DNA of 64,000 nucleotides from Paenibacillus albidus (lineage in GTDB: Bacteria; Bacillota; Bacilli; Paenibacillales; Paenibacillaceae), in assembly GCF_014644435.1 (NCBI RefSeq), contig NZ_BMKR01000009.1, forward strand, positions 124,001-188,000, read 5' to 3'. Under the pieces are notes generated by a model. It was given only the letters and a program-made list of their open reading frames with translations. It had not been told where the DNA came from and searched no databases. This document shows, one piece after another, positions 1-64,000 of this stretch. Position numbers and translations under genes: made by a program. How positions within the stretch are numbered: the stretch's first letter is position 1; each line of letters opens with the position of its first letter.

Positions 1-247
1 CACTCGGTCTGCCTTCCCGTTTGATAAAACCGCCGGGGATTTTGCCCACCGCGTACAATCTTTCCTCATAGTTAACTGTAAGCGGAAAGAAATCCAGATC
101 CTTCGGTTCCTTCGAAGCAGTAACCGTACACAATACAGAAGTATCACCATAACGCACCATCACGGCTGCGTTCGCTTGCTTGGCCAACCGGCCCGTTTCC
201 AGCACAAGGCGTCTGCCGCCCAGCTGCATTTCCACACGTTGTTCCAT
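1..247 (-). CDS. pnp: Polyribonucleotide nucleotidyltransferase (PNPase), N-terminal part, cut by window edge
   Basis: Only about the first 82 codons are inside the window; the gene continues beyond position 1. The protein is a phosphorolytic 3'-5' exoribonuclease that degrades mRNA. The visible part is the start of the first RNase PH-like domain, with the family signatures [21 protein letters not shown] and [18 protein letters not shown]. The ATG at 247 follows AAGGAGGGACTTT, a strong ribosome binding site. rpsO-pnp is the usual gene pair in Bacillales. A terminator after rpsO, a weak candidate promoter and two leader hairpins lie just upstream. Confidence 0.96.
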
Positions 248-273
248 AAAGTCCCTCCTTGAATAGTAGTAGA

Positions 274-313
274 CCCGCTGTTCTACACAGCAGGTTTAGG
301 CGATAGTCTAAAC
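274..313 (-). promoter_or_regulatory. Two tandem hairpins in the pnp leader
   Basis: Reading leftward, GTTTAG/CTAAAC (308-313 with 294-299) is followed at once by an 8-bp stem with one G-U pair (287-294 with 274-281). They end about 20 bases before the pnp ribosome binding site. PNPase autoregulates through a structured leader in E. coli; whether this leader does so is inference. There is no U-tract, so they are not terminators. Confidence 0.45.
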
Positions 314-351
314 AAAACACACAACCTCTGTCTCTAAAGCCAGAAGGCCGC

Positions 352-379
352 ACTATATGCAACTAAAGAAAAGCATCAA
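352..379 (-). promoter_or_regulatory. Candidate sigma-A promoter for pnp
   Basis: The -35 TTGATG (374-379) and -10 TATAGT (352-357) are separated by 16 bases. It lies downstream of the rpsO terminator and upstream of pnp, so pnp could be transcribed separately. The match is moderate (4/6 and 5/6). The -35 overlaps a short palindrome around 371-388. Confidence 0.4.
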
Positions 380-424
380 ATGATGCTTTGTATGAAAAGC
401 TTCTTGTGAAAGTATCCCCTTATT

Positions 425-493
425 TTCAAAAAGCAACCCGGCTGTCCCGCTGTCGCTCGTAAGAAGGACATACGGTATACAACCAGGCTGCTT
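425..493 (-). terminator. Intrinsic terminator after rpsO
   Basis: Reading leftward, a 14-bp arm at 480-493 pairs with 431-444, with several G-U pairs, and is followed by a U run (TTTTT at about 426-431). The loop of about 35 bases may fold further. It sits 20 bases after the rpsO stop codon. Confidence 0.7.
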
Positions 494-514
494 TAAGGGT
501 AATCTTATGGAAAA

Positions 515-784
515 TTAACGACGCAATCCCAGTCTTTCGATCAGGGCGCTGTAACGTCTGATGTCTTTGTTCTTCAAATACGCCAGCAGTTTACGACGTT
601 GTCCAACCATCTTGAGCAGTCCGCGACGAGAGTGATGATCCTTCTTGTGCGTACGCAAGTGGTCAGTCAAATTAACGATGTTCTCCGTAAGGATAGCAAC
701 TTGCACCTCTGGGGATCCAGTATCGGATTCATGAGTTTTGTGCTCGTCAATCAATTGATGTTTACGTTCTTGAGTCAATGCCAT
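515..784 (-). CDS. rpsO: 30S ribosomal protein S15
   Basis: S15 binds 16S rRNA at a three-way junction and organises the platform of the small subunit. The 89-residue protein has the normal family length and typical features: start [12 protein letters not shown], the [13 protein letters not shown] segment, and [15 protein letters not shown] with the rRNA-contacting basic residues. An in-frame upstream start would add six residues, but the ATG at 784 is preceded by AAGGAGGTG at good spacing. It has its own promoter and a leader hairpin, and is followed by a terminator before pnp. Confidence 0.98.
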
Positions 785-818
785 CCTGTTCACCTCCTTC
801 ATTATAATCGCCAGTAGC

Positions 819-842
819 CTCGTCGCCGTCGGTGAGAACGAG
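819..842 (-). promoter_or_regulatory. Leader hairpin of rpsO, possible S15 autoregulatory element
   Basis: CTCGT and ACGAG arms (838-842 with 819-823) close a GC-rich loop that includes CGACGGCG. The hairpin ends about 20 bases before the rpsO ribosome binding site. S15 represses its own leader in several bacteria, including Geobacillus; assigning that role here is inference from position and the GGC-containing loop. Confidence 0.4.
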
Positions 843-888
843 CAACCAAGCTAAGGTTATGATGCTGATATTTCCAGCAACGTTAATC

Positions 889-917
889 AGTATAGCATCT
901 TCGGGGATAAAAGTAAA
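889..917 (-). promoter_or_regulatory. Sigma-A promoter of rpsO
   Basis: The -35 TTTACT (912-917) and -10 TATACT (889-894) are separated by exactly 17 bases. It lies between the ribF stop codon and rpsO, giving a leader of about 100 bases. Confidence 0.7.
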
Positions 918-935
918 CGGCTTGTCAGACGCCCT

Positions 936-1883
936 TTATGAATTAGTGCCCAGAAGCTTTTTGGCCGTTTCCGCATCATCGCCAATTTGGGCAATCAGGG
1001 CCTGTATGGATTCAAATTTGCGCTCGGGACGAATGTAAGCCACAAGTTCAACTTTAAGCTCCTTGTCATACAAATCCCCCTCAAAGTCGAATACATGCAC
1101 CTCAAAGCTGGGGGCAATCATTCCTTCATGAAAGGTAGGCTTAACGCCAACATTCATTACGCCAAACAGCAATGTATTGTTAAAAAATACTCTGACTGCA
1201 TATACACCTTTGGCGGGAACGACAAAATGTTCTTCAAGCTGAAGGTTTGCCGTGGGAAAACCAATGGTCCGTCCCCGCTTCTCTCCATGCCCTACCGTAC
1301 CGCGCAGATGATAGCAGCGGCCAAACCAGTCGTTGGCGGTTGCCAGCTCTCCATTTTGCAGACTTTTACGAATGCCCGAGCTGCTCACCTTCACTCCATC
1401 AATCAGGAAGGGAGGAACGGTCTCCACATTCATAACGCCTTGCCCCAGTGCCCGGAGCATGTCTGCATCGCCTTCGCCCTGATAACCAAAGCGGAAATCA
1501 AATCCGACGACAGCCGTTACAACCTGCAGCGGCAACAGCATTACGGAGACGAAATTTTGCGGACTCACTCTGGAAAGCTGCTCATTAAATTCAACAATAT
1601 ACAAAATATCAACACCCATACCGGCGAGCAGCTCCTGCTTGTCTGGCTGAGGCGTCAAATATCCTTCATAATCACCTTTGCCCATCACATCCTTCGGATG
1701 GGGATGAAAGGTCATCACTGCAGCCGGTACGCCTTCTTTGCGGGCCAGCGCTACAGCAGAAGTAATAACACTGGCATGTCCACGGTGCAGGCCGTCGAAC
1801 TGGCCCAGAGCAACCACTTGCGGCTGTGCCCATTCTGCCGCTGTCTCCGGCGGCACGGGATAGGTTAACGTTACGGTTCTCAC
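936..1883 (-). CDS. ribF: Bifunctional riboflavin kinase / FAD synthetase
   Basis: RibF phosphorylates riboflavin to FMN and then adenylylates FMN to FAD in the cytosol. The 315-residue protein has an N-terminal nucleotidyltransferase domain (ALGQFDGLHRGH near residue 26, TFHPHPKDVM) and a C-terminal flavokinase domain (HGEKRGRTIGFPTANL, then GVMNVGVKPTF). An in-frame GTG at 1895 would add four residues, but it has no ribosome binding site; the GTG at 1883 follows AGGTGG by eight bases and was chosen. It is the last gene of the nusA-infB operon, downstream of truB, as in B. subtilis. Confidence 0.95.
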   Translation of the reverse strand: MRTVTLTYPVPPETAAEWAQPQVVALGQFDGLHRGHASVITSAVALARKEGVPAAVMTFHPHPKDVMGKGDYEGYLTPQPDKQELLAGMGVDILYIVEFNEQLSRVSPQNFVSVMLLPLQVVTAVVGFDFRFGYQGEGDADMLRALGQGVMNVETVPPFLIDGVKVSSSGIRKSLQNGELATANDWFGRCYHLRGTVGHGEKRGRTIGFPTANLQLEEHFVVPAKGVYAVRVFFNNTLLFGVMNVGVKPTFHEGMIAPSFEVHVFDFEGDLYDKELKVELVAYIRPERKFESIQALIAQIGDDAETAKKLLGTNS

Positions 1884-1922
1884 CCTGTTTTCCACCTACA
1901 ATTCACTTGGGTTAGTTATGGA

Positions 1923-2837
1923 CTACACTTGCGCAAACACTTTGACCGGGGTAATTGCCCCGGATTCATCCCGGGCATATATGCCCAGAAATTCATCCTG
2001 AGCATCGTACAACCGGAAATGACCGCTTTCCTTCACTTCAGGCGCCACATAACGCAAGGACAAGCGCTGGCCCTGCAATGCAGCTTTCCGCTTGTCATCC
2101 ATTACCGTATGCCGTGGCAGATGGGTAATCGCCGCATCGGCAGCAATGAGATGAGCCTCAAGCGTTCCGGCTTCCTTGTGCTCAGCGATCTCTTCAAGCG
2201 TTAGACAGTGGCTGGCTGTAATTCCCGCCGACATGGTCCGGGTTAGTTCAACCATCACACCCGGCAGTCCCAAAGCACGGCCTATATCCACACAAAGTGT
2301 GCGGATATAGGTCCCTTTGGAACAAAGCACCCGGAAGGTAATATCAGGGTAAGCGCCACTCCACTTCATCTCTGTCATTTCAATTTCATAAATTTCAACT
2401 TCACGGCTTTTGCGTTCTACGGTTTTGCCTTCTCTGGCGAGTTCATATAGACGTTTGCCATCCACCTTCACCGCAGAGTACATGGGAGGCACCTGGGAGA
2501 TTACCCCTTTGAATGTAGCCAGGACAGCCCGGATCTCGTCTTCTGTCACATGAACCTCGTCTACCGTCTGCGTAATGGTACCGGTGAGGTCCTCCGTATC
2601 ACTGGATAATCCCAGCCTGAGGGTAGCCACATATTCCTTGGGCAATTCCTGAATGTATTCAACTACCCGGGTGGCCCGCCCCAGACAAAGCGGCAGGACG
2701 CCTGTAACCTGTGGATCAAGAGTCCCTGTATGTCCTATCCGCTTCATGCCCAAAATACGACGGGCTTTGGCAACCACATCATGGGAAGTGAACCCTGCCG
2801 GCTTATAAACAGCCAGAACTCCTGTGTACTCACTCAT
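1923..2837 (-). CDS. truB: tRNA pseudouridine(55) synthase
   Basis: TruB converts U55 of the tRNA T-loop to pseudouridine. The 304-residue protein carries the catalytic motif GHTGTLDPQVTG with the nucleophilic Asp41, the VPPMYSAVKVDGKRLYELAR segment, and a C-terminal PUA-like RNA-binding region from about residue 235. Its ATG shares four bases (ATGA) with the stop codon of nrnA, which suggests translational coupling. The N-terminus YTGVLAVYKPAGFTSHDVV is typical of the family. Confidence 0.97.
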   Translation of the reverse strand: MSEYTGVLAVYKPAGFTSHDVVAKARRILGMKRIGHTGTLDPQVTGVLPLCLGRATRVVEYIQELPKEYVATLRLGLSSDTEDLTGTITQTVDEVHVTEDEIRAVLATFKGVISQVPPMYSAVKVDGKRLYELAREGKTVERKSREVEIYEIEMTEMKWSGAYPDITFRVLCSKGTYIRTLCVDIGRALGLPGVMVELTRTMSAGITASHCLTLEEIAEHKEAGTLEAHLIAADAAITHLPRHTVMDDKRKAALQGQRLSLRYVAPEVKESGHFRLYDAQDEFLGIYARDESGAITPVKVFAQV

Positions 2838-3811
2838 AGATGACGTCTTACCTCCTCCAGCACCAGTGGAATGACCTGTTCCAGCGTCTGTTCGATACGG
2901 GCACCCGCTGCGCGGGTATGACCGCCTCCGCCGAAGGTCTGGGCCAGAGCGGCTACATCTACTCTGCCTGCGGAACGCAGGCTGACTTTAACCGCATGTT
3001 CATGAATGACTTTGAACAAAATCCCCACTTCCACCCCTTGAATATTGCGCGGATAGTTGACGATTCCCTCCAAGTCTTCATTGGCGGCACTGCAGTTTGC
3101 CATATCCTCCGGTGTCACATAAACATAGGCAATATCGCCTTCAGGGGACAGCTGCAAGGTATTTAATGCCCGGTTCAGCACTTTTACCTGAGCGAGTGTC
3201 ATTTCTTCAAGCAGCGTTTCCGCTAGCTCCGGACCGTTCACCCCAAGGGCCAGCAGCTCGGATACGGCTGCCATAACTTTGGGTGAAGTATTGGTATAGC
3301 GAAATCCGCCGGTATCGGTCAGAAGCCCTGTGTAAATGGCAGTGGCTATATCCACATCCCACTCAACATCAAACGTTTGGAGCAGATCGAACAGAATTTC
3401 TGCCGTAGCCGCAGCATCCGGCTTAATCAGGTTCACAAAACCGTAGCCGTTATTTGTTGGATGATGATCTATGTTCAGAATAAGCGCATCCTCAGCAAAA
3501 TACTGCTGGGTCAGACCTACCCGCTGGAAATCGGCACAATCGACACAGATGACATTTTTGAAAGTCCCAGACATTTCAGTGTCCGCCATGTTGACAATTT
3601 CGTCCGAGTGCCATAAGTATTCCATCCGTTTGGGGATGGGGCCTTCATTAAGCATCGAATATTTTTTGCCCAGACATGAGAGAAGCCAGCCCACCGCGAG
3701 GGTGGAGCTGACTGCATCTCCGTCCGGCTGAACATGCGACACTACAAGGTAATCGTCGTGTTCCAGCAGAAACTTACGGGTCTGCTGGAGACTTTGTTCA
3801 TAGCTCTGCAT
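2834..3811 (-). CDS. nrnA: DHH-family oligoribonuclease / pAp phosphatase NrnA
   Basis: NrnA degrades very short RNAs and dephosphorylates 3'-phosphoadenosine 5'-phosphate in Bacillales, which lack Orn. The 325-residue protein has the DHH phosphoesterase signatures: HVQPDGDAVSS near residue 26, VDCAD, and NIDHHPTNNGYG, which supplies the DHH motif. A C-terminal DHHA1 domain ends with FGGGGHTRAAGARI. The ATG at 3811 follows AGGAGACGGCGA. The gene sits between rbfA and truB, the same place as ytqI-like genes in many Firmicutes operons. Confidence 0.94.
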   Translation of the reverse strand: MQSYEQSLQQTRKFLLEHDDYLVVSHVQPDGDAVSSTLAVGWLLSCLGKKYSMLNEGPIPKRMEYLWHSDEIVNMADTEMSGTFKNVICVDCADFQRVGLTQQYFAEDALILNIDHHPTNNGYGFVNLIKPDAAATAEILFDLLQTFDVEWDVDIATAIYTGLLTDTGGFRYTNTSPKVMAAVSELLALGVNGPELAETLLEEMTLAQVKVLNRALNTLQLSPEGDIAYVYVTPEDMANCSAANEDLEGIVNYPRNIQGVEVGILFKVIHEHAVKVSLRSAGRVDVAALAQTFGGGGHTRAAGARIEQTLEQVIPLVLEEVRRHL

Positions 3812-3843
3812 TCGCCGTCTCCTTTTAAAAAAAGCTTACCTGC

Positions 3844-4191
3844 CTATTCATTCTTTCCGAGTTCACCCAGCAGCTTCTCAATATGGCTGCCGTATGCTAC
3901 GGATTCGTCAAACTTGAAGATCAGCTCCGGCGTATGCCGGAGGCGGATCGCCTTGCCAAGCTCGGAACGGAGAAAGCCATTGGCTTTCTCGATAGCCTTT
4001 AGCGAGTCCGTTTTCTGCTCTTCATCCCCGAAGACGCTAAGGTATACTTTAGCCTGTGACAAATCGTTGGTCACATCTACACCGGTTACCGTAACAAAGC
4101 CAATGCGGGGGTCCTTCAGTTCCTTTTGGATAAGCTGGCTCAGCTCTTTCTTAATCTGTTCACCAACACGTCCAGCTCTTATCTTAGACAT
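3844..4191 (-). CDS. rbfA: 30S ribosome-binding factor RbfA
   Basis: RbfA is a KH-fold assembly factor that binds immature 30S subunits and helps process the 5' end of 16S rRNA. The 115-residue protein is of normal length. It shows [20 protein letters not shown] at the N-terminus, [20 protein letters not shown] and [21 protein letters not shown]. It follows infB by 18 bases in the nusA operon, as in most bacteria. Confidence 0.97.
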
Positions 4192-4209
4192 TCCAATTCA
4201 CCTCTTTGC

Positions 4210-6885
4210 TTAGCGCTCAACAGTTTCCATAATGAACGCCTCGATAATGTCGCCCTCTTGGAGCTCATTATAGCGTTCCAAAGTTATGCCGCATTCATAA
4301 CCTTGCGCGACTTCTTTAGCTTCGTCTTTAAAGCGTTTCAAGGTGTCAATTTTACCCTCGAATACAACGATGCCGCTGCGGATCAAGCGCATTTCAGCAT
4401 TTCTGGTAATTTTGCCGGAAGTAACCATACAACCTGCAACGGTACCCACTTTGCTGATTTTGAAGACACTGCGCACTTCGGCGTGGCCGATAATGCTTTC
4501 TTTATAGATGGGATCAAGCATCCCTTTCATGGCACTTTCAATTTCCTCAATAACATTATAGATAATGTTATGCAGGCGAACATCCACTTTTTCCTGCTCA
4601 GCTGCTGCTTTGGTCTGCGCATCGGGACGAACGTTAAAGCCGATCACGATCGCATTGGAGGCTGCCGCAAGCGTAATATCGGATTCCGTAATGGCACCGG
4701 CACCGCTGTGAATAATCTTCACGCGCACACCTTCCACTTCGATCTTGGCCAAAGAGCCTTTAAGCGCTTCGACGGATCCCTGTACATCGGCTTTGATAAT
4801 CACGTTCAGGTCTTTGATCTCGCCATCCTTGATATGCTGGAACAGATCATCCAGAGTAACACGGGTATTAACGTTAAGCTCGGATTGACGCTGGGAAGTC
4901 GAACGTCTGTCCGCAATGGCACGGGCTTTACGTTCGTCTTCGAAGGCCATAAACGGATCTCCGGCTTGCGGAACCTCAGTCAGACCGGTAATTTCTACCG
5001 GAGTAGACGGACCTGCTTCTTTAATCTTGCGTCCCTTATCATTCACCATGGCGCGTACACGTCCGAAGCAGTTACCTGCTACGAATGCATCCCCGACTTT
5101 CAGGGTACCATTCTGTACGAGAATACGTGCAACAGGTCCACGGTTCTTGTCAAGTTCAGCTTCAATGACTGTACCGCGCGCCCGTTTGTCAGGATTCGCC
5201 TTGTACTCATTCACTTCAGCTACGAGCAGGATCATTTCCAGCAATTCTTCCAGATTGATGCGCTGTTTGGCAGACAGATTCACGAAAATGGTGTCGCCGC
5301 CCCACTCTTCCGGTACCAGCTCATAATTGGTAAGCTCCTGCTTCACTCTATCCGGATCTGCACCCGGCTTGTCGATTTTGTTGACCGCTACGATAATCGG
5401 AAGTCCTGCAGCCTTGGCATGGTTGATGGCTTCAACCGTTTGCGGCATTACACCGTCATCAGCAGCAACGACGATAATTGTCATATCCGTAACCTGTGCT
5501 CCACGGGCACGCATAGCTGTAAAAGCTTCGTGGCCCGGTGTATCCAGGAAAGTGATTTTCTTGTGGTTAATCTCAACTTGGTATGCACCGATATGCTGTG
5601 TAATTCCGCCGGCTTCGCCGCCGGTCACATTCGTGGAACGAATGGCATCCAGCAATGTCGTTTTACCATGGTCAACGTGACCCATGATTGTAACTACCGG
5701 AGGACGATCCTGCAATTCCTCTTCGGTGTCATTTTCTTCTACAGTCTCAAAGCTGTCCTCATCCACCGGAATTTTCACTTCGACTTCCACGCCGAATTCA
5801 CCGGAGAGCAACAAAATGGTATCAATATCCAGCTCCTGGTTAATGGTAGCCATAACACCCATGGAGATCAGCTTCTTGATCACTTCCGAAGCATCCTTAT
5901 GGAGCAGCTTCGCAGTTTCACCAACAGTCATGCTGCCACGCACGATGATTTTCTTAGGGGTGTTGTCAATTTTCTCCCGGCGTTCCATGGATTGATTCTT
6001 GCCGCGGTTGTTTTTCCCGCCGCGGCCACGATAGTTGCCGCCTTTGCCGTCATCAAACCGTCTTTGGCCGGTATTGGGTCTTCCGCCTGTTGTATTCTTC
6101 TTTGGACCACCGCCACGGGAGAAATCGCCTCCGCCTTGTGGACGGTTATCGCCTGTGCGCGGTGCTCCGCCTTGGCCTTGCGGGCGGCTGCCTGTAGCCG
6201 TACCTTGCGGACGGTTGCCGCCAGTAGTGCTGCCTTGCGGACGGTTGCCGCCGGTGGAGCTGCCTTGCGGACGGCTGCCGCCGGTGGAGCTGCCTTGCGG
6301 ACGGCTGCCGCCAGTAGTGCTGCCTTGCGGACGGTTGCCGCCTGTGGAGCTGCCTTGCGGACGGTTGCCGCCTGTGGAGCTGCCTTGCGGACGGCTGCCG
6401 CCTGTGGAGCTGCCTTGTGGGCGATTGCCGCCTGTGGAGCTGCCTTGCGGACGGCTGCCGCCTGTGGAGCTGCCTTGCGGGCGGGAATTTTGTGTGGTGC
6501 CTGTTTGTGTTCTGCGGGAATCTTGTCCGCTTTGGGGCCTTGGGGACGTCGTCGATTGGTTGTTGTTTTGGTTACTGTTCATACCTACCTGCTTTTCCGG
6601 TTGATTTTTGTTGGCATTCTGAGCACTTTGGGCATCGGCTGTTACCGCACCGGTAGTGACCGGACGGCTGCTGGTGCCGCTATCCCGCTTGGCTGCAGCG
6701 TTTGATTTGATGTCCTTGAAGAACTGTTCCACTTTGTTCACGGAGCTGTTCTCCATGACACTCATATGGTTATTCACAGGAACATCCAAACGCTTCAGAA
6801 TTGTAATAATTTCTTTACTGCTCATATTCAGTGATTTAGCGTATTCGTAAACACGCAGTTTATCTTTATTGTCTTCTTTAGTCAA
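4210..6885 (-). CDS. infB: Translation initiation factor IF-2 with an expanded repeat linker
   Basis: IF-2 is the GTPase that brings fMet-tRNA to the 30S subunit and promotes subunit joining. The 891-residue protein has a short N-terminal IF2_N domain ([18 protein letters not shown]), a long low-complexity linker with nine near-identical 10-residue repeats at about residues 135-224, a second IF2_N domain (about 318-345), and the G domain: GHVDHGKT at 402-409, DTPGH at 448-452, NKID at 502-505. Domains II, III and the C2 fMet-tRNA-binding domain follow. The longest ORF begins upstream at 6912, but the TTG at 6885 follows GGAGG by eight bases and shares eight bases (TTGACTAA) with the end of ylxQ. 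Confidence 0.97.
6214..6483 (-). repeat. In-frame 30-bp tandem repeat inside infB
   Basis: Nine tandem 30-bp units encode RPQGS(S/T)TGG(N/S), followed by degenerate copies ([16 protein letters not shown]). Units differ mostly at the Asn/Ser and Ser/Thr positions and at silent sites. All changes keep the reading frame, so copy number can vary without breaking the gene. It is not a CRISPR array: there are no unique spacers. Confidence 0.95.
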
Positions 6886-7201
6886 TAACTCCACCTCCGA
6901 CAGTATCTCCAAGCACTCTGGAGATCATTTCCGCGAATCCTTTATCCGTAACGGCCAGCACAACGCGCTGGTCCTTACCAATACTTGCACCGAGTTCATC
7001 CCGGTGAAATGCGATTACCAGTGGAATATCGTAGGTTCCGCATTTATCGCGAAATTTTTTTTGGGTATTATCTGAAGCGTCACCTGCCAGAACGACCAGC
7101 CTCGCTTCTGAAGACCGCACTGCCTTGAGTACAGCCTCGTCACCGGTGACAATCTTGCCTGCTCTCATGGCAAGCCCTAAATAAGAAAGTGCCTTACTCA
7201 T
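6878..7201 (-). CDS. ylxQ: L7Ae-family RNA-binding protein YlxQ
   Basis: A 107-residue member of the ribosomal L7Ae/L30e/S12e/Gadd45 fold, which binds kink-turn RNAs. Visible signatures are [20 protein letters not shown] and the central [18 protein letters not shown]. The ATG at 7201 was chosen over a start 69 bases upstream because AAGGATAGTGAGG lies just before it; it overlaps the end of ylxR by eight bases (ATGAGTAA). The 3' end overlaps the infB start in the same way. Its precise cellular role is not established. Confidence 0.92.
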
Positions 7202-7502
7202 TGTCCTCACTATCCTTTGCTGCCAAAAACTGCTCCTCCACGGATGCAAAATCCCGGGCAAGCTGGGCATAGATTTCAGGACTCACTTGACATTTCAGTG
7301 CACGGTCAAGCGCTTTATTCTTCTGTGCCAGCTTGAAGCATTCCAGCTTTCCGCAAATATATGCACCGCGCCCCGACTTTTTGCCGGTCAGGTCAATCAG
7401 TACTTCGCCTTCCGGCGTTCTGACGACCCGTATCAGTTCTTTCTTCGGCATCATTTCCTGGCTGGCTACACATTTGCGGAGAGGTACTTTCCTTTGTTTC
7501 AT
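7194..7502 (-). CDS. ylxR: YlxR / RnpM-like RNA-binding protein
   Basis: A 102-residue protein of the YlxR (DUF448) family, with the signature RKCVASQEMMPKKELIRVVR and the GRGAYIC loop. The B. subtilis homologue has been described as RnpM, which binds RNase P RNA and modulates its activity; the role here is by homology. It lies between nusA and ylxQ as usual. Its last eight bases overlap the ylxQ start. Confidence 0.93.
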   Translation of the reverse strand: MKQRKVPLRKCVASQEMMPKKELIRVVRTPEGEVLIDLTGKKSGRGAYICGKLECFKLAQKNKALDRALKCQVSPEIYAQLARDFASVEEQFLAAKDSEDNE

Positions 7503-7529
7503 CTTACACGCCTCCCGCCTGACGGTTAA

Positions 7530-8627
7530 TTAATCAATGGAGACGGAATCCTGATGCATTTCATCATTGGAGGTTCTCGGTCTGCCGTACTCCTGCTCGG
7601 CCTGGCTTTCGCTCTTGATATCAATTTTCCAGCCGGTCAGCTTGGCGGCCAGACGGGCATTTTGCCCTTTTATGCCGATAGCCAGTGACAGCTGATAATC
7701 AGGAACGATGACCCGGGCCATTTTTTCCGCTTCAAAGACTTGAACTTCAAGCACTTTGGAAGGGCTAAGTGCATTGGCCACATATTCCTGCACCAGATCG
7801 GAATAGCGGACGATATCAATCTTCTCGCCGCGCAGCTCGGTAACGATAGTCTGAACACGCGTACCGCGGGGACCTACACACGAACCCACCGGATCAACTT
7901 CAGGATTGCGGGAAAATACAGCAATTTTAGAGCGGAAGCCGGCCTCGCGGGCCACGGAACGAATCTCTACCACACCGTCAAAAATCTCCGGAACCTCAAG
8001 CTCGAACAAACGCTTCAGCAATCCGGGATGACTGCGGGACAGCATAATCTGCGGCCCTTTGGTGGTGTTCTCGACTTTGGTGATATAAGCCTTGATGCGC
8101 TCGCTTTGCTTAAACTTCTCGCCTGGCATAAGTTCACTGAGCGGCAGAACCGCTTCAATCTTGCCAAGGTCGATGTAAATGTTGCGCATGTCCTGACGTT
8201 GTACAAGGCCGGTAACAATATCCTCTTCCTTGTCGATAAAAGCGTTATAAATGAGTCCACGCTCTGCTTCGCGAATGCGCTGTGTGACCACCTGCTTGGC
8301 GGTTTGGGCGGCAATCCGCCCAAAATCGCGGGGCGTTACCTCAAGCTCGGCGATATCCTCCAGCTGAAAGTGCGGGTTAATCTCCCGGGCAGCCGGCAGG
8401 GAAATTTCTGTTCTGGTATCCAGAACTTCCTCTACCACCAGCTTGCGGGCAAATACTTTGATCAGACCCGTATTGCGGTTCATGTCCACACGCACATTCT
8501 GCGCAGCATTGAAATTGCGTTTATAGCTGGAGATCAGTGCAGCTTCAATGGCTTCAAACAGCACATCCTTGCTGATGCCCTTCTCTCTCTCCAGTTCATT
8601 CATAGCTTCAATAAAATCCATACTCAT
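7530..8627 (-). CDS. nusA: Transcription elongation/termination factor NusA
   Basis: NusA binds RNA polymerase and nascent RNA, and affects pausing, intrinsic termination and antitermination. The 365-residue protein has the short Gram-positive architecture: an N-terminal RNAP-binding domain, an S1 domain (about 135-200), KH1 ([13 protein letters not shown]) and KH2 ([16 protein letters not shown]), without the acidic repeats of E. coli NusA. The ATG at 8627 follows AGGGGGA. It is the second gene of the rimP-nusA-infB operon, whose leader carries a hairpin suited to NusA-dependent attenuation. Confidence 0.97.
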
Positions 8628-8653
8628 GAAATTCCGGTCCCCCTTTCAAGACA

Positions 8654-9121
8654 TTAAAAAATAATGGCCAATCTCGCACTGGCGACTTTGGCATACGGTA
8701 CAACATGTTCTTTTTTGCCCGCGGAGATGAGCAGCTCCTCATTCTCGAACGAGAGCAAACGGCCTTCAAATTCTTTGAGTCCCTGAATCGGCTCATAAAC
8801 CGTTACATATACGTCCTTCCCCACCGCCTTGGCCACATCCGCAGCTTTCTTGAGCGGACGCTCCGCTCCGGGCGACGAAACCTCAAGGAAATAAGCTTCA
8901 GGAATCGGATCGTTCTCATCCAGCTTCTGGCTGAAGTATTCGCTGATCGTTCCGCAGTCATCAATATCGATGCCGCCTTCTTTATCTACGAATATGCGCA
9001 GAAACCAGTTGGAGCCCTCTTTCACGTATTCAACGTCCACCAGTTCGAAACCATTGTCCTCAAGATAGGGTCCGAGCATCTGCTCTACCGTTTGTTTAAT
9101 TTTGGATTTGGGTGTGCTCAA
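8654..9121 (-). CDS. rimP: Ribosome maturation factor RimP
   Basis: RimP is needed for maturation of the 30S subunit. Starting at the TTG at 9121, the protein is 155 residues, the normal size. That TTG follows GGAGG by ten bases; the longer ORF to 9163 has no such site. Signatures are GFELVDVEYVKEGSNWFLRI and GIDIDDCGTISE in the N-terminal domain, and FLEVSSPGAERPL at the border of the C-terminal SH3-like domain. It is the first gene of the nusA operon, as in most bacteria. Confidence 0.95.
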   Translation of the reverse strand: MSTPKSKIKQTVEQMLGPYLEDNGFELVDVEYVKEGSNWFLRIFVDKEGGIDIDDCGTISEYFSQKLDENDPIPEAYFLEVSSPGAERPLKKAADVAKAVGKDVYVTVYEPIQGLKEFEGRLLSFENEELLISAGKKEHVVPYAKVASARLAIIF

Positions 9122-9167
9122 AAGATAATAACCTCCACGAACTTGTCTTTTGCTATATACCAAAGAT

Positions 9168-9191
9168 AAAGAGTGGGTTTCCCCACTCTTT
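9168..9191 (-). promoter_or_regulatory. Leader hairpin of the rimP-nusA operon, candidate NusA-dependent attenuator
   Basis: A perfect 10-bp stem (AAAGAGTGGG with CCCACTCTTT) with a 4-base loop lies about 27-50 bases after the predicted transcription start. It is followed by AUCUUUGG, an interrupted U-tract. Weak terminators of this type are NusA-dependent in B. subtilis, where the nusA leader is known to be autoregulated by NusA. The role here is inference from structure and position. Confidence 0.6.
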
Positions 9192-9224
9192 ACACAACGG
9201 ACTTATCTCATTATTACCAAAAAA

Positions 9225-9253
9225 ATTATACCATAGTGCGTGGGCACTGACAA
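9225..9253 (-). promoter_or_regulatory. Sigma-A promoter of the rimP-nusA-infB operon
   Basis: The -35 TTGTCA (9248-9253) and perfect -10 TATAAT (9225-9230) are separated by 17 bases. It is the best promoter match in the window. The -35 sits inside the inverted repeat GGCACT-TGTC-AGTGCC (9243-9258). The predicted leader is about 98 bases long and contains the hairpin at 9168-9191. Confidence 0.88.
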
Positions 9254-9306
9254 GTGCCGGCCCTTGACTGCCCCTTTCAGAGGCGGGTCTCATACGAGAA
9301 AAACAC

Positions 9307-12300
9307 CTAAAACAGCGACAGCTGATTGCTCTCCGGCAGCCCGCGGAAACAGCCCATTCCGTTCAGCAGCTCGATCACCGTCTTACTCGCTTTGGACTTC
9401 TGCTGGAAATCCTCGATGGAGAGAAACTCTCCGGCATCCTTGGCAGCCGCTATATTATAGGCGGCATTTTCTCCGATTCCCGCAAGCGCCGAGAACGGAG
9501 GAATCAAGCTGTTCTCCTCCACTGTGAACCGGGTAGCATCCGAGCGGTACAGGTCAATATTCTTGAACGTGAAACCGCGTGCCGTCATTTCCAGGGCCAT
9601 TTCCAGTACAGGAAGCATCGCTTTTTCCTTGGGCAGGGCCTGGAATGCTTTTTGCTCAATCTCCACGATCTGGCGTCCGATGGCTTCATACCCCTTACAG
9701 CAGAGATCTATGTCAAAATCAGCCGCACGCACAGAGAAATATGTCGCATAATATTCAATCGGGTGATACAGCTTGAAGTAGGCGGTCCGCACTGCAGATA
9801 TAACATATGCGGCGGCATGCGCCTTCGGAAACATGTACTGAATTTTCAGACAGGAATCAATGTACCATTGCGGGACCTTGCATTTCTTCATTTCCTCGAT
9901 CCATTCGGGCGGCAGGCCTTTCCCCTTCCGGACACTTTCGGTAATTTTGAAGGCAAGACTTGCATCCATACCCGCTTTATAGATCAGGAAAAGCATGATA
10001 TCGTCCCGGCAGCCGATAACGGTCTTGATGTTGCAAGTGTTGTTCTTAATCAGCTCCTGGGCATTGCCGAGCCAAACGCCGGTACCATGGGACAGTCCCG
10101 AAATCTGCAGCAAGTCGGCAAAACTTGAGGGTTTGGCTTCAACCAGCATCTGGCGTACGAACTTTGTTCCCATTTCCGGCACCCCGTAAGTGGCAACCGG
10201 CGTCCGAATCTGATCCGGACGGACTCCCAGTGCGTCTGTCGAGTTAAACATGCTCATTACTTTCGGGTCGTTCATGGGAATGGTTGTGGGATCAACTCCG
10301 GTCAAGTCTTGCAGCATCCGCATCATAGTCGGATCATCGTGACCCAGAATATCAAGCTTCAACAGGTTGGCATCAAAGGCATGATAATCAAAATGCGTCG
10401 TCTTCCACTCTGCATTGACATCATCGGCCGGGAACTGCACCGGTGTTATATCCTCTACTTCCATATAGTCCGGTACAACAACGATCCCGCCGGGATGCTG
10501 GCCGGTACTGCGCTTAACGCCTGTGCAGCCAGCCGCAAGCCGGCCCACCTCGGCACCGCGCCAGCGCTTTTGGTGATGCTCTTCATATTTTTTGGTGAAT
10601 CCGAAGGCCGTCTTCTCCGCAACAGTACCGATTGTACCGGCACGAAAGACGCTTTTCTCACCAAACATGGTCTTCGTAAAATTATGGGCCTGGGGCTGAT
10701 ATTCCCCCGAAAAGTTCAAATCGATATCGGGAACTTTATCGCCTTTAAAACCAAGGAAGGTCTCAAACGGAATGTCTTGGCCTTCCCCTTTCATTTGTTC
10801 ACCGCAATTCGGACAGTTCTTATCCGGAAGGTCAAATCCGCTTGGCACACTGCCATCCAGGAACCATTCGCTGTGACGGCATTCCGGGTTACGGCAAATG
10901 TAATGCGCCGGCAGCGGATTAACCTCGGATATGCCCAGAAAGGTAGCGACAACCGAAGATCCGACGGAACCCCGTGATCCAACGAGATAGCCGTCCTTGT
11001 TGGACTTTTTAACGAGACGTTCAGAGATCAGATAGTTGGCAGAGAAGCCATACTTGATAATAGGCGCCAATTCCTTCTCCAGGCGGGCCACGACCACTTC
11101 AGGCAGCTCTTCGCCATAGATCGACTTGGCTGTATTGTAGCAGGTCTCCCGGATCTCCTCATCGGCTCCTTCGATAATAGGTGTGAACAGCTTGTCCGGG
11201 AACAACTCGATCTCTTCAAACCGTTCGGCCAGCTCCACCGTATTGGTAATTACAACTTCCTTGGCTTTTTCGGCGCCCAGAAATTCAAATTCGGCAAGCA
11301 TCTCATCTGTGGTGCGAAAATGGGCATCGGGTTTGCGCTGGTCCTTCAGCGGGCTGAAGCCTGTAATCCCATTAATCGTAATGTCCCGGTACAACTTGTC
11401 CCGCGGTTCGAGATAATGCACATTACCTGTAGCAATCACCGGCTTGTTGAGCTGCTCGCCAATTTCACAAACCTTGCGCAGCGAGGCGCGCAGCTCCTCG
11501 GGACTGGCCACAAAACCTTTGTCCACCAGATGCATATACATCGTGATCGGCTGGATTTCCAGCACATCGTAGAACTCGGCGACTTCCATCGCTTCCTCAG
11601 TAGTTTTGTTCAATACTGCCTCGAAAAATTCTCCCCGCTCGCAGCCCGATATTACCAGCAGCCCATCGCGCAGCTCAACCAGCTTGGATTTTGGAATGCA
11701 GGGTACCCGTTTGAAATATTCCGTATGCGACATCGAGATCAGCTTGTAGAGATTTTTTTTGCCTGTTTGATTCAAGGCATAAATGCAGCAATGGAATGGC
11801 CGGACATTGGACAGATCATTGCCAACGTAATCGTTCAAACGGTCCAGCATGGTAATCCCTTTGAGCTTGACCGCATCCGCCAGCAGTCCATTCAAGATCC
11901 CGCCAAGCGCAATCGTATCATCAACTGCCCGGTGATGGCTTTCGAGCAATACTTTATATTTGTCCGCCAGCGTGTTCAGCCGGTGATTCTTCATCGTAGG
12001 GTGCAGCAGCCGCGCAAGCTCCAGCGTATCCAGTGAAGGGTTCGACAGCTGCGGAAGGCCGTATTTGGTTAGCGAAGCCTGAATGAAGCCCATATCAAAT
12101 CTGGCATTATGGGCGACCAGAATGCTGTCTCCAATGAATTTCACGAATTCATGCAGTACCGGCTCCAGATCGGGCGCATCCTTGACCATTTCATCCGTGA
12201 TATTGGTCAGCTGCTGGATATGGTAAGGAATTTTCTCATGCGGATTAACAAAAGTGGTATAACGGTCAAGCTCCTTGCCTTCGCACATCTTGATCGCCGC

Positions 12301-13632
12301 AAGCTCCGTAATATTATTGCGGGTGATGGATAACCCCGTGGTCTCGATATCGAAGACTACATAAGTTGCAGTCTTCAAATCAAGCGGCTGGGGATTGTCC
12401 ACAATATTTACAGAGTCATTTACGACATTGGCCTCTACCCCATAAAGCATCTTAATCTTGTGCTTATGGGAGGCGTGACCGGCATCGGGGTAACATTGCA
12501 CACCCCCATGATCGGTGACGGCAATCGCCGGATGCCCCCATTTGGCGGCCGTTTTGACATAGGCATCAATTGGCGTTACCGCATCCATGGTGCTCATCGT
12601 AGTGTGCAGATGGAATTCTACGCGTTTCTTCGGAGCGGTATCCTTGCGGCTCGGCGGCGCCCCTACCTCCGTCAAATCCGAAGGGATCATCACCAGCTCG
12701 GGAATCTGCATGAAACGGTCATACTCCACCTTGCCCCGCGCTCTTACCCATTTCCCATTCGCCAACTGACCCATAATCCGCAGATCCTCTTTGGTTTTGG
12801 CAAACATTTTCATCTGCAGGGAATCGGTAAAGTCAGTGATGCAGAATGTGAACAGTGTGTTGCCGTTACGCAGCTCCTTGCTGTCCAGTCCAAAGATGGT
12901 CCCTTGAATGGTGATCTTCTTCTCTTCATCCTGAATCTCGATAATAGGGACGGCCTGTTCCTTGATCTCATAGCCCACCTGCAGCTTGATAACCTCGTTC
13001 GGATCCCCCTCCTCTTCAGGCTCATCCGGTTCGCTGGCCGTCATCATCATTTCTACCAGCTCCCTCTGCTCCTGCTGCAGCTTTTGCTGGAATTCTTCAT
13101 ACGCATCGGCTTTGCTCTCGTTCTCGGCAATTTGCAGCTTCACCTTCAGCGAAAGGCCAAAATAACGCTCATAAAAACGGATGATTGCGCCCTCGATCCC
13201 TTTCTTCTTGGCGAGCTCAAGCGACATGGTATCATTCACATAGAGCAGCAGCGTGTTGTCCTGGAGCTCCTGACTGGAGCGGGTGAGCCAACCGTTGACG
13301 GAGGGAATTTCCCGCTGCACCCATTCCAGAAACAGTCCCCAGTATTCTTGTACAAGCTCCGCTCTGTTTACTTTCTCATCATATAGGAACAAGAAGCTTA
13401 CTTTGGCAATATGCTGCAGCTTCTCTCGCATTCTCAAACAAAAGGTCCGGTAGGTCTGTGCCGGTACCAGTGAATCTTTAACAAGAACAATATGCCAGTC
13501 CCGGTTGCCGCGACTGATCTCCACACGTTCGATATACCCGTCCAAAAAATAGGGATCAATAATGGCGGGCGGTATTTCCCCCTGCTTCATCAGCAGCTCG
13601 AACCTTTTTCTTCTTTCCATAGTCTGTTCCAT
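9307..13632 (-). CDS. polC: DNA polymerase III alpha subunit, PolC type
   Basis: PolC is the replicative polymerase of low-GC Gram-positives and includes its own proofreading exonuclease. The 1441-residue protein has the standard length and order: N-terminal domain, OB domain (about 235-320), PHP domain starting HLHTTMS at 341 with AVTDHGG at 371, a DEDDh exonuclease inserted in the PHP domain (VFDIETTG at 426, HNARFDMGF, HHRAVDDT), then the polymerase palm with PDIDLNFSG, and a C-terminal region ending GCFRGLPESNQLSLF. The ATG at 13632 follows GGGGGAGAAGGC. It follows proS with a terminator-like structure between them. Confidence 0.98.
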   Translation of the reverse strand: MEQTMERRKRFELLMKQGEIPPAIIDPYFLDGYIERVEISRGNRDWHIVLVKDSLVPAQTYRTFCLRMREKLQHIAKVSFLFLYDEKVNRAELVQEYWGLFLEWVQREIPSVNGWLTRSSQELQDNTLLLYVNDTMSLELAKKKGIEGAIIRFYERYFGLSLKVKLQIAENESKADAYEEFQQKLQQEQRELVEMMMTASEPDEPEEEGDPNEVIKLQVGYEIKEQAVPIIEIQDEEKKITIQGTIFGLDSKELRNGNTLFTFCITDFTDSLQMKMFAKTKEDLRIMGQLANGKWVRARGKVEYDRFMQIPELVMIPSDLTEVGAPPSRKDTAPKKRVEFHLHTTMSTMDAVTPIDAYVKTAAKWGHPAIAVTDHGGVQCYPDAGHASHKHKIKMLYGVEANVVNDSVNIVDNPQPLDLKTATYVVFDIETTGLSITRNNITELAAIKMCEGKELDRYTTFVNPHEKIPYHIQQLTNITDEMVKDAPDLEPVLHEFVKFIGDSILVAHNARFDMGFIQASLTKYGLPQLSNPSLDTLELARLLHPTMKNHRLNTLADKYKVLLESHHRAVDDTIALGGILNGLLADAVKLKGITMLDRLNDYVGNDLSNVRPFHCCIYALNQTGKKNLYKLISMSHTEYFKRVPCIPKSKLVELRDGLLVISGCERGEFFEAVLNKTTEEAMEVAEFYDVLEIQPITMYMHLVDKGFVASPEELRASLRKVCEIGEQLNKPVIATGNVHYLEPRDKLYRDITINGITGFSPLKDQRKPDAHFRTTDEMLAEFEFLGAEKAKEVVITNTVELAERFEEIELFPDKLFTPIIEGADEEIRETCYNTAKSIYGEELPEVVVARLEKELAPIIKYGFSANYLISERLVKKSNKDGYLVGSRGSVGSSVVATFLGISEVNPLPAHYICRNPECRHSEWFLDGSVPSGFDLPDKNCPNCGEQMKGEGQDIPFETFLGFKGDKVPDIDLNFSGEYQPQAHNFTKTMFGEKSVFRAGTIGTVAEKTAFGFTKKYEEHHQKRWRGAEVGRLAAGCTGVKRSTGQHPGGIVVVPDYMEVEDITPVQFPADDVNAEWKTTHFDYHAFDANLLKLDILGHDDPTMMRMLQDLTGVDPTTIPMNDPKVMSMFNSTDALGVRPDQIRTPVATYGVPEMGTKFVRQMLVEAKPSSFADLLQISGLSHGTGVWLGNAQELIKNNTCNIKTVIGCRDDIMLFLIYKAGMDASLAFKITESVRKGKGLPPEWIEEMKKCKVPQWYIDSCLKIQYMFPKAHAAAYVISAVRTAYFKLYHPIEYYATYFSVRAADFDIDLCCKGYEAIGRQIVEIEQKAFQALPKEKAMLPVLEMALEMTARGFTFKNIDLYRSDATRFTVEENSLIPPFSALAGIGENAAYNIAAAKDAGEFLSIEDFQQKSKASKTVIELLNGMGCFRGLPESNQLSLF

Positions 13633-13734
13633 GCCTTCTCCCCCATCTTGCTAGGCAATAAGAGGAACTCCTACGCGGAGTCTCTCGAAGATGTTGCCAA
13701 ATTCTTTTGTGACACATATGCCGTTAATATTATA

Positions 13735-13802
13735 ATAAAAAACTTCCGGCTAAGAAAGCATTGGGTTAGGACGGCCCGCCGACTTCCTCTTTGCCAGAAG
13801 TT
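13735..13802 (-). terminator. Intrinsic terminator between proS and polC
   Basis: Reading leftward, AACTTCTGGC (13793-13802) pairs with GCCGGAAGTT (13741-13750) with one G-U pair, followed by TTTTTTATT. It lies 39 bases after the proS stop codon. The loop of about 42 bases is long. A TATAAT hexamer at 13729-13734 overlaps the end of the U-tract and could be the -10 of a polC promoter, but its -35 (TTTCTT, 17-base spacing) is poor. Nothing else is clear in the 208-base gap. Confidence 0.6.
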
Positions 13803-13840
13803 AGTTTGGATACTAGGTTGGCTGTTACAATACCTCGAAA

Positions 13841-15289
13841 TTAATAGGCTTTAGCAAAAACAACCGTATGCTGAGCCGGTTTACCGCAGCAGATGCAGGT
13901 CGTTTTGGTTTCGGCAGGGTTGAACGGAATATTCCGGCTGCCGGCACCTGTCTCTTCCTTGACCTTGGATTCGCATTCTTCGGAACCGCACCAGCCTGCC
14001 AAGGCAAACCCGCGCTTGTCCTCCATCGAGGCTTTCATTTCCTCCAGGCTGTCGACTGAATAGAAATGATCCTCCCGGAATTTCAGCGCCCGTTCATACA
14101 TCTCATTGTGCACCTGTTCCAGCATAGCCTTAACTTCTCCAACAAGGTTCTCCTGCTGCACAATTTTCTTCTCTCCGGAAATCCGTGAGACCAGGACACA
14201 AACGCCATTCTCCATATCGCGTGGGCCCAACTCCAGACGAATCGGAACGCCGCGCATTTCATACTCGTTAAACTTCCAACCTGGCGTTACGTCTGCCCGA
14301 TCATCCACACGTACCCGAACGCCGGCATTCTTCAGATCTTTGAATAGCTCGTCTGTCCGTCCAATTACAGCTTCACGTGTCTTAGGCGGGCCGATTGGCA
14401 CCATAATGACCTGGGTTGGAGCTACTTTGGGCGGCAAAGCCAGACCGCGGTCATCCCCGTGCACCATAATCAAGGAGCCGATGAGGCGTGTAGTCGAACC
14501 CCAGGACGTAGTGTGCACGTATTCCAGTGCATTGTCGCGGCTTAAATACTGAATTTCAAAAGCTTCAGCGAACTTTGTTCCCAGATAATGCGAGGTAGCC
14601 GCCTGTACTGCACGCCCATCCTTCATCATGGCTTCAATGGAATACGTATCAACGGCACCGGCAAAACGCTCAGAAGGCGTCTTTTGGCCGGTAACGACCG
14701 GAATCGCCAGATAAGACTCGACAAAATCGCGGTAGTTCTCAAGCATCCGCATGGTTTCTTCCCGGGCTTCCTGTTCATTCTCATGGGCCGTATGGCCTTC
14801 CTGCCAAAGGAATTCGGTTGTCCGAATAAAGGGAAGGGTACGCTTCTCCCAACGGACCACGTTGGCCCACTGGTTGATCAATACCGGAAGATCGCGGTAG
14901 GATTGTATCCATTTGGAATACATATGACCGAACATCGTCTCCGAGGTTGGCCGGACCGCCAGACGTTCTTCAAGCACATCACCACCCGCTTCAGTCACCC
15001 ATGGCAGCTCGGGATTAAATCCCTCAATATGATCTTTCTCTTTCTGAAAAAAGCTCTCCGGGATGAACACTGGAAAATAAGCGTTGCGGTGTCCGGTTTC
15101 CTTAAGGCGGCGATTCATTTCCTCCTGGATATGCTCCCATATTTCATAGCCCTCAGGCTTGAAAACGATACAACCCCGTACAGGAGAATAATCCATCAGG
15201 TCCGCTTTCTTAATAACATCAATGTACCAGCGTGAGAAATCCTCGCTCTGGGGGGTAATCTCCGTAACGAATTGTTTATCTTTTGCCAT
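13841..15289 (-). CDS. proS: Prolyl-tRNA synthetase, archaeal/eukaryotic-like short type
   Basis: Class II synthetase that charges tRNA-Pro. The 482-residue protein matches the short form without the editing insertion found in the typical bacterial ProRS of about 570 residues. It starts FVTEITPQSEDFSRWYIDVI, has GCIVFKPEGYEIWEHIQ, motif 2 region LPFIRTTEFLWQEGHTAH, and PTQVIMVPIG at the anticodon-binding domain. The C-terminal extension has Cys residues (WCGSEECESK, TCICCGKPAQ) and ends in Tyr, as in the archaeal-like family. It lies in the rseP-proS-polC position, where B. subtilis has the bacterial-type enzyme. Confidence 0.95.
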   Translation of the reverse strand: MAKDKQFVTEITPQSEDFSRWYIDVIKKADLMDYSPVRGCIVFKPEGYEIWEHIQEEMNRRLKETGHRNAYFPVFIPESFFQKEKDHIEGFNPELPWVTEAGGDVLEERLAVRPTSETMFGHMYSKWIQSYRDLPVLINQWANVVRWEKRTLPFIRTTEFLWQEGHTAHENEQEAREETMRMLENYRDFVESYLAIPVVTGQKTPSERFAGAVDTYSIEAMMKDGRAVQAATSHYLGTKFAEAFEIQYLSRDNALEYVHTTSWGSTTRLIGSLIMVHGDDRGLALPPKVAPTQVIMVPIGPPKTREAVIGRTDELFKDLKNAGVRVRVDDRADVTPGWKFNEYEMRGVPIRLELGPRDMENGVCVLVSRISGEKKIVQQENLVGEVKAMLEQVHNEMYERALKFREDHFYSVDSLEEMKASMEDKRGFALAGWCGSEECESKVKEETGAGSRNIPFNPAETKTTCICCGKPAQHTVVFAKAY

Positions 15290-15323
15290 TGTGTTGAATT
15301 CCTCCCGTTAATAAAAAAGAAAA

Positions 15324-16598
15324 TTATCCGGTAATCAAACGCAAGATATCATTATAAGTCACAACCAGCATCAGCAAAAAGATCAGGGCAAAGCCAACAA
15401 AGTGGACCATGCCTTCACGGCTCGGATCGACAGGTTTGCCGCGCAGCGCTTCTACCCCGAGGAAAGCCAGACGGCTTCCATCCAGGGCTGGAACCGGCAG
15501 CAGATTAAAGATTCCGAGATACAGGCTTAGAATAGCGGCCCAATAGGTCAAATATTCAATCCCTTGCTTGGCAATTTGCCCGGTCATATGGAACGTCCGA
15601 ACAGGACCGCCGATGTCATCCATATTAAATTGATTAATGAGCTGCTTGAAACTGATAAAAATAGTCTTTGTCCAATTGCCCATCTCCTTGCCGGCCCCCG
15701 TAAAGGTCTCGCCTATGCCAGCCTTGCGGCTCTGGAGCTCCGAGGTGATTCCCACTTTCCCGCCTTCTTCGCCTTCCATGGAGCGGGGAATCAGGGTCAC
15801 ATTAATCGTCTGGTCGCCGCGCTGGAGGACCCACTTCATCTCTTTGCCCTTTGAAGCGGCTATCAAGGCGACCATTCCTTTATAATCCGCACCAATCTGT
15901 TCACCGTTAATGGACTCTACAATATCGCCTTTTTGCAGTCCGGCCTCCTCTGCAGGCATTCCCTTGGAGACCTCACCAATCTTGACATAGGTAGGATTCT
16001 CAATGGGAATACCGACCATTTGCAAATGAATGGCAAAGAGGACAAAAGCCAGCAAAAAGTTCATGACCGGACCAGCCACGATCGCGAGGGACCGCTGTCC
16101 AACCGTTTTGCTGCCAAACTGACGGTTCTTAGGCGCTATTTGCGTCTGCTGCGAACCACTAATCATCATCGCCTGCGGGTGAACCTCATAAGTAGTCACT
16201 TCTCCGTCCACATCCAGCCGAATCTGCAGAGCATTCTCCAGGTCCGTATGCTGGGCCTCGCCGCGAATCACATTTCTCCGCGTATCGAGCGCATCCAGAT
16301 AAATATTCTTGACTTTGTTGTCCTGGCCGAGCCGGATCGCAATCGTCTGTCCCGGACCAATCTCAATCATTTCCGGATCTTCACCAGCCATACGTGCATA
16401 ACCGCCAAAGGGCAGTAAACGAAGTGTGAACTGGGTTTCACCATGTTTATAAGAAAACAGTTTCGGACCGAAACCGATCGCAAATTCTCTTACCAGAATA
16501 CCGGCGCGTTTGGCAAAATAATAATGTCCCCATTCATGTACGGTCACAAGGACAAAAAACATAAGCACCGTTAAGAAAACGACCTGAACCATTTCCAA
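15324..16598 (-). CDS. rseP: Site-2 zinc metalloprotease RseP/RasP
   Basis: Intramembrane protease that cleaves membrane-anchored substrates such as anti-sigma factors and signal-peptide remnants; B. subtilis RasP acts on RsiW. The 424-residue protein has the zinc motif HEWGH at 21-25 in the first membrane helix, a PDZ domain (IGEVSKGMPAEEAGLQKGDIV), and the second motif NLLPVPALDG in a late membrane segment. Four or five hydrophobic segments are visible. The TTG at 16598 is placed nine bases after AGGGGG and was preferred to the TTG at 16607, which is too close to that site. It follows dxr by about 150 bases with no clear promoter. Confidence 0.95.
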   Translation of the reverse strand: MEMVQVVFLTVLMFFVLVTVHEWGHYYFAKRAGILVREFAIGFGPKLFSYKHGETQFTLRLLPFGGYARMAGEDPEMIEIGPGQTIAIRLGQDNKVKNIYLDALDTRRNVIRGEAQHTDLENALQIRLDVDGEVTTYEVHPQAMMISGSQQTQIAPKNRQFGSKTVGQRSLAIVAGPVMNFLLAFVLFAIHLQMVGIPIENPTYVKIGEVSKGMPAEEAGLQKGDIVESINGEQIGADYKGMVALIAASKGKEMKWVLQRGDQTINVTLIPRSMEGEEGGKVGITSELQSRKAGIGETFTGAGKEMGNWTKTIFISFKQLINQFNMDDIGGPVRTFHMTGQIAKQGIEYLTYWAAILSLYLGIFNLLPVPALDGSRLAFLGVEALRGKPVDPSREGMVHFVGFALIFLLMLVVTYNDILRLITG

Positions 16599-16744
16599 GC
16601 GTAACAACCCCCTTTTGGTGTGAAACGGAAAGTATGTCCTCTTAATTTATCATTATTCTCCGATGCGGCACAAGAGAATCAACTGTTCAGGCATATTTTT
16701 AGAGCAAGGCGCTTATTTCCGGCTTCAAGAGGAAAACCAAGGGT

Positions 16745-17884
16745 TTATAACGTGGCAGCAAGTTCGCGGGTAGTTTGGTCACAATGCTCGATTTGCTCCA
16801 AATTCGGATAGGCCACAATCTCCAGACGCTGCAAAACTTCGGAAATGATCTCTTCAATGTGCAGAAAAGCAATTTCGCCCCGCAGGAACCGCGCAACTGC
16901 AATCTCATTCGCAGCGTTATAGGCGGTTGTTGCCGTGCCGCCCGCTCTGCCGCATTCAAAAGCTAAACGAAGCGCCGGGAAACGGTCAAAGTCCATCTCC
17001 TTAAAGGTCAACTTACCGATTTCCGAGAGGGATAGACGTTTGGCCGGCGATTCCCAGCGATCCGGATAAGTCAGGGCATATTGAATGGGAACACGCATAT
17101 CGGGCGTTCCGAGTTGGGCTACAATGCTGCTGTCCCGGAATTCAACATAGGAATGAATAATACTCTCGGGATGAAGAAGCACATGGACTTGTTCATAGGA
17201 GAGGTCAAACAGCCAACGCGCCTCAATGACCTCCAGTCCCTTATTGACCATAGTAGCAGAATCTATAGTGATTTTGGCACCCATGCTCCAATTTGGATGG
17301 CGCAGTGCCTGCTCCACCGTCACATTTTCCAGCTCTTGGCGGGTATAATCCCGGAAAGAGCCTCCGGAGGCCGTCAGCGTAATCGAAGCCACGTCTTTGG
17401 GGTTTTCCCCGTTCAGGCACTGAAATATAGCGGAATGCTCACTGTCTACCGGCAGCAGCTTCACACCTTTGCGAGCGGCCAGTTCCGTGACCAGATGCCC
17501 TGCAGTGACCAGCGTCTCCTTATTGGCCAGTCCGATATGCTTGCCGGCTTCAAGGGCAGCCAGCGTAGACTGCAAGCCCACACTGCCTACCAGGGCGGTT
17601 ACCACCGTATCCGCCTCACCTCCGGCAGCTACCTCTGTCAGCCCTTCTTTGCCGCTGTAAAGCTTAACGCCTTCAGGCAAGCTGCTTTTGATTTCTTCGG
17701 CGAGCTCCTTCGTTGCTACAGAGACACGGCGCGGATTGAACTTGCGAACCTGCTCCAGCAGCAGCTTCGTATTGCTGCCCGCAGCCAGCCCCTCCACTTC
17801 AAACGCCTCCGGATGCATGGCCACCACATCCAATGTTTGCGTACCGATGGAGCCTGTTGAGCCAAGTATACTTATTTTTTTCAA
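16745..17884 (-). CDS. dxr: 1-deoxy-D-xylulose 5-phosphate reductoisomerase
   Basis: Converts DXP to MEP with NADPH, the committed step of the non-mevalonate isoprenoid pathway. The 379-residue protein has the NADPH-binding GSTGSIG at 8-14, the metal-binding PVDSEHSA, the substrate loop TASGGSFRD and HPNWSMGAKITIDSATMVNKG. It starts with TTG (17884) seven bases after GGGGAGAGG. It follows cdsA and uppS, so isoprenoid precursor and carrier-lipid synthesis are grouped together. Confidence 0.97.
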   Translation of the reverse strand: MKKISILGSTGSIGTQTLDVVAMHPEAFEVEGLAAGSNTKLLLEQVRKFNPRRVSVATKELAEEIKSSLPEGVKLYSGKEGLTEVAAGGEADTVVTALVGSVGLQSTLAALEAGKHIGLANKETLVTAGHLVTELAARKGVKLLPVDSEHSAIFQCLNGENPKDVASITLTASGGSFRDYTRQELENVTVEQALRHPNWSMGAKITIDSATMVNKGLEVIEARWLFDLSYEQVHVLLHPESIIHSYVEFRDSSIVAQLGTPDMRVPIQYALTYPDRWESPAKRLSLSEIGKLTFKEMDFDRFPALRLAFECGRAGGTATTAYNAANEIAVARFLRGEIAFLHIEEIISEVLQRLEIVAYPNLEQIEHCDQTTRELAATL

Positions 17885-17903
17885 GCTTGTACCTCTCCCC
17901 TCG

Positions 17904-18707
17904 TTAATAGTAAGGCATCAGCATTACAATATGTACGAACGGAAATACGACGATCCAGCTGTCACAGCGATCCAGAATACCGCCATGCCCCGGCAAAAGA
18001 GAGCCGGAATCCTTAATGCCGTAAACCCGTTTATAGGCAGATTGTACAAGATCTCCGAGCTGGCCCACAACGGCACAGGAAAGTCCGATAAGCAGCGCTC
18101 GCCCGATGGTCAGCAGATCAGGAACACAAATAGCATAGATTAGAGCAATCACGAGAGAGATCAGAACTCCCCCTGCTGCACCCTCCACCGTTTTGTTGGG
18201 ACTGATTGCAGGCCATAGCTTGTGTTTCCCTAAGCTTTTGCCCACAAAATAAGCTCCGGCATCACTGCCCCAAATGCAGGACAGGAGAAGAAAAGTCCAG
18301 AATAAACCCTGTCCGTCCATGGAGGAACGGGTCACGGCCATATAGGAAAATCCCGTTCCTATGTATACGATACCAGTAAAGAGCAGCGCTGTTATTCGAA
18401 TATCCAGTTTATTCTTAGTAAACACTGTAACCAGCAGGAACAGGAGCAGCAGCAGCCAAATCCCTTGTTCCCAGGCCAACGGGGCATTCAACCCAAGAAG
18501 GTCCCAAGGTACCATAAAGAGCAGCACAGCGGCATACCCGGTGAGAGCAGTGCCGCCAAACGCAGAGGTGCCTGTCATTTTTATGAACTCATAGTACCCG
18601 ATAAGAGCCATTGCCATGAGCAAAAGCTGATAAGGCCAGCCTCCCAAAAAGCACAAACCCAAAAATATAACTCCAGCCACAATGCCGGTAATCAAGCGCT
18701 GCTTCAA
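17904..18707 (-). CDS. cdsA: Phosphatidate cytidylyltransferase
   Basis: Integral membrane enzyme that makes CDP-diacylglycerol from phosphatidate and CTP for phospholipid synthesis. The 267-residue protein has about seven hydrophobic segments and the family signature near the C-terminus, with SPNKTVEGAAGG and KRVYGIKDSGSLLPGHGG followed by DRCDS. It starts with TTG (18707). It lies between uppS and dxr, the usual order. Confidence 0.96.
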   Translation of the reverse strand: MKQRLITGIVAGVIFLGLCFLGGWPYQLLLMAMALIGYYEFIKMTGTSAFGGTALTGYAAVLLFMVPWDLLGLNAPLAWEQGIWLLLLLFLLVTVFTKNKLDIRITALLFTGIVYIGTGFSYMAVTRSSMDGQGLFWTFLLLSCIWGSDAGAYFVGKSLGKHKLWPAISPNKTVEGAAGGVLISLVIALIYAICVPDLLTIGRALLIGLSCAVVGQLGDLVQSAYKRVYGIKDSGSLLPGHGGILDRCDSWIVVFPFVHIVMLMPYY

Positions 18708-18728
18708 AGGTCTCCATCTCCCATCAGG

Positions 18729-19496
18729 CTACTTCAATCCACCATAACGGCGTGTGCGGCGCTGATATTCAGCCACTGCCTCCAGCAAATGCTCCTTGCC
18801 AAACTCCGGCCAGTACACATCTGTAAACCACAGCTCACTGTATGCAAGCTGCCATAACATAAAATTACTAAGTCTCATTTCACCGCTGGTGCGGATGAGC
18901 AGGTCAGGATCAGGCATTCCTCCAGAGAGCAGCCGGTCATTGATGAGGTCTGTCGTAATGTCCTCCGGCGAGAGTGCACCTGTCTGAATCTCCTGACCCA
19001 GACTGCGCATGCAATCTTCTATTTCCTTGCGTCCTCCATAATTGAGGGCAAAATTCAGTATAAGTCCAGTATTCCCATCAGTCCGGGCTACAGCCTCTTC
19101 CATAGCTCTACGGGTATAAGAAGGCAACCCATCCGTATCCCCCATTACACGTACCTGGACGTTCTTGGCAATGAGCTCATCGAGTTCAATCGCCAGGAAC
19201 TCCTCCGGCAAACGCATCAGGAACTCTACTTCTTCCTTGGGCCGTTTCCAGTTTTCCGTCGAGAACGCGTACATCGTTAAATACTTCACACCAAGCTCAT
19301 CAGCAGCTATAGTGGCACGCTTTACCGCCTTCATTCCATTCTGGTGGCCGACAATGCGCGGCAGTCCGCGCCGTTTGGCCCAGCGCCCGTTTCCGTCCAT
19401 AATAACAGCCACATGCTGGGGAATGTTATCCGGTGAAATCTCGACTGGTCGCTGCCCGTCTTTACGGCTCAGCCATGCTTGAACCCGTTTGATCAT
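18729..19496 (-). CDS. uppS: Isoprenyl transferase (undecaprenyl diphosphate synthase)
   Basis: Cis-prenyltransferase that makes undecaprenyl diphosphate, the carrier lipid for cell-wall precursors. The 255-residue protein shows VAVIMDGNGRWAKRRG with catalytic Asp34, GHQNGMKAV, MYAFSTENWKRP and the C-terminal LLIRTSGEMRLSNFMLWQ and YWPEF. The ATG at 19496 follows GGAGG by eight bases; an in-frame extension to 19532 lacks such a site. It follows frr, with an imperfect hairpin between them. Confidence 0.97.
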   Translation of the reverse strand: MIKRVQAWLSRKDGQRPVEISPDNIPQHVAVIMDGNGRWAKRRGLPRIVGHQNGMKAVKRATIAADELGVKYLTMYAFSTENWKRPKEEVEFLMRLPEEFLAIELDELIAKNVQVRVMGDTDGLPSYTRRAMEEAVARTDGNTGLILNFALNYGGRKEIEDCMRSLGQEIQTGALSPEDITTDLINDRLLSGGMPDPDLLIRTSGEMRLSNFMLWQLAYSELWFTDVYWPEFGKEHLLEAVAEYQRRTRRYGGLK

Positions 19497-19526
19497 TTCC
19501 GTTTCCTCCAAGCTCTTATCAGAAAG

Positions 19527-19563
19527 AGACAAACCCCACCAATGACGGAGGGGCTTTTAGTCT
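19527..19563 (-). terminator. Imperfect hairpin between frr and uppS
   Basis: AGAC-AAA-CCCC pairs with GGGGTTTGTCT with small bulges, followed by CTTTCTGATAAG, a poor U-tract. It could be a weak terminator or attenuator that lowers transcription into uppS-cdsA-dxr. Confidence 0.4.
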
Positions 19564-19583
19564 CATGAATATCTTAAGTAACT

Positions 19584-20138
19584 TTATACTTCCATAATCT
19601 CTTTTTCTTTGGACAAAAGCACTTTGTCGACTTCGGCTATGAATTTATCCGTAGACTTCTGGATATCTTCCTGATGTCCACGGGACTCATCCTCCGAAAT
19701 ACCGTTTTTCTCCATCTTTTTAATATCGTCATTGGCATCACGACGAATGTTGCGGATGGCTACCTTAGCTTCTTCCCCGAACTTTTTGGTGAATTTCACA
19801 AGTTCACCACGGCGCTCTTCAGTCAGCGGAGGAATGGAAAGACGGATAATCGTTCCATCGTTGGCAGGTGTCAGCCCCAGATCGGACTTCATGATAGCCC
19901 GTTCGATGTCAGACAATGAAGTTTTATCCCATGGCTGAATAATCAATGTCCGGGAATCCGGAGTGCTGATGTTAGCCAATTGGTTGATCGGGGTAGGTGC
20001 CCCGTAATATTCAACCTGAATGCGATCAAGCAGCGCTGTTGAAGCACGGCCCGCACGCAAAGTCGACAAATCCCGTTTCAGTGACAAAATCGCTTTTTCC
20101 ATACGCTCTTCAGCACTTTTCTTAATAGCTTGCGGCAT
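19584..20138 (-). CDS. frr: Ribosome recycling factor
   Basis: RRF splits post-termination ribosomes together with EF-G. The 184-residue protein has the usual length; it starts [16 protein letters not shown], then [20 protein letters not shown], the IQPWDK segment and [12 protein letters not shown]. Its ATG directly follows the pyrH stop codon (TAAATG), with GGGAG inside the end of pyrH, so the two are probably translationally coupled. Confidence 0.98.
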
Positions 20139-20885
<747 letters not shown>

Positions 20886-20888
20886 TTA

Positions 20889-20925
20889 CAAAAGACGGAA
20901 CACTACGTGTACGTGTTCCGCTCTT
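20889..20925 (-). terminator. Intrinsic terminator between tsf and pyrH
   Basis: CGGAACAC (20913-20920) pairs perfectly with GTGTTCCG (20896-20903), flanked by A-rich and T-rich arms, and ends in TCTTTTG in the leftward direction. It is probably partly read through, since no clear pyrH promoter is visible. Confidence 0.65.
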
Positions 20926-20979
20926 TTGATGCTCGCCTATATTCAGTTCAAACCATGTCAGTGTATTCCTGAAATCTTA

Positions 20980-21630
20980 TTATTGATTAACTTGTGCCAT
21001 TACTTCTTCTACGAAGTTATCGACTTTTTTCTCAAGACCTTCACCCAGTTCAAAACGGGCAAAACGGCGGATGGAGATATTTTCTCCGATTGTGCTGATC
21101 TTTTCGTTAAGCAGTTGGGAGATGGTTTTGTCAGGGTCTTTCACGAAGGATTGCTCAAGCAAGCAGTACTCTTCGTAGAATTTGCTGATGCGGCCTTCAA
21201 CCATTTTTTCAACGATTTTCTCAGGCTTGCCTTCGTTCAGGGCTTGGGCCTTCAAAATTTCTTTTTCTTTCTCTACTTCTTCTTGCGGCACTTCTTCACG
21301 GCGTACATAACGAGGGTTGGCTGCTGCAATTTGCATAGCAATATCACGCGCAAAGTCTTTGAAGGAATCTGTTTTGCCGACGAAGTCAGTTTCACAGTTG
21401 ATTTCCACAAGAACTCCGATGCGGCCTCCAGCGTGGATGTAGGATTCCACTACGCCTTCAGTAGCAATACGTCCAGCTTTGTTTGCAGCTGCAGACAAGC
21501 CTTTTTCACGCAAGAGCTCAGCAGCCTTTGTGATATCGCCGTTAGCTTCTTCAAGCGCTTTTTTACAATCCAGCATCCCTGCGCCTGTTCTTTCACGAAG
21601 TTCTTTTACTGCCTTTGCATCTACTGCCAT
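20980..21630 (-). CDS. tsf: Elongation factor Ts, short form
   Basis: EF-Ts is the nucleotide exchange factor for EF-Tu. The 216-residue protein is shorter than the B. subtilis (about 290) and E. coli (283) proteins and nearer to the compact Thermus type. It has the UBA-like N-terminus [20 protein letters not shown] and the key [10 protein letters not shown] motif that contacts EF-Tu. The stop codon is followed by a good terminator and the start (ATG 21630) follows TTGGAGGG, so it is not a frame-shifted fragment. Confidence 0.97.
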
Positions 21631-21687
21631 TGTTTATTCCCTCCAAGTAAATTGTCGTTTTCTTACATTATTGAAACCCTTTATCCT

Positions 21688-21732
21688 AAAAAAAGGGCAG
21701 TGAGAGGTTATCCACCTGCCAACCACCCTTTT
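21688..21732 (-). terminator. Intrinsic terminator/attenuator between rpsB and tsf
   Basis: AAAAGGG (21726-21732) pairs with CCCTTTT (21691-21697), with inner GGTT/AACC pairing, and runs into seven or more U in the leftward direction. tsf has no obvious promoter of its own, so this may set the rpsB to tsf ratio by partial readthrough. Confidence 0.65.
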
Positions 21733-21757
21733 CATTTAAGTTCTTGTATAATACTGC

Positions 21758-22459
21758 TTAAGCAGTTGTTGTGTCTTCGCCTTGATGAGCTTCGACAACA
21801 GCATCAGCCATTTTACCAGTCAACAGTTTTACAGCGCGAATCGCGTCGTCGTTACCTGGAATTACATAGTCAATTTCATCCGGATCACAGTTAGTATCAA
21901 CAATTGCAACGATTGGAATACCCAATTTGCGAGCTTCCGCAACAGCGATGCGCTCTTTACGCGGGTCGATGATGAACAGCGCGCTTGGCAGACCTTTCAT
22001 GTTCTTGATACCGCCCAGGAATTTCTCAAGACGATCTTTCTCTTTGCGGAGAAGGATTACTTCTTTCTTAGGCAGAACTGCGAAGGTACCGTCTTCTTCC
22101 CAAGCTTCCAATTTCTTCAGGCGATCAATACGCTTTTGGATAGTTTGGAAGTTAGTCAGTGTACCACCCAGCCAACGTTGGTTAATGAAGAACATACCCG
22201 AACGTTCAGCTTCTTCTTTCACGGAATCTTGAGCTTGTTTTTTTGTTCCTACGAACAGGATTGTGCCGTTGTCGCCAGCGACGCTTTTCACAAAATTGTA
22301 AGCCTCTTCTACCTTCTTGACCGTTTTTTGCAGGTCAATAATGTAAATTCCGTTTCTTTCAGTGAAGATATAACGATCCATTTTTGGATTCCAACGACGA
22401 GTCTGATGACCGAAGTGTACCCCAGCTTCGAGAAGCTGCTTCATGGAGATTACTGCCAT
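21758..22459 (-). CDS. rpsB: 30S ribosomal protein S2
   Basis: S2 joins the small subunit late and is needed for S1 binding and mRNA interaction. The 233-residue protein has the standard size and signatures: [45 protein letters not shown] and [19 protein letters not shown]. The ATG at 22459 follows GGAGG by nine bases; two extra in-frame codons upstream (MK) were dropped. It has its own promoter and a leader of about 125 bases. Confidence 0.98.
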
Positions 22460-22586
22460 CTTCACACACCTCCTAGTTTTGGTTTATTGTGTGTCTCCTC
22501 CGCCATGTGTCATCTTCCGGCAAGACTTTCTTCAGAAGAAAGCACCTCTTGTCGAAATCAACCGGCGTGTGTTTTAACACCGTCAA
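22460..22586 (-). promoter_or_regulatory. 5' leader of rpsB with a hairpin
   Basis: The region from the predicted start of transcription to the ATG is about 125 bases, long for a single gene. It holds a 7-bp hairpin, CTTTCTT-CAG-AAGAAAG (22526-22542), and GC-rich segments near 22505-22520. S2 autoregulation through rpsB leaders is known in other bacteria; here it is only a candidate. Confidence 0.35.
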
Positions 22587-22588
22587 TT

Positions 22589-22617
22589 AATATACCACAA
22601 TTTAATTGTGGTTGCAA
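22589..22617 (-). promoter_or_regulatory. Promoter of rpsB with a palindromic spacer
   Basis: The -35 TTGCAA (22612-22617) and -10 TATATT (22589-22594) are 17 bases apart. The whole spacer (22595-22611) is a perfect inverted repeat, CCACAATT-A-AATTGTGG on the transcribed orientation. That is the position where a repressor or a MerR-type activator would bind. It lies directly after the terminator of the che operon tail. Confidence 0.75.
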
Positions 22618-22630
22618 CGCTTCATTTCTC

Positions 22631-22660
22631 AAAAAAAAAGCAGCTGCGGCGGCAGCTACT
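22631..22660 (-). terminator. Terminator of the fla/che operon
   Basis: AGTAGCTGC and GCAGCTGCT form a 9-bp stem with a 4-base loop, followed by nine U (22631-22639). The stem begins in the TAG stop codon of the last gene (22656-22658). This is the clear 3' end of the flagellar/chemotaxis transcript. Confidence 0.92.
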
Positions 22661-23312
22661 TCTTGACCGATATTATTTTATCAATAATGGAGTTCAGACT
22701 CTCACCTTTTTCGAAACTGTAGTTGCCATATTGAATGATGGTATTAATCTTCCGTGAATAAGCCGCTTTCAAAAAAGCCGCTTTGTCCGCAATGGCTCCG
22801 GATTGCTCCAGCAGGTCAGCCGTATCAGCCAAGTTACTGCCGCTTGGGATAGTTACACGGACGATATTGGGAGCTGGAACCCCCTGCGTCTTAGGTGCGG
22901 CAGGCGCAGAGGGAGACGCCGCTGCAGGCTTCTCTGCGCTGCCCTTGGCAGGTGCGGAAGGTTTAGCCGGAGCTGACGGTTCGGCAGCGGTCGTTGCGGC
23001 AGCCGGAGGTTTCGGCGTGGTGACGGGAGACGGAGCTGTGGTGACAGCAGGACCAGGTGATGTTGTTGCTGTCTGGTTCTTTCCTGTCTGGCCGGGTGCT
23101 GTTTCTTCAGGGACGTTGCTGCCCGTCTCTGAAGTGGTCGTAAGTACAGTCCCCGCCTCGTCCGTAACGGTAAGGTTCAGCTGTTTGGCCCCCGCCAGAA
23201 TCTGCTCCTGAGTGAGCGGAGCAGCCCCGCCGGATATCATAAGCTGAAGCAGCAAAGCCCCAACGATCAGACCACATCCTGCCCCCAGGATAAAGGAGCG
23301 ATTCTTTCTCAT
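22656..23312 (-). CDS. Membrane-anchored protein with a C-terminal YceG/MltG LysM-like domain, unknown function
   Basis: The 218-residue protein has one N-terminal membrane segment (about residues 8-27), an extracytoplasmic linker very rich in Pro, Ala, Ser and Thr (about 60-150), and a small C-terminal domain (about 152-218). That domain, with IPSGSNLADTADLLEQSGAI and YGNYSFEKGESLNSII, resembles the LysM-like subdomain that precedes the catalytic part of MltG/YceG lytic transglycosylases. The catalytic domain itself is absent. The ATG overlaps the swrB-like stop codon (ATGA). It is the last gene of the fla/che operon, so a wall-associated role in motility is possible but unproven. Confidence 0.75.
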   Translation of the reverse strand: MRKNRSFILGAGCGLIVGALLLQLMISGGAAPLTQEQILAGAKQLNLTVTDEAGTVLTTTSETGSNVPEETAPGQTGKNQTATTSPGPAVTTAPSPVTTPKPPAAATTAAEPSAPAKPSAPAKGSAEKPAAASPSAPAAPKTQGVPAPNIVRVTIPSGSNLADTADLLEQSGAIADKAAFLKAAYSRKINTIIQYGNYSFEKGESLNSIIDKIISVKK

Positions 23313-23887
23313 ACGGTCTCCTCCTGTTTGGCTAGCTGCAGTATCAACTGCACCTCTCCCCGCTGGAGTCCGGCGGTCTTGGCAATGGAATCGATCGATT
23401 TCCCCTGCTCGTGCAGTTCAAACAGGCGCGGATAACGCAGCTTGATGGAACTGACCGGCCTTAAGACAGGCTCGGAAGAATCTGCTTCTGGAGGAACCGG
23501 AGCGCTATTCTGCGCCGCCTGTACGGCTGAACGGCTAACTGCCTGCTCGTAAGAAGCTGCTAGCTCCGCTACTTTCTTTTCTTCTGCCAATAAACGGGCT
23601 TCAAGCTGGTGTGAATGATTCTTCAATTCAAGCAGCTCAGTGCCAAGTCCTGTCATCTGCTCCTGGATGGTGTTCATATTGGATTGTGCCTGCTGCTTCA
23701 TGCTGCTGACCAGCTGTACCAGCTCATCATTCTCACGTTCCATATCCGCCATGTACAGCTCAAGTGCTGCCTCGGTTTCTTTCAGTTTTTGATTTCCAGC
23801 CTTTTCTTCCCGTGCGCGTGCCGGCAGCATCAAGGCATACACAATAGCGACGGCACCTACCAGCACAATATACAGCCATGGTTGCAA
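23309..23887 (-). CDS. swrB: SwrB/YlxL-like membrane protein
   Basis: The 192-residue protein has one N-terminal membrane helix (about 3-20), a coiled coil (about 30-125), and a C-terminal helix-turn-helix-like segment, RYPRLFELHEQGKSIDSIAK then GLQRGEVQLILQL. This matches the arrangement of B. subtilis YlxL (SwrB), encoded between sigD and rpsB, which helps activate the flagellar export apparatus. The gene lies in the same interval here. Sequence similarity was judged by eye, so the symbol is tentative. It starts with TTG (23887) after GGAG. Confidence 0.72.
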   Translation of the reverse strand: MQPWLYIVLVGAVAIVYALMLPARAREEKAGNQKLKETEAALELYMADMERENDELVQLVSSMKQQAQSNMNTIQEQMTGLGTELLELKNHSHQLEARLLAEEKKVAELAASYEQAVSRSAVQAAQNSAPVPPEADSSEPVLRPVSSIKLRYPRLFELHEQGKSIDSIAKTAGLQRGEVQLILQLAKQEETV

Positions 23888-23926
23888 ATGCGTTATCTCC
23901 TTTTACACAGTATCAAAATTCCTGCT

Positions 23927-24238
23927 TCACAGGCTCAGATCAATACGGCGCCCTTTAAAAGGGTGCTCCGCATCACGAATGCCCTCGGGCTTGTGGCGTC
24001 TTTCCGAAGCGTTGTCGCTCCCCCCGTGTTCACCGCGTCCGCCATCATCACGCAGTGCGGCCTCGGAGGGATCATCGACCTCTGTACTTCGCTGAGCCAG
24101 TTCCTGGCTTTGTTTGACGTTCTGCCCGGCCAGCTGCTGCTGATCCAGTGCAGGGCGCTGTTGAAGTTCGTTATGAATTTTCCCCGCTTCCATTGTACGG
24201 GGGACGGCGATCTGCAATTCCACAGAGTTCAAGCTCAT
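23927..24238 (-). CDS. Small hydrophilic protein of the che operon tail, unknown function
   Basis: A 103-residue, charged, Gln-rich protein with no membrane segment. It starts MSLNSVELQIAVPRTMEAGK and ends HPFKGRRIDLSL; similar endings are familiar from small conserved Firmicutes proteins, but I cannot assign a family. A good AGAGGG site precedes the ATG at 24238. It is placed between the FapA-domain gene and the swrB-like gene and is co-oriented with both, which supports a real gene. Confidence 0.65.
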   Translation of the reverse strand: MSLNSVELQIAVPRTMEAGKIHNELQQRPALDQQQLAGQNVKQSQELAQRSTEVDDPSEAALRDDGGRGEHGGSDNASERRHKPEGIRDAEHPFKGRRIDLSL

Positions 24239-24294
24239 AGGCTACCCTCTCTTCTCACAAATAATGACGGGTCGCTGTGACACAGCCCGCCTGA

Positions 24295-25698
24295 TTAATT
24301 GTACGGAGTTAAAGATATATCGCCTTCATTGTAGCTGAATACGACCCGTTCGGTGGCATCTTTTACAAAACGAGTGTATCTGCCAATCATAATCTTCGAA
24401 CCACCGTAGATCGTCTTGATAATTTCTACTCTCGCTCTTCCCGTATCCTCAAGCATCTTTTCAATTTCCAGCACCCTTGATTTGATTCTCGCTTCTTCAC
24501 GCTGCTGTGACTGCTTCGTAGCATTCAGCTTGACGCGAAGGGCCACTTTGTCAGGTGAAAGTTGGCCGCTGTTAGCCAGTTGATTGAGTAAATACAAGGC
24601 TTTGGTAGTCTTGTCCTCATTTTCCAGCAATTGTTTAAGCTCTTGCCGCAGTTCATTAATCTCGTTTCTCAGTTCAGGAAGAACACCAACTTCAATCGAG
24701 GTTGCGGTGGACATTGAATTCCCGATGGTTCGGGCAACTACTCGGTCCCCTGCCTGAATACTGCCTCCGACGATCAATCCCTTGGTGCCGTTGCAGAGCA
24801 CATCCTGCCCGGCTCTTATATTGGAATGCATAATGCTTTGAGAGACGATAACATCTTCACCGGCCACTACGTTTCCGTCTTGTATGAAGGACACTTTAAC
24901 ATTTTTCCCAGCGATAACATGGCCTTTATTGTAGCCGATAATACCTCCGGTGATTTCGATGGAACCGCCTGCAATTAACTCGGCACCTTCAATTCCGCCT
25001 ACAACCCGAATATCGCCTGCCGATTTCACGGTAAAGCCGGTGAGCACATTTCCTCTAATAACCACCGTCCCTACAAAATCTATATTTCCCGTACTGTAAT
25101 CGACGTCTCCGTTGACCTCATACACCGGAAATACATTGATTTTGCCCTTGTCGGTAAGGGTGACCAATCCGTCGATCGCAGCATACATGGACGTCTCCGA
25201 ATTATCCACCACAACGTTTTTACCCACCTTGAAATGTGCGGTTTTTCCAGGCTTGAAGACAAGCTCCTCACCGGTTACTGTTTTGCCAGATTTTCCAGGC
25301 TGCGGAGGAATGATGGTCGCAATCAACTGGCCTTTGCGGACATTGTGCAGTCTGACCAGATCCTTGTAGTCCACTTTGCCGTCGGCTTTTTCCAGCGGTT
25401 TGCGGTCTTCCTCCAGATCTACAGTCAGCACGACCCGACCATCGGTACCGTTTACAGCAGGTTCACCCATAGCAATTGGAACACGGTTAAAAAAATATTC
25501 CTCCGGATTGCTGCTGATACGACGGACGATATCCCGCTGAATACCATAACGAACCTCATTGCTGTGTAAAAAAGCTTCCAAGTCTTCAATCGAACAGGTG
25601 AATTCTTCATCTTTTTTGGAAAACTGTAGGTATGCAGTTCCCTTGTCTGCCGAAAATGTGATGTTCAAGTATTGATTCAAAGCATAATGTCCAATCAT
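24295..25698 (-). CDS. FapA-domain (DUF342) protein
   Basis: The 467-residue protein has an N-terminal region of about 150 residues, a Gly-rich right-handed parallel beta-helix region (about 190-340, with VRGNVLTGFTVKSAGDIRVV and similar hexapeptide-like turns), and a C-terminal coiled coil (about 345-420). This is the FapA/DUF342 family, related to bactofilin-like polymers and implicated in cell-surface or polar functions in some bacteria; its biochemical role is unclear. The ATG at 25698 follows GGGAGG. It directly follows sigD in the operon. Confidence 0.85.
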   Translation of the reverse strand: MIGHYALNQYLNITFSADKGTAYLQFSKKDEEFTCSIEDLEAFLHSNEVRYGIQRDIVRRISSNPEEYFFNRVPIAMGEPAVNGTDGRVVLTVDLEEDRKPLEKADGKVDYKDLVRLHNVRKGQLIATIIPPQPGKSGKTVTGEELVFKPGKTAHFKVGKNVVVDNSETSMYAAIDGLVTLTDKGKINVFPVYEVNGDVDYSTGNIDFVGTVVIRGNVLTGFTVKSAGDIRVVGGIEGAELIAGGSIEITGGIIGYNKGHVIAGKNVKVSFIQDGNVVAGEDVIVSQSIMHSNIRAGQDVLCNGTKGLIVGGSIQAGDRVVARTIGNSMSTATSIEVGVLPELRNEINELRQELKQLLENEDKTTKALYLLNQLANSGQLSPDKVALRVKLNATKQSQQREEARIKSRVLEIEKMLEDTGRARVEIIKTIYGGSKIMIGRYTRFVKDATERVVFSYNEGDISLTPYN

Positions 25699-25722
25699 TT
25701 TATGCCTCCCTTGTCCGCCCGG

Positions 25723-26511
25723 TTAATCGTTTTGCATAAGGAGATCCCGGTTTTTCTCCAATGTTCCTCTAAGCCTTAATATAGCTTTGGAATGAAGCTG
25801 CGAAATCCGAGAAGGGGAAAGTGACATCACCTCTGCGATTTCGCTGAGAGATAAATCTTCATAATATAATAGGGACACTACGGTCCGTTCTTTCACCGTT
25901 AATTTCTCGATACCTTTGGTGAGAGTATCTCGCAAATAAAATTCATTGACCTTGCGGTCCGGATTCTTGGCTTTATCATCAACCAGGATGGACATTCGGG
26001 TCTCTGATTCTTCTTCCCGGATCGGATCTTCCAGTGAGCAAAGCGACATTACTGCCACATCCTGCAGCATATTCTGAAACTCCGGCTCACTGATATTCAG
26101 ATAACGGCTCATTTCCTCGTCACTGACAGACCGTAAATATTTCTGTTCTAATTGCTGGTAAGCATCCTCTATCCTTTTTGCCTTTTCACGCACTGACCTG
26201 GGAACCCAGTCACTCTGCCGCAATGAATCAAGAATGGCACCACGGACCCGCCAAGAGGCATAGGTCTGAAACTGCAAGCCGCGTTTGTAGTCAAATTTCT
26301 CAATGGCATCAATCAAACCCATAACACCGTTGCTGGCCAAATCATCTTTGGACACATTTTTGGGCAACCCCACAGCCAAACGACTGGAAACGTAATCTAC
26401 AATATGGAGATAACTCTCTATCAGCCTCTTTTTGGCTTCGGGATCACCTTGTTCTTTCCACCGTTCCCAGAGTTCATCCGTTTCCGATTGAGCAGCTTTA
26501 CGCTCGTTCAA
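25723..26511 (-). CDS. sigD: RNA polymerase sigma-D factor (FliA/WhiG family)
   Basis: Sigma-28-type factor for late flagellar, chemotaxis and autolysin genes. The 262-residue protein has region 1.2/2 (LAVGLPKNVSKDDLASNGVMGLIDAIEKFDY, seen as its two parts), FQTYASWRVRGAILDSLR in region 2, region 3 (KRIEDAYQQLEQKYLR) and a region 4 helix-turn-helix (YYEDLSLSEIAEVMSLSPSR, then ISQLHSKAI). It starts with TTG (26511) after AAGGGTG. It lies near the end of the fla/che operon as in B. subtilis, where distance from the promoter limits its expression. Confidence 0.96.
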   Translation of the reverse strand: MNERKAAQSETDELWERWKEQGDPEAKKRLIESYLHIVDYVSSRLAVGLPKNVSKDDLASNGVMGLIDAIEKFDYKRGLQFQTYASWRVRGAILDSLRQSDWVPRSVREKAKRIEDAYQQLEQKYLRSVSDEEMSRYLNISEPEFQNMLQDVAVMSLCSLEDPIREEESETRMSILVDDKAKNPDRKVNEFYLRDTLTKGIEKLTVKERTVVSLLYYEDLSLSEIAEVMSLSPSRISQLHSKAILRLRGTLEKNRDLLMQND

Positions 26512-26605
26512 TAGCTTTCACCCTTCCCAAAGTTTAGTCAGCGGGCCTACTGCTGCGAAACGTTCAGAGGGAGCAGGATAACCTGTTCCGCCACTAGGCA
26601 CTCGC

Positions 26606-27022
26606 TTATTCTTCTTTCAGGTGACGAACGGCCTTGGCCAATTCTTCAGGATCCTTCATTGAAACCAGCTTGGGCGGCTGAAGCGGCGTAAATCCCTCAC
26701 TGTTCCTTTCTTCAGGCGCCGGTTTCGGTTTCAGGAGATTTCTTAGTTCATCATCCTCATCAGGGGTACTGATATCCAGCTTTACACCAAGTGCTTCCCC
26801 ACCCTCTTCGGGGTTATCATCCACGGCTTCCGGGGAAGCCGATGATTTAGTAATAAAACCCAATACCCATCTCAAGAGGAAAGCAAGCACAAACCAGACA
26901 ACAAATCCAAATAACCCGCGTATGATACTGGTTTGAAGTAAATTATTCCCATAGGTTGTAATAAAGGTGAAGAAGAAGCCGACCAATCCGAATATTAAAT
27001 TTATCAATAGGTTTCCTGTCAT
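26606..27022 (-). CDS. Small membrane protein between cheD and sigD, unknown function
   Basis: The 138-residue protein has two hydrophobic segments (about 5-22 and 35-58) and then an acidic, Pro-rich cytoplasmic tail ending MKDPEELAKAVRHLKEE. No catalytic motif is visible. It starts three bases after the cheD stop codon, with a modest site (AAGG). B. subtilis has no gene in this slot. Tight packing in the operon supports a role in motility or chemotaxis, not more. Confidence 0.7.
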   Translation of the reverse strand: MTGNLLINLIFGLVGFFFTFITTYGNNLLQTSIIRGLFGFVVWFVLAFLLRWVLGFITKSSASPEAVDDNPEEGGEALGVKLDISTPDEDDELRNLLKPKPAPEERNSEGFTPLQPPKLVSMKDPEELAKAVRHLKEE

Positions 27023-27024
27023 AA

Positions 27025-27522
27025 TTATAATTCCTTATTGCCTTTTTGCACACTGCGGATAAACAATATTCCGCTGGCACAGGCGATTTCTATCGTACGG
27101 CCATAATTGCCGCCTGTATCTTCCGCAATCAATGGAATATTTAAAGATTCAAGAGCAAGCTTGCAGGATTCCACATTACGAGGCCCGATCCTCATTGTAT
27201 CGTTCCCCCCGGCAAAAGCGAACATTTGAGAGCCTCCGGCCATTTTGGCCACGATCCGGCTGCGGACCGCTCCAAGCGCAAGCAATCGGGTCAAAAGCTC
27301 CGGTACCGCGGTATCTGCAAACTTCGCTATATTAAGTTGTCCATCACGGGCGATCTCGGATGACGGCAGCATGACATGGGCCATGCCTGCAAGCTTTTTT
27401 CCCGGATCAAACAACGTTAATCCCACACAGGAACCCAGACCTGTAGTACGGATCATACTGTGCTCGCTCCCCACGTTGAGGTCTGCCATTCCTACCTTGA
27501 TAATGCTCTGCTCTTCAATCAT
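27025..27522 (-). CDS. cheD: Chemoreceptor glutamine deamidase CheD
   Basis: CheD deamidates Gln residues of chemoreceptors and, in Gram-positives, also stimulates the CheC phosphatase. The 165-residue protein has the catalytic Cys in TTGLGSCVGL, the His in GMAHVMLP and the Thr region of KMAGGSQMF. Two starts are possible: the ATG at 27522 and a TTG two codons upstream (27528); both use GGAGTG inside the end of cheC. The overlap with cheC indicates coupling. Confidence 0.95.
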   Translation of the reverse strand: MIEEQSIIKVGMADLNVGSEHSMIRTTGLGSCVGLTLFDPGKKLAGMAHVMLPSSEIARDGQLNIAKFADTAVPELLTRLLALGAVRSRIVAKMAGGSQMFAFAGGNDTMRIGPRNVESCKLALESLNIPLIAEDTGGNYGRTIEIACASGILFIRSVQKGNKEL

Positions 27523-28141
27523 TTTCAAACGGCACTCCTAGTGATTGGAAGATTTTCGGGAATGATTCCGGATCGGGTATGAGAAAGAACTGCCCTTCAA
27601 TTTCGTTCTTCCCTTCCATAAACGTCGTATCAATCAGCAATGCATCATCCCCCATCTGACCAAACTGCAGCAGCCCGTAGCTCAGAATCGCGCCTGCCAT
27701 ATCCATAGCCAGTGCCGGAACAGTCGGATACATCGAGAGGGAGGTGAAATCTGCCAATGAAGACAAATAGGAACCTGCCAGGATATTGCCGATTTCGCTT
27801 AATGCGGAAAGCTCCATTTCGCTGAGCTCACTGTTGCCCGACAATTCAATACCCGCGACACGGCCCAGCAAGCTCATTGCCGCCTCCGGAGTGAGGATGA
27901 AGAACAGGTTACCGGGCGCTTCACCTTCCACCCGCAGGAATACCGCGTATACGAATTCCTCGGCACCCCCAACTTTTTCCGTAATTTCTTCAAAAGAAAG
28001 CAATTGTACTTTGGGAACCGCCATGTCAATTGGTTTGTTCAGCAATTGCGACAACGCTGTGGCTGCGTTGCCGGCGCCAATATTCCCCACTTCCTTGAGA
28101 ACGTCCATTTTGAAATCCTTGAAATTCTTGAATAGTTCCAC
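27515..28141 (-). CDS. cheC: CheY-P phosphatase CheC
   Basis: CheC dephosphorylates CheY-P and is activated by CheD. The 208-residue protein contains two copies of the active-site helix, LKEVGNIGAGNAATAL and LSEIGNILAGSYLSSL, each with the Glu and Asn used in catalysis. It starts with GTG (28141) seven bases after AGAGGG in the end of cheW. The C-terminal end overlaps cheD. Confidence 0.96.
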   Translation of the reverse strand: MELFKNFKDFKMDVLKEVGNIGAGNAATALSQLLNKPIDMAVPKVQLLSFEEITEKVGGAEEFVYAVFLRVEGEAPGNLFFILTPEAAMSLLGRVAGIELSGNSELSEMELSALSEIGNILAGSYLSSLADFTSLSMYPTVPALAMDMAGAILSYGLLQFGQMGDDALLIDTTFMEGKNEIEGQFFLIPDPESFPKIFQSLGVPFEND

Positions 28142-28144
28142 AGG

Positions 28145-28606
28145 TTAGCCCTCTAGGCTTTCTAATTGAATGATCTCGCCCTTGTTCAGCACTTCCGACA
28201 AGTTAAGCATAATCAGCAGACGGTCTTCTCCGATCTTGGCCACTCCATCTAAGTATTTAGCTCTGATTCCCCCAACAACATCCGGTGGCGTATCAATAGA
28301 ATCCCTATTCAAATCAATGACATCATTCGCAGAGTCAACGATGAACCCCACTTCCATTTCATTGACATTTACGATAATGATGCGGGTCTGATCGGTATGT
28401 TCCGCCTCATCAATGCCAAAACGTCCGCGCAGATCAATTACAGGGATAACAACCCCCCGAAGATTGATGACCCCTTTGATAAAAGCGTAGGTTTTGGGTA
28501 CGCGGGTAATCGGCATCATACGCTCAATCGTTTGTACCTTATCTACCTCAATCCCGTATTCCTCTGCGCCTAATTTGAACACTATCACTTTAATATCTTC
28601 AGCCAT
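28145..28606 (-). CDS. cheW: Chemotaxis coupling protein CheW
   Basis: CheW links receptors to CheA. The 153-residue protein is one SH3-like CheW domain: KVIVFKLGAEEYGIEVDKVQ, MPITRVPKTYAFIKGVINLRG, VIPVIDLRGRFG and GFIVDSANDVI. It is encoded between cheA and cheC. The ATG at 28606 follows GGGAGG. Confidence 0.97.
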   Translation of the reverse strand: MAEDIKVIVFKLGAEEYGIEVDKVQTIERMMPITRVPKTYAFIKGVINLRGVVIPVIDLRGRFGIDEAEHTDQTRIIIVNVNEMEVGFIVDSANDVIDLNRDSIDTPPDVVGGIRAKYLDGVAKIGEDRLLIMLNLSEVLNKGEIIQLESLEG

Positions 28607-28633
28607 GGAATGAACCTCCCTGTTCTATCCTAG

Positions 28634-30703
28634 TTATTTAATAAAAGCGTTCGGATCAATAATGAGTGCAACCTGTCCGTCGCCGAGAATGGTTGCCCCG
28701 GATATTCCCTGAACCTCAGGCAAATATTTGCCCAAATTCTTGATGACGATTTCGTTCTGGCCAATAAAATCCTGAACCGCCAAAGCAACCAGCCGTTCGC
28801 CCTTGCGGACCACGACAATTTCCGTCTCTTCTTCCGTGCTTTCATCGTAATCGGGAACGGAGAACAGCTTACTCAGTGAGAGCAGCGGAATATGTGCGTT
28901 GCGGAACTCGATCATCTTATTGCCATGAATTGTCCGGATTTGATTTTGTTTCACAATTCCTGTCTCCACAATGGAGGACAATGGAATCGCATATTTTTCC
29001 GAACCGATCCGAACCAGCATAGCGGCGATAATAGACAACGTAAGCGGAAGCTGTACCGAGAAATTAGTGCCTTTGCCCGGTGTGGAGTAGATGGTAACGT
29101 TCCCGCCAAGAGAAGTTATTTTCGCTTTTACGACATCCAGCCCTACCCCGCGGCCGGATACATCAGAGATGACTTCTGCAGTACTGAACCCGGGTGCGAA
29201 CAACAATTGATGAGCTTCTTCATCGGACATCCCGGCCGCCTGCTCGGAGGTAATCACGCCTTTTTTGACCGCTGACTGCAGTACCTTCTCTGAATTAATA
29301 CCTACCCCGTCTTCCTCAATCTCGATAAAGACATGGTTCCCGCTGTGAAAAGCCCGCAAATACACCGTGCCCATCTCCGGTTTGCCGGCGGCAATCCGGT
29401 CTGGAATCGATTCAATACCATGGTCAACTGCGTTGCGCAGCAAATGCACCAGAGGATCTCCGATTTCATCAATAACGGTACGGTCCATTTCAGTTTCAGC
29501 ACCGGTAACTACCAGATCGACTTTTTTGTCCAGTGATTTGGCGAGGTCGCGAATCATCCGCGGGAAGCGGTTGAATACAGTATCTACAGGAACCATCCGC
29601 AGCTTCATTACGATATTCTGCAGATCCCCGCTGACCCGGCTCATGTGTTCAACGGTCTCCGTAAGATCCCCGTTCTGCACCTCGGAAGCAAGCTGCTCAA
29701 GGCGGACCCGGTCAATAAGCAATTCGCTGAACAGATTCATCAGTACATCAAGCCGCTCAATATCCACACGAATGGTTCTTGAAGGCGCCCCGCCGGTTCT
29801 CGCTGGAGCTGCACTTGCTTTGGGGGCCTCGGCCGGAGCAGCAGCCTTTGCGGCAACAGAAACCGCGGAAGCTGCTGCCTCCGGAGCCTCTGGAGGCGCT
29901 TCAGCAGTCGCAGCAACCGTATCCTGGCCCAATTGCTTCAGCGATTCCTGATCAAGGGCAACTGCAGAAACCTTCTCGATCTCCGACAAATTCATAATCA
30001 TTGCCTGTATTTCGGAAGCTTCCTTTTGGGTTATGTAGTAGAGGGAGAACCCGTAATCGAATTTCTCCTGTTCTATGTCCTGCACCGAAGGGAAGGATTT
30101 CACTACTTCACCGGAACGCTCCAGAAGGTCAAATACCATGTATGCACGAACAGCTTTCAGTTGACAATCCTTGCGGATTGCAACGTCCACATACATGACT
30201 TGATGGCCTTCCAGAATGGACTGCTCCAGTACGGAGAATTGAAATTCGTCCAATAAGATGGGAGCATCGCCCGCAGCAACAGGAGCTTCACTGGCCGCTG
30301 CAGCTGTACCTGCAGATGGAACCTCACCGCGAACAATAGCCTGGAGAGCAGATACAATAGCGGATACATCCGCTTTCCCGTCGCCGCCGGCCGTGATATC
30401 CTGAACCATGGATTCAAGGGCATCCAGACTTTTGAATAAGGTGTCAAAAATAAAATCCTGCATCCGCAGCTTATTGTTGCGGACCAAATCCAGAACATTT
30501 TCCATTTGATGTGTAAGTGAAGCCAAATCTTCAAAGCCCATCGTAGCCGCCATACCCTTTAAGGTATGCGCTGACCGGAAAATGACCTGAACGATACTAA
30601 TATCCTCAGGATTTGCTTCCAGCCCCATCATACTTTCGTTCAATGATTGCAGATGATCATTTGACTCATCAATAAACATGGATAAATATTGATTCATGTC
30701 CAC
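28634..30703 (-). CDS. cheA: Chemotaxis histidine kinase CheA
   Basis: CheA autophosphorylates and passes phosphate to CheY and CheB. The 689-residue protein has an HPt domain (phosphorylated His46 in SAHTLKGMA), a CheY-binding P2 domain (about 145-240), an Ala/Pro-rich linker, a dimerisation domain (RVDIERLDVLMNLFSELLI), an HATPase domain (HLLRNAVDHGIE; GVGINSEK; SGRGVGLDVV) and a CheW-like regulatory domain. The open frame extends upstream to 30886, but that part has no domain and overlaps cheB; the GTG at 30703 follows GGAGG by nine bases. Confidence 0.96.
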   Translation of the reverse strand: MDMNQYLSMFIDESNDHLQSLNESMMGLEANPEDISIVQVIFRSAHTLKGMAATMGFEDLASLTHQMENVLDLVRNNKLRMQDFIFDTLFKSLDALESMVQDITAGGDGKADVSAIVSALQAIVRGEVPSAGTAAAASEAPVAAGDAPILLDEFQFSVLEQSILEGHQVMYVDVAIRKDCQLKAVRAYMVFDLLERSGEVVKSFPSVQDIEQEKFDYGFSLYYITQKEASEIQAMIMNLSEIEKVSAVALDQESLKQLGQDTVAATAEAPPEAPEAAASAVSVAAKAAAPAEAPKASAAPARTGGAPSRTIRVDIERLDVLMNLFSELLIDRVRLEQLASEVQNGDLTETVEHMSRVSGDLQNIVMKLRMVPVDTVFNRFPRMIRDLAKSLDKKVDLVVTGAETEMDRTVIDEIGDPLVHLLRNAVDHGIESIPDRIAAGKPEMGTVYLRAFHSGNHVFIEIEEDGVGINSEKVLQSAVKKGVITSEQAAGMSDEEAHQLLFAPGFSTAEVISDVSGRGVGLDVVKAKITSLGGNVTIYSTPGKGTNFSVQLPLTLSIIAAMLVRIGSEKYAIPLSSIVETGIVKQNQIRTIHGNKMIEFRNAHIPLLSLSKLFSVPDYDESTEEETEIVVVRKGERLVALAVQDFIGQNEIVIKNLGKYLPEVQGISGATILGDGQVALIIDPNAFIK

Positions 30704-30737
30704 TAACGAGCACCTCCCCTTCGAGTTCGCTTTTCCG

Positions 30738-32132
30738 TTATTTAACGGCTTGTACCAGCCTTGGAGCAATTTCTTGCAGCGGCAGAACATATCTGACGCA
30801 CTGCAATTCCACCGCAGAACGCGGCATCCCGTATACCACACAGGTCTCTTCGCTCTCGGCAAAGGTGGATGTAACTCCTGAGTCATATAGAGCCTTCATC
30901 ATTCTGGCACCGTCGCTGCCCATTCCGGTCATGAGCACTGCATGACGTTCGAGCGTTGTCAGAGCCAGCAGGGATTCAAATAAAACATCCACAGAAGGCC
31001 GATGACCATTACGCGCATCTTCCTTCGTGAGAACCACTGCATATTCGCCGCCAGGCGCCGGAGCCACTTTCATGTGATAACCTCCCGGAGCGATGTAAGC
31101 CGCTCCCTTCCGCAAGATCATTCCTTGCTCCGCTTCCGTAACTTCAAGCGGACTGAACGTATTCAGCCGCTGCGCCAAGGATTTGGTGAAATTGGGCGGC
31201 ATATGCTGCACAATCACAACCGGTGCCGGAAAATCAGCCGGTATGTTCTCAAGCAATGATTTAAGTGCCCGCGGACCCCCTGTTGAGCAGCCAACGGCAA
31301 CCAGCTTGCGGAGTGCTTTGGTGCCGGACTTTACATCTGGCGGTAATGCTGGTGGCCCGGCAGGGTTTTGGCCCGAAGGCTCCGGCAGATGCTGCGCAGC
31401 TGGAAAAGTAGTCATTCGCTGTACTTTGGACCGGTTGTCCATCCGGTCCGCCACAGGGGTAGGCGGCTTCACCTTTTTGGTTAGTGAACCGCTACCTTCG
31501 GCTGGCTCTGACCGCGCAGCTCTGGCTGTTTCATTTGTGAGAGTAGATTTTGGCGCTGGAACACGCTGGCCTGCCTGATTGCCCGGCAGACCCCCGGCTG
31601 TCTTCTTCGGTAGCTCAGGAATCTTCCTAACGGGCGGTGCAGCTGGTTTGACAGCCGCAGCAGGCGGCGGTGCAGCTTCCACAGATGGCTGTGGGGTTTT
31701 ATCCGAGAAGGCTCTGGCTTCACGCTGTCTGCGGGCCAGCATGGCTTCACGCATTTGCTCTTTAAGTGACTGTCCAACAAGCGTGATATCCTGGGAATTG
31801 GAGATCGACGGTTTGCGGATAAAGTCAAAGGCACCCCATTCGAGAGCCTTAATGGTTTCCTTCATGCCTTCTTCATTAATCCCCGACAGCATAATGACCG
31901 GCAAGGGCTGTGAGGCCATTATTATTTTCAGCGCTTCCAGGCCATTCATTTCCGGCATTTCCACATCCATAGTCACCAAATCCGGGCGAAGCTCGTTCAC
32001 TTTCTCTATTGCCTCACGTCCGTTAGCGGCCGTTGCCGTTACCTGAAAGTCAGCGTCTTTTTCTACCAAATCGGAAATGATCTTGCGCATAAATGCAGAA
32101 TCATCAACAACCAAAACTTTATATGGCTTCAT
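30738..32132 (-). CDS. cheB: Chemotaxis methylesterase CheB with a very long linker
   Basis: Receptor methylesterase and glutamine deamidase, controlled by CheA. The 464-residue protein has a receiver domain with phospho-acceptor Asp56 (TMDVEMPEM) and a methylesterase domain with Ser283 (GCSTGGP), His310 (VQHMPP) and Asp407 (GMGSDG). The linker, about residues 140-272, is Pro/Ala/Lys-rich and roughly 100 residues longer than usual; most CheB proteins are near 350 residues. The ATG at 32132 follows AGAGGTGG; an in-frame extension to 32168 was rejected. Confidence 0.95.
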   Translation of the reverse strand: MKPYKVLVVDDSAFMRKIISDLVEKDADFQVTATAANGREAIEKVNELRPDLVTMDVEMPEMNGLEALKIIMASQPLPVIMLSGINEEGMKETIKALEWGAFDFIRKPSISNSQDITLVGQSLKEQMREAMLARRQREARAFSDKTPQPSVEAAPPPAAAVKPAAPPVRKIPELPKKTAGGLPGNQAGQRVPAPKSTLTNETARAARSEPAEGSGSLTKKVKPPTPVADRMDNRSKVQRMTTFPAAQHLPEPSGQNPAGPPALPPDVKSGTKALRKLVAVGCSTGGPRALKSLLENIPADFPAPVVIVQHMPPNFTKSLAQRLNTFSPLEVTEAEQGMILRKGAAYIAPGGYHMKVAPAPGGEYAVVLTKEDARNGHRPSVDVLFESLLALTTLERHAVLMTGMGSDGARMMKALYDSGVTSTFAESEETCVVYGMPRSAVELQCVRYVLPLQEIAPRLVQAVK

Positions 32133-32168
32133 ATCATTTCCACCTCTGTTCTCAAAATTTAAGAACAA

Positions 32169-33047
32169 TTATTTGTTTCGCTTCAACCATTTATTGATAA
32201 AGCCTTTAATCCCCTGTTTCTTTTCCAGCTGCCGCGAGCCGCTGTCCAGATAATGCATAGCCAGACGCTGCACGTCTTTTGAAGCCGTGCTGTTCGGGTA
32301 CGCCAGTGAAAACGGAGTTTGTTTTTTTACAGCCTGTACCACATGGGCATCGCTGCTTATATAACCCAAAAAGGGTATATCCAATTGTAAAAACCGGGTG
32401 GCAGCCATCCGAATTTTGTCGCTGGTGAGAGAGGCTTCCCTTTCATCACCTGCCTGGTTAACAATCAGTCTAAAAGGCACCTCGGGATGGGAGTTATGCA
32501 CGACCTTCATTAAAGCATAGGCATCCGTAATTGCGGTGGGCTCGGGTGTTGTGACCACAAAGCATTCATCCGCCGAGGTTATAAATTTCAACGTTTCTTT
32601 GGAGATGCCTGCTCCTGTATCAAAGAGAATGAAATCCATCGTATCCGCAATTTGTCCAATTTGAGCCGTAAAATAATTCAAGTCTGCTTCCGATAGTGAA
32701 AACAGCTCATCCATTCCTGAACCGCCGGCGATAAAAGGCAGCGAACCCGGGCCTATATGAATAACCTGGTCGATATCCGCTTCTCTTTTTAACAAGTGGT
32801 ACAGATTATATCGGGCGGAAACTCCCATAAGCACATCAATATTGGCCATACCGATATCGGCATCGAACAATAGTACTTTTTTGCCCATCGACTTCAGGGT
32901 AAGTGCAAAATTCAGCGTAAAGTTTGATTTGCCTACGCCTCCCTTGCCGCTGCATACGGTAATGATACGGGCAGAGCCTTCGCCTCCGGGAGTGCGTTTC
33001 GGGTCTTGGCTGGAAACAAGCTGTCTAAGCGATTGAGCCTGATCCAT
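32169..33047 (-). CDS. flhG: Flagellar placement ATPase FlhG
   Basis: MinD-like ATPase (YlxH) that sets flagellar number and pattern together with FlhF. The 292-residue protein starts MDQAQSLRQL, which contains the DQAxxLR motif known to activate the FlhF GTPase. The deviant Walker A CSGKGGVGKS is at 32-41, and FDADIGMANIDVLMG follows. The C-terminus is basic and amphipathic (GFINKWLKRNK), as for membrane targeting. Its ATG shares one base with the flhF stop codon (TGATG). Confidence 0.96.
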   Translation of the reverse strand: MDQAQSLRQLVSSQDPKRTPGGEGSARIITVCSGKGGVGKSNFTLNFALTLKSMGKKVLLFDADIGMANIDVLMGVSARYNLYHLLKREADIDQVIHIGPGSLPFIAGGSGMDELFSLSEADLNYFTAQIGQIADTMDFILFDTGAGISKETLKFITSADECFVVTTPEPTAITDAYALMKVVHNSHPEVPFRLIVNQAGDEREASLTSDKIRMAATRFLQLDIPFLGYISSDAHVVQAVKKQTPFSLAYPNSTASKDVQRLAMHYLDSGSRQLEKKQGIKGFINKWLKRNK

Positions 33048-34417
33048 CAGGACCCTCCTGTTCCCAGAAGCAGCCCGGTCAGCTGTTCTTTGGAGGCCAT
33101 CTTTAAATCATCCGGAACATTCTGGCCGTCAGTCAGATAAGATAAGGTAAGCGGGAAATCATTTAGAACATTAAACAGCGGACCGTAACTTCCGGTCTCA
33201 TCCAGCTTGGTAAAAATCACCTTATCCAGCTGGTACCTGCCGAAATGCTCCGCTATCATCTTCATGTCACGGCTTTTTGAGGTTAGGCTGAGCACCAGAT
33301 AGGTTTCACTGCGAAGCTCCTTGGACAGCAGACTCTGCAATTCCGCCACCAGCATTTCATTCCGGAAATTTCTTCCGGCTGTATCCATAAGTACCAGGTC
33401 ACAGCTGTCCAGACGGAACAGCGCACGCTGCAAATCTCCAGGAGATTGCACAACCTCAAGCGGAATATTCAGGATTGCCGCATACGTGCGGAGCTGCTCC
33501 ACTGCCGAAATCCGGTAGGTGTCGGAGGTAATCAAGCCAACTTTGCGTCCGTGCTTGAACAGCTGTTCCGCTGCCAGCTTGGCGATAGTTGTGGTCTTGC
33601 CGACCCCGGTAGGTCCGGCAATATAGACAATCTGGGTATCTTGCGCAATACCCTGTCCTATCCGGCCGGCCAGAAAACCTTCTACCTGCTCCAGAAGGCT
33701 ATCCAAGAACTGATCCGTTCCCCAAGCCCGTCCTTCATCACTCCAACGCTCAAAAATAGTACCGATCCACTCTTCTACCAGTATCGTATCCAACTCTTGC
33801 TCCATCAAACGATCTTTAAATTGCTGAAGCACTTCCGGCAGGTCTCTTGCCCCTGTAGAATGTCTGGCGATACGCTCCATCCATTGCTTCATATCCCTGA
33901 TCTCTCGCAAAACATCACTTTCAGCTGCGGGAGGAGGAACGGATTCAGACCCAAGCGTTTCGTACCTCTCGGCGATGGAGACTACGCTTTCTTTTGTCAA
34001 GGGCGGCAGATTGAGCTCTGCTTTCTCTCTTCCTTCAGGAGGAGCTTCACTCTGAGCAGGCGCTGCCCCTTGCAGCATCCCCGAATCCGTCAGCGCTGCT
34101 GCAATCTCAGCAAAAGAACGGGTATCAGCAGGTTTCTCCGGGGCTGGAGAAGCGGCGGCTGCAGCCTTTTGATATGCCTGTGGAACCGCACTGCGCGGAA
34201 TGCTAAAGGACGGTGCAGTCCTCTTCTCCGCTTCAGCCGGCTTCTGCTCTTTTTCGACCGCAGCAACAACTTCGATTTTTTTCTTTTGGAACATACCCAT
34301 GAATCCGCCGACTTTAACTTCTTTGGTGCTTAAAATGACTGCGTCGCTTCCAAGCTCGCTGCGGATGGAATGCATGGCGTCCGGCATCGTATCGACAACG
34401 TAACGCTTCACTCTCAT
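33047..34417 (-). CDS. flhF: Flagellar SRP-family GTPase FlhF
   Basis: FlhF is a signal-recognition-particle-type GTPase that places the flagellar basal body. The 456-residue protein has a basic N-terminus (MRVKRYVVDTMPDAMHSIR), a Pro/Ala/Glu-rich linker (about 60-175) and the NG domain with [36 protein letters not shown] and TKLDETGSYG. The ATG overlaps the flhA stop codon by four bases (ATGA). Confidence 0.96.
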   Translation of the reverse strand: MRVKRYVVDTMPDAMHSIRSELGSDAVILSTKEVKVGGFMGMFQKKKIEVVAAVEKEQKPAEAEKRTAPSFSIPRSAVPQAYQKAAAAASPAPEKPADTRSFAEIAAALTDSGMLQGAAPAQSEAPPEGREKAELNLPPLTKESVVSIAERYETLGSESVPPPAAESDVLREIRDMKQWMERIARHSTGARDLPEVLQQFKDRLMEQELDTILVEEWIGTIFERWSDEGRAWGTDQFLDSLLEQVEGFLAGRIGQGIAQDTQIVYIAGPTGVGKTTTIAKLAAEQLFKHGRKVGLITSDTYRISAVEQLRTYAAILNIPLEVVQSPGDLQRALFRLDSCDLVLMDTAGRNFRNEMLVAELQSLLSKELRSETYLVLSLTSKSRDMKMIAEHFGRYQLDKVIFTKLDETGSYGPLFNVLNDFPLTLSYLTDGQNVPDDLKMASKEQLTGLLLGTGGS

Positions 34418-36447
34418 AGATTCACCACTCCAACGCTTTGAATTTCAATATTCGGTTCCAGTTCACTGTAGGACAACACCGGTATATCCTGCATGGTCCG
34501 CTCAATGACTTGGCGCAGATACATGCGGATGGTTGGTGAAGTCAGCAGAATGGGCTGCTGCCCGGACTGCAGCAAACGGTTAATCTGCTCGGTGAGCCGT
34601 TGGTATACTGTCTGCGTAGACACCGGATCAAGCGCCAGATAACTTCCTTGCTCCGATTGTTGTACACTTTCAGAGATTTTCTTTTCCAGTGAAGGACCCA
34701 CAGTAATAACCCGCAGCGTCTCTCCGGCTTGCGAGAATTGCTGGGTAATCTGTCTGGACAAGGATTGCCTTACATATTCGGTAAGAATGTCGGGATCTTT
34801 GGTGTAGGTTCCATAATCGGCAAGCGTTTCGAATATAGTGACCAGATCCCGGATGGATATTTTCTCCCGCAGCAGCTTGCCGAGCACTTTTTGAACATCT
34901 CCGACCGCCAGTACGGAAGGGATCAGTTCGTCGACCAGAACAGGGTAATTCTCCCGAAGATTGTCGATAAGCATCTTGGTTTCCTGACGTCCCAGCAATT
35001 CATGTCCATACCGTTTGATCAATTCGGTCAAATGTGTAGCTACAACAGAAGGCGGATCGACAACGGTATAGCCCGATAACTCAGCCCGTTCCTTAACAGA
35101 TTCATCAATCCACAAGGCAGGAAGTCCAAAAGATGGTTCCACAGTCTCAATTCCGTTGATGGAATCATCATCATAGCCGGGACTCATGGCCAGGTAGTGA
35201 TTAAGTAATAATTCACCACCGCCGACGTTATTCCCTTTAATTTTGATGACATATTCATTCGGTTTTAGTTGAATATTGTCGCGAATTCGGATAACAGGGA
35301 CAACAAGTCCCATCTCCAGGGCACATTGGCGCCGGATCATGATGATGCGGTCCAGTAAATCGCCACCCTGACCCGTATCTGCGAGTGGAATAAGACCGTA
35401 ACCGAATTCAAATTCGATGGGATCAACCGACAACAGATTGATGACACTTTCCGGACTGCGCACCTCTTCAATCTGTTTCTCTTCTACAAGCTGTTCCTCG
35501 GCAATCTGCTTGCGGTTCATGTTTTGTCCCATACTGTAGGCGGCATAGGCCAGCAGACCTGCCAGAGGAAGTGTAGTAATCGCATGAATCGGTGTGAAAA
35601 GTCCCAGCATCGCTACAGTAGCTGCAACAATGTATAACAGCTTGGGATACGACATTAACTGCCCTGTCAAATCCTCTGCAAGGTTCCCTTCAGAGGAAGC
35701 CCGGGTAACGATCAGACCTGCAGCTGTAGAGATAAGCAGAGCAGGAATTTGGCTGACCAGACCATCCCCGATGGTTAGAATCGAATAGGTAGAAAGTGCA
35801 TCCGCAAACTCCATGCTGTGAACTACCATACCGATAATAAACCCACCGATCAGGTTAATCAGCAGGATGATGATACTGGCAATGGCATCCCCCTTTACAA
35901 ACTTACTGGCACCATCCATTGCTCCAAAAAAGTCCGCTTCCCGCTCCACGCTGCGGCGGCGCTCCCGGGCCTGCTGCTCGTTGATCATGCCCGCATTCAA
36001 ATCAGCATCAATACTCATCTGCTTACCGGGCATTGCGTCTAGAGTAAATCTCGCTCCCACTTCCGCTACCCGCTCCGAGCCCTTGGTGATAACAATAAAC
36101 TGGACCACGACCAGAATCAGAAAGACGATAAAGCCGATCGCGATTTCCCCGCCGGCTACCCAGCTTCCGAAAGTGGCAACTACCGAACCCGCTTCCCCGT
36201 CTGAAAGAATCAGTTTGGTGGTAGAGATGTTCAACGCCAATCGAAACAAGGTCGTAATCAATAACAGTGACGGAAATATCGAGAACTGCAGTGCATCCTT
36301 TGTATTCATAGCCACCAGAATAATTGTCAACGCCAAAGCAATGTTAACAACGAGCAAAATATCCAACAGCCATGACGGGATAGGCAGAATCATCATAAGC
36401 ACAATACCGATGATACCGATTAATACTGTTAAATCTTTAGCTTTCAA
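34414..36447 (-). CDS. flhA: Flagellar export gate protein FlhA
   Basis: FlhA forms the nonameric export gate with its cytoplasmic docking ring. The 677-residue protein has seven or eight membrane segments in the first 320 residues, the FHIPEP-family core (FPSLLLITTLFRLALNISTT; GSERVAEVGARFTLDAMPGKQ split across the loop), and a cytoplasmic domain of about 340 residues. It starts with TTG (36447) after GGGGAGG. It follows flhB by 20 bases. Confidence 0.97.
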   Translation of the reverse strand: MKAKDLTVLIGIIGIVLMMILPIPSWLLDILLVVNIALALTIILVAMNTKDALQFSIFPSLLLITTLFRLALNISTTKLILSDGEAGSVVATFGSWVAGGEIAIGFIVFLILVVVQFIVITKGSERVAEVGARFTLDAMPGKQMSIDADLNAGMINEQQARERRRSVEREADFFGAMDGASKFVKGDAIASIIILLINLIGGFIIGMVVHSMEFADALSTYSILTIGDGLVSQIPALLISTAAGLIVTRASSEGNLAEDLTGQLMSYPKLLYIVAATVAMLGLFTPIHAITTLPLAGLLAYAAYSMGQNMNRKQIAEEQLVEEKQIEEVRSPESVINLLSVDPIEFEFGYGLIPLADTGQGGDLLDRIIMIRRQCALEMGLVVPVIRIRDNIQLKPNEYVIKIKGNNVGGGELLLNHYLAMSPGYDDDSINGIETVEPSFGLPALWIDESVKERAELSGYTVVDPPSVVATHLTELIKRYGHELLGRQETKMLIDNLRENYPVLVDELIPSVLAVGDVQKVLGKLLREKISIRDLVTIFETLADYGTYTKDPDILTEYVRQSLSRQITQQFSQAGETLRVITVGPSLEKKISESVQQSEQGSYLALDPVSTQTVYQRLTEQINRLLQSGQQPILLTSPTIRMYLRQVIERTMQDIPVLSYSELEPNIEIQSVGVVNL

Positions 36448-36467
36448 ATGTCCCGAACCTCCCCGTC

Positions 36468-37562
36468 TTATCTCCTCTTACCTTTGAGCTTATATACATA
36501 TGCCAGCACCTCGGCGACAGCCTGGAACAGATCAGCCGGTACCACATCGCCGATTTCTGCCCTTTGAAACAGCGCCCGTGCCAGCGGTTTGTTTTCCATA
36601 GTTATAACGCCATGCTCTTTAGCAAGCGCTCTGATTCGGAGGGCTACATGGTCTTGACCCTTCGCGATAATTTCAGGCGCATCCATTTTAGAGCCGTCAT
36701 ATTTCAGCGCGACCGCAAAGTGAGTCGGGTTCGTGATAATAACGTCTGCATTAGGAACTTCCTGCATCATTCTCTGCATAGCCATTCTGCGCTGGCGTTC
36801 TCTGATCTTGCCTTTAATTAGAGGGTCACCCTCCATTTTTTTATACTCGTCTTTAATGTCTTGCTTTGACATTTTCAAGCTCTTCTCATGCTCATATTTC
36901 TGATAATAATAATCAAATATTGCCAGTATAATTAATGCGACAGCAATTTTCATCCCTAGACTCATGGTTAAATCGGCAGCAAACTGATAAACCCCTTCAA
37001 CACTGGAATGAGATAAGGAAGAAAAACTTTTCCTCTCTCCCCAAAGTGTCGAATAAACCAGATAACCGATTAGAAGCAATTTGAAGATAGATTTCAAAAA
37101 CTCTACAAATGACCTCATAGAAAAAATATTTTTCAAACCTTTAATTGGATCGAGTTTACTGAACTTGGGCATCAGTCCCTCTCCGGTAGTCATAAAACCA
37201 ACTTGAAACACATTGATGATCACCGCAATAACAAAAGTAATCGCAAATAAAGGAACTAGCAAAATCAAGATTTGTAGGCCATACTGGCTAAAAAGCTGCA
37301 TTACATTCTCAGATGTGACTTCCATCATCATGCGATTCTGAAATACGTCCATATAAAGTACAATAAATCGTTCCTTCATATATCCACCGAACATCATCAA
37401 ACTAAGCATCGCCGACAACAGCACCGTAGCTCCTGACAATTCGGCACTTTTAGCCACTTGACCCTTTTTACGTGCCTCCTGTCGCTTTTTAGGAGTGGCT
37501 TTTTCTGTTTTTTCACCTGCAAAATGTTGTAGGTCGAGCCTGTAACGCTTCGCTTGTAGCAT
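36468..37562 (-). CDS. flhB: Flagellar export switch protein FlhB
   Basis: FlhB controls the change from hook to filament export. The 364-residue protein has four membrane segments and a cytoplasmic domain with the self-cleavage motif NPTH at 278-281. The N-terminus QHFAGEKTEKATPKKRQEAR is typical. The ATG at 37562 follows AGGGAG by eight bases; an in-frame extension to 37586 was rejected. Codon use here looks more A+T-rich than in the neighbouring che genes. Confidence 0.97.
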   Translation of the reverse strand: MLQAKRYRLDLQHFAGEKTEKATPKKRQEARKKGQVAKSAELSGATVLLSAMLSLMMFGGYMKERFIVLYMDVFQNRMMMEVTSENVMQLFSQYGLQILILLVPLFAITFVIAVIINVFQVGFMTTGEGLMPKFSKLDPIKGLKNIFSMRSFVEFLKSIFKLLLIGYLVYSTLWGERKSFSSLSHSSVEGVYQFAADLTMSLGMKIAVALIILAIFDYYYQKYEHEKSLKMSKQDIKDEYKKMEGDPLIKGKIRERQRRMAMQRMMQEVPNADVIITNPTHFAVALKYDGSKMDAPEIIAKGQDHVALRIRALAKEHGVITMENKPLARALFQRAEIGDVVPADLFQAVAEVLAYVYKLKGKRR

Positions 37563-37586
37563 AATACGCACTCCCTTGCAGGGCAC

Positions 37587-38378
37587 CTATGGACTATTGC
37601 CGATGAGCTTCAGTAAATGGTGCATGGATTCAAACATAATATCAAAAAGGTTCTGGAACAGCACAGCCATACCTGGCATAAGCACTAACAGTAACGCGAG
37701 CCCCACCACAATCTTTAGTGGGACACCGATAACAAAAACATTATACTGGGGTGCCGTTCGGGCCAGGAATGCCAGTCCGATATCTGTCAGGAATAGGGCG
37801 GTCACCAGAGGGGCAGCCAACTGAAAGGCGAGAACAAGCGATTGTGCAAATGTGCGGGCCAAAAACTCTGAAAGGCTTCCGTCTATCATTTTGAGAAACA
37901 TATCATTATTAATGGGGATCCACTTGTAACTGCTCACAATAGCATCTAGCAGATGATGATGACCATTCATACTCAGAAAAAGAAGCAAGGCAATCATATA
38001 TTTAAAGTTGCCAAGTATAGGTGAAGAAGCTCCGGTCATAGGATCAATTACATTCGCCATCCCAAACCCGATTTGAATATCAATGAAGGAACCCGCTCCC
38101 TGGATGACCATCATCATGAGAAAAGCGATAAATCCAAGCAATAAACCGATAAGAACCTCTCTGACTATCAGCAAAACATAACTGAGATCCTGAGGAACCG
38201 TATATCCTGCACCTTCCGCACTGAAAACTATTAAAGACACAAAAAAAGATATACCTATTTTAAAAGTGTTCGGCACTCCTTTTGAAGAAAAAACAGGAAC
38301 GACAACAAAAAAGGCTGTAATTCGACAAAAAATTAACAGAAAGACGGGGAAACTTTGCAATAAGTTATCCATGTTCAT
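37587..38378 (-). CDS. fliR: Flagellar export protein FliR
   Basis: Membrane component of the FliPQR export channel. The 263-residue protein has six hydrophobic segments; the family core is visible in FCRITAFFVVVPVFSSKGVP and FIDIQIGFGMANVIDPMTGA. Its ATG immediately follows the fliQ stop codon (TAGATG). Confidence 0.96.
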   Translation of the reverse strand: MNMDNLLQSFPVFLLIFCRITAFFVVVPVFSSKGVPNTFKIGISFFVSLIVFSAEGAGYTVPQDLSYVLLIVREVLIGLLLGFIAFLMMMVIQGAGSFIDIQIGFGMANVIDPMTGASSPILGNFKYMIALLLFLSMNGHHHLLDAIVSSYKWIPINNDMFLKMIDGSLSEFLARTFAQSLVLAFQLAAPLVTALFLTDIGLAFLARTAPQYNVFVIGVPLKIVVGLALLLVLMPGMAVLFQNLFDIMFESMHHLLKLIGNSP

Positions 38379-38648
38379 CTAACCGATGTAAAGATGCAGA
38401 TTCCCCAATATTTGGCTCGTGAAGTCAACCAACTTCGTGATGATCCAGGGGCCAAAAATGAGTAAAGCCAGCATAACTGCAACGATTTTCGGTATAAATG
38501 CCAAAGTTTGCTCTTGAATTTGTGTCGTTGCCTGAAAAATACTGATAATCAGTCCTACCACCAGACCAAGAATCAGCATGGGAGCACTGGTTTCCAGTGT
38601 TATATATACGGCTTGGCCTGCAAGGCCGATAATAAACTCCGTATTCAT
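38379..38648 (-). CDS. fliQ: Flagellar export protein FliQ
   Basis: Small channel component of the FliPQR complex. The 89-residue protein has two membrane helices separated by the polar ATTQIQEQTLAFIPKI segment, which is the family signature. Length is normal. Confidence 0.96.
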   Translation of the reverse strand: MNTEFIIGLAGQAVYITLETSAPMLILGLVVGLIISIFQATTQIQEQTLAFIPKIVAVMLALLIFGPWIITKLVDFTSQILGNLHLYIG

Positions 38649-38671
38649 CCCTTATGCCTCCTCTAATGAAA

Positions 38672-39433
38672 TCAGGTGCTAAAACTAAGTAACAATGATT
38701 TAATGACCAAGTACCAGCCGTCCACCAGTACAAAGAGCATTATTTTGAAAGGCAAAGATATCATTACCGGCGGGAGCATCATCATCCCCATTGCCATAAG
38801 GGTACTTGCCACTACAATATCAATTACCAAAAATGGAATGAAAATGAGAAAACCCATTTGAAATGCAGTTTTTAATTCACTAACAGCAAATGCGGGCACG
38901 AGTACAGTCAGGGGAATATCCTTAAAAGTTGCAGGCTTTGCATCTCCTGTGTAACCTGTATAATTCATAAACAATAATAGTTCTTTGGTATGCGTATGCT
39001 TGAACATAAATTCCTTCATTGGTAAGGCTGCTTTGTCAAGTGCTTCGGACTGGCTGATAGTTCCCTTCATATAAGGCTGAAGTGCCGTCTCGTTCACAGT
39101 TGCAAGCGTAGGCGACATAATAAAGAGAGTCATAAACAGCGCAAGTCCTACCAGAACCTGATTCGGAGGCATGGATGCCGTACCGAGTGAGGTTCTTATA
39201 AAACCCAAGACGATCACAATCCGGGTGAAGCTGGTCATCAATACCATAAATGCAGGGGCGATGCTCAGCACCGTAACAAGAAGCAAGATGGAAACGGAAC
39301 TGGTCCCCCCGCTGGTCCCCTCTTCGCCTATCTGAATATTAATATTCGGTATAGGCTCGGCATGAATCGGGTGAATCGTCAAAGCACTGATAAACCCGAA
39401 TATCAGAAAAGCAAAAATCAGCTTTTTTTTCAT
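38672..39433 (-). CDS. fliP: Flagellar export protein FliP
   Basis: Core of the export channel. The 253-residue protein has a cleavable signal peptide (about 1-25, KKKLIFAFLIFGF then IHAEP) and four membrane helices. Signatures include MTSFTRIVIVLGFIRTSLGT, PPNQVLVGLALFMTLFIM and the C-terminal MGMMMLPPVMISLPFKIMLF. Its start overlaps the fliO stop codon (ATGA). Confidence 0.97.
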   Translation of the reverse strand: MKKKLIFAFLIFGFISALTIHPIHAEPIPNINIQIGEEGTSGGTSSVSILLLVTVLSIAPAFMVLMTSFTRIVIVLGFIRTSLGTASMPPNQVLVGLALFMTLFIMSPTLATVNETALQPYMKGTISQSEALDKAALPMKEFMFKHTHTKELLLFMNYTGYTGDAKPATFKDIPLTVLVPAFAVSELKTAFQMGFLIFIPFLVIDIVVASTLMAMGMMMLPPVMISLPFKIMLFVLVDGWYLVIKSLLLSFST

Positions 39434-39957
39434 AAATCCCTCGACTCATTCCTGGCGGTATCTTCCCGGAGCAGCTCATCAATTTTCTCTTTACGCTCAG
39501 GGGCTTGGGCAAGCTTGTTCTGCAATGTTTCGTAAAAGGAAGTATTCTCGCTAAGTTCGATTTCCTGAGAGGGTACCTCCCCGCGCAGCTTGGCTCTAAT
39601 CTTGGAAACAAGCGGAACGAGGAAGTTATTCCGGCTGGAAGTCTGTTCTTCGAACGCCGCAATAATCAGGGCAACCTCATCCGGATCGGTCACTTTGTCG
39701 AGAAGGGATATATTCTCTCCCACCCCGACTAAATACAGGCTGCTGCCGAGTTCAATCACCTGAAGCGATTTGTTGGGCCCGAGGCCCATCGCCCCAAGCG
39801 TACGAATGGAGCGCCCGCTCATCAGGGTCTGGTTGCGGCGGCCGAGAAAACGGATCAGCAGCACGATCAGCACAACGATCACAGCAAGGACAATAATAAC
39901 GTTCATTAAGTTCAGCAGGGTGTTGTTGCTTCCGAACGGTTCGGAATTGCCTGACAT
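39430..39957 (-). CDS. fliO: Flagellar biosynthesis protein FliO
   Basis: FliO helps FliP assemble in the membrane. The 175-residue protein has one membrane helix (about 16-38) followed by a cytoplasmic domain with LGPNKSLQVIELGSSLYLVGV, which is typical of FliO/FliZ. The tail (about 120-175) is charged and probably flexible. It is encoded between cheY and fliP. Confidence 0.93.
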   Translation of the reverse strand: MSGNSEPFGSNNTLLNLMNVIIVLAVIVVLIVLLIRFLGRRNQTLMSGRSIRTLGAMGLGPNKSLQVIELGSSLYLVGVGENISLLDKVTDPDEVALIIAAFEEQTSSRNNFLVPLVSKIRAKLRGEVPSQEIELSENTSFYETLQNKLAQAPERKEKIDELLREDTARNESRDL

Positions 39958-39966
39958 GTTTTCCCT

Positions 39967-40332
39967 CTATACGCCCAGTGTTTTGTTAATTGCTTCAACT
40001 ACACGATCCGCCTGGAAAGGCTTCACGATAAAGTCTTTCGCGCCTGCTTGAATCGCATCGATAACCATAGCCTGCTGGCCCATGGCTGAACACATGATGA
40101 CTTTAGCGTTGGCGTCCACTTTTTTGATTTCTTTCAAGGCGGCGATTCCGTCCATTTCAGGCATGGTTATATCCATCGTGATCAGGTCCGGACGCAGCTC
40201 CTTAAATTTCTCAATAGCCTGAGAACCATCTTGAGCTTCACCTACCACTTCAAATCCGTTCTTCGACAAAATGTCCCGGATCATCATTCTCATAAATGCT
40301 GCATCGTCCACGATTAGAATTCGGTTAGCCAT
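39967..40332 (-). CDS. cheY: Chemotaxis response regulator CheY
   Basis: Single-domain receiver that, when phosphorylated by CheA, binds the flagellar switch. The 120-residue protein has the acidic pair in LIVDDAAFM, phospho-acceptor Asp54 (ITMDITMPEM), the CSAMGQQ Ser/Thr region and Lys in FIVKPF. The ATG at 40332 follows GGGAGG by eleven bases; the longer ORF overlapping fliY was rejected. Confidence 0.97.
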   Translation of the reverse strand: MANRILIVDDAAFMRMMIRDILSKNGFEVVGEAQDGSQAIEKFKELRPDLITMDITMPEMDGIAALKEIKKVDANAKVIMCSAMGQQAMVIDAIQAGAKDFIVKPFQADRVVEAINKTLGV

Positions 40333-40358
40333 TTTTACAAAATCCTCCCTAAGTATGC

Positions 40359-41660
40359 TTATTGTAATTTTTGAATTCGGTCCCACTGGCTGACGATATC
40401 TGTAACGCGAACTCCGAAGTTTTCGTCGATAACTACGACTTCCCCTTTGGCAATAAGCTTGTTGTTCACCAAAATGTCTACGGGCTCACCGGCCAGCTTG
40501 TCCAGCTCAATAATCGAACCTTGGGACATTTCCAGTATATCTTTAATCTGCTTCTGGGTCCTTCCTAATTCTACGGTGACTCTCAGTGGAATGTCCATCA
40601 ATAAATTTAAATTATTTTCATCAATATTACCAAAACTGCCATTACTTAAATTGGCAAATTGTACGGGCTGCACATTCACATTCCGGTTAGGCACGGAGTT
40701 AGGCGGTGGAGCTTGTCCGTATGGCATTCCCTGCGGTGGCATGCCATACGGTGGCATCCCGTAACCAGGCATTCCTGCAGGCGGATAATAGTACCCTCCT
40801 TCCGGCATTCCCGGATACGGAGGCATCGGTTGCCCTTGCGGCGGATATCCCGGAGGCTGATCCCCTGCGGGCTGCTGAGGTGCCTGCTGAGCTGGCGGCG
40901 CTTGTGGCGCAGGTGTTTGGGCAGGCGTCGGAGTTGGCGCCTCTACAGTCCCTACAGCGGCCTCCTGATCGCTTGCACTTACATCTCCAAGAAGCATGGT
41001 TACCATGTCTTTGGCAAATTGCACCGGCAAAAGCTGCATAATCGTTGAATCGATTAAATCTCCAATTTTGAGACGGAAAGAAATCTGAATCAGTGTCTCA
41101 TCATCCGGCAGGCTGCCTACCCCTTCTCCACTGGACATATTGAGAATATCAATGCCCGGAGGAGAGATATTGACAAACCGGTTAAAAATGGTCGACATAG
41201 AGGTTGCAGAGGAACCCATCATTTGATTCATCGCTTCCTGAACGGCACTGATATGTATTTCATTCAGTTCCTCGTCCTTCGGATCCCCTTCACCGCCCAG
41301 CATTAAATCGGCAATGACCTGCGCATCCCTGATTCTGATCACAAGGGAATTGATTCCTTGAAACCCGTCCACATATTGCACATGAACAGCTACATGCGGT
41401 TTGGGAAACGCCTCTTCAAACTGCCCCCGCGTAATGATAGATACCTGCGGTGTAGTAATATCCACCTTTTTTCCCAGCAAGGTCGAGAGTGCAGTCGCTG
41501 CACTTCCGAAGGTTATATTGCCGATTTCCCCCAGCGCATCCTGCTCAAATGGAGTCAGGTAATCATCAACCGACTTCTCCGAAGGAGCCAGGGAGCCCTC
41601 AGCGGATTGTTTAAGAAGGGCGTCGATTTCTTCCTGGGATAAATAATCTTTACTCGTCAA
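40359..41660 (-). CDS. fliY: Flagellar switch phosphatase FliY with a long Pro/Gly/Tyr-rich linker
   Basis: FliY is the Gram-positive switch protein that combines a CheC-like CheY-P phosphatase with a FliN domain. The 433-residue protein has an N-terminal CheY-binding motif (LSQEEIDALL), a CheC-type domain with LGEIGNITFGSAATAL and VQEAMNQMMGSSATSM, a linker of about 100 residues rich in Pro, Gln, Gly, Met and Tyr (about 235-335), and a C-terminal FliN domain (MDIPLRVTVELGRTQKQIKD). The TTG at 41660 follows AAGGAG by nine bases and overlaps the end of fliM by 11 bases. Confidence 0.95.
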   Translation of the reverse strand: MTSKDYLSQEEIDALLKQSAEGSLAPSEKSVDDYLTPFEQDALGEIGNITFGSAATALSTLLGKKVDITTPQVSIITRGQFEEAFPKPHVAVHVQYVDGFQGINSLVIRIRDAQVIADLMLGGEGDPKDEELNEIHISAVQEAMNQMMGSSATSMSTIFNRFVNISPPGIDILNMSSGEGVGSLPDDETLIQISFRLKIGDLIDSTIMQLLPVQFAKDMVTMLLGDVSASDQEAAVGTVEAPTPTPAQTPAPQAPPAQQAPQQPAGDQPPGYPPQGQPMPPYPGMPEGGYYYPPAGMPGYGMPPYGMPPQGMPYGQAPPPNSVPNRNVNVQPVQFANLSNGSFGNIDENNLNLLMDIPLRVTVELGRTQKQIKDILEMSQGSIIELDKLAGEPVDILVNNKLIAKGEVVVIDENFGVRVTDIVSQWDRIQKLQ

Positions 41661-42648
41661 ATTCTTCAACTCCTTCACTGACAATCTCGTCTATTTGTAC
41701 AGCCACCCGATCCTTGATCATACCCGGGCTTCCGATGAACTTCAGCTTATCCCCGACCTTAATGGATAGACCTGACTCCACTGTTTTATTCAGCGAAATC
41801 ACGTCGCCTACACTTAGTCCCAAAAATTCAGCTATGGACAGCCTGGATTCCCCAAGCTCGGCCACCACTGGCAGCTTTGCCTTATGCACATTTGCCCTGA
41901 TGGCTTCAAGTTCTCCTTCGTCCCGAGTTTTCTTTTCGGAAACAAACCACTGGTGAACTGACAGCCTGGACATAATAGGTTCGAGAACCACATGCGGGAT
42001 ACAGAGATTGATCATTCCCGTGGTATCGCCAATCTTGGTGCTTAAGGAGATAAGGGCAATGGTCTCATTTGGGGACACGATCTGCATAAATTGCGGATTG
42101 GTCTCCAGTGCCTCCATACGCGGTTCAATATCCAGTACCATTTTCCACGCCTCTTGAAGGCTTTCAAAACATCTGCTAAAGATACGCTCCATAATTGTCG
42201 TTTCAATTTCGGTTAATGCGTTGATTTTTGAAGGAGCAGTCCCGAACCCACCCAGCAGCCTGTCCAGCATGGCAAACGCGATATTGGGGTGAACCTCCAT
42301 GACCATACGGCCTTCCAGGGGCTCCGCTTCAAAAATATTAAGAATCGTCATTTTGGGGATGGAGCGTATAAACTCATCATAAGGGAGCTGCTCCACCTGA
42401 ACGACATTGATCTGCACAAAGGTACGTAATTGGGCTGAAAAGTACGTAGTAAGATAGCGGGCAAAGTTGTCATGAATCCGTGTAAGACTGCGGATATGAT
42501 CTTTGGAGAAACGCACAGCCCGTTTGAAGTCATAAGCGCGAACTTTTTTCTGAGTTTCTTCTTTTTTTAGTTCATCAGCATCCATTTCTCCGGATGAAAG
42601 TGCAGCAAGCAGTGCATCAATTTCGTTTTGTGAAAGTACATCAACCAA
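41650..42648 (-). CDS. fliM: Flagellar motor switch protein FliM
   Basis: FliM forms the C-ring and binds CheY-P. The 332-residue protein has the N-terminal CheY-binding motif LSQNEIDALL, a central CheC-like domain without catalytic residues, and a C-terminal FliN-like domain. DRLLGGFG and LTEIETTIMERIF are typical. It starts with TTG (42648) after GGGGGGTG. Confidence 0.97.
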   Translation of the reverse strand: MVDVLSQNEIDALLAALSSGEMDADELKKEETQKKVRAYDFKRAVRFSKDHIRSLTRIHDNFARYLTTYFSAQLRTFVQINVVQVEQLPYDEFIRSIPKMTILNIFEAEPLEGRMVMEVHPNIAFAMLDRLLGGFGTAPSKINALTEIETTIMERIFSRCFESLQEAWKMVLDIEPRMEALETNPQFMQIVSPNETIALISLSTKIGDTTGMINLCIPHVVLEPIMSRLSVHQWFVSEKKTRDEGELEAIRANVHKAKLPVVAELGESRLSIAEFLGLSVGDVISLNKTVESGLSIKVGDKLKFIGSPGMIKDRVAVQIDEIVSEGVEEFDE

Positions 42649-42687
42649 TTCTTTTCACCCCCCCATCAAAGAATATTCTTAGCTGAT

Positions 42688-43155
42688 CTATATGGTGGCC
42701 AAGACAAATTCAGTCAGCTCGATCTGGGTCAATTTTCCTTCGGTCAAGGTCTTATTAATGATATTAATAAGCTTGCTGCTGAACTGATCCTTACCTTTGG
42801 AACCGTTAAGTTCTTCCGGCTTGGTATCTGCGAGGGTCTTGATCAAAATCGGCTTGATTTTAAAATCTTTGATTTTCTCAAATTCTTCTTTGGCTTTTAC
42901 GGAATCCAACTGGAACGCGAAATCTATTGAAGCGATATAATCGGGATCGGCAAGATTAGTTTTGATATCCAAGATCTCTGCTGTCAGTTCGACGATTTCG
43001 TCGGCCGTAAGATGCTTGGCTTCTACGTTCTGCACAGCTTGATTCACTTCGCTTGTATCGCCTGGGAAGATTTTGTCCATTAATAGAAATGCGGCTACTA
43101 CAATGAGTGTAATTGCCAGCAAAATCGTAATGAGCCACGGCAGCATCTTTTTCAT
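42688..43155 (-). CDS. fliL: Flagellar basal body-associated protein FliL
   Basis: FliL is a single-pass membrane protein around the stator. The 155-residue protein has an N-terminal membrane helix (about 6-27) and an extracytoplasmic SPFH/stomatin-like domain containing DEIVELTAEILDIKTNLADP and ending LIQIELTEF-like residues (KLTQIELTEFVLATI). The ATG overlaps the swrD stop codon (ATGA). Confidence 0.92.
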   Translation of the reverse strand: MKKMLPWLITILLAITLIVVAAFLLMDKIFPGDTSEVNQAVQNVEAKHLTADEIVELTAEILDIKTNLADPDYIASIDFAFQLDSVKAKEEFEKIKDFKIKPILIKTLADTKPEELNGSKGKDQFSSKLINIINKTLTEGKLTQIELTEFVLATI

Positions 43156-43376
43156 GATAGCTCCTCCATCGATTGGACTTTTATGGTGGCAGCATATGTG
43201 CCAATGTCCCTGTTGTAATTGCGGATTTTCGTAATAACCTCATCGGCTTTTTCCAGCACGATCAATCTTTTGCCCGTTACCAGTGTAATGTAAGTATCAG
43301 GACTTTCCTCGACCATTTCCACCAGCAGGGCATTCAGCCACATGGGTGTACCGTTTAATCTTGTTACCGAAATCAT
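43152..43376 (-). CDS. swrD: FlbD-family protein SwrD
   Basis: A 74-residue protein of the FlbD/YlzI family; B. subtilis SwrD increases motor torque. Signatures are MISVTRLNGTPMWLNALLVE and DTYITLVTGKRLIVLEK. The open frame extends to 43475, but the ATG at 43376 is six bases after GGAGG and matches the family size. That GGAGG lies only a few bases after the intrinsic terminator at 43392-43419. Confidence 0.94.
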   Translation of the reverse strand: MISVTRLNGTPMWLNALLVEMVEESPDTYITLVTGKRLIVLEKADEVITKIRNYNRDIGTYAATIKVQSMEELS

Positions 43377-43391
43377 AACAGGCCTCCTAAC

Positions 43392-43419
43392 AAAAAATAG
43401 GGGGAGGAGAACCTCCCCC
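43392..43419 (-). terminator. Perfect intrinsic terminator inside the fla/che operon
   Basis: GGGGGAGG and CCTCCCCC (43412-43419 with 43400-43407) form an 8-bp perfect GC-rich stem with a 4-base loop, followed by TA and six U. It lies between flgE and swrD. No promoter fits in the few bases before the swrD ribosome binding site, so swrD to sigD depend on readthrough or antitermination. The 3' arm CCUCC could also pair with the swrD GGAGG (43382-43386). Confidence 0.88.
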
Positions 43420-43498
43420 AAGACTCCATAATAATGCGTTCTCGGAAGTTCCGAAAAACGTTTATTATCCAGCAAACTTATATATTATGGTTCAAGGC

Positions 43499-44317
43499 TT
43501 AACGCTTGAGGTTAACAACTTCTTGAAGGATTTCATCGGAAGTTGTAATAATCCGGGAATTCGCCTGGAATCCGCGTTGGGATACGATCATCTCCGTAAA
43601 TTCGCCTGTAAGATCCACATTGGACATTTCAAGCTGTCCGGCTACGATTGCTCCGGTGCCTGCTTCTGTGTTGTTCGCGGTAGTCGGCACAAGCTCACCG
43701 TCAGCATTCGCATTCAAGGTCATGCGGAACAGATTGCCGCCGATTTTTTCCAGACCCTGTGGATTGGTGATCTTGGCTACACCGATGAGAACCCCTGGCT
43801 CGGTTGTGCCATCTGCCATAGTCTGTATAATCGTTCCGTCCGATGAGATAGAGAATGCTGTAACCTCTTCCGCCAACTGGATGTTCTCGCCTTCAGAGCT
43901 CAGAACATGCATTCCATCGGAAGTCAGGAGATTACGTGCCGCATCCACATGGAAGTCGCCGGCACGTGTCAGGAATGGCGTTTCCTGATCTTCGGAGAGC
44001 CGCACAAGGAAGTATCCGTCACCGTCAATCCGCAGATCGGTAGGGTTATTGGTTGTCATCGCACTGCCTGCCAAGTGAAGAGTATCAATGGAGCCAATGC
44101 TGACCCCCAGCCCGATTTGCTTGGCATTCACCCCGCCTTGACCGTCATCATTAGGTGCTGTCACCCCGGATACGGTCTGGCTCATGATATCCTTGAACAT
44201 TACCCGGCCGGATTTGAAGCCGATTGTATTAACGTTGGCAATGTTATTACCGATCACATCCAGCTTGGTTTGAAAACCGCGCATACCTGAAACTCCCGAG
44301 TACATGGATCTTAACAT
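43499..44317 (-). CDS. flgE: Flagellar hook protein FlgE
   Basis: FlgE polymerises into the hook. The 272-residue protein has the rod/hook N-terminal signature SGVSGMRGFQTKLDVIGNNI with NVNTIGFKSGR, and the C-terminal SNVDLTGEFTEMIVSQRGFQ with NSRIITTSDEILQ. At this length it corresponds to the short hook protein of Bacillales (called FlgG in older annotations). A 118-base untranslated region precedes it, with a GC-rich hairpin (44383-44388 with 44401-44406), and an intrinsic terminator follows. Confidence 0.95.
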   Translation of the reverse strand: MLRSMYSGVSGMRGFQTKLDVIGNNIANVNTIGFKSGRVMFKDIMSQTVSGVTAPNDDGQGGVNAKQIGLGVSIGSIDTLHLAGSAMTTNNPTDLRIDGDGYFLVRLSEDQETPFLTRAGDFHVDAARNLLTSDGMHVLSSEGENIQLAEEVTAFSISSDGTIIQTMADGTTEPGVLIGVAKITNPQGLEKIGGNLFRMTLNANADGELVPTTANNTEAGTGAIVAGQLEMSNVDLTGEFTEMIVSQRGFQANSRIITTSDEILQEVVNLKR

Positions 44318-44435
44318 TATTGTTGTCCTCCCAGATTATGAAATCTATTGTTTATTTGATACAACTTGAAGATTGAGGATTGGACCGCGTCAGTCGGTCG
44401 GCGGTCACCCCGGCTCTCCGTTAGGACCGGCCGGA

Positions 44436-44819
44436 TCAAGAAATAATAACAGCACTGTCTATTTGCGTGAATACATTATCTTTCATGGATTTCCCATCCA
44501 TAGCGGTTACAACCGTACGATTGGGTATACTCACAATCAAAGCCATGTCATGCATTAAGATTAAAGATTCCTTACTTCCTTTAGCTGCTGCTTTGTCCAC
44601 AGCCGAAGATATCTGATCCAATTGGCTGCTGCCCAGCTCAATGCCTCTTTGCTCCAGCCGTTTGGCGGCATGGGTGCTGAACTTGAGCATATTTTTATGC
44701 AGCAGGCTTTCAAAGGAGGCTTCGGGCACATTCGAGCCCTTCGCAGCTGCCGGGCGCTTGAGTACCGATGGGTGAACGGACGATGGATATAATTGGCCTA
44801 TGGTCAGCCTCTCATTCAT
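44436..44819 (-). CDS. Conserved flagellar operon protein, TIGR02530 type
   Basis: A 127-residue soluble protein. The core FSTHAAKRLEQRGIELGSSQ and the C-terminal IVSIPNRTVVTAMDG match the conserved flagellar-operon family TIGR02530, found between flgD and flgE in many Firmicutes; its function is not established. The ATG overlaps flgD by four bases (ATGA). Confidence 0.9.
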   Translation of the reverse strand: MNERLTIGQLYPSSVHPSVLKRPAAAKGSNVPEASFESLLHKNMLKFSTHAAKRLEQRGIELGSSQLDQISSAVDKAAAKGSKESLILMHDMALIVSIPNRTVVTAMDGKSMKDNVFTQIDSAVIIS

Positions 44820-45310
44820 GATGTTGCACCGCTCTCTCCCTGTTCCTCTGAGGTTACAGGCTCTCCGTTTGCTTTATTGTCCACGGCAGCATCCTGAATC
44901 TGTGTGATGTCCGTTAAGGCAATCCGTTCACTGCCTACAACTGCATACTGAATGCCACTGTTTATCACAATAGAGCCAACTGTACCTGACTTCGGCAGCT
45001 TGGTAGCAACATCTGTCCAGGTCACATCCTTGCCGATCAGTCCGGATACAGCACCAAGGGATTGATTCATTGCCGTGAGTTGGGTAGATATATTCATCAG
45101 CTGCTCTACTGAAGAGAACTGGGCCATTTGGGCGATAAATTCTTTATCCTCCATAGGCTGCATGGGGTCCTGATTCTGCAGCTGTGTAATCAGGATCTTC
45201 AGGAACTGGTCTTTCCCCAAAGTTGAGTTTCCGGTTGTTTTGCTGGTGGAGTTATCCTTCACCTCATAATTCCATTGGTCGCTGCTAGATACTGGAATCG
45301 TATTCGTCAT
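44816..45310 (-). CDS. flgD: Flagellar hook assembly (capping) protein FlgD
   Basis: FlgD caps the growing hook so FlgE can assemble. The 164-residue protein has the N-terminal signature LGKDQFLKILITQLQNQDPM and MEDKEFIAQMAQFSSVEQL. The C-terminal domain is short, as in Bacillales. The ATG at 45310 is six bases after GAGGTG; the upstream in-frame ATG at 45319 is too close to that site. It follows fliK. Confidence 0.95.
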   Translation of the reverse strand: MTNTIPVSSSDQWNYEVKDNSTSKTTGNSTLGKDQFLKILITQLQNQDPMQPMEDKEFIAQMAQFSSVEQLMNISTQLTAMNQSLGAVSGLIGKDVTWTDVATKLPKSGTVGSIVINSGIQYAVVGSERIALTDITQIQDAAVDNKANGEPVTSEEQGESGATS

Positions 45311-45330
45311 ATCATTCACCTCACTTGTTG

Positions 45331-46773
45331 TTAAGCTCTCGCAGAAAAGGATCCGCCTTGATTAGAAGCCTCCTGCTGTGCGTTTGTTACCCATTCCTTC
45401 CATTCACCACTTAGCTCTGCGGTAAGTACTGCCTCACTTGCTTCCTCGCCACGCTCTTTGGAACGTCTGTCCTGCTTTTGTCCCCCAGCACCCGGCTGTC
45501 GTCCTTCCTGGCCAAACTGGGATTGCAGAGGCGTATTGTTCTGTGTCACTTCCAATTTTTCAACCTGCAGACCTTGAGATTGCAAAGCAGCTCTTAGCTG
45601 ATTCATTTGCTGCTCAAGCAAGTCTTTGGCTCCGGCATGCTCGGTCAGGAATTGAGCTACTAAGTGGCCATTTTGCATTGTAATCTTCACATCTACTTGC
45701 CCAAGATTCTCTGGGAACAAAGTGATAATCGCTTCAGCAACCCCGCCCTTTTTAACAATTTCCAGCTTACCAGTTATAAAACTGTTCATCTCATTGGCAA
45801 ATTGTTGAACAGGAACAGGTACTTGCCGAACTTCTGCTTTTAATGGAGCAGTGATTCCCTCACGCATGATTAATTGACCTGCAGTTACCACTTCTTGTTC
45901 ATCCGAACCAGAGCCGATTTGAGGCGTAACCTCATCTTGAACAGCAGTTCCCTTAACCATCTCAACCGTGGCGGCTGTTTTATTACTCAAAGGTGCAGTA
46001 ACTTCCGTATCCGTCAGGGCTTTCTCAGTAGAAGCATTTGCCGATACAGCTAGTTCATTTTTTGAAGCAGCCAAGTCAGTTCGTACATTTAAGGAATTCA
46101 CCATTTTGGGCTTTTCCTCAACGTTCTCTTCACTCGAGGTAACTTGGACTACAGACATATTCGTGGAATCGGTCCCATTGGCATTTTTCGCCTTGTTTCT
46201 ACTCTCTGCCACCGCCGGCTTCTGTTCCAGGAATGCCGGGAAATTATTCAGCACAGCAATTCCCTTGGCTGTAAGCTCCTCATTACCTTCGGAAGCAGCT
46301 TTCTGAACGAGGGTTACGAGACTGTTTAGTTCATCTTGTACAGCAAAGCGAATAGTTTCCGGATTCTGAGCAATAAAGGACAGACCTTCAGTTGCTTGTC
46401 CCCCACTTGTCAACAACAGTGATGATACTTCCAGCAGCCAGCTTTGCAATGCTTCAAGCATAACGGGATCACTGCTGATTTTGTCATCGAGCAGCTCGAT
46501 ATCTTGGGTCAGATCTTTAAGGAGATCGGCTTTGGAAGCCTCTTTGCCCTCTTCCCCTTCACTCGCAGTCTGAACTTGACTCAGCAGACCTTGCAACAAG
46601 GATGCCAGATTTCCCATTAAAGGGGCGGCAGCTGCCTTACCGGTGTCTGCACCCATAATCTGCACTAGCGTCTGGGCAAAAGGAATTCCAGTCACCGCAC
46701 CGGTGGTCGTACCAGTAGCCCCGGTAGTTGGCAACGCATTTGCATTTGAAAGTGTTTGTACAATTAAACTCAT
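45331..46773 (-). CDS. fliK: Flagellar hook-length control protein FliK
   Basis: FliK is secreted, measures hook length and triggers the FlhB switch. The 480-residue protein has a long, poorly conserved, Thr/Ser/Ala-rich N-terminal part and the conserved C-terminal domain at about 325-415 (LFPENLGQVDVKITMQNGHL, then LREQL-like LRAALQSQGLQVEKLEV). A Gln/Arg/Lys-rich tail follows. It lies between the MotE-like gene and flgD. Confidence 0.94.
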   Translation of the reverse strand: MSLIVQTLSNANALPTTGATGTTTGAVTGIPFAQTLVQIMGADTGKAAAAPLMGNLASLLQGLLSQVQTASEGEEGKEASKADLLKDLTQDIELLDDKISSDPVMLEALQSWLLEVSSLLLTSGGQATEGLSFIAQNPETIRFAVQDELNSLVTLVQKAASEGNEELTAKGIAVLNNFPAFLEQKPAVAESRNKAKNANGTDSTNMSVVQVTSSEENVEEKPKMVNSLNVRTDLAASKNELAVSANASTEKALTDTEVTAPLSNKTAATVEMVKGTAVQDEVTPQIGSGSDEQEVVTAGQLIMREGITAPLKAEVRQVPVPVQQFANEMNSFITGKLEIVKKGGVAEAIITLFPENLGQVDVKITMQNGHLVAQFLTEHAGAKDLLEQQMNQLRAALQSQGLQVEKLEVTQNNTPLQSQFGQEGRQPGAGGQKQDRRSKERGEEASEAVLTAELSGEWKEWVTNAQQEASNQGGSFSARA

Positions 46774-46797
46774 CTATTTTTCACCTCCTCTCAAAAT

Positions 46798-47742
46798 CTA
46801 TTTACCACCCATTAAACGATTGACAATTTTTGCTGTTTGAGCCGGGTCATTTTGAGTCATTTCCCCCAATATAGAGGAACGCACCGTGTCACTGACCGTA
46901 TTCATGATGGTAATCACCTTATCCGGACTAATCTTGTACATTTCCCCAAGCAAGGAAGCTGCATTGGCTGCCGGCATGGACGTGAAGGTTTGGTTCAACT
47001 TTTCCTTATCCAGATTGGCGCTTGTCGCAGCCGCTGCGGTTGTTGTTGTCCCCGCATCTTTTTTCAACCGGGATTGAAGGGCTGCAATAGCCATATCGGT
47101 AGAAGTGGTGTTTTCCTTTAGCTTTATTGACACTTCAGCAGCTTTTTTGGTGTCCATTTTTTCCAGAATGGCCATTTTACTTGCATTACTCATTACACTA
47201 AAAATTTGAACCATTTCCTCGGTGGTTAAATTCTCCATTATAGGCGCTGCTTTGGAAGCTTTCATTCCGCCATATAGCTTGGCCAAATCCTTAACCTGCT
47301 TCTGGTAGTCGTCTTCTGTTTCTGCCGGAACGGCTTCCTCGGCGGCTTTGGCTTCTTCCTTCATATCTTCGACAGTCGTCTGCAGTGCCTGAACCTCAGC
47401 ATCTTTGGCTGCCTTCTCTTCAGTTACTTTCTTAAGACTTGTTTCCTTCTCCGCCAATTGAGCCTTTAGCTCTTTAATCGTTGTCTCAGAGCTTGCTTCC
47501 TGCTTTTCCTCTTGGTCCTTGGGATCGGCAGCCGGATCACCGGGCGGGTCGGGGACCCATTTCTCGACAATAGGGATCTTGTTCGCAACCTGAAGCACAT
47601 TATTGCGAATGTCCATATTAAAAAGGGTTAGCAGGACTCCAAGCAGCACAAGCGTAAATATGATCGGAATCATTAAAAATAAAAACCGTTCCAATTTCCC
47701 CGTTGACTCTTCCTTTTCAAATTCCACATCATTATTAGCCAC
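46798..47742 (-). CDS. MotE/YlxF-like protein with a MgtE_N-type domain
   Basis: The 314-residue protein has one membrane helix (about 20-44), a coiled coil (about 80-145) and a C-terminal helical domain resembling the MgtE intracellular N domain, with LAKLYGGMKASKAAPIMENL and MSNASKMAILEKMDTKKAAE. It occupies the ylxF position between fliJ and fliK. Proteins of this type (MotE) act as stator chaperones in other bacteria; that role here is inference. Confidence 0.88.
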   Translation of the reverse strand: MANNDVEFEKEESTGKLERFLFLMIPIIFTLVLLGVLLTLFNMDIRNNVLQVANKIPIVEKWVPDPPGDPAADPKDQEEKQEASSETTIKELKAQLAEKETSLKKVTEEKAAKDAEVQALQTTVEDMKEEAKAAEEAVPAETEDDYQKQVKDLAKLYGGMKASKAAPIMENLTTEEMVQIFSVMSNASKMAILEKMDTKKAAEVSIKLKENTTSTDMAIAALQSRLKKDAGTTTTAAAATSANLDKEKLNQTFTSMPAANAASLLGEMYKISPDKVITIMNTVSDTVRSSILGEMTQNDPAQTAKIVNRLMGGK

Positions 47743-47760
47743 TAGCGGAAACCTCCCGTG

Positions 47761-48204
47761 TTAGAGGGATTTCATCGCGAAGCGGACGGTAGCTATCTCA
47801 TCCAGTTCGTTTTGTTCCCGTAAAATCATATTTTGCTGAAACAGGTTTAAGGCTTTATCTTTTGCTTTCAGCCAAACCTTTTCATCGAGCATTTTTGTGT
47901 TGAGATGATCCTGCTTTTTCTGGACCTCTCTATGTGCCAGATTAATATCCTGAAGTTTGCGTGTTATGCATTTATCCAGATAATCAACATACTCCTGCAT
48001 TTCACGAATCTTCGACATCGGTGTTTTTTGTTCAGTCGCATTCTGTAAGGAGGTGATCATCGCACTCCGTTGAACAGTCAAATCTTCAAGGCTTCTTTCC
48101 TGTGCCTGCAATTCTCCAAGGGCAGTTGAGAGCATCCATTCAGCCTGTGTTTTTTCGTTGCCCTTCAAATCTACCACTTTTTGAAAAGTATAATGAAATC
48201 TCAC
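47761..48204 (-). CDS. fliJ: Flagellar export chaperone FliJ
   Basis: FliJ is the coiled-coil stalk of the FliI ATPase ring. The 147-residue protein is predicted to be almost all alpha-helical coiled coil and starts RFHYTFQKVVDLKGNEKTQA, typical of the family. It directly follows fliI. Confidence 0.93.
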   Translation of the reverse strand: MRFHYTFQKVVDLKGNEKTQAEWMLSTALGELQAQERSLEDLTVQRSAMITSLQNATEQKTPMSKIREMQEYVDYLDKCITRKLQDINLAHREVQKKQDHLNTKMLDEKVWLKAKDKALNLFQQNMILREQNELDEIATVRFAMKSL

Positions 48205-48213
48205 GATACAGAA

Positions 48214-49527
48214 TCAACTCCTAGAGAACTGATTAATTAATGCTTGTTGGACTTCAGCCAGCGTCACTTTCTCATTCACTTTTTGCTTGGTGAACTCCCA
48301 AATACTGTCGATATAATGGATGGACTCATCAATATGGGCATTGGAACCTCTTTGATAGGCCCCGATATTAATTAAATCTTCCGAATCCTTGTAGACGGCC
48401 ATGAGCCGTTTCACATTTTCGGCAGCCTCAATCTGGTCCTCTGGAGCAATATCCTTCATAACACGGCTAATACTGGCAAGGACATCGATGGCTGGAAAAT
48501 GGCCTTTATTGGCGATGCTCCGATTCAGTACGATATGTCCATCCAGAATCCCCCGGACCGCATCTGCAATGGGTTCATTCATATCGTCACCGTCAACGAG
48601 CACTGTATAAAAAGCGGTAATGGAGCCGGTCGGACCGGTTCCGGCCCGTTCCAGAAGTTTGGGCAAACTTGCGAAAACGGAAGGGGTATACCCTCTCATT
48701 GCAGGCGGTTCACCTACTGCAAGTCCCACTTCCCGCTGAGCCATGGCATACCGTGTAACCGAGTCCATCATCAGCATGACGTTAAGTCCCCGATCCCGGA
48801 AATACTCAGCGATTGTTGTTGCAATCAGCGCCCCTTTGATACGTATCAGAGCTGGTTGATCCGAGGTAGCCACTATGACAACAGAACGCTGCAGGCCCTC
48901 AGGGCCAAGATCTCTTTCAATAAAATCAAGGACCTCTCTGCCCCGTTCTCCAATCAGTGCAATGACGTTTACGTCAGCAGCAGTATTTCGGGCGATCATT
49001 CCCATGAGTGTGCTTTTTCCGACGCCCGAACCTGCAAAGATTCCTACACGCTGGCCTTTGCCTATAGTCAGGAGTCCATCTATCGCTCTTACACCAATAC
49101 TGATCGGTTCATGTACCCGCGGACGTTTTAACGGATTGGACGGGATATTAAAGGTTGAACTGTGCGGCATCCGGGCCGGGATCAGGGAACCGTCAAGCGG
49201 TTGACCCAAACCATCCAATATTTTCCCCAGCAGCTCGGATCCGACCTGTACGCTCAGCGGTTTGCCTGTCCCTACGACATCACAGCCGGGACCTATCGCC
49301 TGTAATTCTCCAAGCGGCATAAGCAGTACTTTGTTATCGCGAAATCCAACAACCTCTGCCTGAAGAGGTTTGTTGCCTTTCGTTGGATAGATGTAACAGA
49401 CATCGCCGATACTCGCATCAGGTCCTTCCGACTCAACCATCAGACCAATAACCTGGGTGACTTTACCGTTGATTCTTACCGGATCGAAATTCCGCAACTG
49501 TTCTCTGTAACGTCTGCTATCAAGCAT
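48214..49527 (-). CDS. fliI: Flagellum-specific ATPase FliI
   Basis: FliI drives early steps of flagellar export. The 437-residue protein is related to F1 beta: Walker A AGSGVGKS at 165-172, GERGREVLDFIERDLG, Walker B LMMDSVTRYAMAQREVGLA and the PPAMRGYTPSVF segment. The ATG at 49527 follows GGAGAAGAGG and overlaps the fliH end by eight bases (ATGCTTGA). The longer frame to 49617 lies in fliH and was rejected. Confidence 0.96.
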   Translation of the reverse strand: MLDSRRYREQLRNFDPVRINGKVTQVIGLMVESEGPDASIGDVCYIYPTKGNKPLQAEVVGFRDNKVLLMPLGELQAIGPGCDVVGTGKPLSVQVGSELLGKILDGLGQPLDGSLIPARMPHSSTFNIPSNPLKRPRVHEPISIGVRAIDGLLTIGKGQRVGIFAGSGVGKSTLMGMIARNTAADVNVIALIGERGREVLDFIERDLGPEGLQRSVVIVATSDQPALIRIKGALIATTIAEYFRDRGLNVMLMMDSVTRYAMAQREVGLAVGEPPAMRGYTPSVFASLPKLLERAGTGPTGSITAFYTVLVDGDDMNEPIADAVRGILDGHIVLNRSIANKGHFPAIDVLASISRVMKDIAPEDQIEAAENVKRLMAVYKDSEDLINIGAYQRGSNAHIDESIHYIDSIWEFTKQKVNEKVTLAEVQQALINQFSRS

Positions 49528-50368
49528 CCTCTTCTCCATTTCTGTGCTCCTCGGTGTCCAATGCGATCCTAACCAGCTCTTTTTTGATTTCAGCAAGCTG
49601 GGTATCGATGCGGGCATCTATGCTTCCAAAGGAAGAGCGGATTACACAACCGAGGTCCCTTACCGTCGAGTCCGGTAAAATTTGCAGCTCGGCCTGCGAA
49701 TCCACCGCAAGTGCAAGTTCTTCACGTGCCGCATTGACAAAGGTGAACTGGGCGGGTGATACGCATAAGGATATCAATCCCTGCTCGCGTTTACGGGCCA
49801 GATTCTTACGGATTAACTCCATCGCAAACTGGGGCTCAACGGTCAATTGCCTGTCCACAATCTTCTCGGCAATATCACAGCTTAACTCGACCAGAAAGGG
49901 CTCCGCTTCCTGAATAATAACCTCTCTTGCTTTATAAGCCTCTTGTAATACCGTTCTTGCTTCTTCCATCATCTCGGAGATTTTTTGCCTCATTTCAATT
50001 TCAGCCTGCGAGACGCCTTCCTGATACCCTTCCTGAAACGCCTCGGATTTGACAGCTTCGACCAGATGCTCATCCTGCTCCCGGCGTTGCCGCCACCATT
50101 CTTCCGCTTCTGCCCGTGCTGACTCCACAATCGTCTCCGCTTCCAGCGAGGCATTCCTAACTTGCTCTTCCGCAAATTCCTGTGCATCCTTGAGCATCTG
50201 CTTACGGGTTTCTTCCGCAGCTTCACGGGCGTGATCCTGAACATGGATTTCTCCCACAGCTTCCTCTGAAGCAGAATTCTCAGTGAGCCCGGCATAATAC
50301 CGGGCCTGCTCCAGCCTTTTCAGAACATCCACCGGAACATATTGGGAGTGTTTGATCAGCTTAGACAA
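49520..50368 (-). CDS. fliH: Flagellar assembly protein FliH
   Basis: FliH is the peripheral stalk-like regulator of FliI. The 282-residue protein has a long Ala/Glu/Gln-rich coiled coil (about 45-170) with AFQEGYQEGVSQAE, and a C-terminal domain (about 180-270) with SSFGSIDARIDTQLAEIKKE. The TTG at 50368 is nine bases after GGAG and overlaps the fliG end by eight bases (TTGTCTAA). A GTG at 50389 is an alternative start. Confidence 0.93.
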   Translation of the reverse strand: MSKLIKHSQYVPVDVLKRLEQARYYAGLTENSASEEAVGEIHVQDHAREAAEETRKQMLKDAQEFAEEQVRNASLEAETIVESARAEAEEWWRQRREQDEHLVEAVKSEAFQEGYQEGVSQAEIEMRQKISEMMEEARTVLQEAYKAREVIIQEAEPFLVELSCDIAEKIVDRQLTVEPQFAMELIRKNLARKREQGLISLCVSPAQFTFVNAAREELALAVDSQAELQILPDSTVRDLGCVIRSSFGSIDARIDTQLAEIKKELVRIALDTEEHRNGEEDA

Positions 50369-51377
50369 TGATGTCATCTCCTCCACCACGGGCGATGATT
50401 ATTTCACCAGACTCTTCCAGTCTGCGGATCGTACCCACAATGCGGGTCTGTGCTTCCTCTACATCACGCAGCCGCACAGGGCCCATGTATTCCATTTCTT
50501 CCCGGAATGTCTCTGCCATCCGTTTGGACATGTTGCGGAAAATAACATCCCGCACTTCTTCGCTTGCCACCTTGAGAGCAAGCTGCAGATCGGCATTGTC
50601 AATATCGCGGATAATACGCTGAATGGAACGATTGTCCACATTGACGATATCTTCAAATACAAACATCCGTTTCTTGATTTCTTCGGCAAGCTCCGGATCT
50701 TGAATTTCCAAGGAATCGAGAATGGTTCTTTCGGTTCCGCGGTCTACACCGTTCAGGATCTGTACAATGGACTCGATACCGCCCGCATTTGTATAATCCT
50801 GAGTCACAGTAGCAGAAAGCTTTTGTTCCAGAACCCGCTCAATCTGAGTGATAACCTCAGGTGAGGTGCTATCCATGATTGCGATTCTTCTAGCTACTTC
50901 CGCCTGTTTCTCCTGCGGTAATGAAGAGAGAATCACTGCTGCTTGTTCAAACTGCAGATAAGATAAGACCAGAGCAATGGTTTGAACATTTTCATTTTGG
51001 ATAAAGTTTAATATCTGATTCGGATCCGCTTTACGCGCAAAGTCAAAAGGTCTAACCTGCAAGGTAGCAGTCAAGCGGTTGATAACTTCAAGCGCTTTGG
51101 TCGAGCCAAGTGCTTTTTCCAATATTTCTTTGGCGTAATTGATGCCGCCTTGCGATATATATTCCTGAGCGAGACAAATCTGATGAAACTCCGCCATGAT
51201 GGAGTCCTTCTCAACGCTGTCCACTTTGCGGACATTCGCGATTTCAAGCGTTAGCTGCTCGATTTCTTCGTCTCTCAGATGTTTGAAAATTTGTGCCGAT
51301 ACCTCGGGCCCTAGTGTGATAAGCAGAATTGCTGCTTTTTGGCGACCACTAAGTACCACCTGACTAGCTTTTGCCAT
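50361..51377 (-). CDS. fliG: Flagellar motor switch protein FliG
   Basis: FliG couples the stators to the rotor. The 338-residue protein has LSGRQKAAILLITLGPE in the N domain, the middle armadillo domain, and the C-terminal torque domain with EEIKKRMFVFEDIVNVDNRS and RGGGDDIIV. The middle-domain EHPQ motif, which contributes to FliM binding, reads ENVQ here at 129-132. The ATG at 51377 follows GAGGTGAGG. Confidence 0.97.
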   Translation of the reverse strand: MAKASQVVLSGRQKAAILLITLGPEVSAQIFKHLRDEEIEQLTLEIANVRKVDSVEKDSIMAEFHQICLAQEYISQGGINYAKEILEKALGSTKALEVINRLTATLQVRPFDFARKADPNQILNFIQNENVQTIALVLSYLQFEQAAVILSSLPQEKQAEVARRIAIMDSTSPEVITQIERVLEQKLSATVTQDYTNAGGIESIVQILNGVDRGTERTILDSLEIQDPELAEEIKKRMFVFEDIVNVDNRSIQRIIRDIDNADLQLALKVASEEVRDVIFRNMSKRMAETFREEMEYMGPVRLRDVEEAQTRIVGTIRRLEESGEIIIARGGGDDIIV

Positions 51378-51381
51378 TACC

Positions 51382-52971
51382 TCACCTCTGTTCGTCTGCA
51401 AGCCATGTACGCAGCAGATTTACGAATTCATCCGGCTTCTTCTTGGCCAGATTCTCAAGCTGCTTGCGGACTTGACTGTCGTTCGTCACGCTTTCCAGGT
51501 TAATGGAAGGAAACTCAGTCGGAACCTGCAATGGAATATCTTCTTCATCTTCCTCGTCCACAGCCTTTTTGCGGCTCCGGTAGATAAGGTATCCAACTCC
51601 GGCTCCCACCAGCAACGCAGCCGCTCCAATGGCCCAAATCATCCATGTTGCAAGACCACCAGGTGCGTTATCAGATGCTTCACTGCCAAATTGCTGTGAG
51701 TAAACCGAAACTTTTTTCGCCAAATCAGCGTCTGTATAATTAATACCTGAATCGGCAAGAGATGCACGTACGATATTCACCAAAATGTTCTCAATCGCAT
51801 CCGTTGTTGCATCATTTAAAGAATTTTCTCCGGAAGGTGGTTCAACCGCAACATTAATGGTTAAATCTTTTACAGAATACGGGCTGGCTATAATATCCCT
51901 AGTTATACGATTCACTTCGTAGTTCCTCGTCTCCGATGATTCCTCCGAAGTAGAAGTGCCTGAATCAGTATTTGAAGGATAACCCGTCACATCTTGTGAG
52001 CCCGTACCGGCAACCCCACCAGCAGTGCTTCCTTGACCCGAATAGGTATTGCTGATGATTTGAGAACTGATTTCGATCCCTTTCATGTTCTCTTCATCAA
52101 CCGGCGTTACGAGATCTTCCTTCCGATTCTCTTTGTCAAAATTCAACTTAGAAAATACCAGCACGTCGACCTTGTCCGGACCGGTAAGAGTGCTGAGGAA
52201 TTGTTTCACGTCCTTTTTGACGTCTTCCTCGAACTTTTTCTGTAGAGCGAAGTTCTCTTCAACCTGATTGGATACGCCTGCTTGACCACCTTTGGCAGTA
52301 GGCATTAGCTCAATCTCGTTGTTGGCGATAGTAATGTTATCGATGGGCAGATTGGGCACTGCCGTCTTCACCAGGTTAAAGTAACCGTCTATATTCTCTT
52401 GAGAAGGTCTGAATCCCGGTTCAAAAGAGAGCACCACGGATGCGGAGGCCTGTTCCTGATCGGCCTGAGAAGCAAAAACAGTTTCTTTAGGCAAATTGAT
52501 AAGCACTTTTGCCTCTTTAATCCCTTGCATGCGGCTCATGAGTTGCTCGACTTCACCATTCAAAGCATTGTTGTATTTGACGTCAAACTCACTGTCTGTT
52601 GTACCTATCATCGACGAGTTCTCGTTAAATACTTTATACCCGATGGAACCACCTTGAACCAGCCCCTGGGAACCGATGTCCACCTTAATCCGTGCGGCTT
52701 CAGTGCTTGGAACCGAAATACTTTTTCCATCCGGGCTCAATTTGTAGGGGATGCCTGAGGTATCCAGATGAGTCATTACTGCAGCAGAATCTGTGCTGTC
52801 CAAATCCTGAAATGCGACTTCATATTCTGTTTTGGAAAGCTGTACGGTCAATACCGATATAATGATGATAATTATAGCCAGCGTGGAGAAGAATAGAATC
52901 TTCTGTCGGCCGCTGAATCTGTTCCAATACTGGAGGATTTTCTCCTTGTACTGGGCCAATCTTTCATTCAC
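51382..52971 (-). CDS. fliF: Flagellar MS-ring protein FliF
   Basis: FliF forms the MS ring in the membrane. The 529-residue protein has an N-terminal membrane helix (about 25-47), two ring-building motifs in the periplasmic-side part (STDSAAVMTHLDTSGIPYKL; NLVKTAVPNLPIDNITI), a Gly/Ser/Thr-rich loop (about 310-350), a second membrane helix (about 437-460), and a short cytoplasmic tail (NDSQVRKQLENLAKKKPDEF) that binds FliG. It starts with GTG (52971) after GGGGTG. Confidence 0.97.
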   Translation of the reverse strand: MNERLAQYKEKILQYWNRFSGRQKILFFSTLAIIIIIISVLTVQLSKTEYEVAFQDLDSTDSAAVMTHLDTSGIPYKLSPDGKSISVPSTEAARIKVDIGSQGLVQGGSIGYKVFNENSSMIGTTDSEFDVKYNNALNGEVEQLMSRMQGIKEAKVLINLPKETVFASQADQEQASASVVLSFEPGFRPSQENIDGYFNLVKTAVPNLPIDNITIANNEIELMPTAKGGQAGVSNQVEENFALQKKFEEDVKKDVKQFLSTLTGPDKVDVLVFSKLNFDKENRKEDLVTPVDEENMKGIEISSQIISNTYSGQGSTAGGVAGTGSQDVTGYPSNTDSGTSTSEESSETRNYEVNRITRDIIASPYSVKDLTINVAVEPPSGENSLNDATTDAIENILVNIVRASLADSGINYTDADLAKKVSVYSQQFGSEASDNAPGGLATWMIWAIGAAALLVGAGVGYLIYRSRKKAVDEEDEEDIPLQVPTEFPSINLESVTNDSQVRKQLENLAKKKPDEFVNLLRTWLADEQR

Positions 52972-53005
52972 AGTGTCACCCCATCCGAAACTAAGCTAGG
53001 AATAA

Positions 53006-53317
53006 TTAGATCTGAGTTCTCATAATTTCTTGATAGGCTTCGATTACCTTGTTCCGGACTTGTGTAGTCAGCTGCAAACTCAGCAACGCCTGTTGGGAAG
53101 AAATCATCGCTTCATCAATATTTACTTCTCCCAGGATGAACTTGTTAGTCATATCCTTCGCCTGCTGTTCCTGGGCAGTCACTTGATTCAATGCATTCTC
53201 CAGGTAAGAACCGAAGCTCTGCATCGAATCTGCCGGAGTGGACCCGGGCTGTTCGCCTGGCGTTTTTAACCCGAGGGGCTGTACTGCTTGTGCTCCAATA
53301 GTCAAATTCTGTATCAA
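53006..53317 (-). CDS. fliE: Flagellar hook-basal body protein FliE
   Basis: FliE joins the MS ring to the rod. The 103-residue protein has the normal length and the signatures SFGSYLENALNQVTAQEQQA and AMISSQQALLSLQLTTQVRN near the C-terminus. It starts with TTG (53317) seven bases after GGGAGG. Confidence 0.96.
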   Translation of the reverse strand: MIQNLTIGAQAVQPLGLKTPGEQPGSTPADSMQSFGSYLENALNQVTAQEQQAKDMTNKFILGEVNIDEAMISSQQALLSLQLTTQVRNKVIEAYQEIMRTQI

Positions 53318-53349
53318 CTTGTTACCTCCCAGATGTTAGATACTTGCTT

Positions 53350-53796
53350 CTAGCGGCCGATCTCCAATGCTTTGCTTACCATAGCCTTCGTTGCATTCAG
53401 CATTGTGACATTGGCATCATAGGAGCGGGATGCTGACAGCATATCAACCATTTCTTTAGTGACATCCACATTTGGCATATATACATATCCGCTTTCATCC
53501 GCATCGGGATGGCTCGGATTGTAGACAGGTCTCAGCGGAGATGAATCCTCTATGATGGATTGGACCTTAACCCCTTCACTGCTGCCATTCATTTTGGAGT
53601 GTAGTATATTCGAGAACTTGTCGTTCTCTGTCGCCTCTAGCACAACAAGCTTGCGTTTGTAGGGCACTGCCTTGCCGTCGACTACCGAAGCCCTTGTTGT
53701 TTCTGCATTGGCGATGTTGGATGAAATCACATCCATCCGCAGCCGCTGGGCTGTTAAAGCGGAGGCGCTTATACCAAAGCTGCTTCCAAAGTTCAT
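53350..53796 (-). CDS. flgC: Flagellar basal body rod protein FlgC
   Basis: Rod subunit. The 148-residue protein has the rod N-terminal signature SASALTAQRLRMDVISSNIA with NAETTR, and the C-terminal helix MVDMLSASRSYDANVTMLNA. The VYMPNVDVTKEM motif is typical of FlgC. Confidence 0.97.
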   Translation of the reverse strand: MNFGSSFGISASALTAQRLRMDVISSNIANAETTRASVVDGKAVPYKRKLVVLEATENDKFSNILHSKMNGSSEGVKVQSIIEDSSPLRPVYNPSHPDADESGYVYMPNVDVTKEMVDMLSASRSYDANVTMLNATKAMVSKALEIGR

Positions 53797-53802
53797 TGCT
53801 TC

Positions 53803-54210
53803 TTATCTCCCTTCAATCACAGTTCGCATCATTGAAATCTGACTATTCAATTGTCCTACATAAGAGTTGTATCTGAGCTGATTTTCGGCACTTAACGACA
53901 TTTCCCGGTCAATATCCACGTTGTTGTCGTTGTTGTTCATAGAAGTTGTTTCATCAGTATTGACCACTGCGGTTGGCACAACAGAACTTTGCCCAAATTG
54001 AAAATGACGCGTATCCGTTACTTTAGCGCCAAGCTGCGATTCCAATCCATTCTCCTGCTGCTGAAGAATACTCTCAAATGAAACATAGGAGCGTTTGAAA
54101 TTGGGTGTATCTTGGTTGGCAACATTATTCGCCAGAACGCTTTGTCGTTTATTGGCAGCTTCAATGCCTCCCTGCAATCGTTGAAAACTGACACTATTCA
54201 GCAATCCCAC
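53803..54210 (-). CDS. flgB: Flagellar basal body rod protein FlgB
   Basis: Proximal rod subunit and first gene of the fla/che operon. The 135-residue protein shows KRQSVLANNVANQDTPNFKR and the C-terminal NQLRYNSYVGQLNSQISMMR. It starts with GTG (54210) after AAGGAGG. Upstream is a 376-base gap with two candidate promoters and a terminator. Confidence 0.96.
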   Translation of the reverse strand: MGLLNSVSFQRLQGGIEAANKRQSVLANNVANQDTPNFKRSYVSFESILQQQENGLESQLGAKVTDTRHFQFGQSSVVPTAVVNTDETTSMNNNDNNVDIDREMSLSAENQLRYNSYVGQLNSQISMMRTVIEGR

Positions 54211-54298
54211 GGAAATCCTCCTTCCAAAGCGATCTTAATGATTAAAATTCCACATAACCTTCCACAATTCCTTCTAGATTCGACAAGAAAAGCTAAAA

Positions 54299-54327
54299 AT
54301 CATACTATATCTGCGAATATAGGTCGA
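54299..54327 (-). promoter_or_regulatory. Candidate sigma-A promoter of the fla/che operon
   Basis: The -35 TCGACC (54322-54327) and -10 TATGAT (54299-54304) are 17 bases apart. A 6-6-6 inverted repeat, CTATAT-N6-ATATAG (54305-54322), fills the spacer. It is the closest promoter to flgB and lies after the terminator at 54408-54438. The -35 is weak, which suits activator control. Confidence 0.55.
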
Positions 54328-54407
54328 AAGTTGTCAGCGGATAAATCCAATGTCAATCTCACATACATTGATTCTCTTAGAATTTGTATATTATTACAAT
54401 AAGAAAT

Positions 54408-54438
54408 AAGCCCTATCTTTTCAGAAAAGAGAGGGCTT
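54408..54438 (-). terminator. Intrinsic terminator upstream of flgB
   Basis: AAGCCCT-N-TCTTTT pairs with AAAAGA-N-AGGGCTT with one mismatch, giving a 14-position stem with a 3-base loop, followed by ATTTCTTATTG. It can end hslU transcripts. It also lies downstream of the sigma-D-like promoter at 54519-54545, so it may act as an attenuator for that promoter. Confidence 0.75.
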
Positions 54439-54518
54439 AAAGCATGGTATTTCTATTTTTTTACATTCTTTTTCCAAAATATTCTCTTTAAAAACAATTT
54501 CTGCTTTTTTATTCCTAT

Positions 54519-54545
54519 CTTTCGGCAGCAAACGATACATTTCTA
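54519..54545 (-). promoter_or_regulatory. Candidate sigma-D (sigma-28) promoter
   Basis: TAGA (54542-54545) and GCCGAAAG (54519-54526) are separated by exactly 15 bases, compared with the sigma-D consensus TAAA-N15-GCCGATAA/T. This gives 3 of 4 and 6 of 8 matches. B. subtilis also has a sigma-D promoter upstream of fla/che. The downstream terminator at 54408-54438 would stop most of its transcripts. Confidence 0.5.
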
Positions 54546-54586
54546 ATTCTAACTACCTAAATTAGAACTATACTGAAGTAGGTCCT

Positions 54587-55990
54587 TTAGAGAATATACT
54601 GACTTAAGTCACGGTCTTGGGCAATTCCGGATAATTTCTCGCGGACATACTCCGGAGTGATAACCATTGTATCCAAAGTTAATTCGGGAGCTTCAAAAGA
54701 TAGATCTTCCAGAAGCTTCTCCAAAATCGTATGCAGACGCCGCGCCCCAATATTCTCCATATTCTGATTAACCGAAGCTGCTATTTTGGCGATCTCGTGA
54801 ATGGCTTCCTTCTGGAACTGCACCTCAATATTCTCGGTCTGCAGCAAATTGACATATTGTTTGGTTAGAGCATTCTCCGGTTCAGTCAAAATAGATACAA
54901 AATCCTCAAAAGTAAGACTGCTCAGTTCTACACGGATCGGAAAGCGCCCCTGCAGCTCGGGAATGAGATCTGAAGGCTTGGCGACATGGAAAGCCCCAGC
55001 GGCCATAAACAGGACGTAGTCCGTCTTTACAGGGCCATATTTCGTCATCACTGTAGAGCCTTCAACAATAGGCAGGATATCGCGTTGAACGCCCTCACGG
55101 GAGACATCCGGTCCTGAACCCTTGCCCTGGCTGGCCACTTTATCAATCTCATCAATGAAAATAATGCCTGACTGCTCGGCGCGTGCTACGGACTCCTGGA
55201 TCACATCGTCCATATCAATCAGCTTGGCTGCTTCGTCTTGAATCAGCACCTTGCGTGCTTCCCGTATGGGCAGCTTACGTTTCTTGGTCCGCTTAGGCAG
55301 CAGGCTCCCGAACATTTCCTGCATGTTCATGCCCATCTGGTCGTTGCCCTGGCCTGCAAACATATCCAGCATGTTAGGTGCAGTGTCTTCCACGTCGATT
55401 TCAATGACGTCATCTTCCAGCTGTCCCGCCAACAGCTTGAACTTAATCCCCCGACGGCGTTCACTCAAGCTTCCGTCCTGCTCCGTATCTTCCTTTGTCT
55501 CTTCCTGACCTGCGCCATTTCCGCCAAAGATCATCTCAAAGGGATTCCGTTGGGATTTGCCTTTGGAGGAGGAAGGCGCCAGGATGGAGACAATCCGCTC
55601 ATTAGCCAATTCCTCGGCGCGGTCCTTGACCTTCTCAGTGCGTTCGAGCTTGACCATGCGTATGGCTGTCTCCACCAGATCGCGGACCATGGATTCCACA
55701 TCCCGCCCCACATAACCGACCTCGGTAAATTTGGTAGCCTCCACTTTAATAAAAGGAGCGTTGACAAGCTTAGCCAACCGCCGGGCAATTTCGGTCTTCC
55801 CGACGCCTGTTGGGCCAATCATCAAAATGTTCTTCGGAACCACTTCATCGCGCAGTTCCTCGGCCAGCAGGCTGCGCCGGTAGCGGTTGCGGAGAGCGAC
55901 TGCAACCGACTTCTTGGCCTGCTTCTGACCTACAATATACTTATCCAGTTCAGCTACAATTTGGCGGGGCGTAAGCGATTGATTCACCAT
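54587..55990 (-). CDS. hslU: HslU (ClpY) ATPase subunit of the HslVU protease
   Basis: AAA+ unfoldase that feeds substrates to HslV. The 467-residue protein has Walker A GPTGVGKT at 59-66, the GYVGRD pore loop, an I-domain (about 105-240), Walker B ([10 protein letters not shown]) and the C-terminal QYIL tail needed to activate HslV. The ATG at 55990 follows GGAGG by eight bases; the longer frame to 56020 was rejected. Confidence 0.97.
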
Positions 55991-56027
55991 CGTGTATTCC
56001 TCCATCTCTTCTTGTGGCAACTATTGC

Positions 56028-56570
56028 CTATAATTGTTCAACAATAATATTGGAATTCGTATACACACAGATTTCAGACGCAATCTGCAAAGCTTCTCTG
56101 GCAATATCCGCCGCACTCATGCTTGCAGCATGGCGTTTCAGCGCACGGCCGGAAGCCAGGGCAAAGTTGCCGCCGGAGCCAATGGCAAGCACATCGTCAT
56201 CGGGTTCGATAATTTCACCGTTACCGGAGATCAGCAGCATGCCTTCTTTATCCATAACGATCATCAACGCTTCGAGCTTGCGCAGGATCCGGTCCTGCCG
56301 CCAGTCTTTGGCAAGCTCAACAGCGGCCCGCTGCAGATTACCGTGATGCTCCTCAAGCTTGCCTTCGAACTTCTCAAACAACGTGATCGCATCCGCTACC
56401 GAACCGGCAAATCCGGCGATAACCTGTCCTCTGTACAAGCGGCGAACCTTTTTGGCTGTCGTCTTCATGATGACACTTTCTCCAAAAGTAACCTGGCCGT
56501 CCCCGGCTATCGCCGCCTGGCCATTATGTCTTACAGCACATATTGTAGTCGCATGAAAGCTTGGAACCAT
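56028..56570 (-). CDS. hslV: HslV (ClpQ) protease subunit
   Basis: Threonine/serine-type peptidase ring of HslVU. The 180-residue protein has [21 protein letters not shown] (here shown in part), [20 protein letters not shown] and [14 protein letters not shown]. It begins MVPSFHATT, so residue 2 is Val, not the Thr of E. coli-type enzymes after Met removal or the Ser2 described for B. subtilis ClpQ. T8-T9 align with the usual catalytic Thr pair. Processing is therefore uncertain. Confidence 0.95.
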
Positions 56571-56605
56571 AATTGCAGTGCCTCCTTTGTATAAAAAATG
56601 CAGTT

Positions 56606-57976
56606 TTACTCTTGATTCTCGCCTGACTCTTCCTTAACCTCCGGCTCTGCATAAGCAAGCCCTGTGCGAGCCGCAAACCCGGCAATGCTCTCCAGTGCAC
56701 GGTGGGCCAGAAGCTCATTTTTTTCTTTTTTGCTCCGGAATCTTTTCTCCGCTTTGGGCAGCAGGCCGAAATTCGCATTCATCGGCTGAAAATGCTCCGG
56801 GTCGGCAGAGGTAATGTATGCAGGCATACTTCCCAGTACACTATCCTCGGGAAAAATCAGTCCCTCTTGACCGAGCGCGGCTCTCGCAGCGTTAATCCCG
56901 GCAATAAGGCCCGAAGCCGCAGATTCCACATAACCCTCCACACCGGTCATCTGACCGGCAAAGAACAGCCTTTCGCGCCCTTTCATTTGATAAGTAGGCT
57001 GCAAGAGCTTAGGAGAATTGATAAAGGTATTGCGGTGCATGACACCATAACGCACGTATTCAGCATTTTCCAGACCCGGAATTAACGAAAACACCCGCTT
57101 TTGCTCCCCCCATTTCAAATGGGTCTGAAAGCCGACCAGATTATAGAGAGTCCCGGCAGCGTTATCCTGGCGAAGCTGTACTACGGCATAGGGGAGCTTG
57201 CCGGTATGAGGATTCACCAGACCAACCGGTTTCATCGGCCCGAACAGTGCGGTCTGCTTGCCGCGCTTCATCATAATTTCGATGGGCATACAGCCTTCAA
57301 AATAAATCTCTTTCTCAAAATCTTTAAGCGCAGCTGTCTCTGCAGAAATCAGCGCGTCATAAAAAACATCAAATTCTTCTTCCGTCATCGGACAATTCAA
57401 ATAGGCCGCTTCTCCCTTGTCGTACCGGGAAGCCAGATATACCTTGTTCATGTCGATGGAATCCTTCTCGACGATAGGTGCTGCGGCATCGTAGAAGTAA
57501 AAATATTCTTCGCCAAGCAGCGCTTTAATCTCTGACGACAAGGACGGTGAGGTGAGCGGGCCTGTCGCAATGACCACGATCCCTTCCTCCGGTATATGTG
57601 TCAATTCTTCATTTATAACTTCCACAAGGGGATGATTATGCAGTGTACCTGTGATCTCTCCGGAGAATCCATCTCGGTCTACGGCAAGTGCACCCCCGGC
57701 CGGAACTGCGTTGCGGTCGGCTGCTCCCAGCACCAGCGAATTCAGGCGGCGCATTTCTTCCTTCAAGACACCAACCGCATTGCCCAAACCATTGGCACGC
57801 AAGGAATTGCTGCATACCAGCTCGGCAAACTGATCCGTATGATGTGCCGGTGTTTTTACGACAGGTCTCATTTCATATAATCTGACCGGAACACCATGAG
57901 AGGCGATTTGCCATGCCGCCTCGCTCCCTGCAAGTCCTGCACCTATTACTGTTACTTTCGCTGTATTATCCGTCAC
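56606..57976 (-). CDS. trmFO: Methylenetetrahydrofolate-tRNA-(uracil-5-)-methyltransferase TrmFO
   Basis: Folate- and FAD-dependent enzyme that makes ribothymidine 54 in tRNA of many Gram-positives. The 456-residue protein has the FAD-binding motif GAGLAGSEA at 12-20, the conserved [17 protein letters not shown] region and the GCMPIEIM Cys segment. It starts with GTG (57976) after AGGAGG. It lies between topA and hslV; in B. subtilis xerC (codV) lies between these, but it is absent here. Confidence 0.97.
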
Positions 57977-58003
57977 GTTCTTATTTCCTCCTGCTTAAGA
58001 CTG

Positions 58004-60103
58004 TTATTCTGCCAGTTCATCTTCATTTTCCAGAACGGCTTCGGTATGATCGCATGCCGTACATTGCAGCTTCGTTCCCTGTTTATTGCGTTTTTCGATC
58101 ATCCAGGCTCCACATGAAGGACATGGCTTAGTGGAGGGTCTATCCCAGGAAACAAAATCACAGCCCGGGTATTGATCGCAGCCGTAGAAGACACGTCCTT
58201 TTTTGCTTCGGCGTTCTACGACCTTGCCTTCGTGGCATTTCGGACAGCTGACGCCAATATCCTTCACAATGGGCTTGGTGTTCCGGCATTCCGGGAATCC
58301 GGAGCAGGCCAAAAATTTACCGAAACGGCCCAGCTTGTATACCAGATGTTTGCCGCACTTCTCGCAGAGCTCATCAGAGACCTCATCTTCAATCTCGATC
58401 TCTTTCATTTCCTCTTCGGCAAACACCAGCCTTTTCTCAAAAGACCCGTAAAATTCGGCCAGAACCTTCACCCAATTCTGTTCGCCTTCCTCCACATGGT
58501 CAAGATCCCCTTCCATGTTCGCGGTGAATTCCACATTGAGGATTTCGGGGAAAAATTGCTCCATCTGCTCGATGACCAGCTCGCCCAGCTCAGTAGGCAT
58601 GAACTTCTTTTCTTCAATCGCCACATAACCGCGTTTCTGAATGGTTTCCAGGGTTGGTGCATACGTACTTGGACGCCCTATCCCCAGCTCTTCCAGCGTC
58701 TTAACCAGCCGGGCTTCCGTGTAACGCGGAGGCGGCTGTGTAAAGTGCTGCTTCGGTTCGATTTCCTGTTTATTTAAATCATCTCCCGCTTGAAGAGGCG
58801 GCAAATACTTGTCTTCATCCGTGGTTCCATCATCGTTCCCTTCCACATACACCTTCATAAAACCGGGAAACGAAACCTTCGAGCCTACAGCCCTAAAGAT
58901 GGCCGTGCCGGCAGTGATATCCACCGAAAGCGTATCCAGCAGCGCAGAGGACATCTGGCTTGAAACAAAACGTTCCCAGATCAATTTGTACAGACGAAAT
59001 TGATCCCGGCTCATAAACTCCTTAACCTTGTCGGGCTCCCGCAAGGCTGAAGTAGGGCGGATCGCTTCATGGGCGTCCTGTGCGCCCGCTGCTTTTTTGG
59101 AGTATTGCCGCGGCGTCTCGGGTACGAACTTCTCGCCGTATTTAGCAGCAATCAATTCCTTGGCTTCATCCTGTGCTGTGGTCGAGATCCGGGTGGAGTC
59201 TGTACGCATATAGGTGATCAAACCTACGGTCCCCTCTTTACCCAGCTCCACGCCTTCATACAGCTGCTGCGCAACGGACATCGTCTTAGCGGCACGGAAC
59301 CCCAGCTTGCGGGCTGCTTCCTGCTGCAGGGAGCTTGTGGTGAACGGGGCGGAAGGATGACGTTGTCTTTCCTTTTCCTTGACTTCTTTGACTTTGAAAT
59401 CAGCGTTTTTGATAGCTTCCAGGACTTCCTGAACATCGCTCTCCTGATTCAACTCCTTCTTTACGCCGTCAAGCTTATGAAACTTGGCTTCAAAAGAGGA
59501 ATCCTTAATGCCGAGCCTCGCGGTTATGCTCCAATATTCGGTAGGCACAAATGCGGAAATTTCATTCTCCCGGTCCATAATAATCTTGACCGCAACCGAT
59601 TGCACCCGTCCGGCAGACAAGCCTTTTTTGACTTTCTTCCATAATAGGGGGCTGATCTTATAGCCTACCAGCCGATCCAGGATACGTCTTGCCTGCTGGG
59701 CGTTCACAAGATCCATATTAATTTTGCGCGGTGTCTTAAAAGCATCCTTTACCGCTTGTTTGGTAATCTCATTAAAAACAACCCTGCATTCCTGGGTCTG
59801 ATCCAAATCCAGCGCATGGGCCAGATGCCAGGCAATAGCTTCTCCTTCGCGATCCGGGTCAGCCGCCAGATAGACTTTTTTCACTTTTTTGCTGGCATCC
59901 TTCAGTTCCTTCAGGATGGAGCCTTTACCGCGAATGGTGATATATTTCGGGTTGAATTCATTTTCCACTTCGACGCCAATCTGGCTTTTCGGCAAATCCC
60001 GAATATGGCCCATCGAAGCCTTTACGATATATTTACTGCCTAAATATTTGCCAATTGTCTTCGCTTTTGCCGGCGACTCGACAATAACTAATGCATCCGC
60101 CAT
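58004..60103 (-). CDS. topA: DNA topoisomerase I
   Basis: Type IA topoisomerase that relaxes negative supercoils. The 699-residue protein has the TOPRIM domain ([33 protein letters not shown]), the active-site Tyr298 ([14 protein letters not shown]), and three C-terminal four-Cys zinc motifs starting at [18 protein letters not shown] and CPSCGAWM. The ATG at 60103 follows GGAGGAAGAACCT. It lies downstream of dprA. Confidence 0.98.
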
Positions 60104-60204
60104 AGGTTCTTCCTCCTAAAAGTTTGGCAACCATATGCTTCTGGAAAGCTTGTCACGAACAAAACCTGTCCCAGAGCACACACTTGACACTGCTCTCTTC
60201 TATA

Positions 60205-61323
60205 TTAAATAACTTTATAAATAGCACCGGGTAATTGTGTTACCACTTTTTTTATGATTAAAGATAACAGAACTGAATGCAAATGTCCAAAATCCCATTC
60301 TGCCCGTACAAGAAGCTCATCCAGCGTAAATGGCCCTTGATGCAGTATATGGTATAGTCGAGACTCCTCACTTGTCAATTTCTTTTCGGTGTACCCCTCG
60401 CCGGCCGGGGCTGCCAAAGACCCCTCAATCCCATGCTCCGCCTGGTTTTTTGGCAATAAAGAAATATATTCTTCCATAACGTCGGCTCCGCAGGTAATCA
60501 GCTTAGCTCCCTGTTTGATCAGATCCAGCGCTCCCCGGCTTTTGGGTGAGGTCACCGGTCCAGGTACAGCAAATATATCCCTGCCCGCCTCCAGAGCCGC
60601 ATCCGCAGTAATGAGCGATCCGCTGCGCACGTCCGCCTCCACAACCACCGTACCGAGTGTAAGACCGGCAATGATACGGTTGCGCTGCGGGAACAGTCCG
60701 GGATGGCTTTTGGTGCCCAAAGGATATTCGGTAATTACCAATCCCTCCTTGGCAATCAGGCGTTCAAGTTCCCTGTTCTCAGCCGGATAAACCTGATCCA
60801 ATCCAGTAGCTACAACAGCTATCGTTTTCCCCCGTTTCGACAACGCCGCTTCATGGCAGACACTGTCGATTCCCCGGGCCAGTCCGCTTACCACCGTGAA
60901 CCCTGCGCTACTAAGCTCTTCTGCCAACATTGCTCCTACCTTCCGTCCGTATGCAGTCGGCACACGTGTTCCAACCATAGCGATGGCTGGCCCCGACAGC
61001 AAGTCCAGGTTTCCCCGGTAATAGAGCACCCAGGGAGGCTGCGCGGTCTCCTTCAACAGCTCAGGATAATCCGCATCGAGTACAGTAAGCATCGCCACAC
61101 CGTTACTTTTCATCTGATCGCGCCGTGCTGCAATCCATTCCACAGAATAATTGGCAGCCAGCTGGTTCGACACCTTAGCCGTAAAACCGAAAGCTTCCCA
61201 TTCCTCCAACCGGCAGGATAATGCATTTTCTCTCAAAAAGCCGGCTTTGCAAACCTTGTCGATGCTTTTCCAGCCAATGCCTTCGGTTTCATGTAAGCCG
61301 AATAACAGGTCACGCTTATCCAT
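60205..61323 (-). CDS. dprA: DNA-processing protein DprA
   Basis: DprA binds incoming single-stranded DNA and loads RecA during transformation. The 372-residue protein has an N-terminal SAM-like region (about 1-60), the Rossmann core with AMVGTRVPTAYGRKVG, VSGLARGIDSVCHEAA, EYPLGTKSHPGLFPQRNRII and VEADVRSGSLITA, and a C-terminal winged helix (about 310-372, GPFTLDELLVRAEWDFGHLH). The ATG at 61323 follows AAAGGAG. Confidence 0.96.
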   Translation of the reverse strand: MDKRDLLFGLHETEGIGWKSIDKVCKAGFLRENALSCRLEEWEAFGFTAKVSNQLAANYSVEWIAARRDQMKSNGVAMLTVLDADYPELLKETAQPPWVLYYRGNLDLLSGPAIAMVGTRVPTAYGRKVGAMLAEELSSAGFTVVSGLARGIDSVCHEAALSKRGKTIAVVATGLDQVYPAENRELERLIAKEGLVITEYPLGTKSHPGLFPQRNRIIAGLTLGTVVVEADVRSGSLITADAALEAGRDIFAVPGPVTSPKSRGALDLIKQGAKLITCGADVMEEYISLLPKNQAEHGIEGSLAAPAGEGYTEKKLTSEESRLYHILHQGPFTLDELLVRAEWDFGHLHSVLLSLIIKKVVTQLPGAIYKVI

Positions 61324-61429
61324 ATGTATAATCTCCTTTTATGCGGAAGGTCCCGCCTTCCCGATTTTGTACCGCCATAATTCAAGAGCACCACCCTCCG
61401 AACGACTCCAAACAGCTGCATAAAAACGC

Positions 61430-61475
61430 AAAAAAGCAGCCTTTTATCCCTTGGTCAGGAATAGAAAGGCTGCTT
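61430..61475 (-). terminator. Intrinsic terminator after sucD
   Basis: AAGCAGCCTTT (61465-61475) pairs perfectly with AAAGGCTGCTT (61434-61444), followed by six or more U. It separates sucCD from dprA. A second hairpin (61497-61528, ACGAAAGA with TCTTTCGT) lies between the sucD stop codon and this terminator. Confidence 0.9.
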
Positions 61476-61496
61476 ACCTTTACTAATGGAGGGCGC

Positions 61497-61528
61497 ACGA
61501 AAGAAATCCAAATGATGGAGTCTTTCGT
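61497..61528 (-). repeat. Hairpin between sucD and its terminator
   Basis: An 8-bp outer stem (ACGAAAGA/TCTTTCGT) with an inner TCC/GGA pairing. It has no U-tract. It could protect the sucCD mRNA 3' end, but no role can be assigned. Confidence 0.5.
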
Positions 61529-61559
61529 AGCAATATGTTAGTTAGAGATTAGGATTTAA

Positions 61560-62489
61560 TCAGTGCGTGGTGCAGGCATTCAGCATGCCGCGTTCTTCAA
61601 GTACACTCACGAGTGTAGAGCCCATTTCGGCAGGGGTTGGAGCCACCTTGATCCCGCAGGCTTCCAATACCTTTATCTTCTCGCTGGCCGTACCCTTGCC
61701 TCCGGAGATTATTGCACCGGCGTGACCCATCCGTTTGCCTGGAGGTGCAGTTGCCCCACCAATAAAGCCGACTACCGGTTTGGTCATGTTCTCACGTATC
61801 CACTCAGCCGCTTCTTCCTCTGCCGTCCCACCGATTTCACCAATCATAATGACCGCTTTGGTATTCGGGTCTTCATTGAAAAGCTTCAAAATATCAATGA
61901 ATTCGGAGCCTTTAACAGGGTCTCCTCCGATACCTACAGCCGAAGATTGTCCAATACCACGGGTGGTCAGCTGGTGCACCGCCTCATAGGTGAGGGTCCC
62001 GCTGCGGGAGACAACACCCACGTAACCAGGCATATGAATATAACCCGGCATAATCCCGATTTTACATTCTCCAGGAGTAATAACTCCCGGGCAGTTCGGC
62101 CCGATTAATACAGTAGAACGCCCTTCCATATAACGGGAGACTTTGACCATATCCAGCACCGGAATGCCTTCTGTGATACAAATCACCAGCTCAAGCCCGG
62201 CATCCACAGCTTCCATAATTGAATCTGCGGCAAAAGCCGGCGGTACATAGATTACACTTGCGGTGGCGCCTGTTGCCGCCTTGGCTGCCACTACGGTGTC
62301 AAATACCGGAAGACTGACTTCACTGCCGTTCTCCAGCGTGATATTGACAGACGTCCCCCCTTTACCCGGAGTCACACCCCCGACCATCTGTGTGCCGTAA
62401 TCCAGGGCTCCTTTGGTATGGAACAGCCCCGTGGAACCGGTAATTCCCTGTGTAATGACTTTTGTATTTTTATCTACAAGAATGCTCAT
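61560..62489 (-). CDS. sucD: Succinyl-CoA synthetase alpha subunit
   Basis: ADP-forming succinate-CoA ligase of the TCA cycle; this subunit carries the phosphohistidine and the CoA site. The 309-residue protein has the CoA-binding [12 protein letters not shown] near residue 16, [20 protein letters not shown] and the phospho-acceptor His256 in [10 protein letters not shown]. The ATG at 62489 was chosen; an upstream in-frame TTG would add six residues and has no ribosome binding site. The GGGATG site is weak. Confidence 0.97.
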
Positions 62490-62549
62490 GCTTAAGTCAC
62501 ATCCCAACTTATATTGTCAAATACGTGAACTGGCACCTTCGCTTCGTTA

Positions 62550-63710
62550 TTACTGTACAAGGGAAACAATCTTGCGGGCTCCATCCGCCATCGAATCGGC
62601 AGGTACGATGTTGAGTCCCGACCCGGCCAAAATCTCCTTGCCCAGACTTACATTGGTTCCTTCCAGCCTTACAACCAGCGGTTTGGTCAAGCCGAGTTGT
62701 CTCGCCGCTTCCACTACCCCGTTGGCAATAACGTCACAACGCATGATACCGCCAAATATATTGACGAATATACCGCTTACTTTGGCATCCGACAAAATAA
62801 TCTTAAAAGCTTCCGTGACCTTCTCCGTAGTTGCACCGCCCCCTACGTCCAGGAAGTTGGCGGGTTCGCCGCCATAGTATTTAATAATGTCCATCGTAGC
62901 CATTGCCAGACCGGCACCATTCACCATACAGCCAATATTGCCGTCAAGAGCGATATAGCTGAGGTCATATTTGGAGGCCTCGATCTCCTTCTCATCCTCT
63001 TCCTCCAGATCACGGAGCTCCAGAATATCCTTATGGCGGAACAAGGCATTGGAGTCAAAGTTCAGCTTGGCATCCAAAGCCATGACATTTCCGTCTGCAG
63101 TAACGACCAGCGGATTAATCTCCGCAATGGAACAGTCTTTATCTACAAAAGCAGAATACAGCGCTTGCATGAACTTCACAGTTTTCCCAACAAGTTCGCT
63201 TGGAATAGCGATGCTGTAAGCAAGTTTGCGGGCCTGGAAGGTCTGCAAGCCCACAGCCGGATCAATAATTTCTTTAAAAATCTTCTCCGGATGTGTTTCT
63301 GCGACTTCCTCAATCTCCGTTCCGCCTTCTTCGGAGGCCATCATGACGATCCGTCCGGAAGTGCGGTCCACAACCAAACCGATGTAGTACTCCTTCACAA
63401 TCTGACAACCTTCTTCAATCAGCAGGCGTTGTACCAGCTTGCCTTCCGGTCCGGTCTGATGGGTAATCAGTGTCTTCCCGAGAATTTCACCTGCAAAACT
63501 GCGCACTTCATCAATATTCTTGGCTACCTTAACCCCTCCGGCTTTACCGCGTCCGCCCGCATGAATCTGAGCTTTGACAACAACTACCGGTGTGCTCAGC
63601 GACTCTGCGGCTTCCACCGCTTCCTCCACTGTATAAGCTACTTTGCCGTTCGGTACGGATACACCGTACTTCTTAAGTACTTCTTTTCCCTGATACTCGT
63701 GGATATTCAT
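62550..63710 (-). CDS. sucC: Succinyl-CoA synthetase beta subunit
   Basis: The ATP-grasp subunit that binds nucleotide and succinate. The 386-residue protein has [55 protein letters not shown] and [20 protein letters not shown] with FLDVGGGA. Length is normal. The ATG at 63710 follows AGGAGG. It begins the sucCD unit. Confidence 0.98.
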
Positions 63711-63833
63711 TCCGGAAGCCTCCTAAAGTGTTGCGGTGACATCTGCAGGCAGCCTGCCGTCCTTCCGCTTTCCGTTTTGATTGCCGCAAGTCGGGTCCGA
63801 GGTCCCGGTTCATAGAGCGATACCGGAACAAGC

Positions 63834-63879
63834 AGAAACGGCACAACCGTCTTTCTGTCGAAGACGGCCTCGCGTTTCT
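63834..63879 (-). promoter_or_regulatory. Structured element in the sucC leader
   Basis: A two-part stem-loop: AGAAACG/CGTTTCT outer arms (63873-63879 with 63834-63840) enclose a CCGTCTT/AAGACGG inner stem (63861-63867 with 63847-63853). No U-tract follows. It lies in the first part of a leader of about 180 bases before sucC. The family is not recognised. Confidence 0.5.
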
Positions 63880-63896
63880 ACGAGAGACATAGGGGC

Positions 63897-63925
63897 ATTA
63901 TAAGACACAAGCTCATAACTGCCGA
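63897..63925 (-). promoter_or_regulatory. Candidate sigma-A promoter of sucCD
   Basis: The -35 TCGGCA (63920-63925) and perfect -10 TATAAT (63897-63902) are 17 bases apart. The remaining upstream sequence to the window end is A+T-rich and holds no gene I can support. Confidence 0.6.
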
Positions 63926-63964
63926 TATGCCAATAAAGGAAACCCAGATTAGTGTAACATGTTT

Positions 63965-63978
63965 TTAAAACGCTTTCC
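63965..63978 (-). promoter_or_regulatory. Possible CcpA (cre) site upstream of sucCD
   Basis: GGAAAGCGTTTTAA differs from the cre consensus TGWAARCGYTWNCW at two positions. It lies about 40 bases upstream of the candidate -35. TCA-cycle genes are often under catabolite control in Bacillales. With two mismatches this is weak evidence. Confidence 0.3.
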
Positions 63979-64000
63979 TTAAAAACTTTCAATATATATA

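Follow-up and report, generated by a model that had tools for sequence, protein, structure and literature searches.

A conserved hairpin between flgE and swrD in the flagellar operon of Paenibacillus albidus and its relatives, a candidate boundary behind the hook gene

The Bacillus-type flagellar operon is one transcript whose genes are needed in very different amounts, and a stable hairpin between two of these genes raises the question of what the structure does there. In a 64,000-nucleotide stretch of Paenibacillus albidus DNA, hereafter the window, flgE (hook/rod domains) is followed by swrD and fliL, and the same strand continues downstream with genes for FliM, a FliY-type protein, FlhA (FHIPEP), CheA, CheC, CheD and a sigma-70 factor. 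We count 20 ORFs on the minus strand in the ORF lists from swrD to that sigma factor. The original prediction had named these flanking and downstream flagellar, chemotaxis and sigma-factor genes correctly; it had also placed an intrinsic terminator between flgE and swrD and proposed that it could separate hook expression from expression of the motor, chemotaxis and sigma-factor genes. The features of the junction are listed in Table 1.

Table 1 Features of the flgE-swrD junction (positions in the window)
Feature	Position	Strand	Evidence
H2, conserved hairpin, 8-bp stem GGGGGAGG/CCTCCCCC, loop TTCT	43400..43419	-	Fold; genus model match; covariation
Spacer TATTTTTTG, terminator-like U-tract, lineage-specific	43391..43399	-	Sequence; T counts in genus versus other hairpins
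AGGAGG, swrD Shine-Dalgarno (SD) sequence	43383..43388	-	Sequence; SD 7-14 nt from the hairpin in 92 genus loci
H1, dispensable accessory stem-loop upstream of H2 in the near clade	43428..43468	-	Fold; alignment of 39 near-clade gaps
swrD (FlbD family), 74 aa, start ATG 43376	43152..43376	-	PF06289 FlbD, 9.3e-26; relatives share the start residues
flgE (hook gene), 272 aa; its stop codon delimits the gap	43499..44317	-	Flg_bbr_C, FlgE/F/G D1 and Flg_bb_rod domains

The gap between the flgE stop codon (end at 43499) and the swrD ATG (43376) is 122 nt long on the minus strand, and the GC-rich 8-bp stem, four-base loop and six U that had been described there were all present at 43419-43392. Read 5' to 3' on the minus strand, the 5' arm (43419-43412), the loop (43411-43408) and the 3' arm (43407-43400) of H2 are followed by TA, six T (43397-43392), GTT, AGGAGG (43388-43383), CCTGTT and the ATG. 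As RNA, an uninterrupted 8-bp stem, GGGGGAGG-UUCU-CCUCCCCC, precedes UAUUUUUUGUU, AGGAGG and the start codon. The folding energy of 43419-43381 was -18.2 kcal/mol, and an equally good fold was obtained in 13 of 200 dinucleotide shuffles of these 39 nt (z -1.67); judged by composition alone, the stability of H2 is not extreme. For the longer segment 43498-43369, 4 of 200 dinucleotide shuffles folded as well (z -2.51). Seven of the eight pairs in H2 are G-C, the highest number among 23 terminator-like sites in 33000-52900, and over the two strands of the 64 kb H2 obtained the top d'Aubenton-Carafa-type score, a crude measure that considers uninterrupted stems only. The whole list of terminator-like sites was not in excess over shuffles (23 versus 19.1, sd 4.8), and the same scan gave 34 promoter-like sites versus 27.0; because these counts are near the shuffle level, both scans are uninformative as a group. 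The pattern GGGGAGG-N3-8-CCTCCCC occurred once in the 7.67-Mb genome, as did a control with the pattern reversed, and the window had no match at gathering scores to any of 4227 Rfam families. A model designated R1 matched its own genome at H2 with an E value of 2.6e-21; the next of 50 matches was far weaker (1.2e-4), and the idea of an H2 regulon was dropped. The real evidence that H2 exceeds chance lies in its conservation.

Conservation was assessed across distinct flgE-swrD junctions, after removal of identical ones, of loci in which no neighbouring flgE was detected and of gaps longer than 300 nt. A strong hairpin (score of at least 19) was found in 222 of 267 junctions: 86/95 in the genus, 51/58 in the family, 32/51 in other Bacilli, 33/38 among named records and 20/25 in other classes of the phylum. 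The remaining 45 had no hairpin at this threshold. Control stretches of 70 nt, which are not length-matched to gaps of up to 300 nt, contained such hairpins in 5 of 191 cases before flgE, 13 of 237 after swrD and 41 of 801 at random positions within flgE. Against length-matched shuffles, the hairpin z exceeded 2 in 55 of 98 genus entries, among which the window counts two times, in 41 of 63 family entries, which include three from the genus, and in 27 of 48 other entries (5 skipped), counts for which the finder sometimes took another stem, such as H1; the genus was later recounted by separate reading. Among operon junctions, compared in 20 loci of 20 kb, 47 named loci and the window, the flgE-swrD hairpin reached a score of at least 19 in 61 of 68, versus 0 or 1 for each other junction, many of which are too short for a hairpin. 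Gaps of at least 25 nt in all loci were found at fliE-fliF, ylxG2-flgE and fliL-fliM; of these, fliL-fliM had a strong hairpin in 0 of 56 loci and ylxG2-flgE in only 1 of 36. The gap before flgE, at least 25 nt in all 36 loci with a median of 88 nt, is unusually long in the window as well (44318-44435, 118 nt), and the hook gene is set apart from the operon on both sides.

SwrD was present in 99 of 100 genomes of the genus, P. albidus included, and 97 genus junctions were read (our own and 96 others; G069, G070 and G089, the last without a match, were left out). A hairpin with a purine-rich 5' arm lay 5' of the swrD SD in 92 of these 97 loci, and a model built from 40 of these same sequences gave full-length matches in 92 of 97. 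Rearranged gaps of 179-246 nt characterise the five exceptions (L052, L058, L060, L062 and L063). Three of them, L060, L062 and L063, form a subclade in which the conserved hairpin was lost or displaced by an insertion, and, within the last 20 nt before swrD, CTCCTTATTAGGAG puts the SD itself into a small hairpin. In wider draws, SwrD was present in all 148 genomes from the family (15 of them from our own genus), in 144 of 200 from the class and in 98 of 149 from the phylum; from these, 60 family loci outside the genus, 53 loci of other Bacilli and 26 of other classes were read, together with 48 named records (L216-L263, most of them Bacillus-type). No strong structure was found before swrD in two Treponema records from beyond the phylum (L276, L284) or in Fervidicella (L282). 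One record, L242, is titled Arthrobacter beigongshangensis REN13 and has a flgE-swrD junction that resembles Sporosarcina; it may be misnamed or contaminated.

Covariation was assessed in an alignment fitted to the structure, with 73 distinct genus rows. Changes on both sides occurred at six of the eight stem pairs, compared to 4.6 in shuffles (reached by 94 of 500), and in 32 cells, compared to 15.6 in shuffles, a count that none of 500 shuffles reached and that fell to 3-18 when partners were slid. Pairing holds in 89.7% of cells (87.1 in shuffles; 0/500 reach), and further pair types had no clear excess over shuffles (113/500 reach). On these counts the H2 stem covaries within the genus, and the expectation of a conserved, covarying hairpin in relatives was borne out.

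By our reading, 12 genus loci whose gaps measure 66-90 nt lack the upstream stem-loop H1, and all 12 have H2. L056 and L059 seem to keep the H1 stem although the letters differ. TATAAT-like letters recur in the flgE-swrD gap of the near clade, but by our reading they sit in the 5' arm of H1, and a promoter in the gap was rejected as a candidate.

If the hairpin here were an intrinsic terminator or attenuator, as the original prediction had it, the downstream genes would need readthrough. The window has the appearance of one, with the uninterrupted GC-rich stem and UUCU loop followed immediately by UAUUUUUUG, upstream of AGGAGG and the swrD ATG, and with the top crude terminator-like score in the 64 kb; the combination of GC-rich stem and U-run is common to intrinsic terminators, the window and part of the genus. 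In B. subtilis, moreover, fla/che transcript is lost toward sigD with the involvement of NusA and NusG, as described in the available part of PMC8060035, where flgE and swrD go unmentioned. Relatives, however, keep the stem without the U-tract. At least five T in the 8 nt after the stem were found in 38 of 86 genus hairpins and in only 6 of 136 outside the genus, so that 48/86 and 130/136, respectively, lack a U-rich tail; counted as T-runs in the 10 nt after the stem, the 97 genus loci had at least five in 36, four in 10 and three or fewer in 51. Even the subclades adjacent to that of the window have tails of TATTTAGG or TATTTATTG. Unlike in intrinsic terminators and attenuators, the U-run is not conserved outside the genus and the site lies mid-operon. 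Strong termination would also be costly, because the 20 downstream ORFs include the motility sigma factor and no promoter was found before swrD; a sigma-70-type scan gave no minus-strand site between H2 and swrD, in agreement with the original statement that there is no room for one. What is conserved is the stem, not the U-run, and intrinsic termination is not supported as the conserved function. Since the stem is kept while the tail is not, the element was not filed as a terminator. The U-tract is lineage-specific, and intrinsic termination is possible in the window's own lineage; as the explanation of the hairpin we consider it unlikely.

A different explanation ties the hairpin to the start of swrD, where, as a standby or bridging structure, it would position and insulate the ribosome-binding site (RBS), with no special role for flgE mRNA. 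Its main support is spacing. Hairpins of the genus, sought 15-45 nt from the ATG, lay 22.1 nt (sd 1.2, n=92) before the AUG, and in the same loci the distance from the flgE stop to the hairpin ranged from 7 to 195 nt. Of the 60 family loci from other genera, 58 had a hairpin, 57 of these 58 had an SD-like run 3' of it, and the median hairpin-to-AUG distance was 21 nt (IQR 20-23); the layout in Paenibacillaceae is hairpin-SD-AUG, with the hairpin about 21-22 nt before the AUG. In other Bacilli, a hairpin above threshold was found in 67 of 93 loci, counts that were not de-duplicated and whose threshold misses interrupted or long-loop stems such as those of L253 and L254; the SD lay 5' of the hairpin in 48, the order was reversed in 16 and 3 were undecided. 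The SD-hairpin-AUG loci have a linear SD-AUG distance of 27-47 nt (median 34), which becomes a median of 6.5 nt when the hairpin is excluded. This layout was seen in B. velezensis, B. spizizenii, B. tequilensis and B. mojavensis, the close relatives by which B. subtilis 168 is represented here, and its SD often overlaps the flgE stop. These loci are candidate split RBSs, as the available portions of the sources describe for phage T4 genes 25 and 38 (PMC3014915) and E. coli thrS (PMC3936740), in which an SD and start codon are joined across a hairpin; the window itself, unlike these, is not split, its SD being 3' of H2 and 6 nt from the ATG. Two hairpin-free loci, L228 (Bacillus sp. WMMC1349) and L229 (B. 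changyiensis), have an SD-like AGGGG at the flgE stop at an ordinary spacing, 8 nt from the swrD GTG, and appear to provide a natural comparison for the split layout. Against this explanation, the stem tracks the flgE stop in other classes of the phylum, starting a median of 12 nt past it, with a loose hairpin-to-AUG distance (IQR 23-74 nt); our early view of a stem tied solely to the swrD start was weakened by these loci. Both layouts can also be read as swrD adapting to a stem that is kept for another reason, and we regard a pure swrD-start role as rather doubtful.

The same region could in principle act as a translational switch, in which the anti-SD-like 3' arm is bound up by the SD-like 5' arm until a ribosome or protein takes the latter, whereupon the 3' arm masks the swrD SD. 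The SD was more open in silico with native than with shuffled hairpins in 85 of 92 loci, and in silico destruction of the 5' arm lowered the mean unpaired SD from 0.48 to 0.16; on these values the stem seems to keep the swrD SD open, an effect that serves the swrD-start explanation and the switch alike. The switch further draws on the purine-rich 5' arm (purine fraction of at least 0.8 in 92 of 97 genus loci, mean 0.77 over 50 unique family hairpins), since only 3 of 40 other strong hairpins in 462 kb reach 0.8, compared to at least 0.75 in 9 of 10 swrD hairpins, and on a complementarity between 3' arm and SD slightly above that of letter-permuted arms (0/500 reach over 92 arms, 8/500 over 27 unique ones, by statistics that ignore the relatedness of loci). 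The masking fold that had been proposed, in which the 3' arm of H2 pairs with GGAGG, does exist, but at -5.6 kcal/mol it is about 12 kcal/mol weaker than the hairpin, and therefore the two folds are far from balanced and a switch between exclusive folds of similar stability is weakly supported. Neither a ligand nor a protein nor a stall site was found, pairing with the SD is poor for some arms (CCCCCC, CCTTCCCC), and we consider a switch very unlikely. CsrA sites carry GGA in a loop; a CsrA-type site at the hairpin was dropped on our reading of the genus loci, in which no loop GGA recurs.

The stem is real and covaries in the genus; among the operon junctions compared it is particular to flgE-swrD, and it occurs phylum-wide with quite different sequences. 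Because the stem is kept and the U-run is not, an expression boundary after the hook gene is more likely than a terminator. The reading that we favor, tentatively and as something just short of probable, is that H2 and its counterparts form a boundary that protects the hook-gene message from 3' decay and limits ribosome run-on into swrD. The long operon mRNA would be cut downstream of the hairpin and 3'-to-5' exonucleases would halt at the stem, so that the flgE part of the message would last longer than the parts for motor and chemotaxis and would yield more hook protein. Lying behind the flgE stop codon, the same stem would also curb ribosomes that continue from flgE into swrD. The swrD start would have adapted to the stem, which would sit just outside the initiating ribosome, as in the hairpin-SD-AUG order of the window, or be looped out between SD and AUG; we infer that the stem is selected for the sake of flgE and that swrD initiation adapts to it. 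The spacer has turned U-rich in the clade of the window and may add partial intrinsic termination. The proposed boundary between hook and motor, chemotaxis and sigma-factor expression is thereby retained as plausible, given a conserved and covarying hairpin at that position, but not by way of conserved termination.

Several observations fit this boundary. A protective hairpin of this kind needs no U-tract but a stable, conserved stem between operon genes, and such a stem was found in 222 of 267 flgE-swrD junctions and, among the operon junctions compared, almost exclusively at this one. Protective hairpins in E. coli bound stabilised operon segments, lack a U-tract and stand behind genes needed in larger amounts, according to the available text of PMC5927463, and the hook consists of about 120 copies of FlgE (PMC4032328, available in part). 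Structure just past a stop codon reduces translational coupling (PMC12548453). The malE-malF protective 3' hairpin of E. coli, as far as the accessible part of PMC5927463 describes it, is likewise a stable hairpin between the gene of an abundant product and its neighbours; the flgE-swrD hairpin differs in that it abuts or sits inside the next RBS and recurs phylum-wide. In the same phylum, the B. subtilis cggR-gapA transcript processed by RNase Y also has an operon-internal hairpin thought to set segment stability (PMC11780869, in the part available), but that hairpin marks the 5' end of the stable product, and flgE-swrD has no known cleavage site.

Other observations count against the boundary. 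The tight distance from stem to swrD start in Paenibacillaceae points to a role for swrD, 45 of 267 junctions have no hairpin at threshold, and the purine/pyrimidine polarity of the arms is left over by simple protection; an SD-related role might explain it. In swarming cells of P. polymyxa, FlbD (SwrD) and FlgE are both up (2.46 and 2.3) and FliL is not (0.59), as given in the available part of PMC6878767; any break in that species therefore lies after swrD and not at the hairpin, a comparison in which the presence of the hairpin in P. polymyxa is assumed.

A stem with two roles is a further, unlikely possibility: one phylum-wide structure would set the lifetime of the hook message and also gate swrD translation, by masking or by split-RBS folding. 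If so, hook production and motor power would be tuned by RNA structure within one transcript. A stem at one junction through much of the phylum, including close relatives of B. subtilis, would offer a handle on hook, motor and sigma-factor levels, and the loci with the SD-hairpin-AUG layout would make up a natural series of split ribosome-binding sites in cellular genes.

A literature search, which excluded subscription papers and supplements, returned no title or abstract describing a flgE-swrD (ylzI) hairpin. The main text of a Paenibacillus transcriptome study (PMC5670726) contains no words beginning flg, fli or flagell, and the available parts of PMC6613710, PMC9936203 and PMC12207403 contain nothing on the flgE-swrD junction. 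At the far end of the flagellar cluster in the window, a FapA-type gene (PF03961, PF20250; 24295-25698, minus strand) lies directly after the sigma-factor gene.
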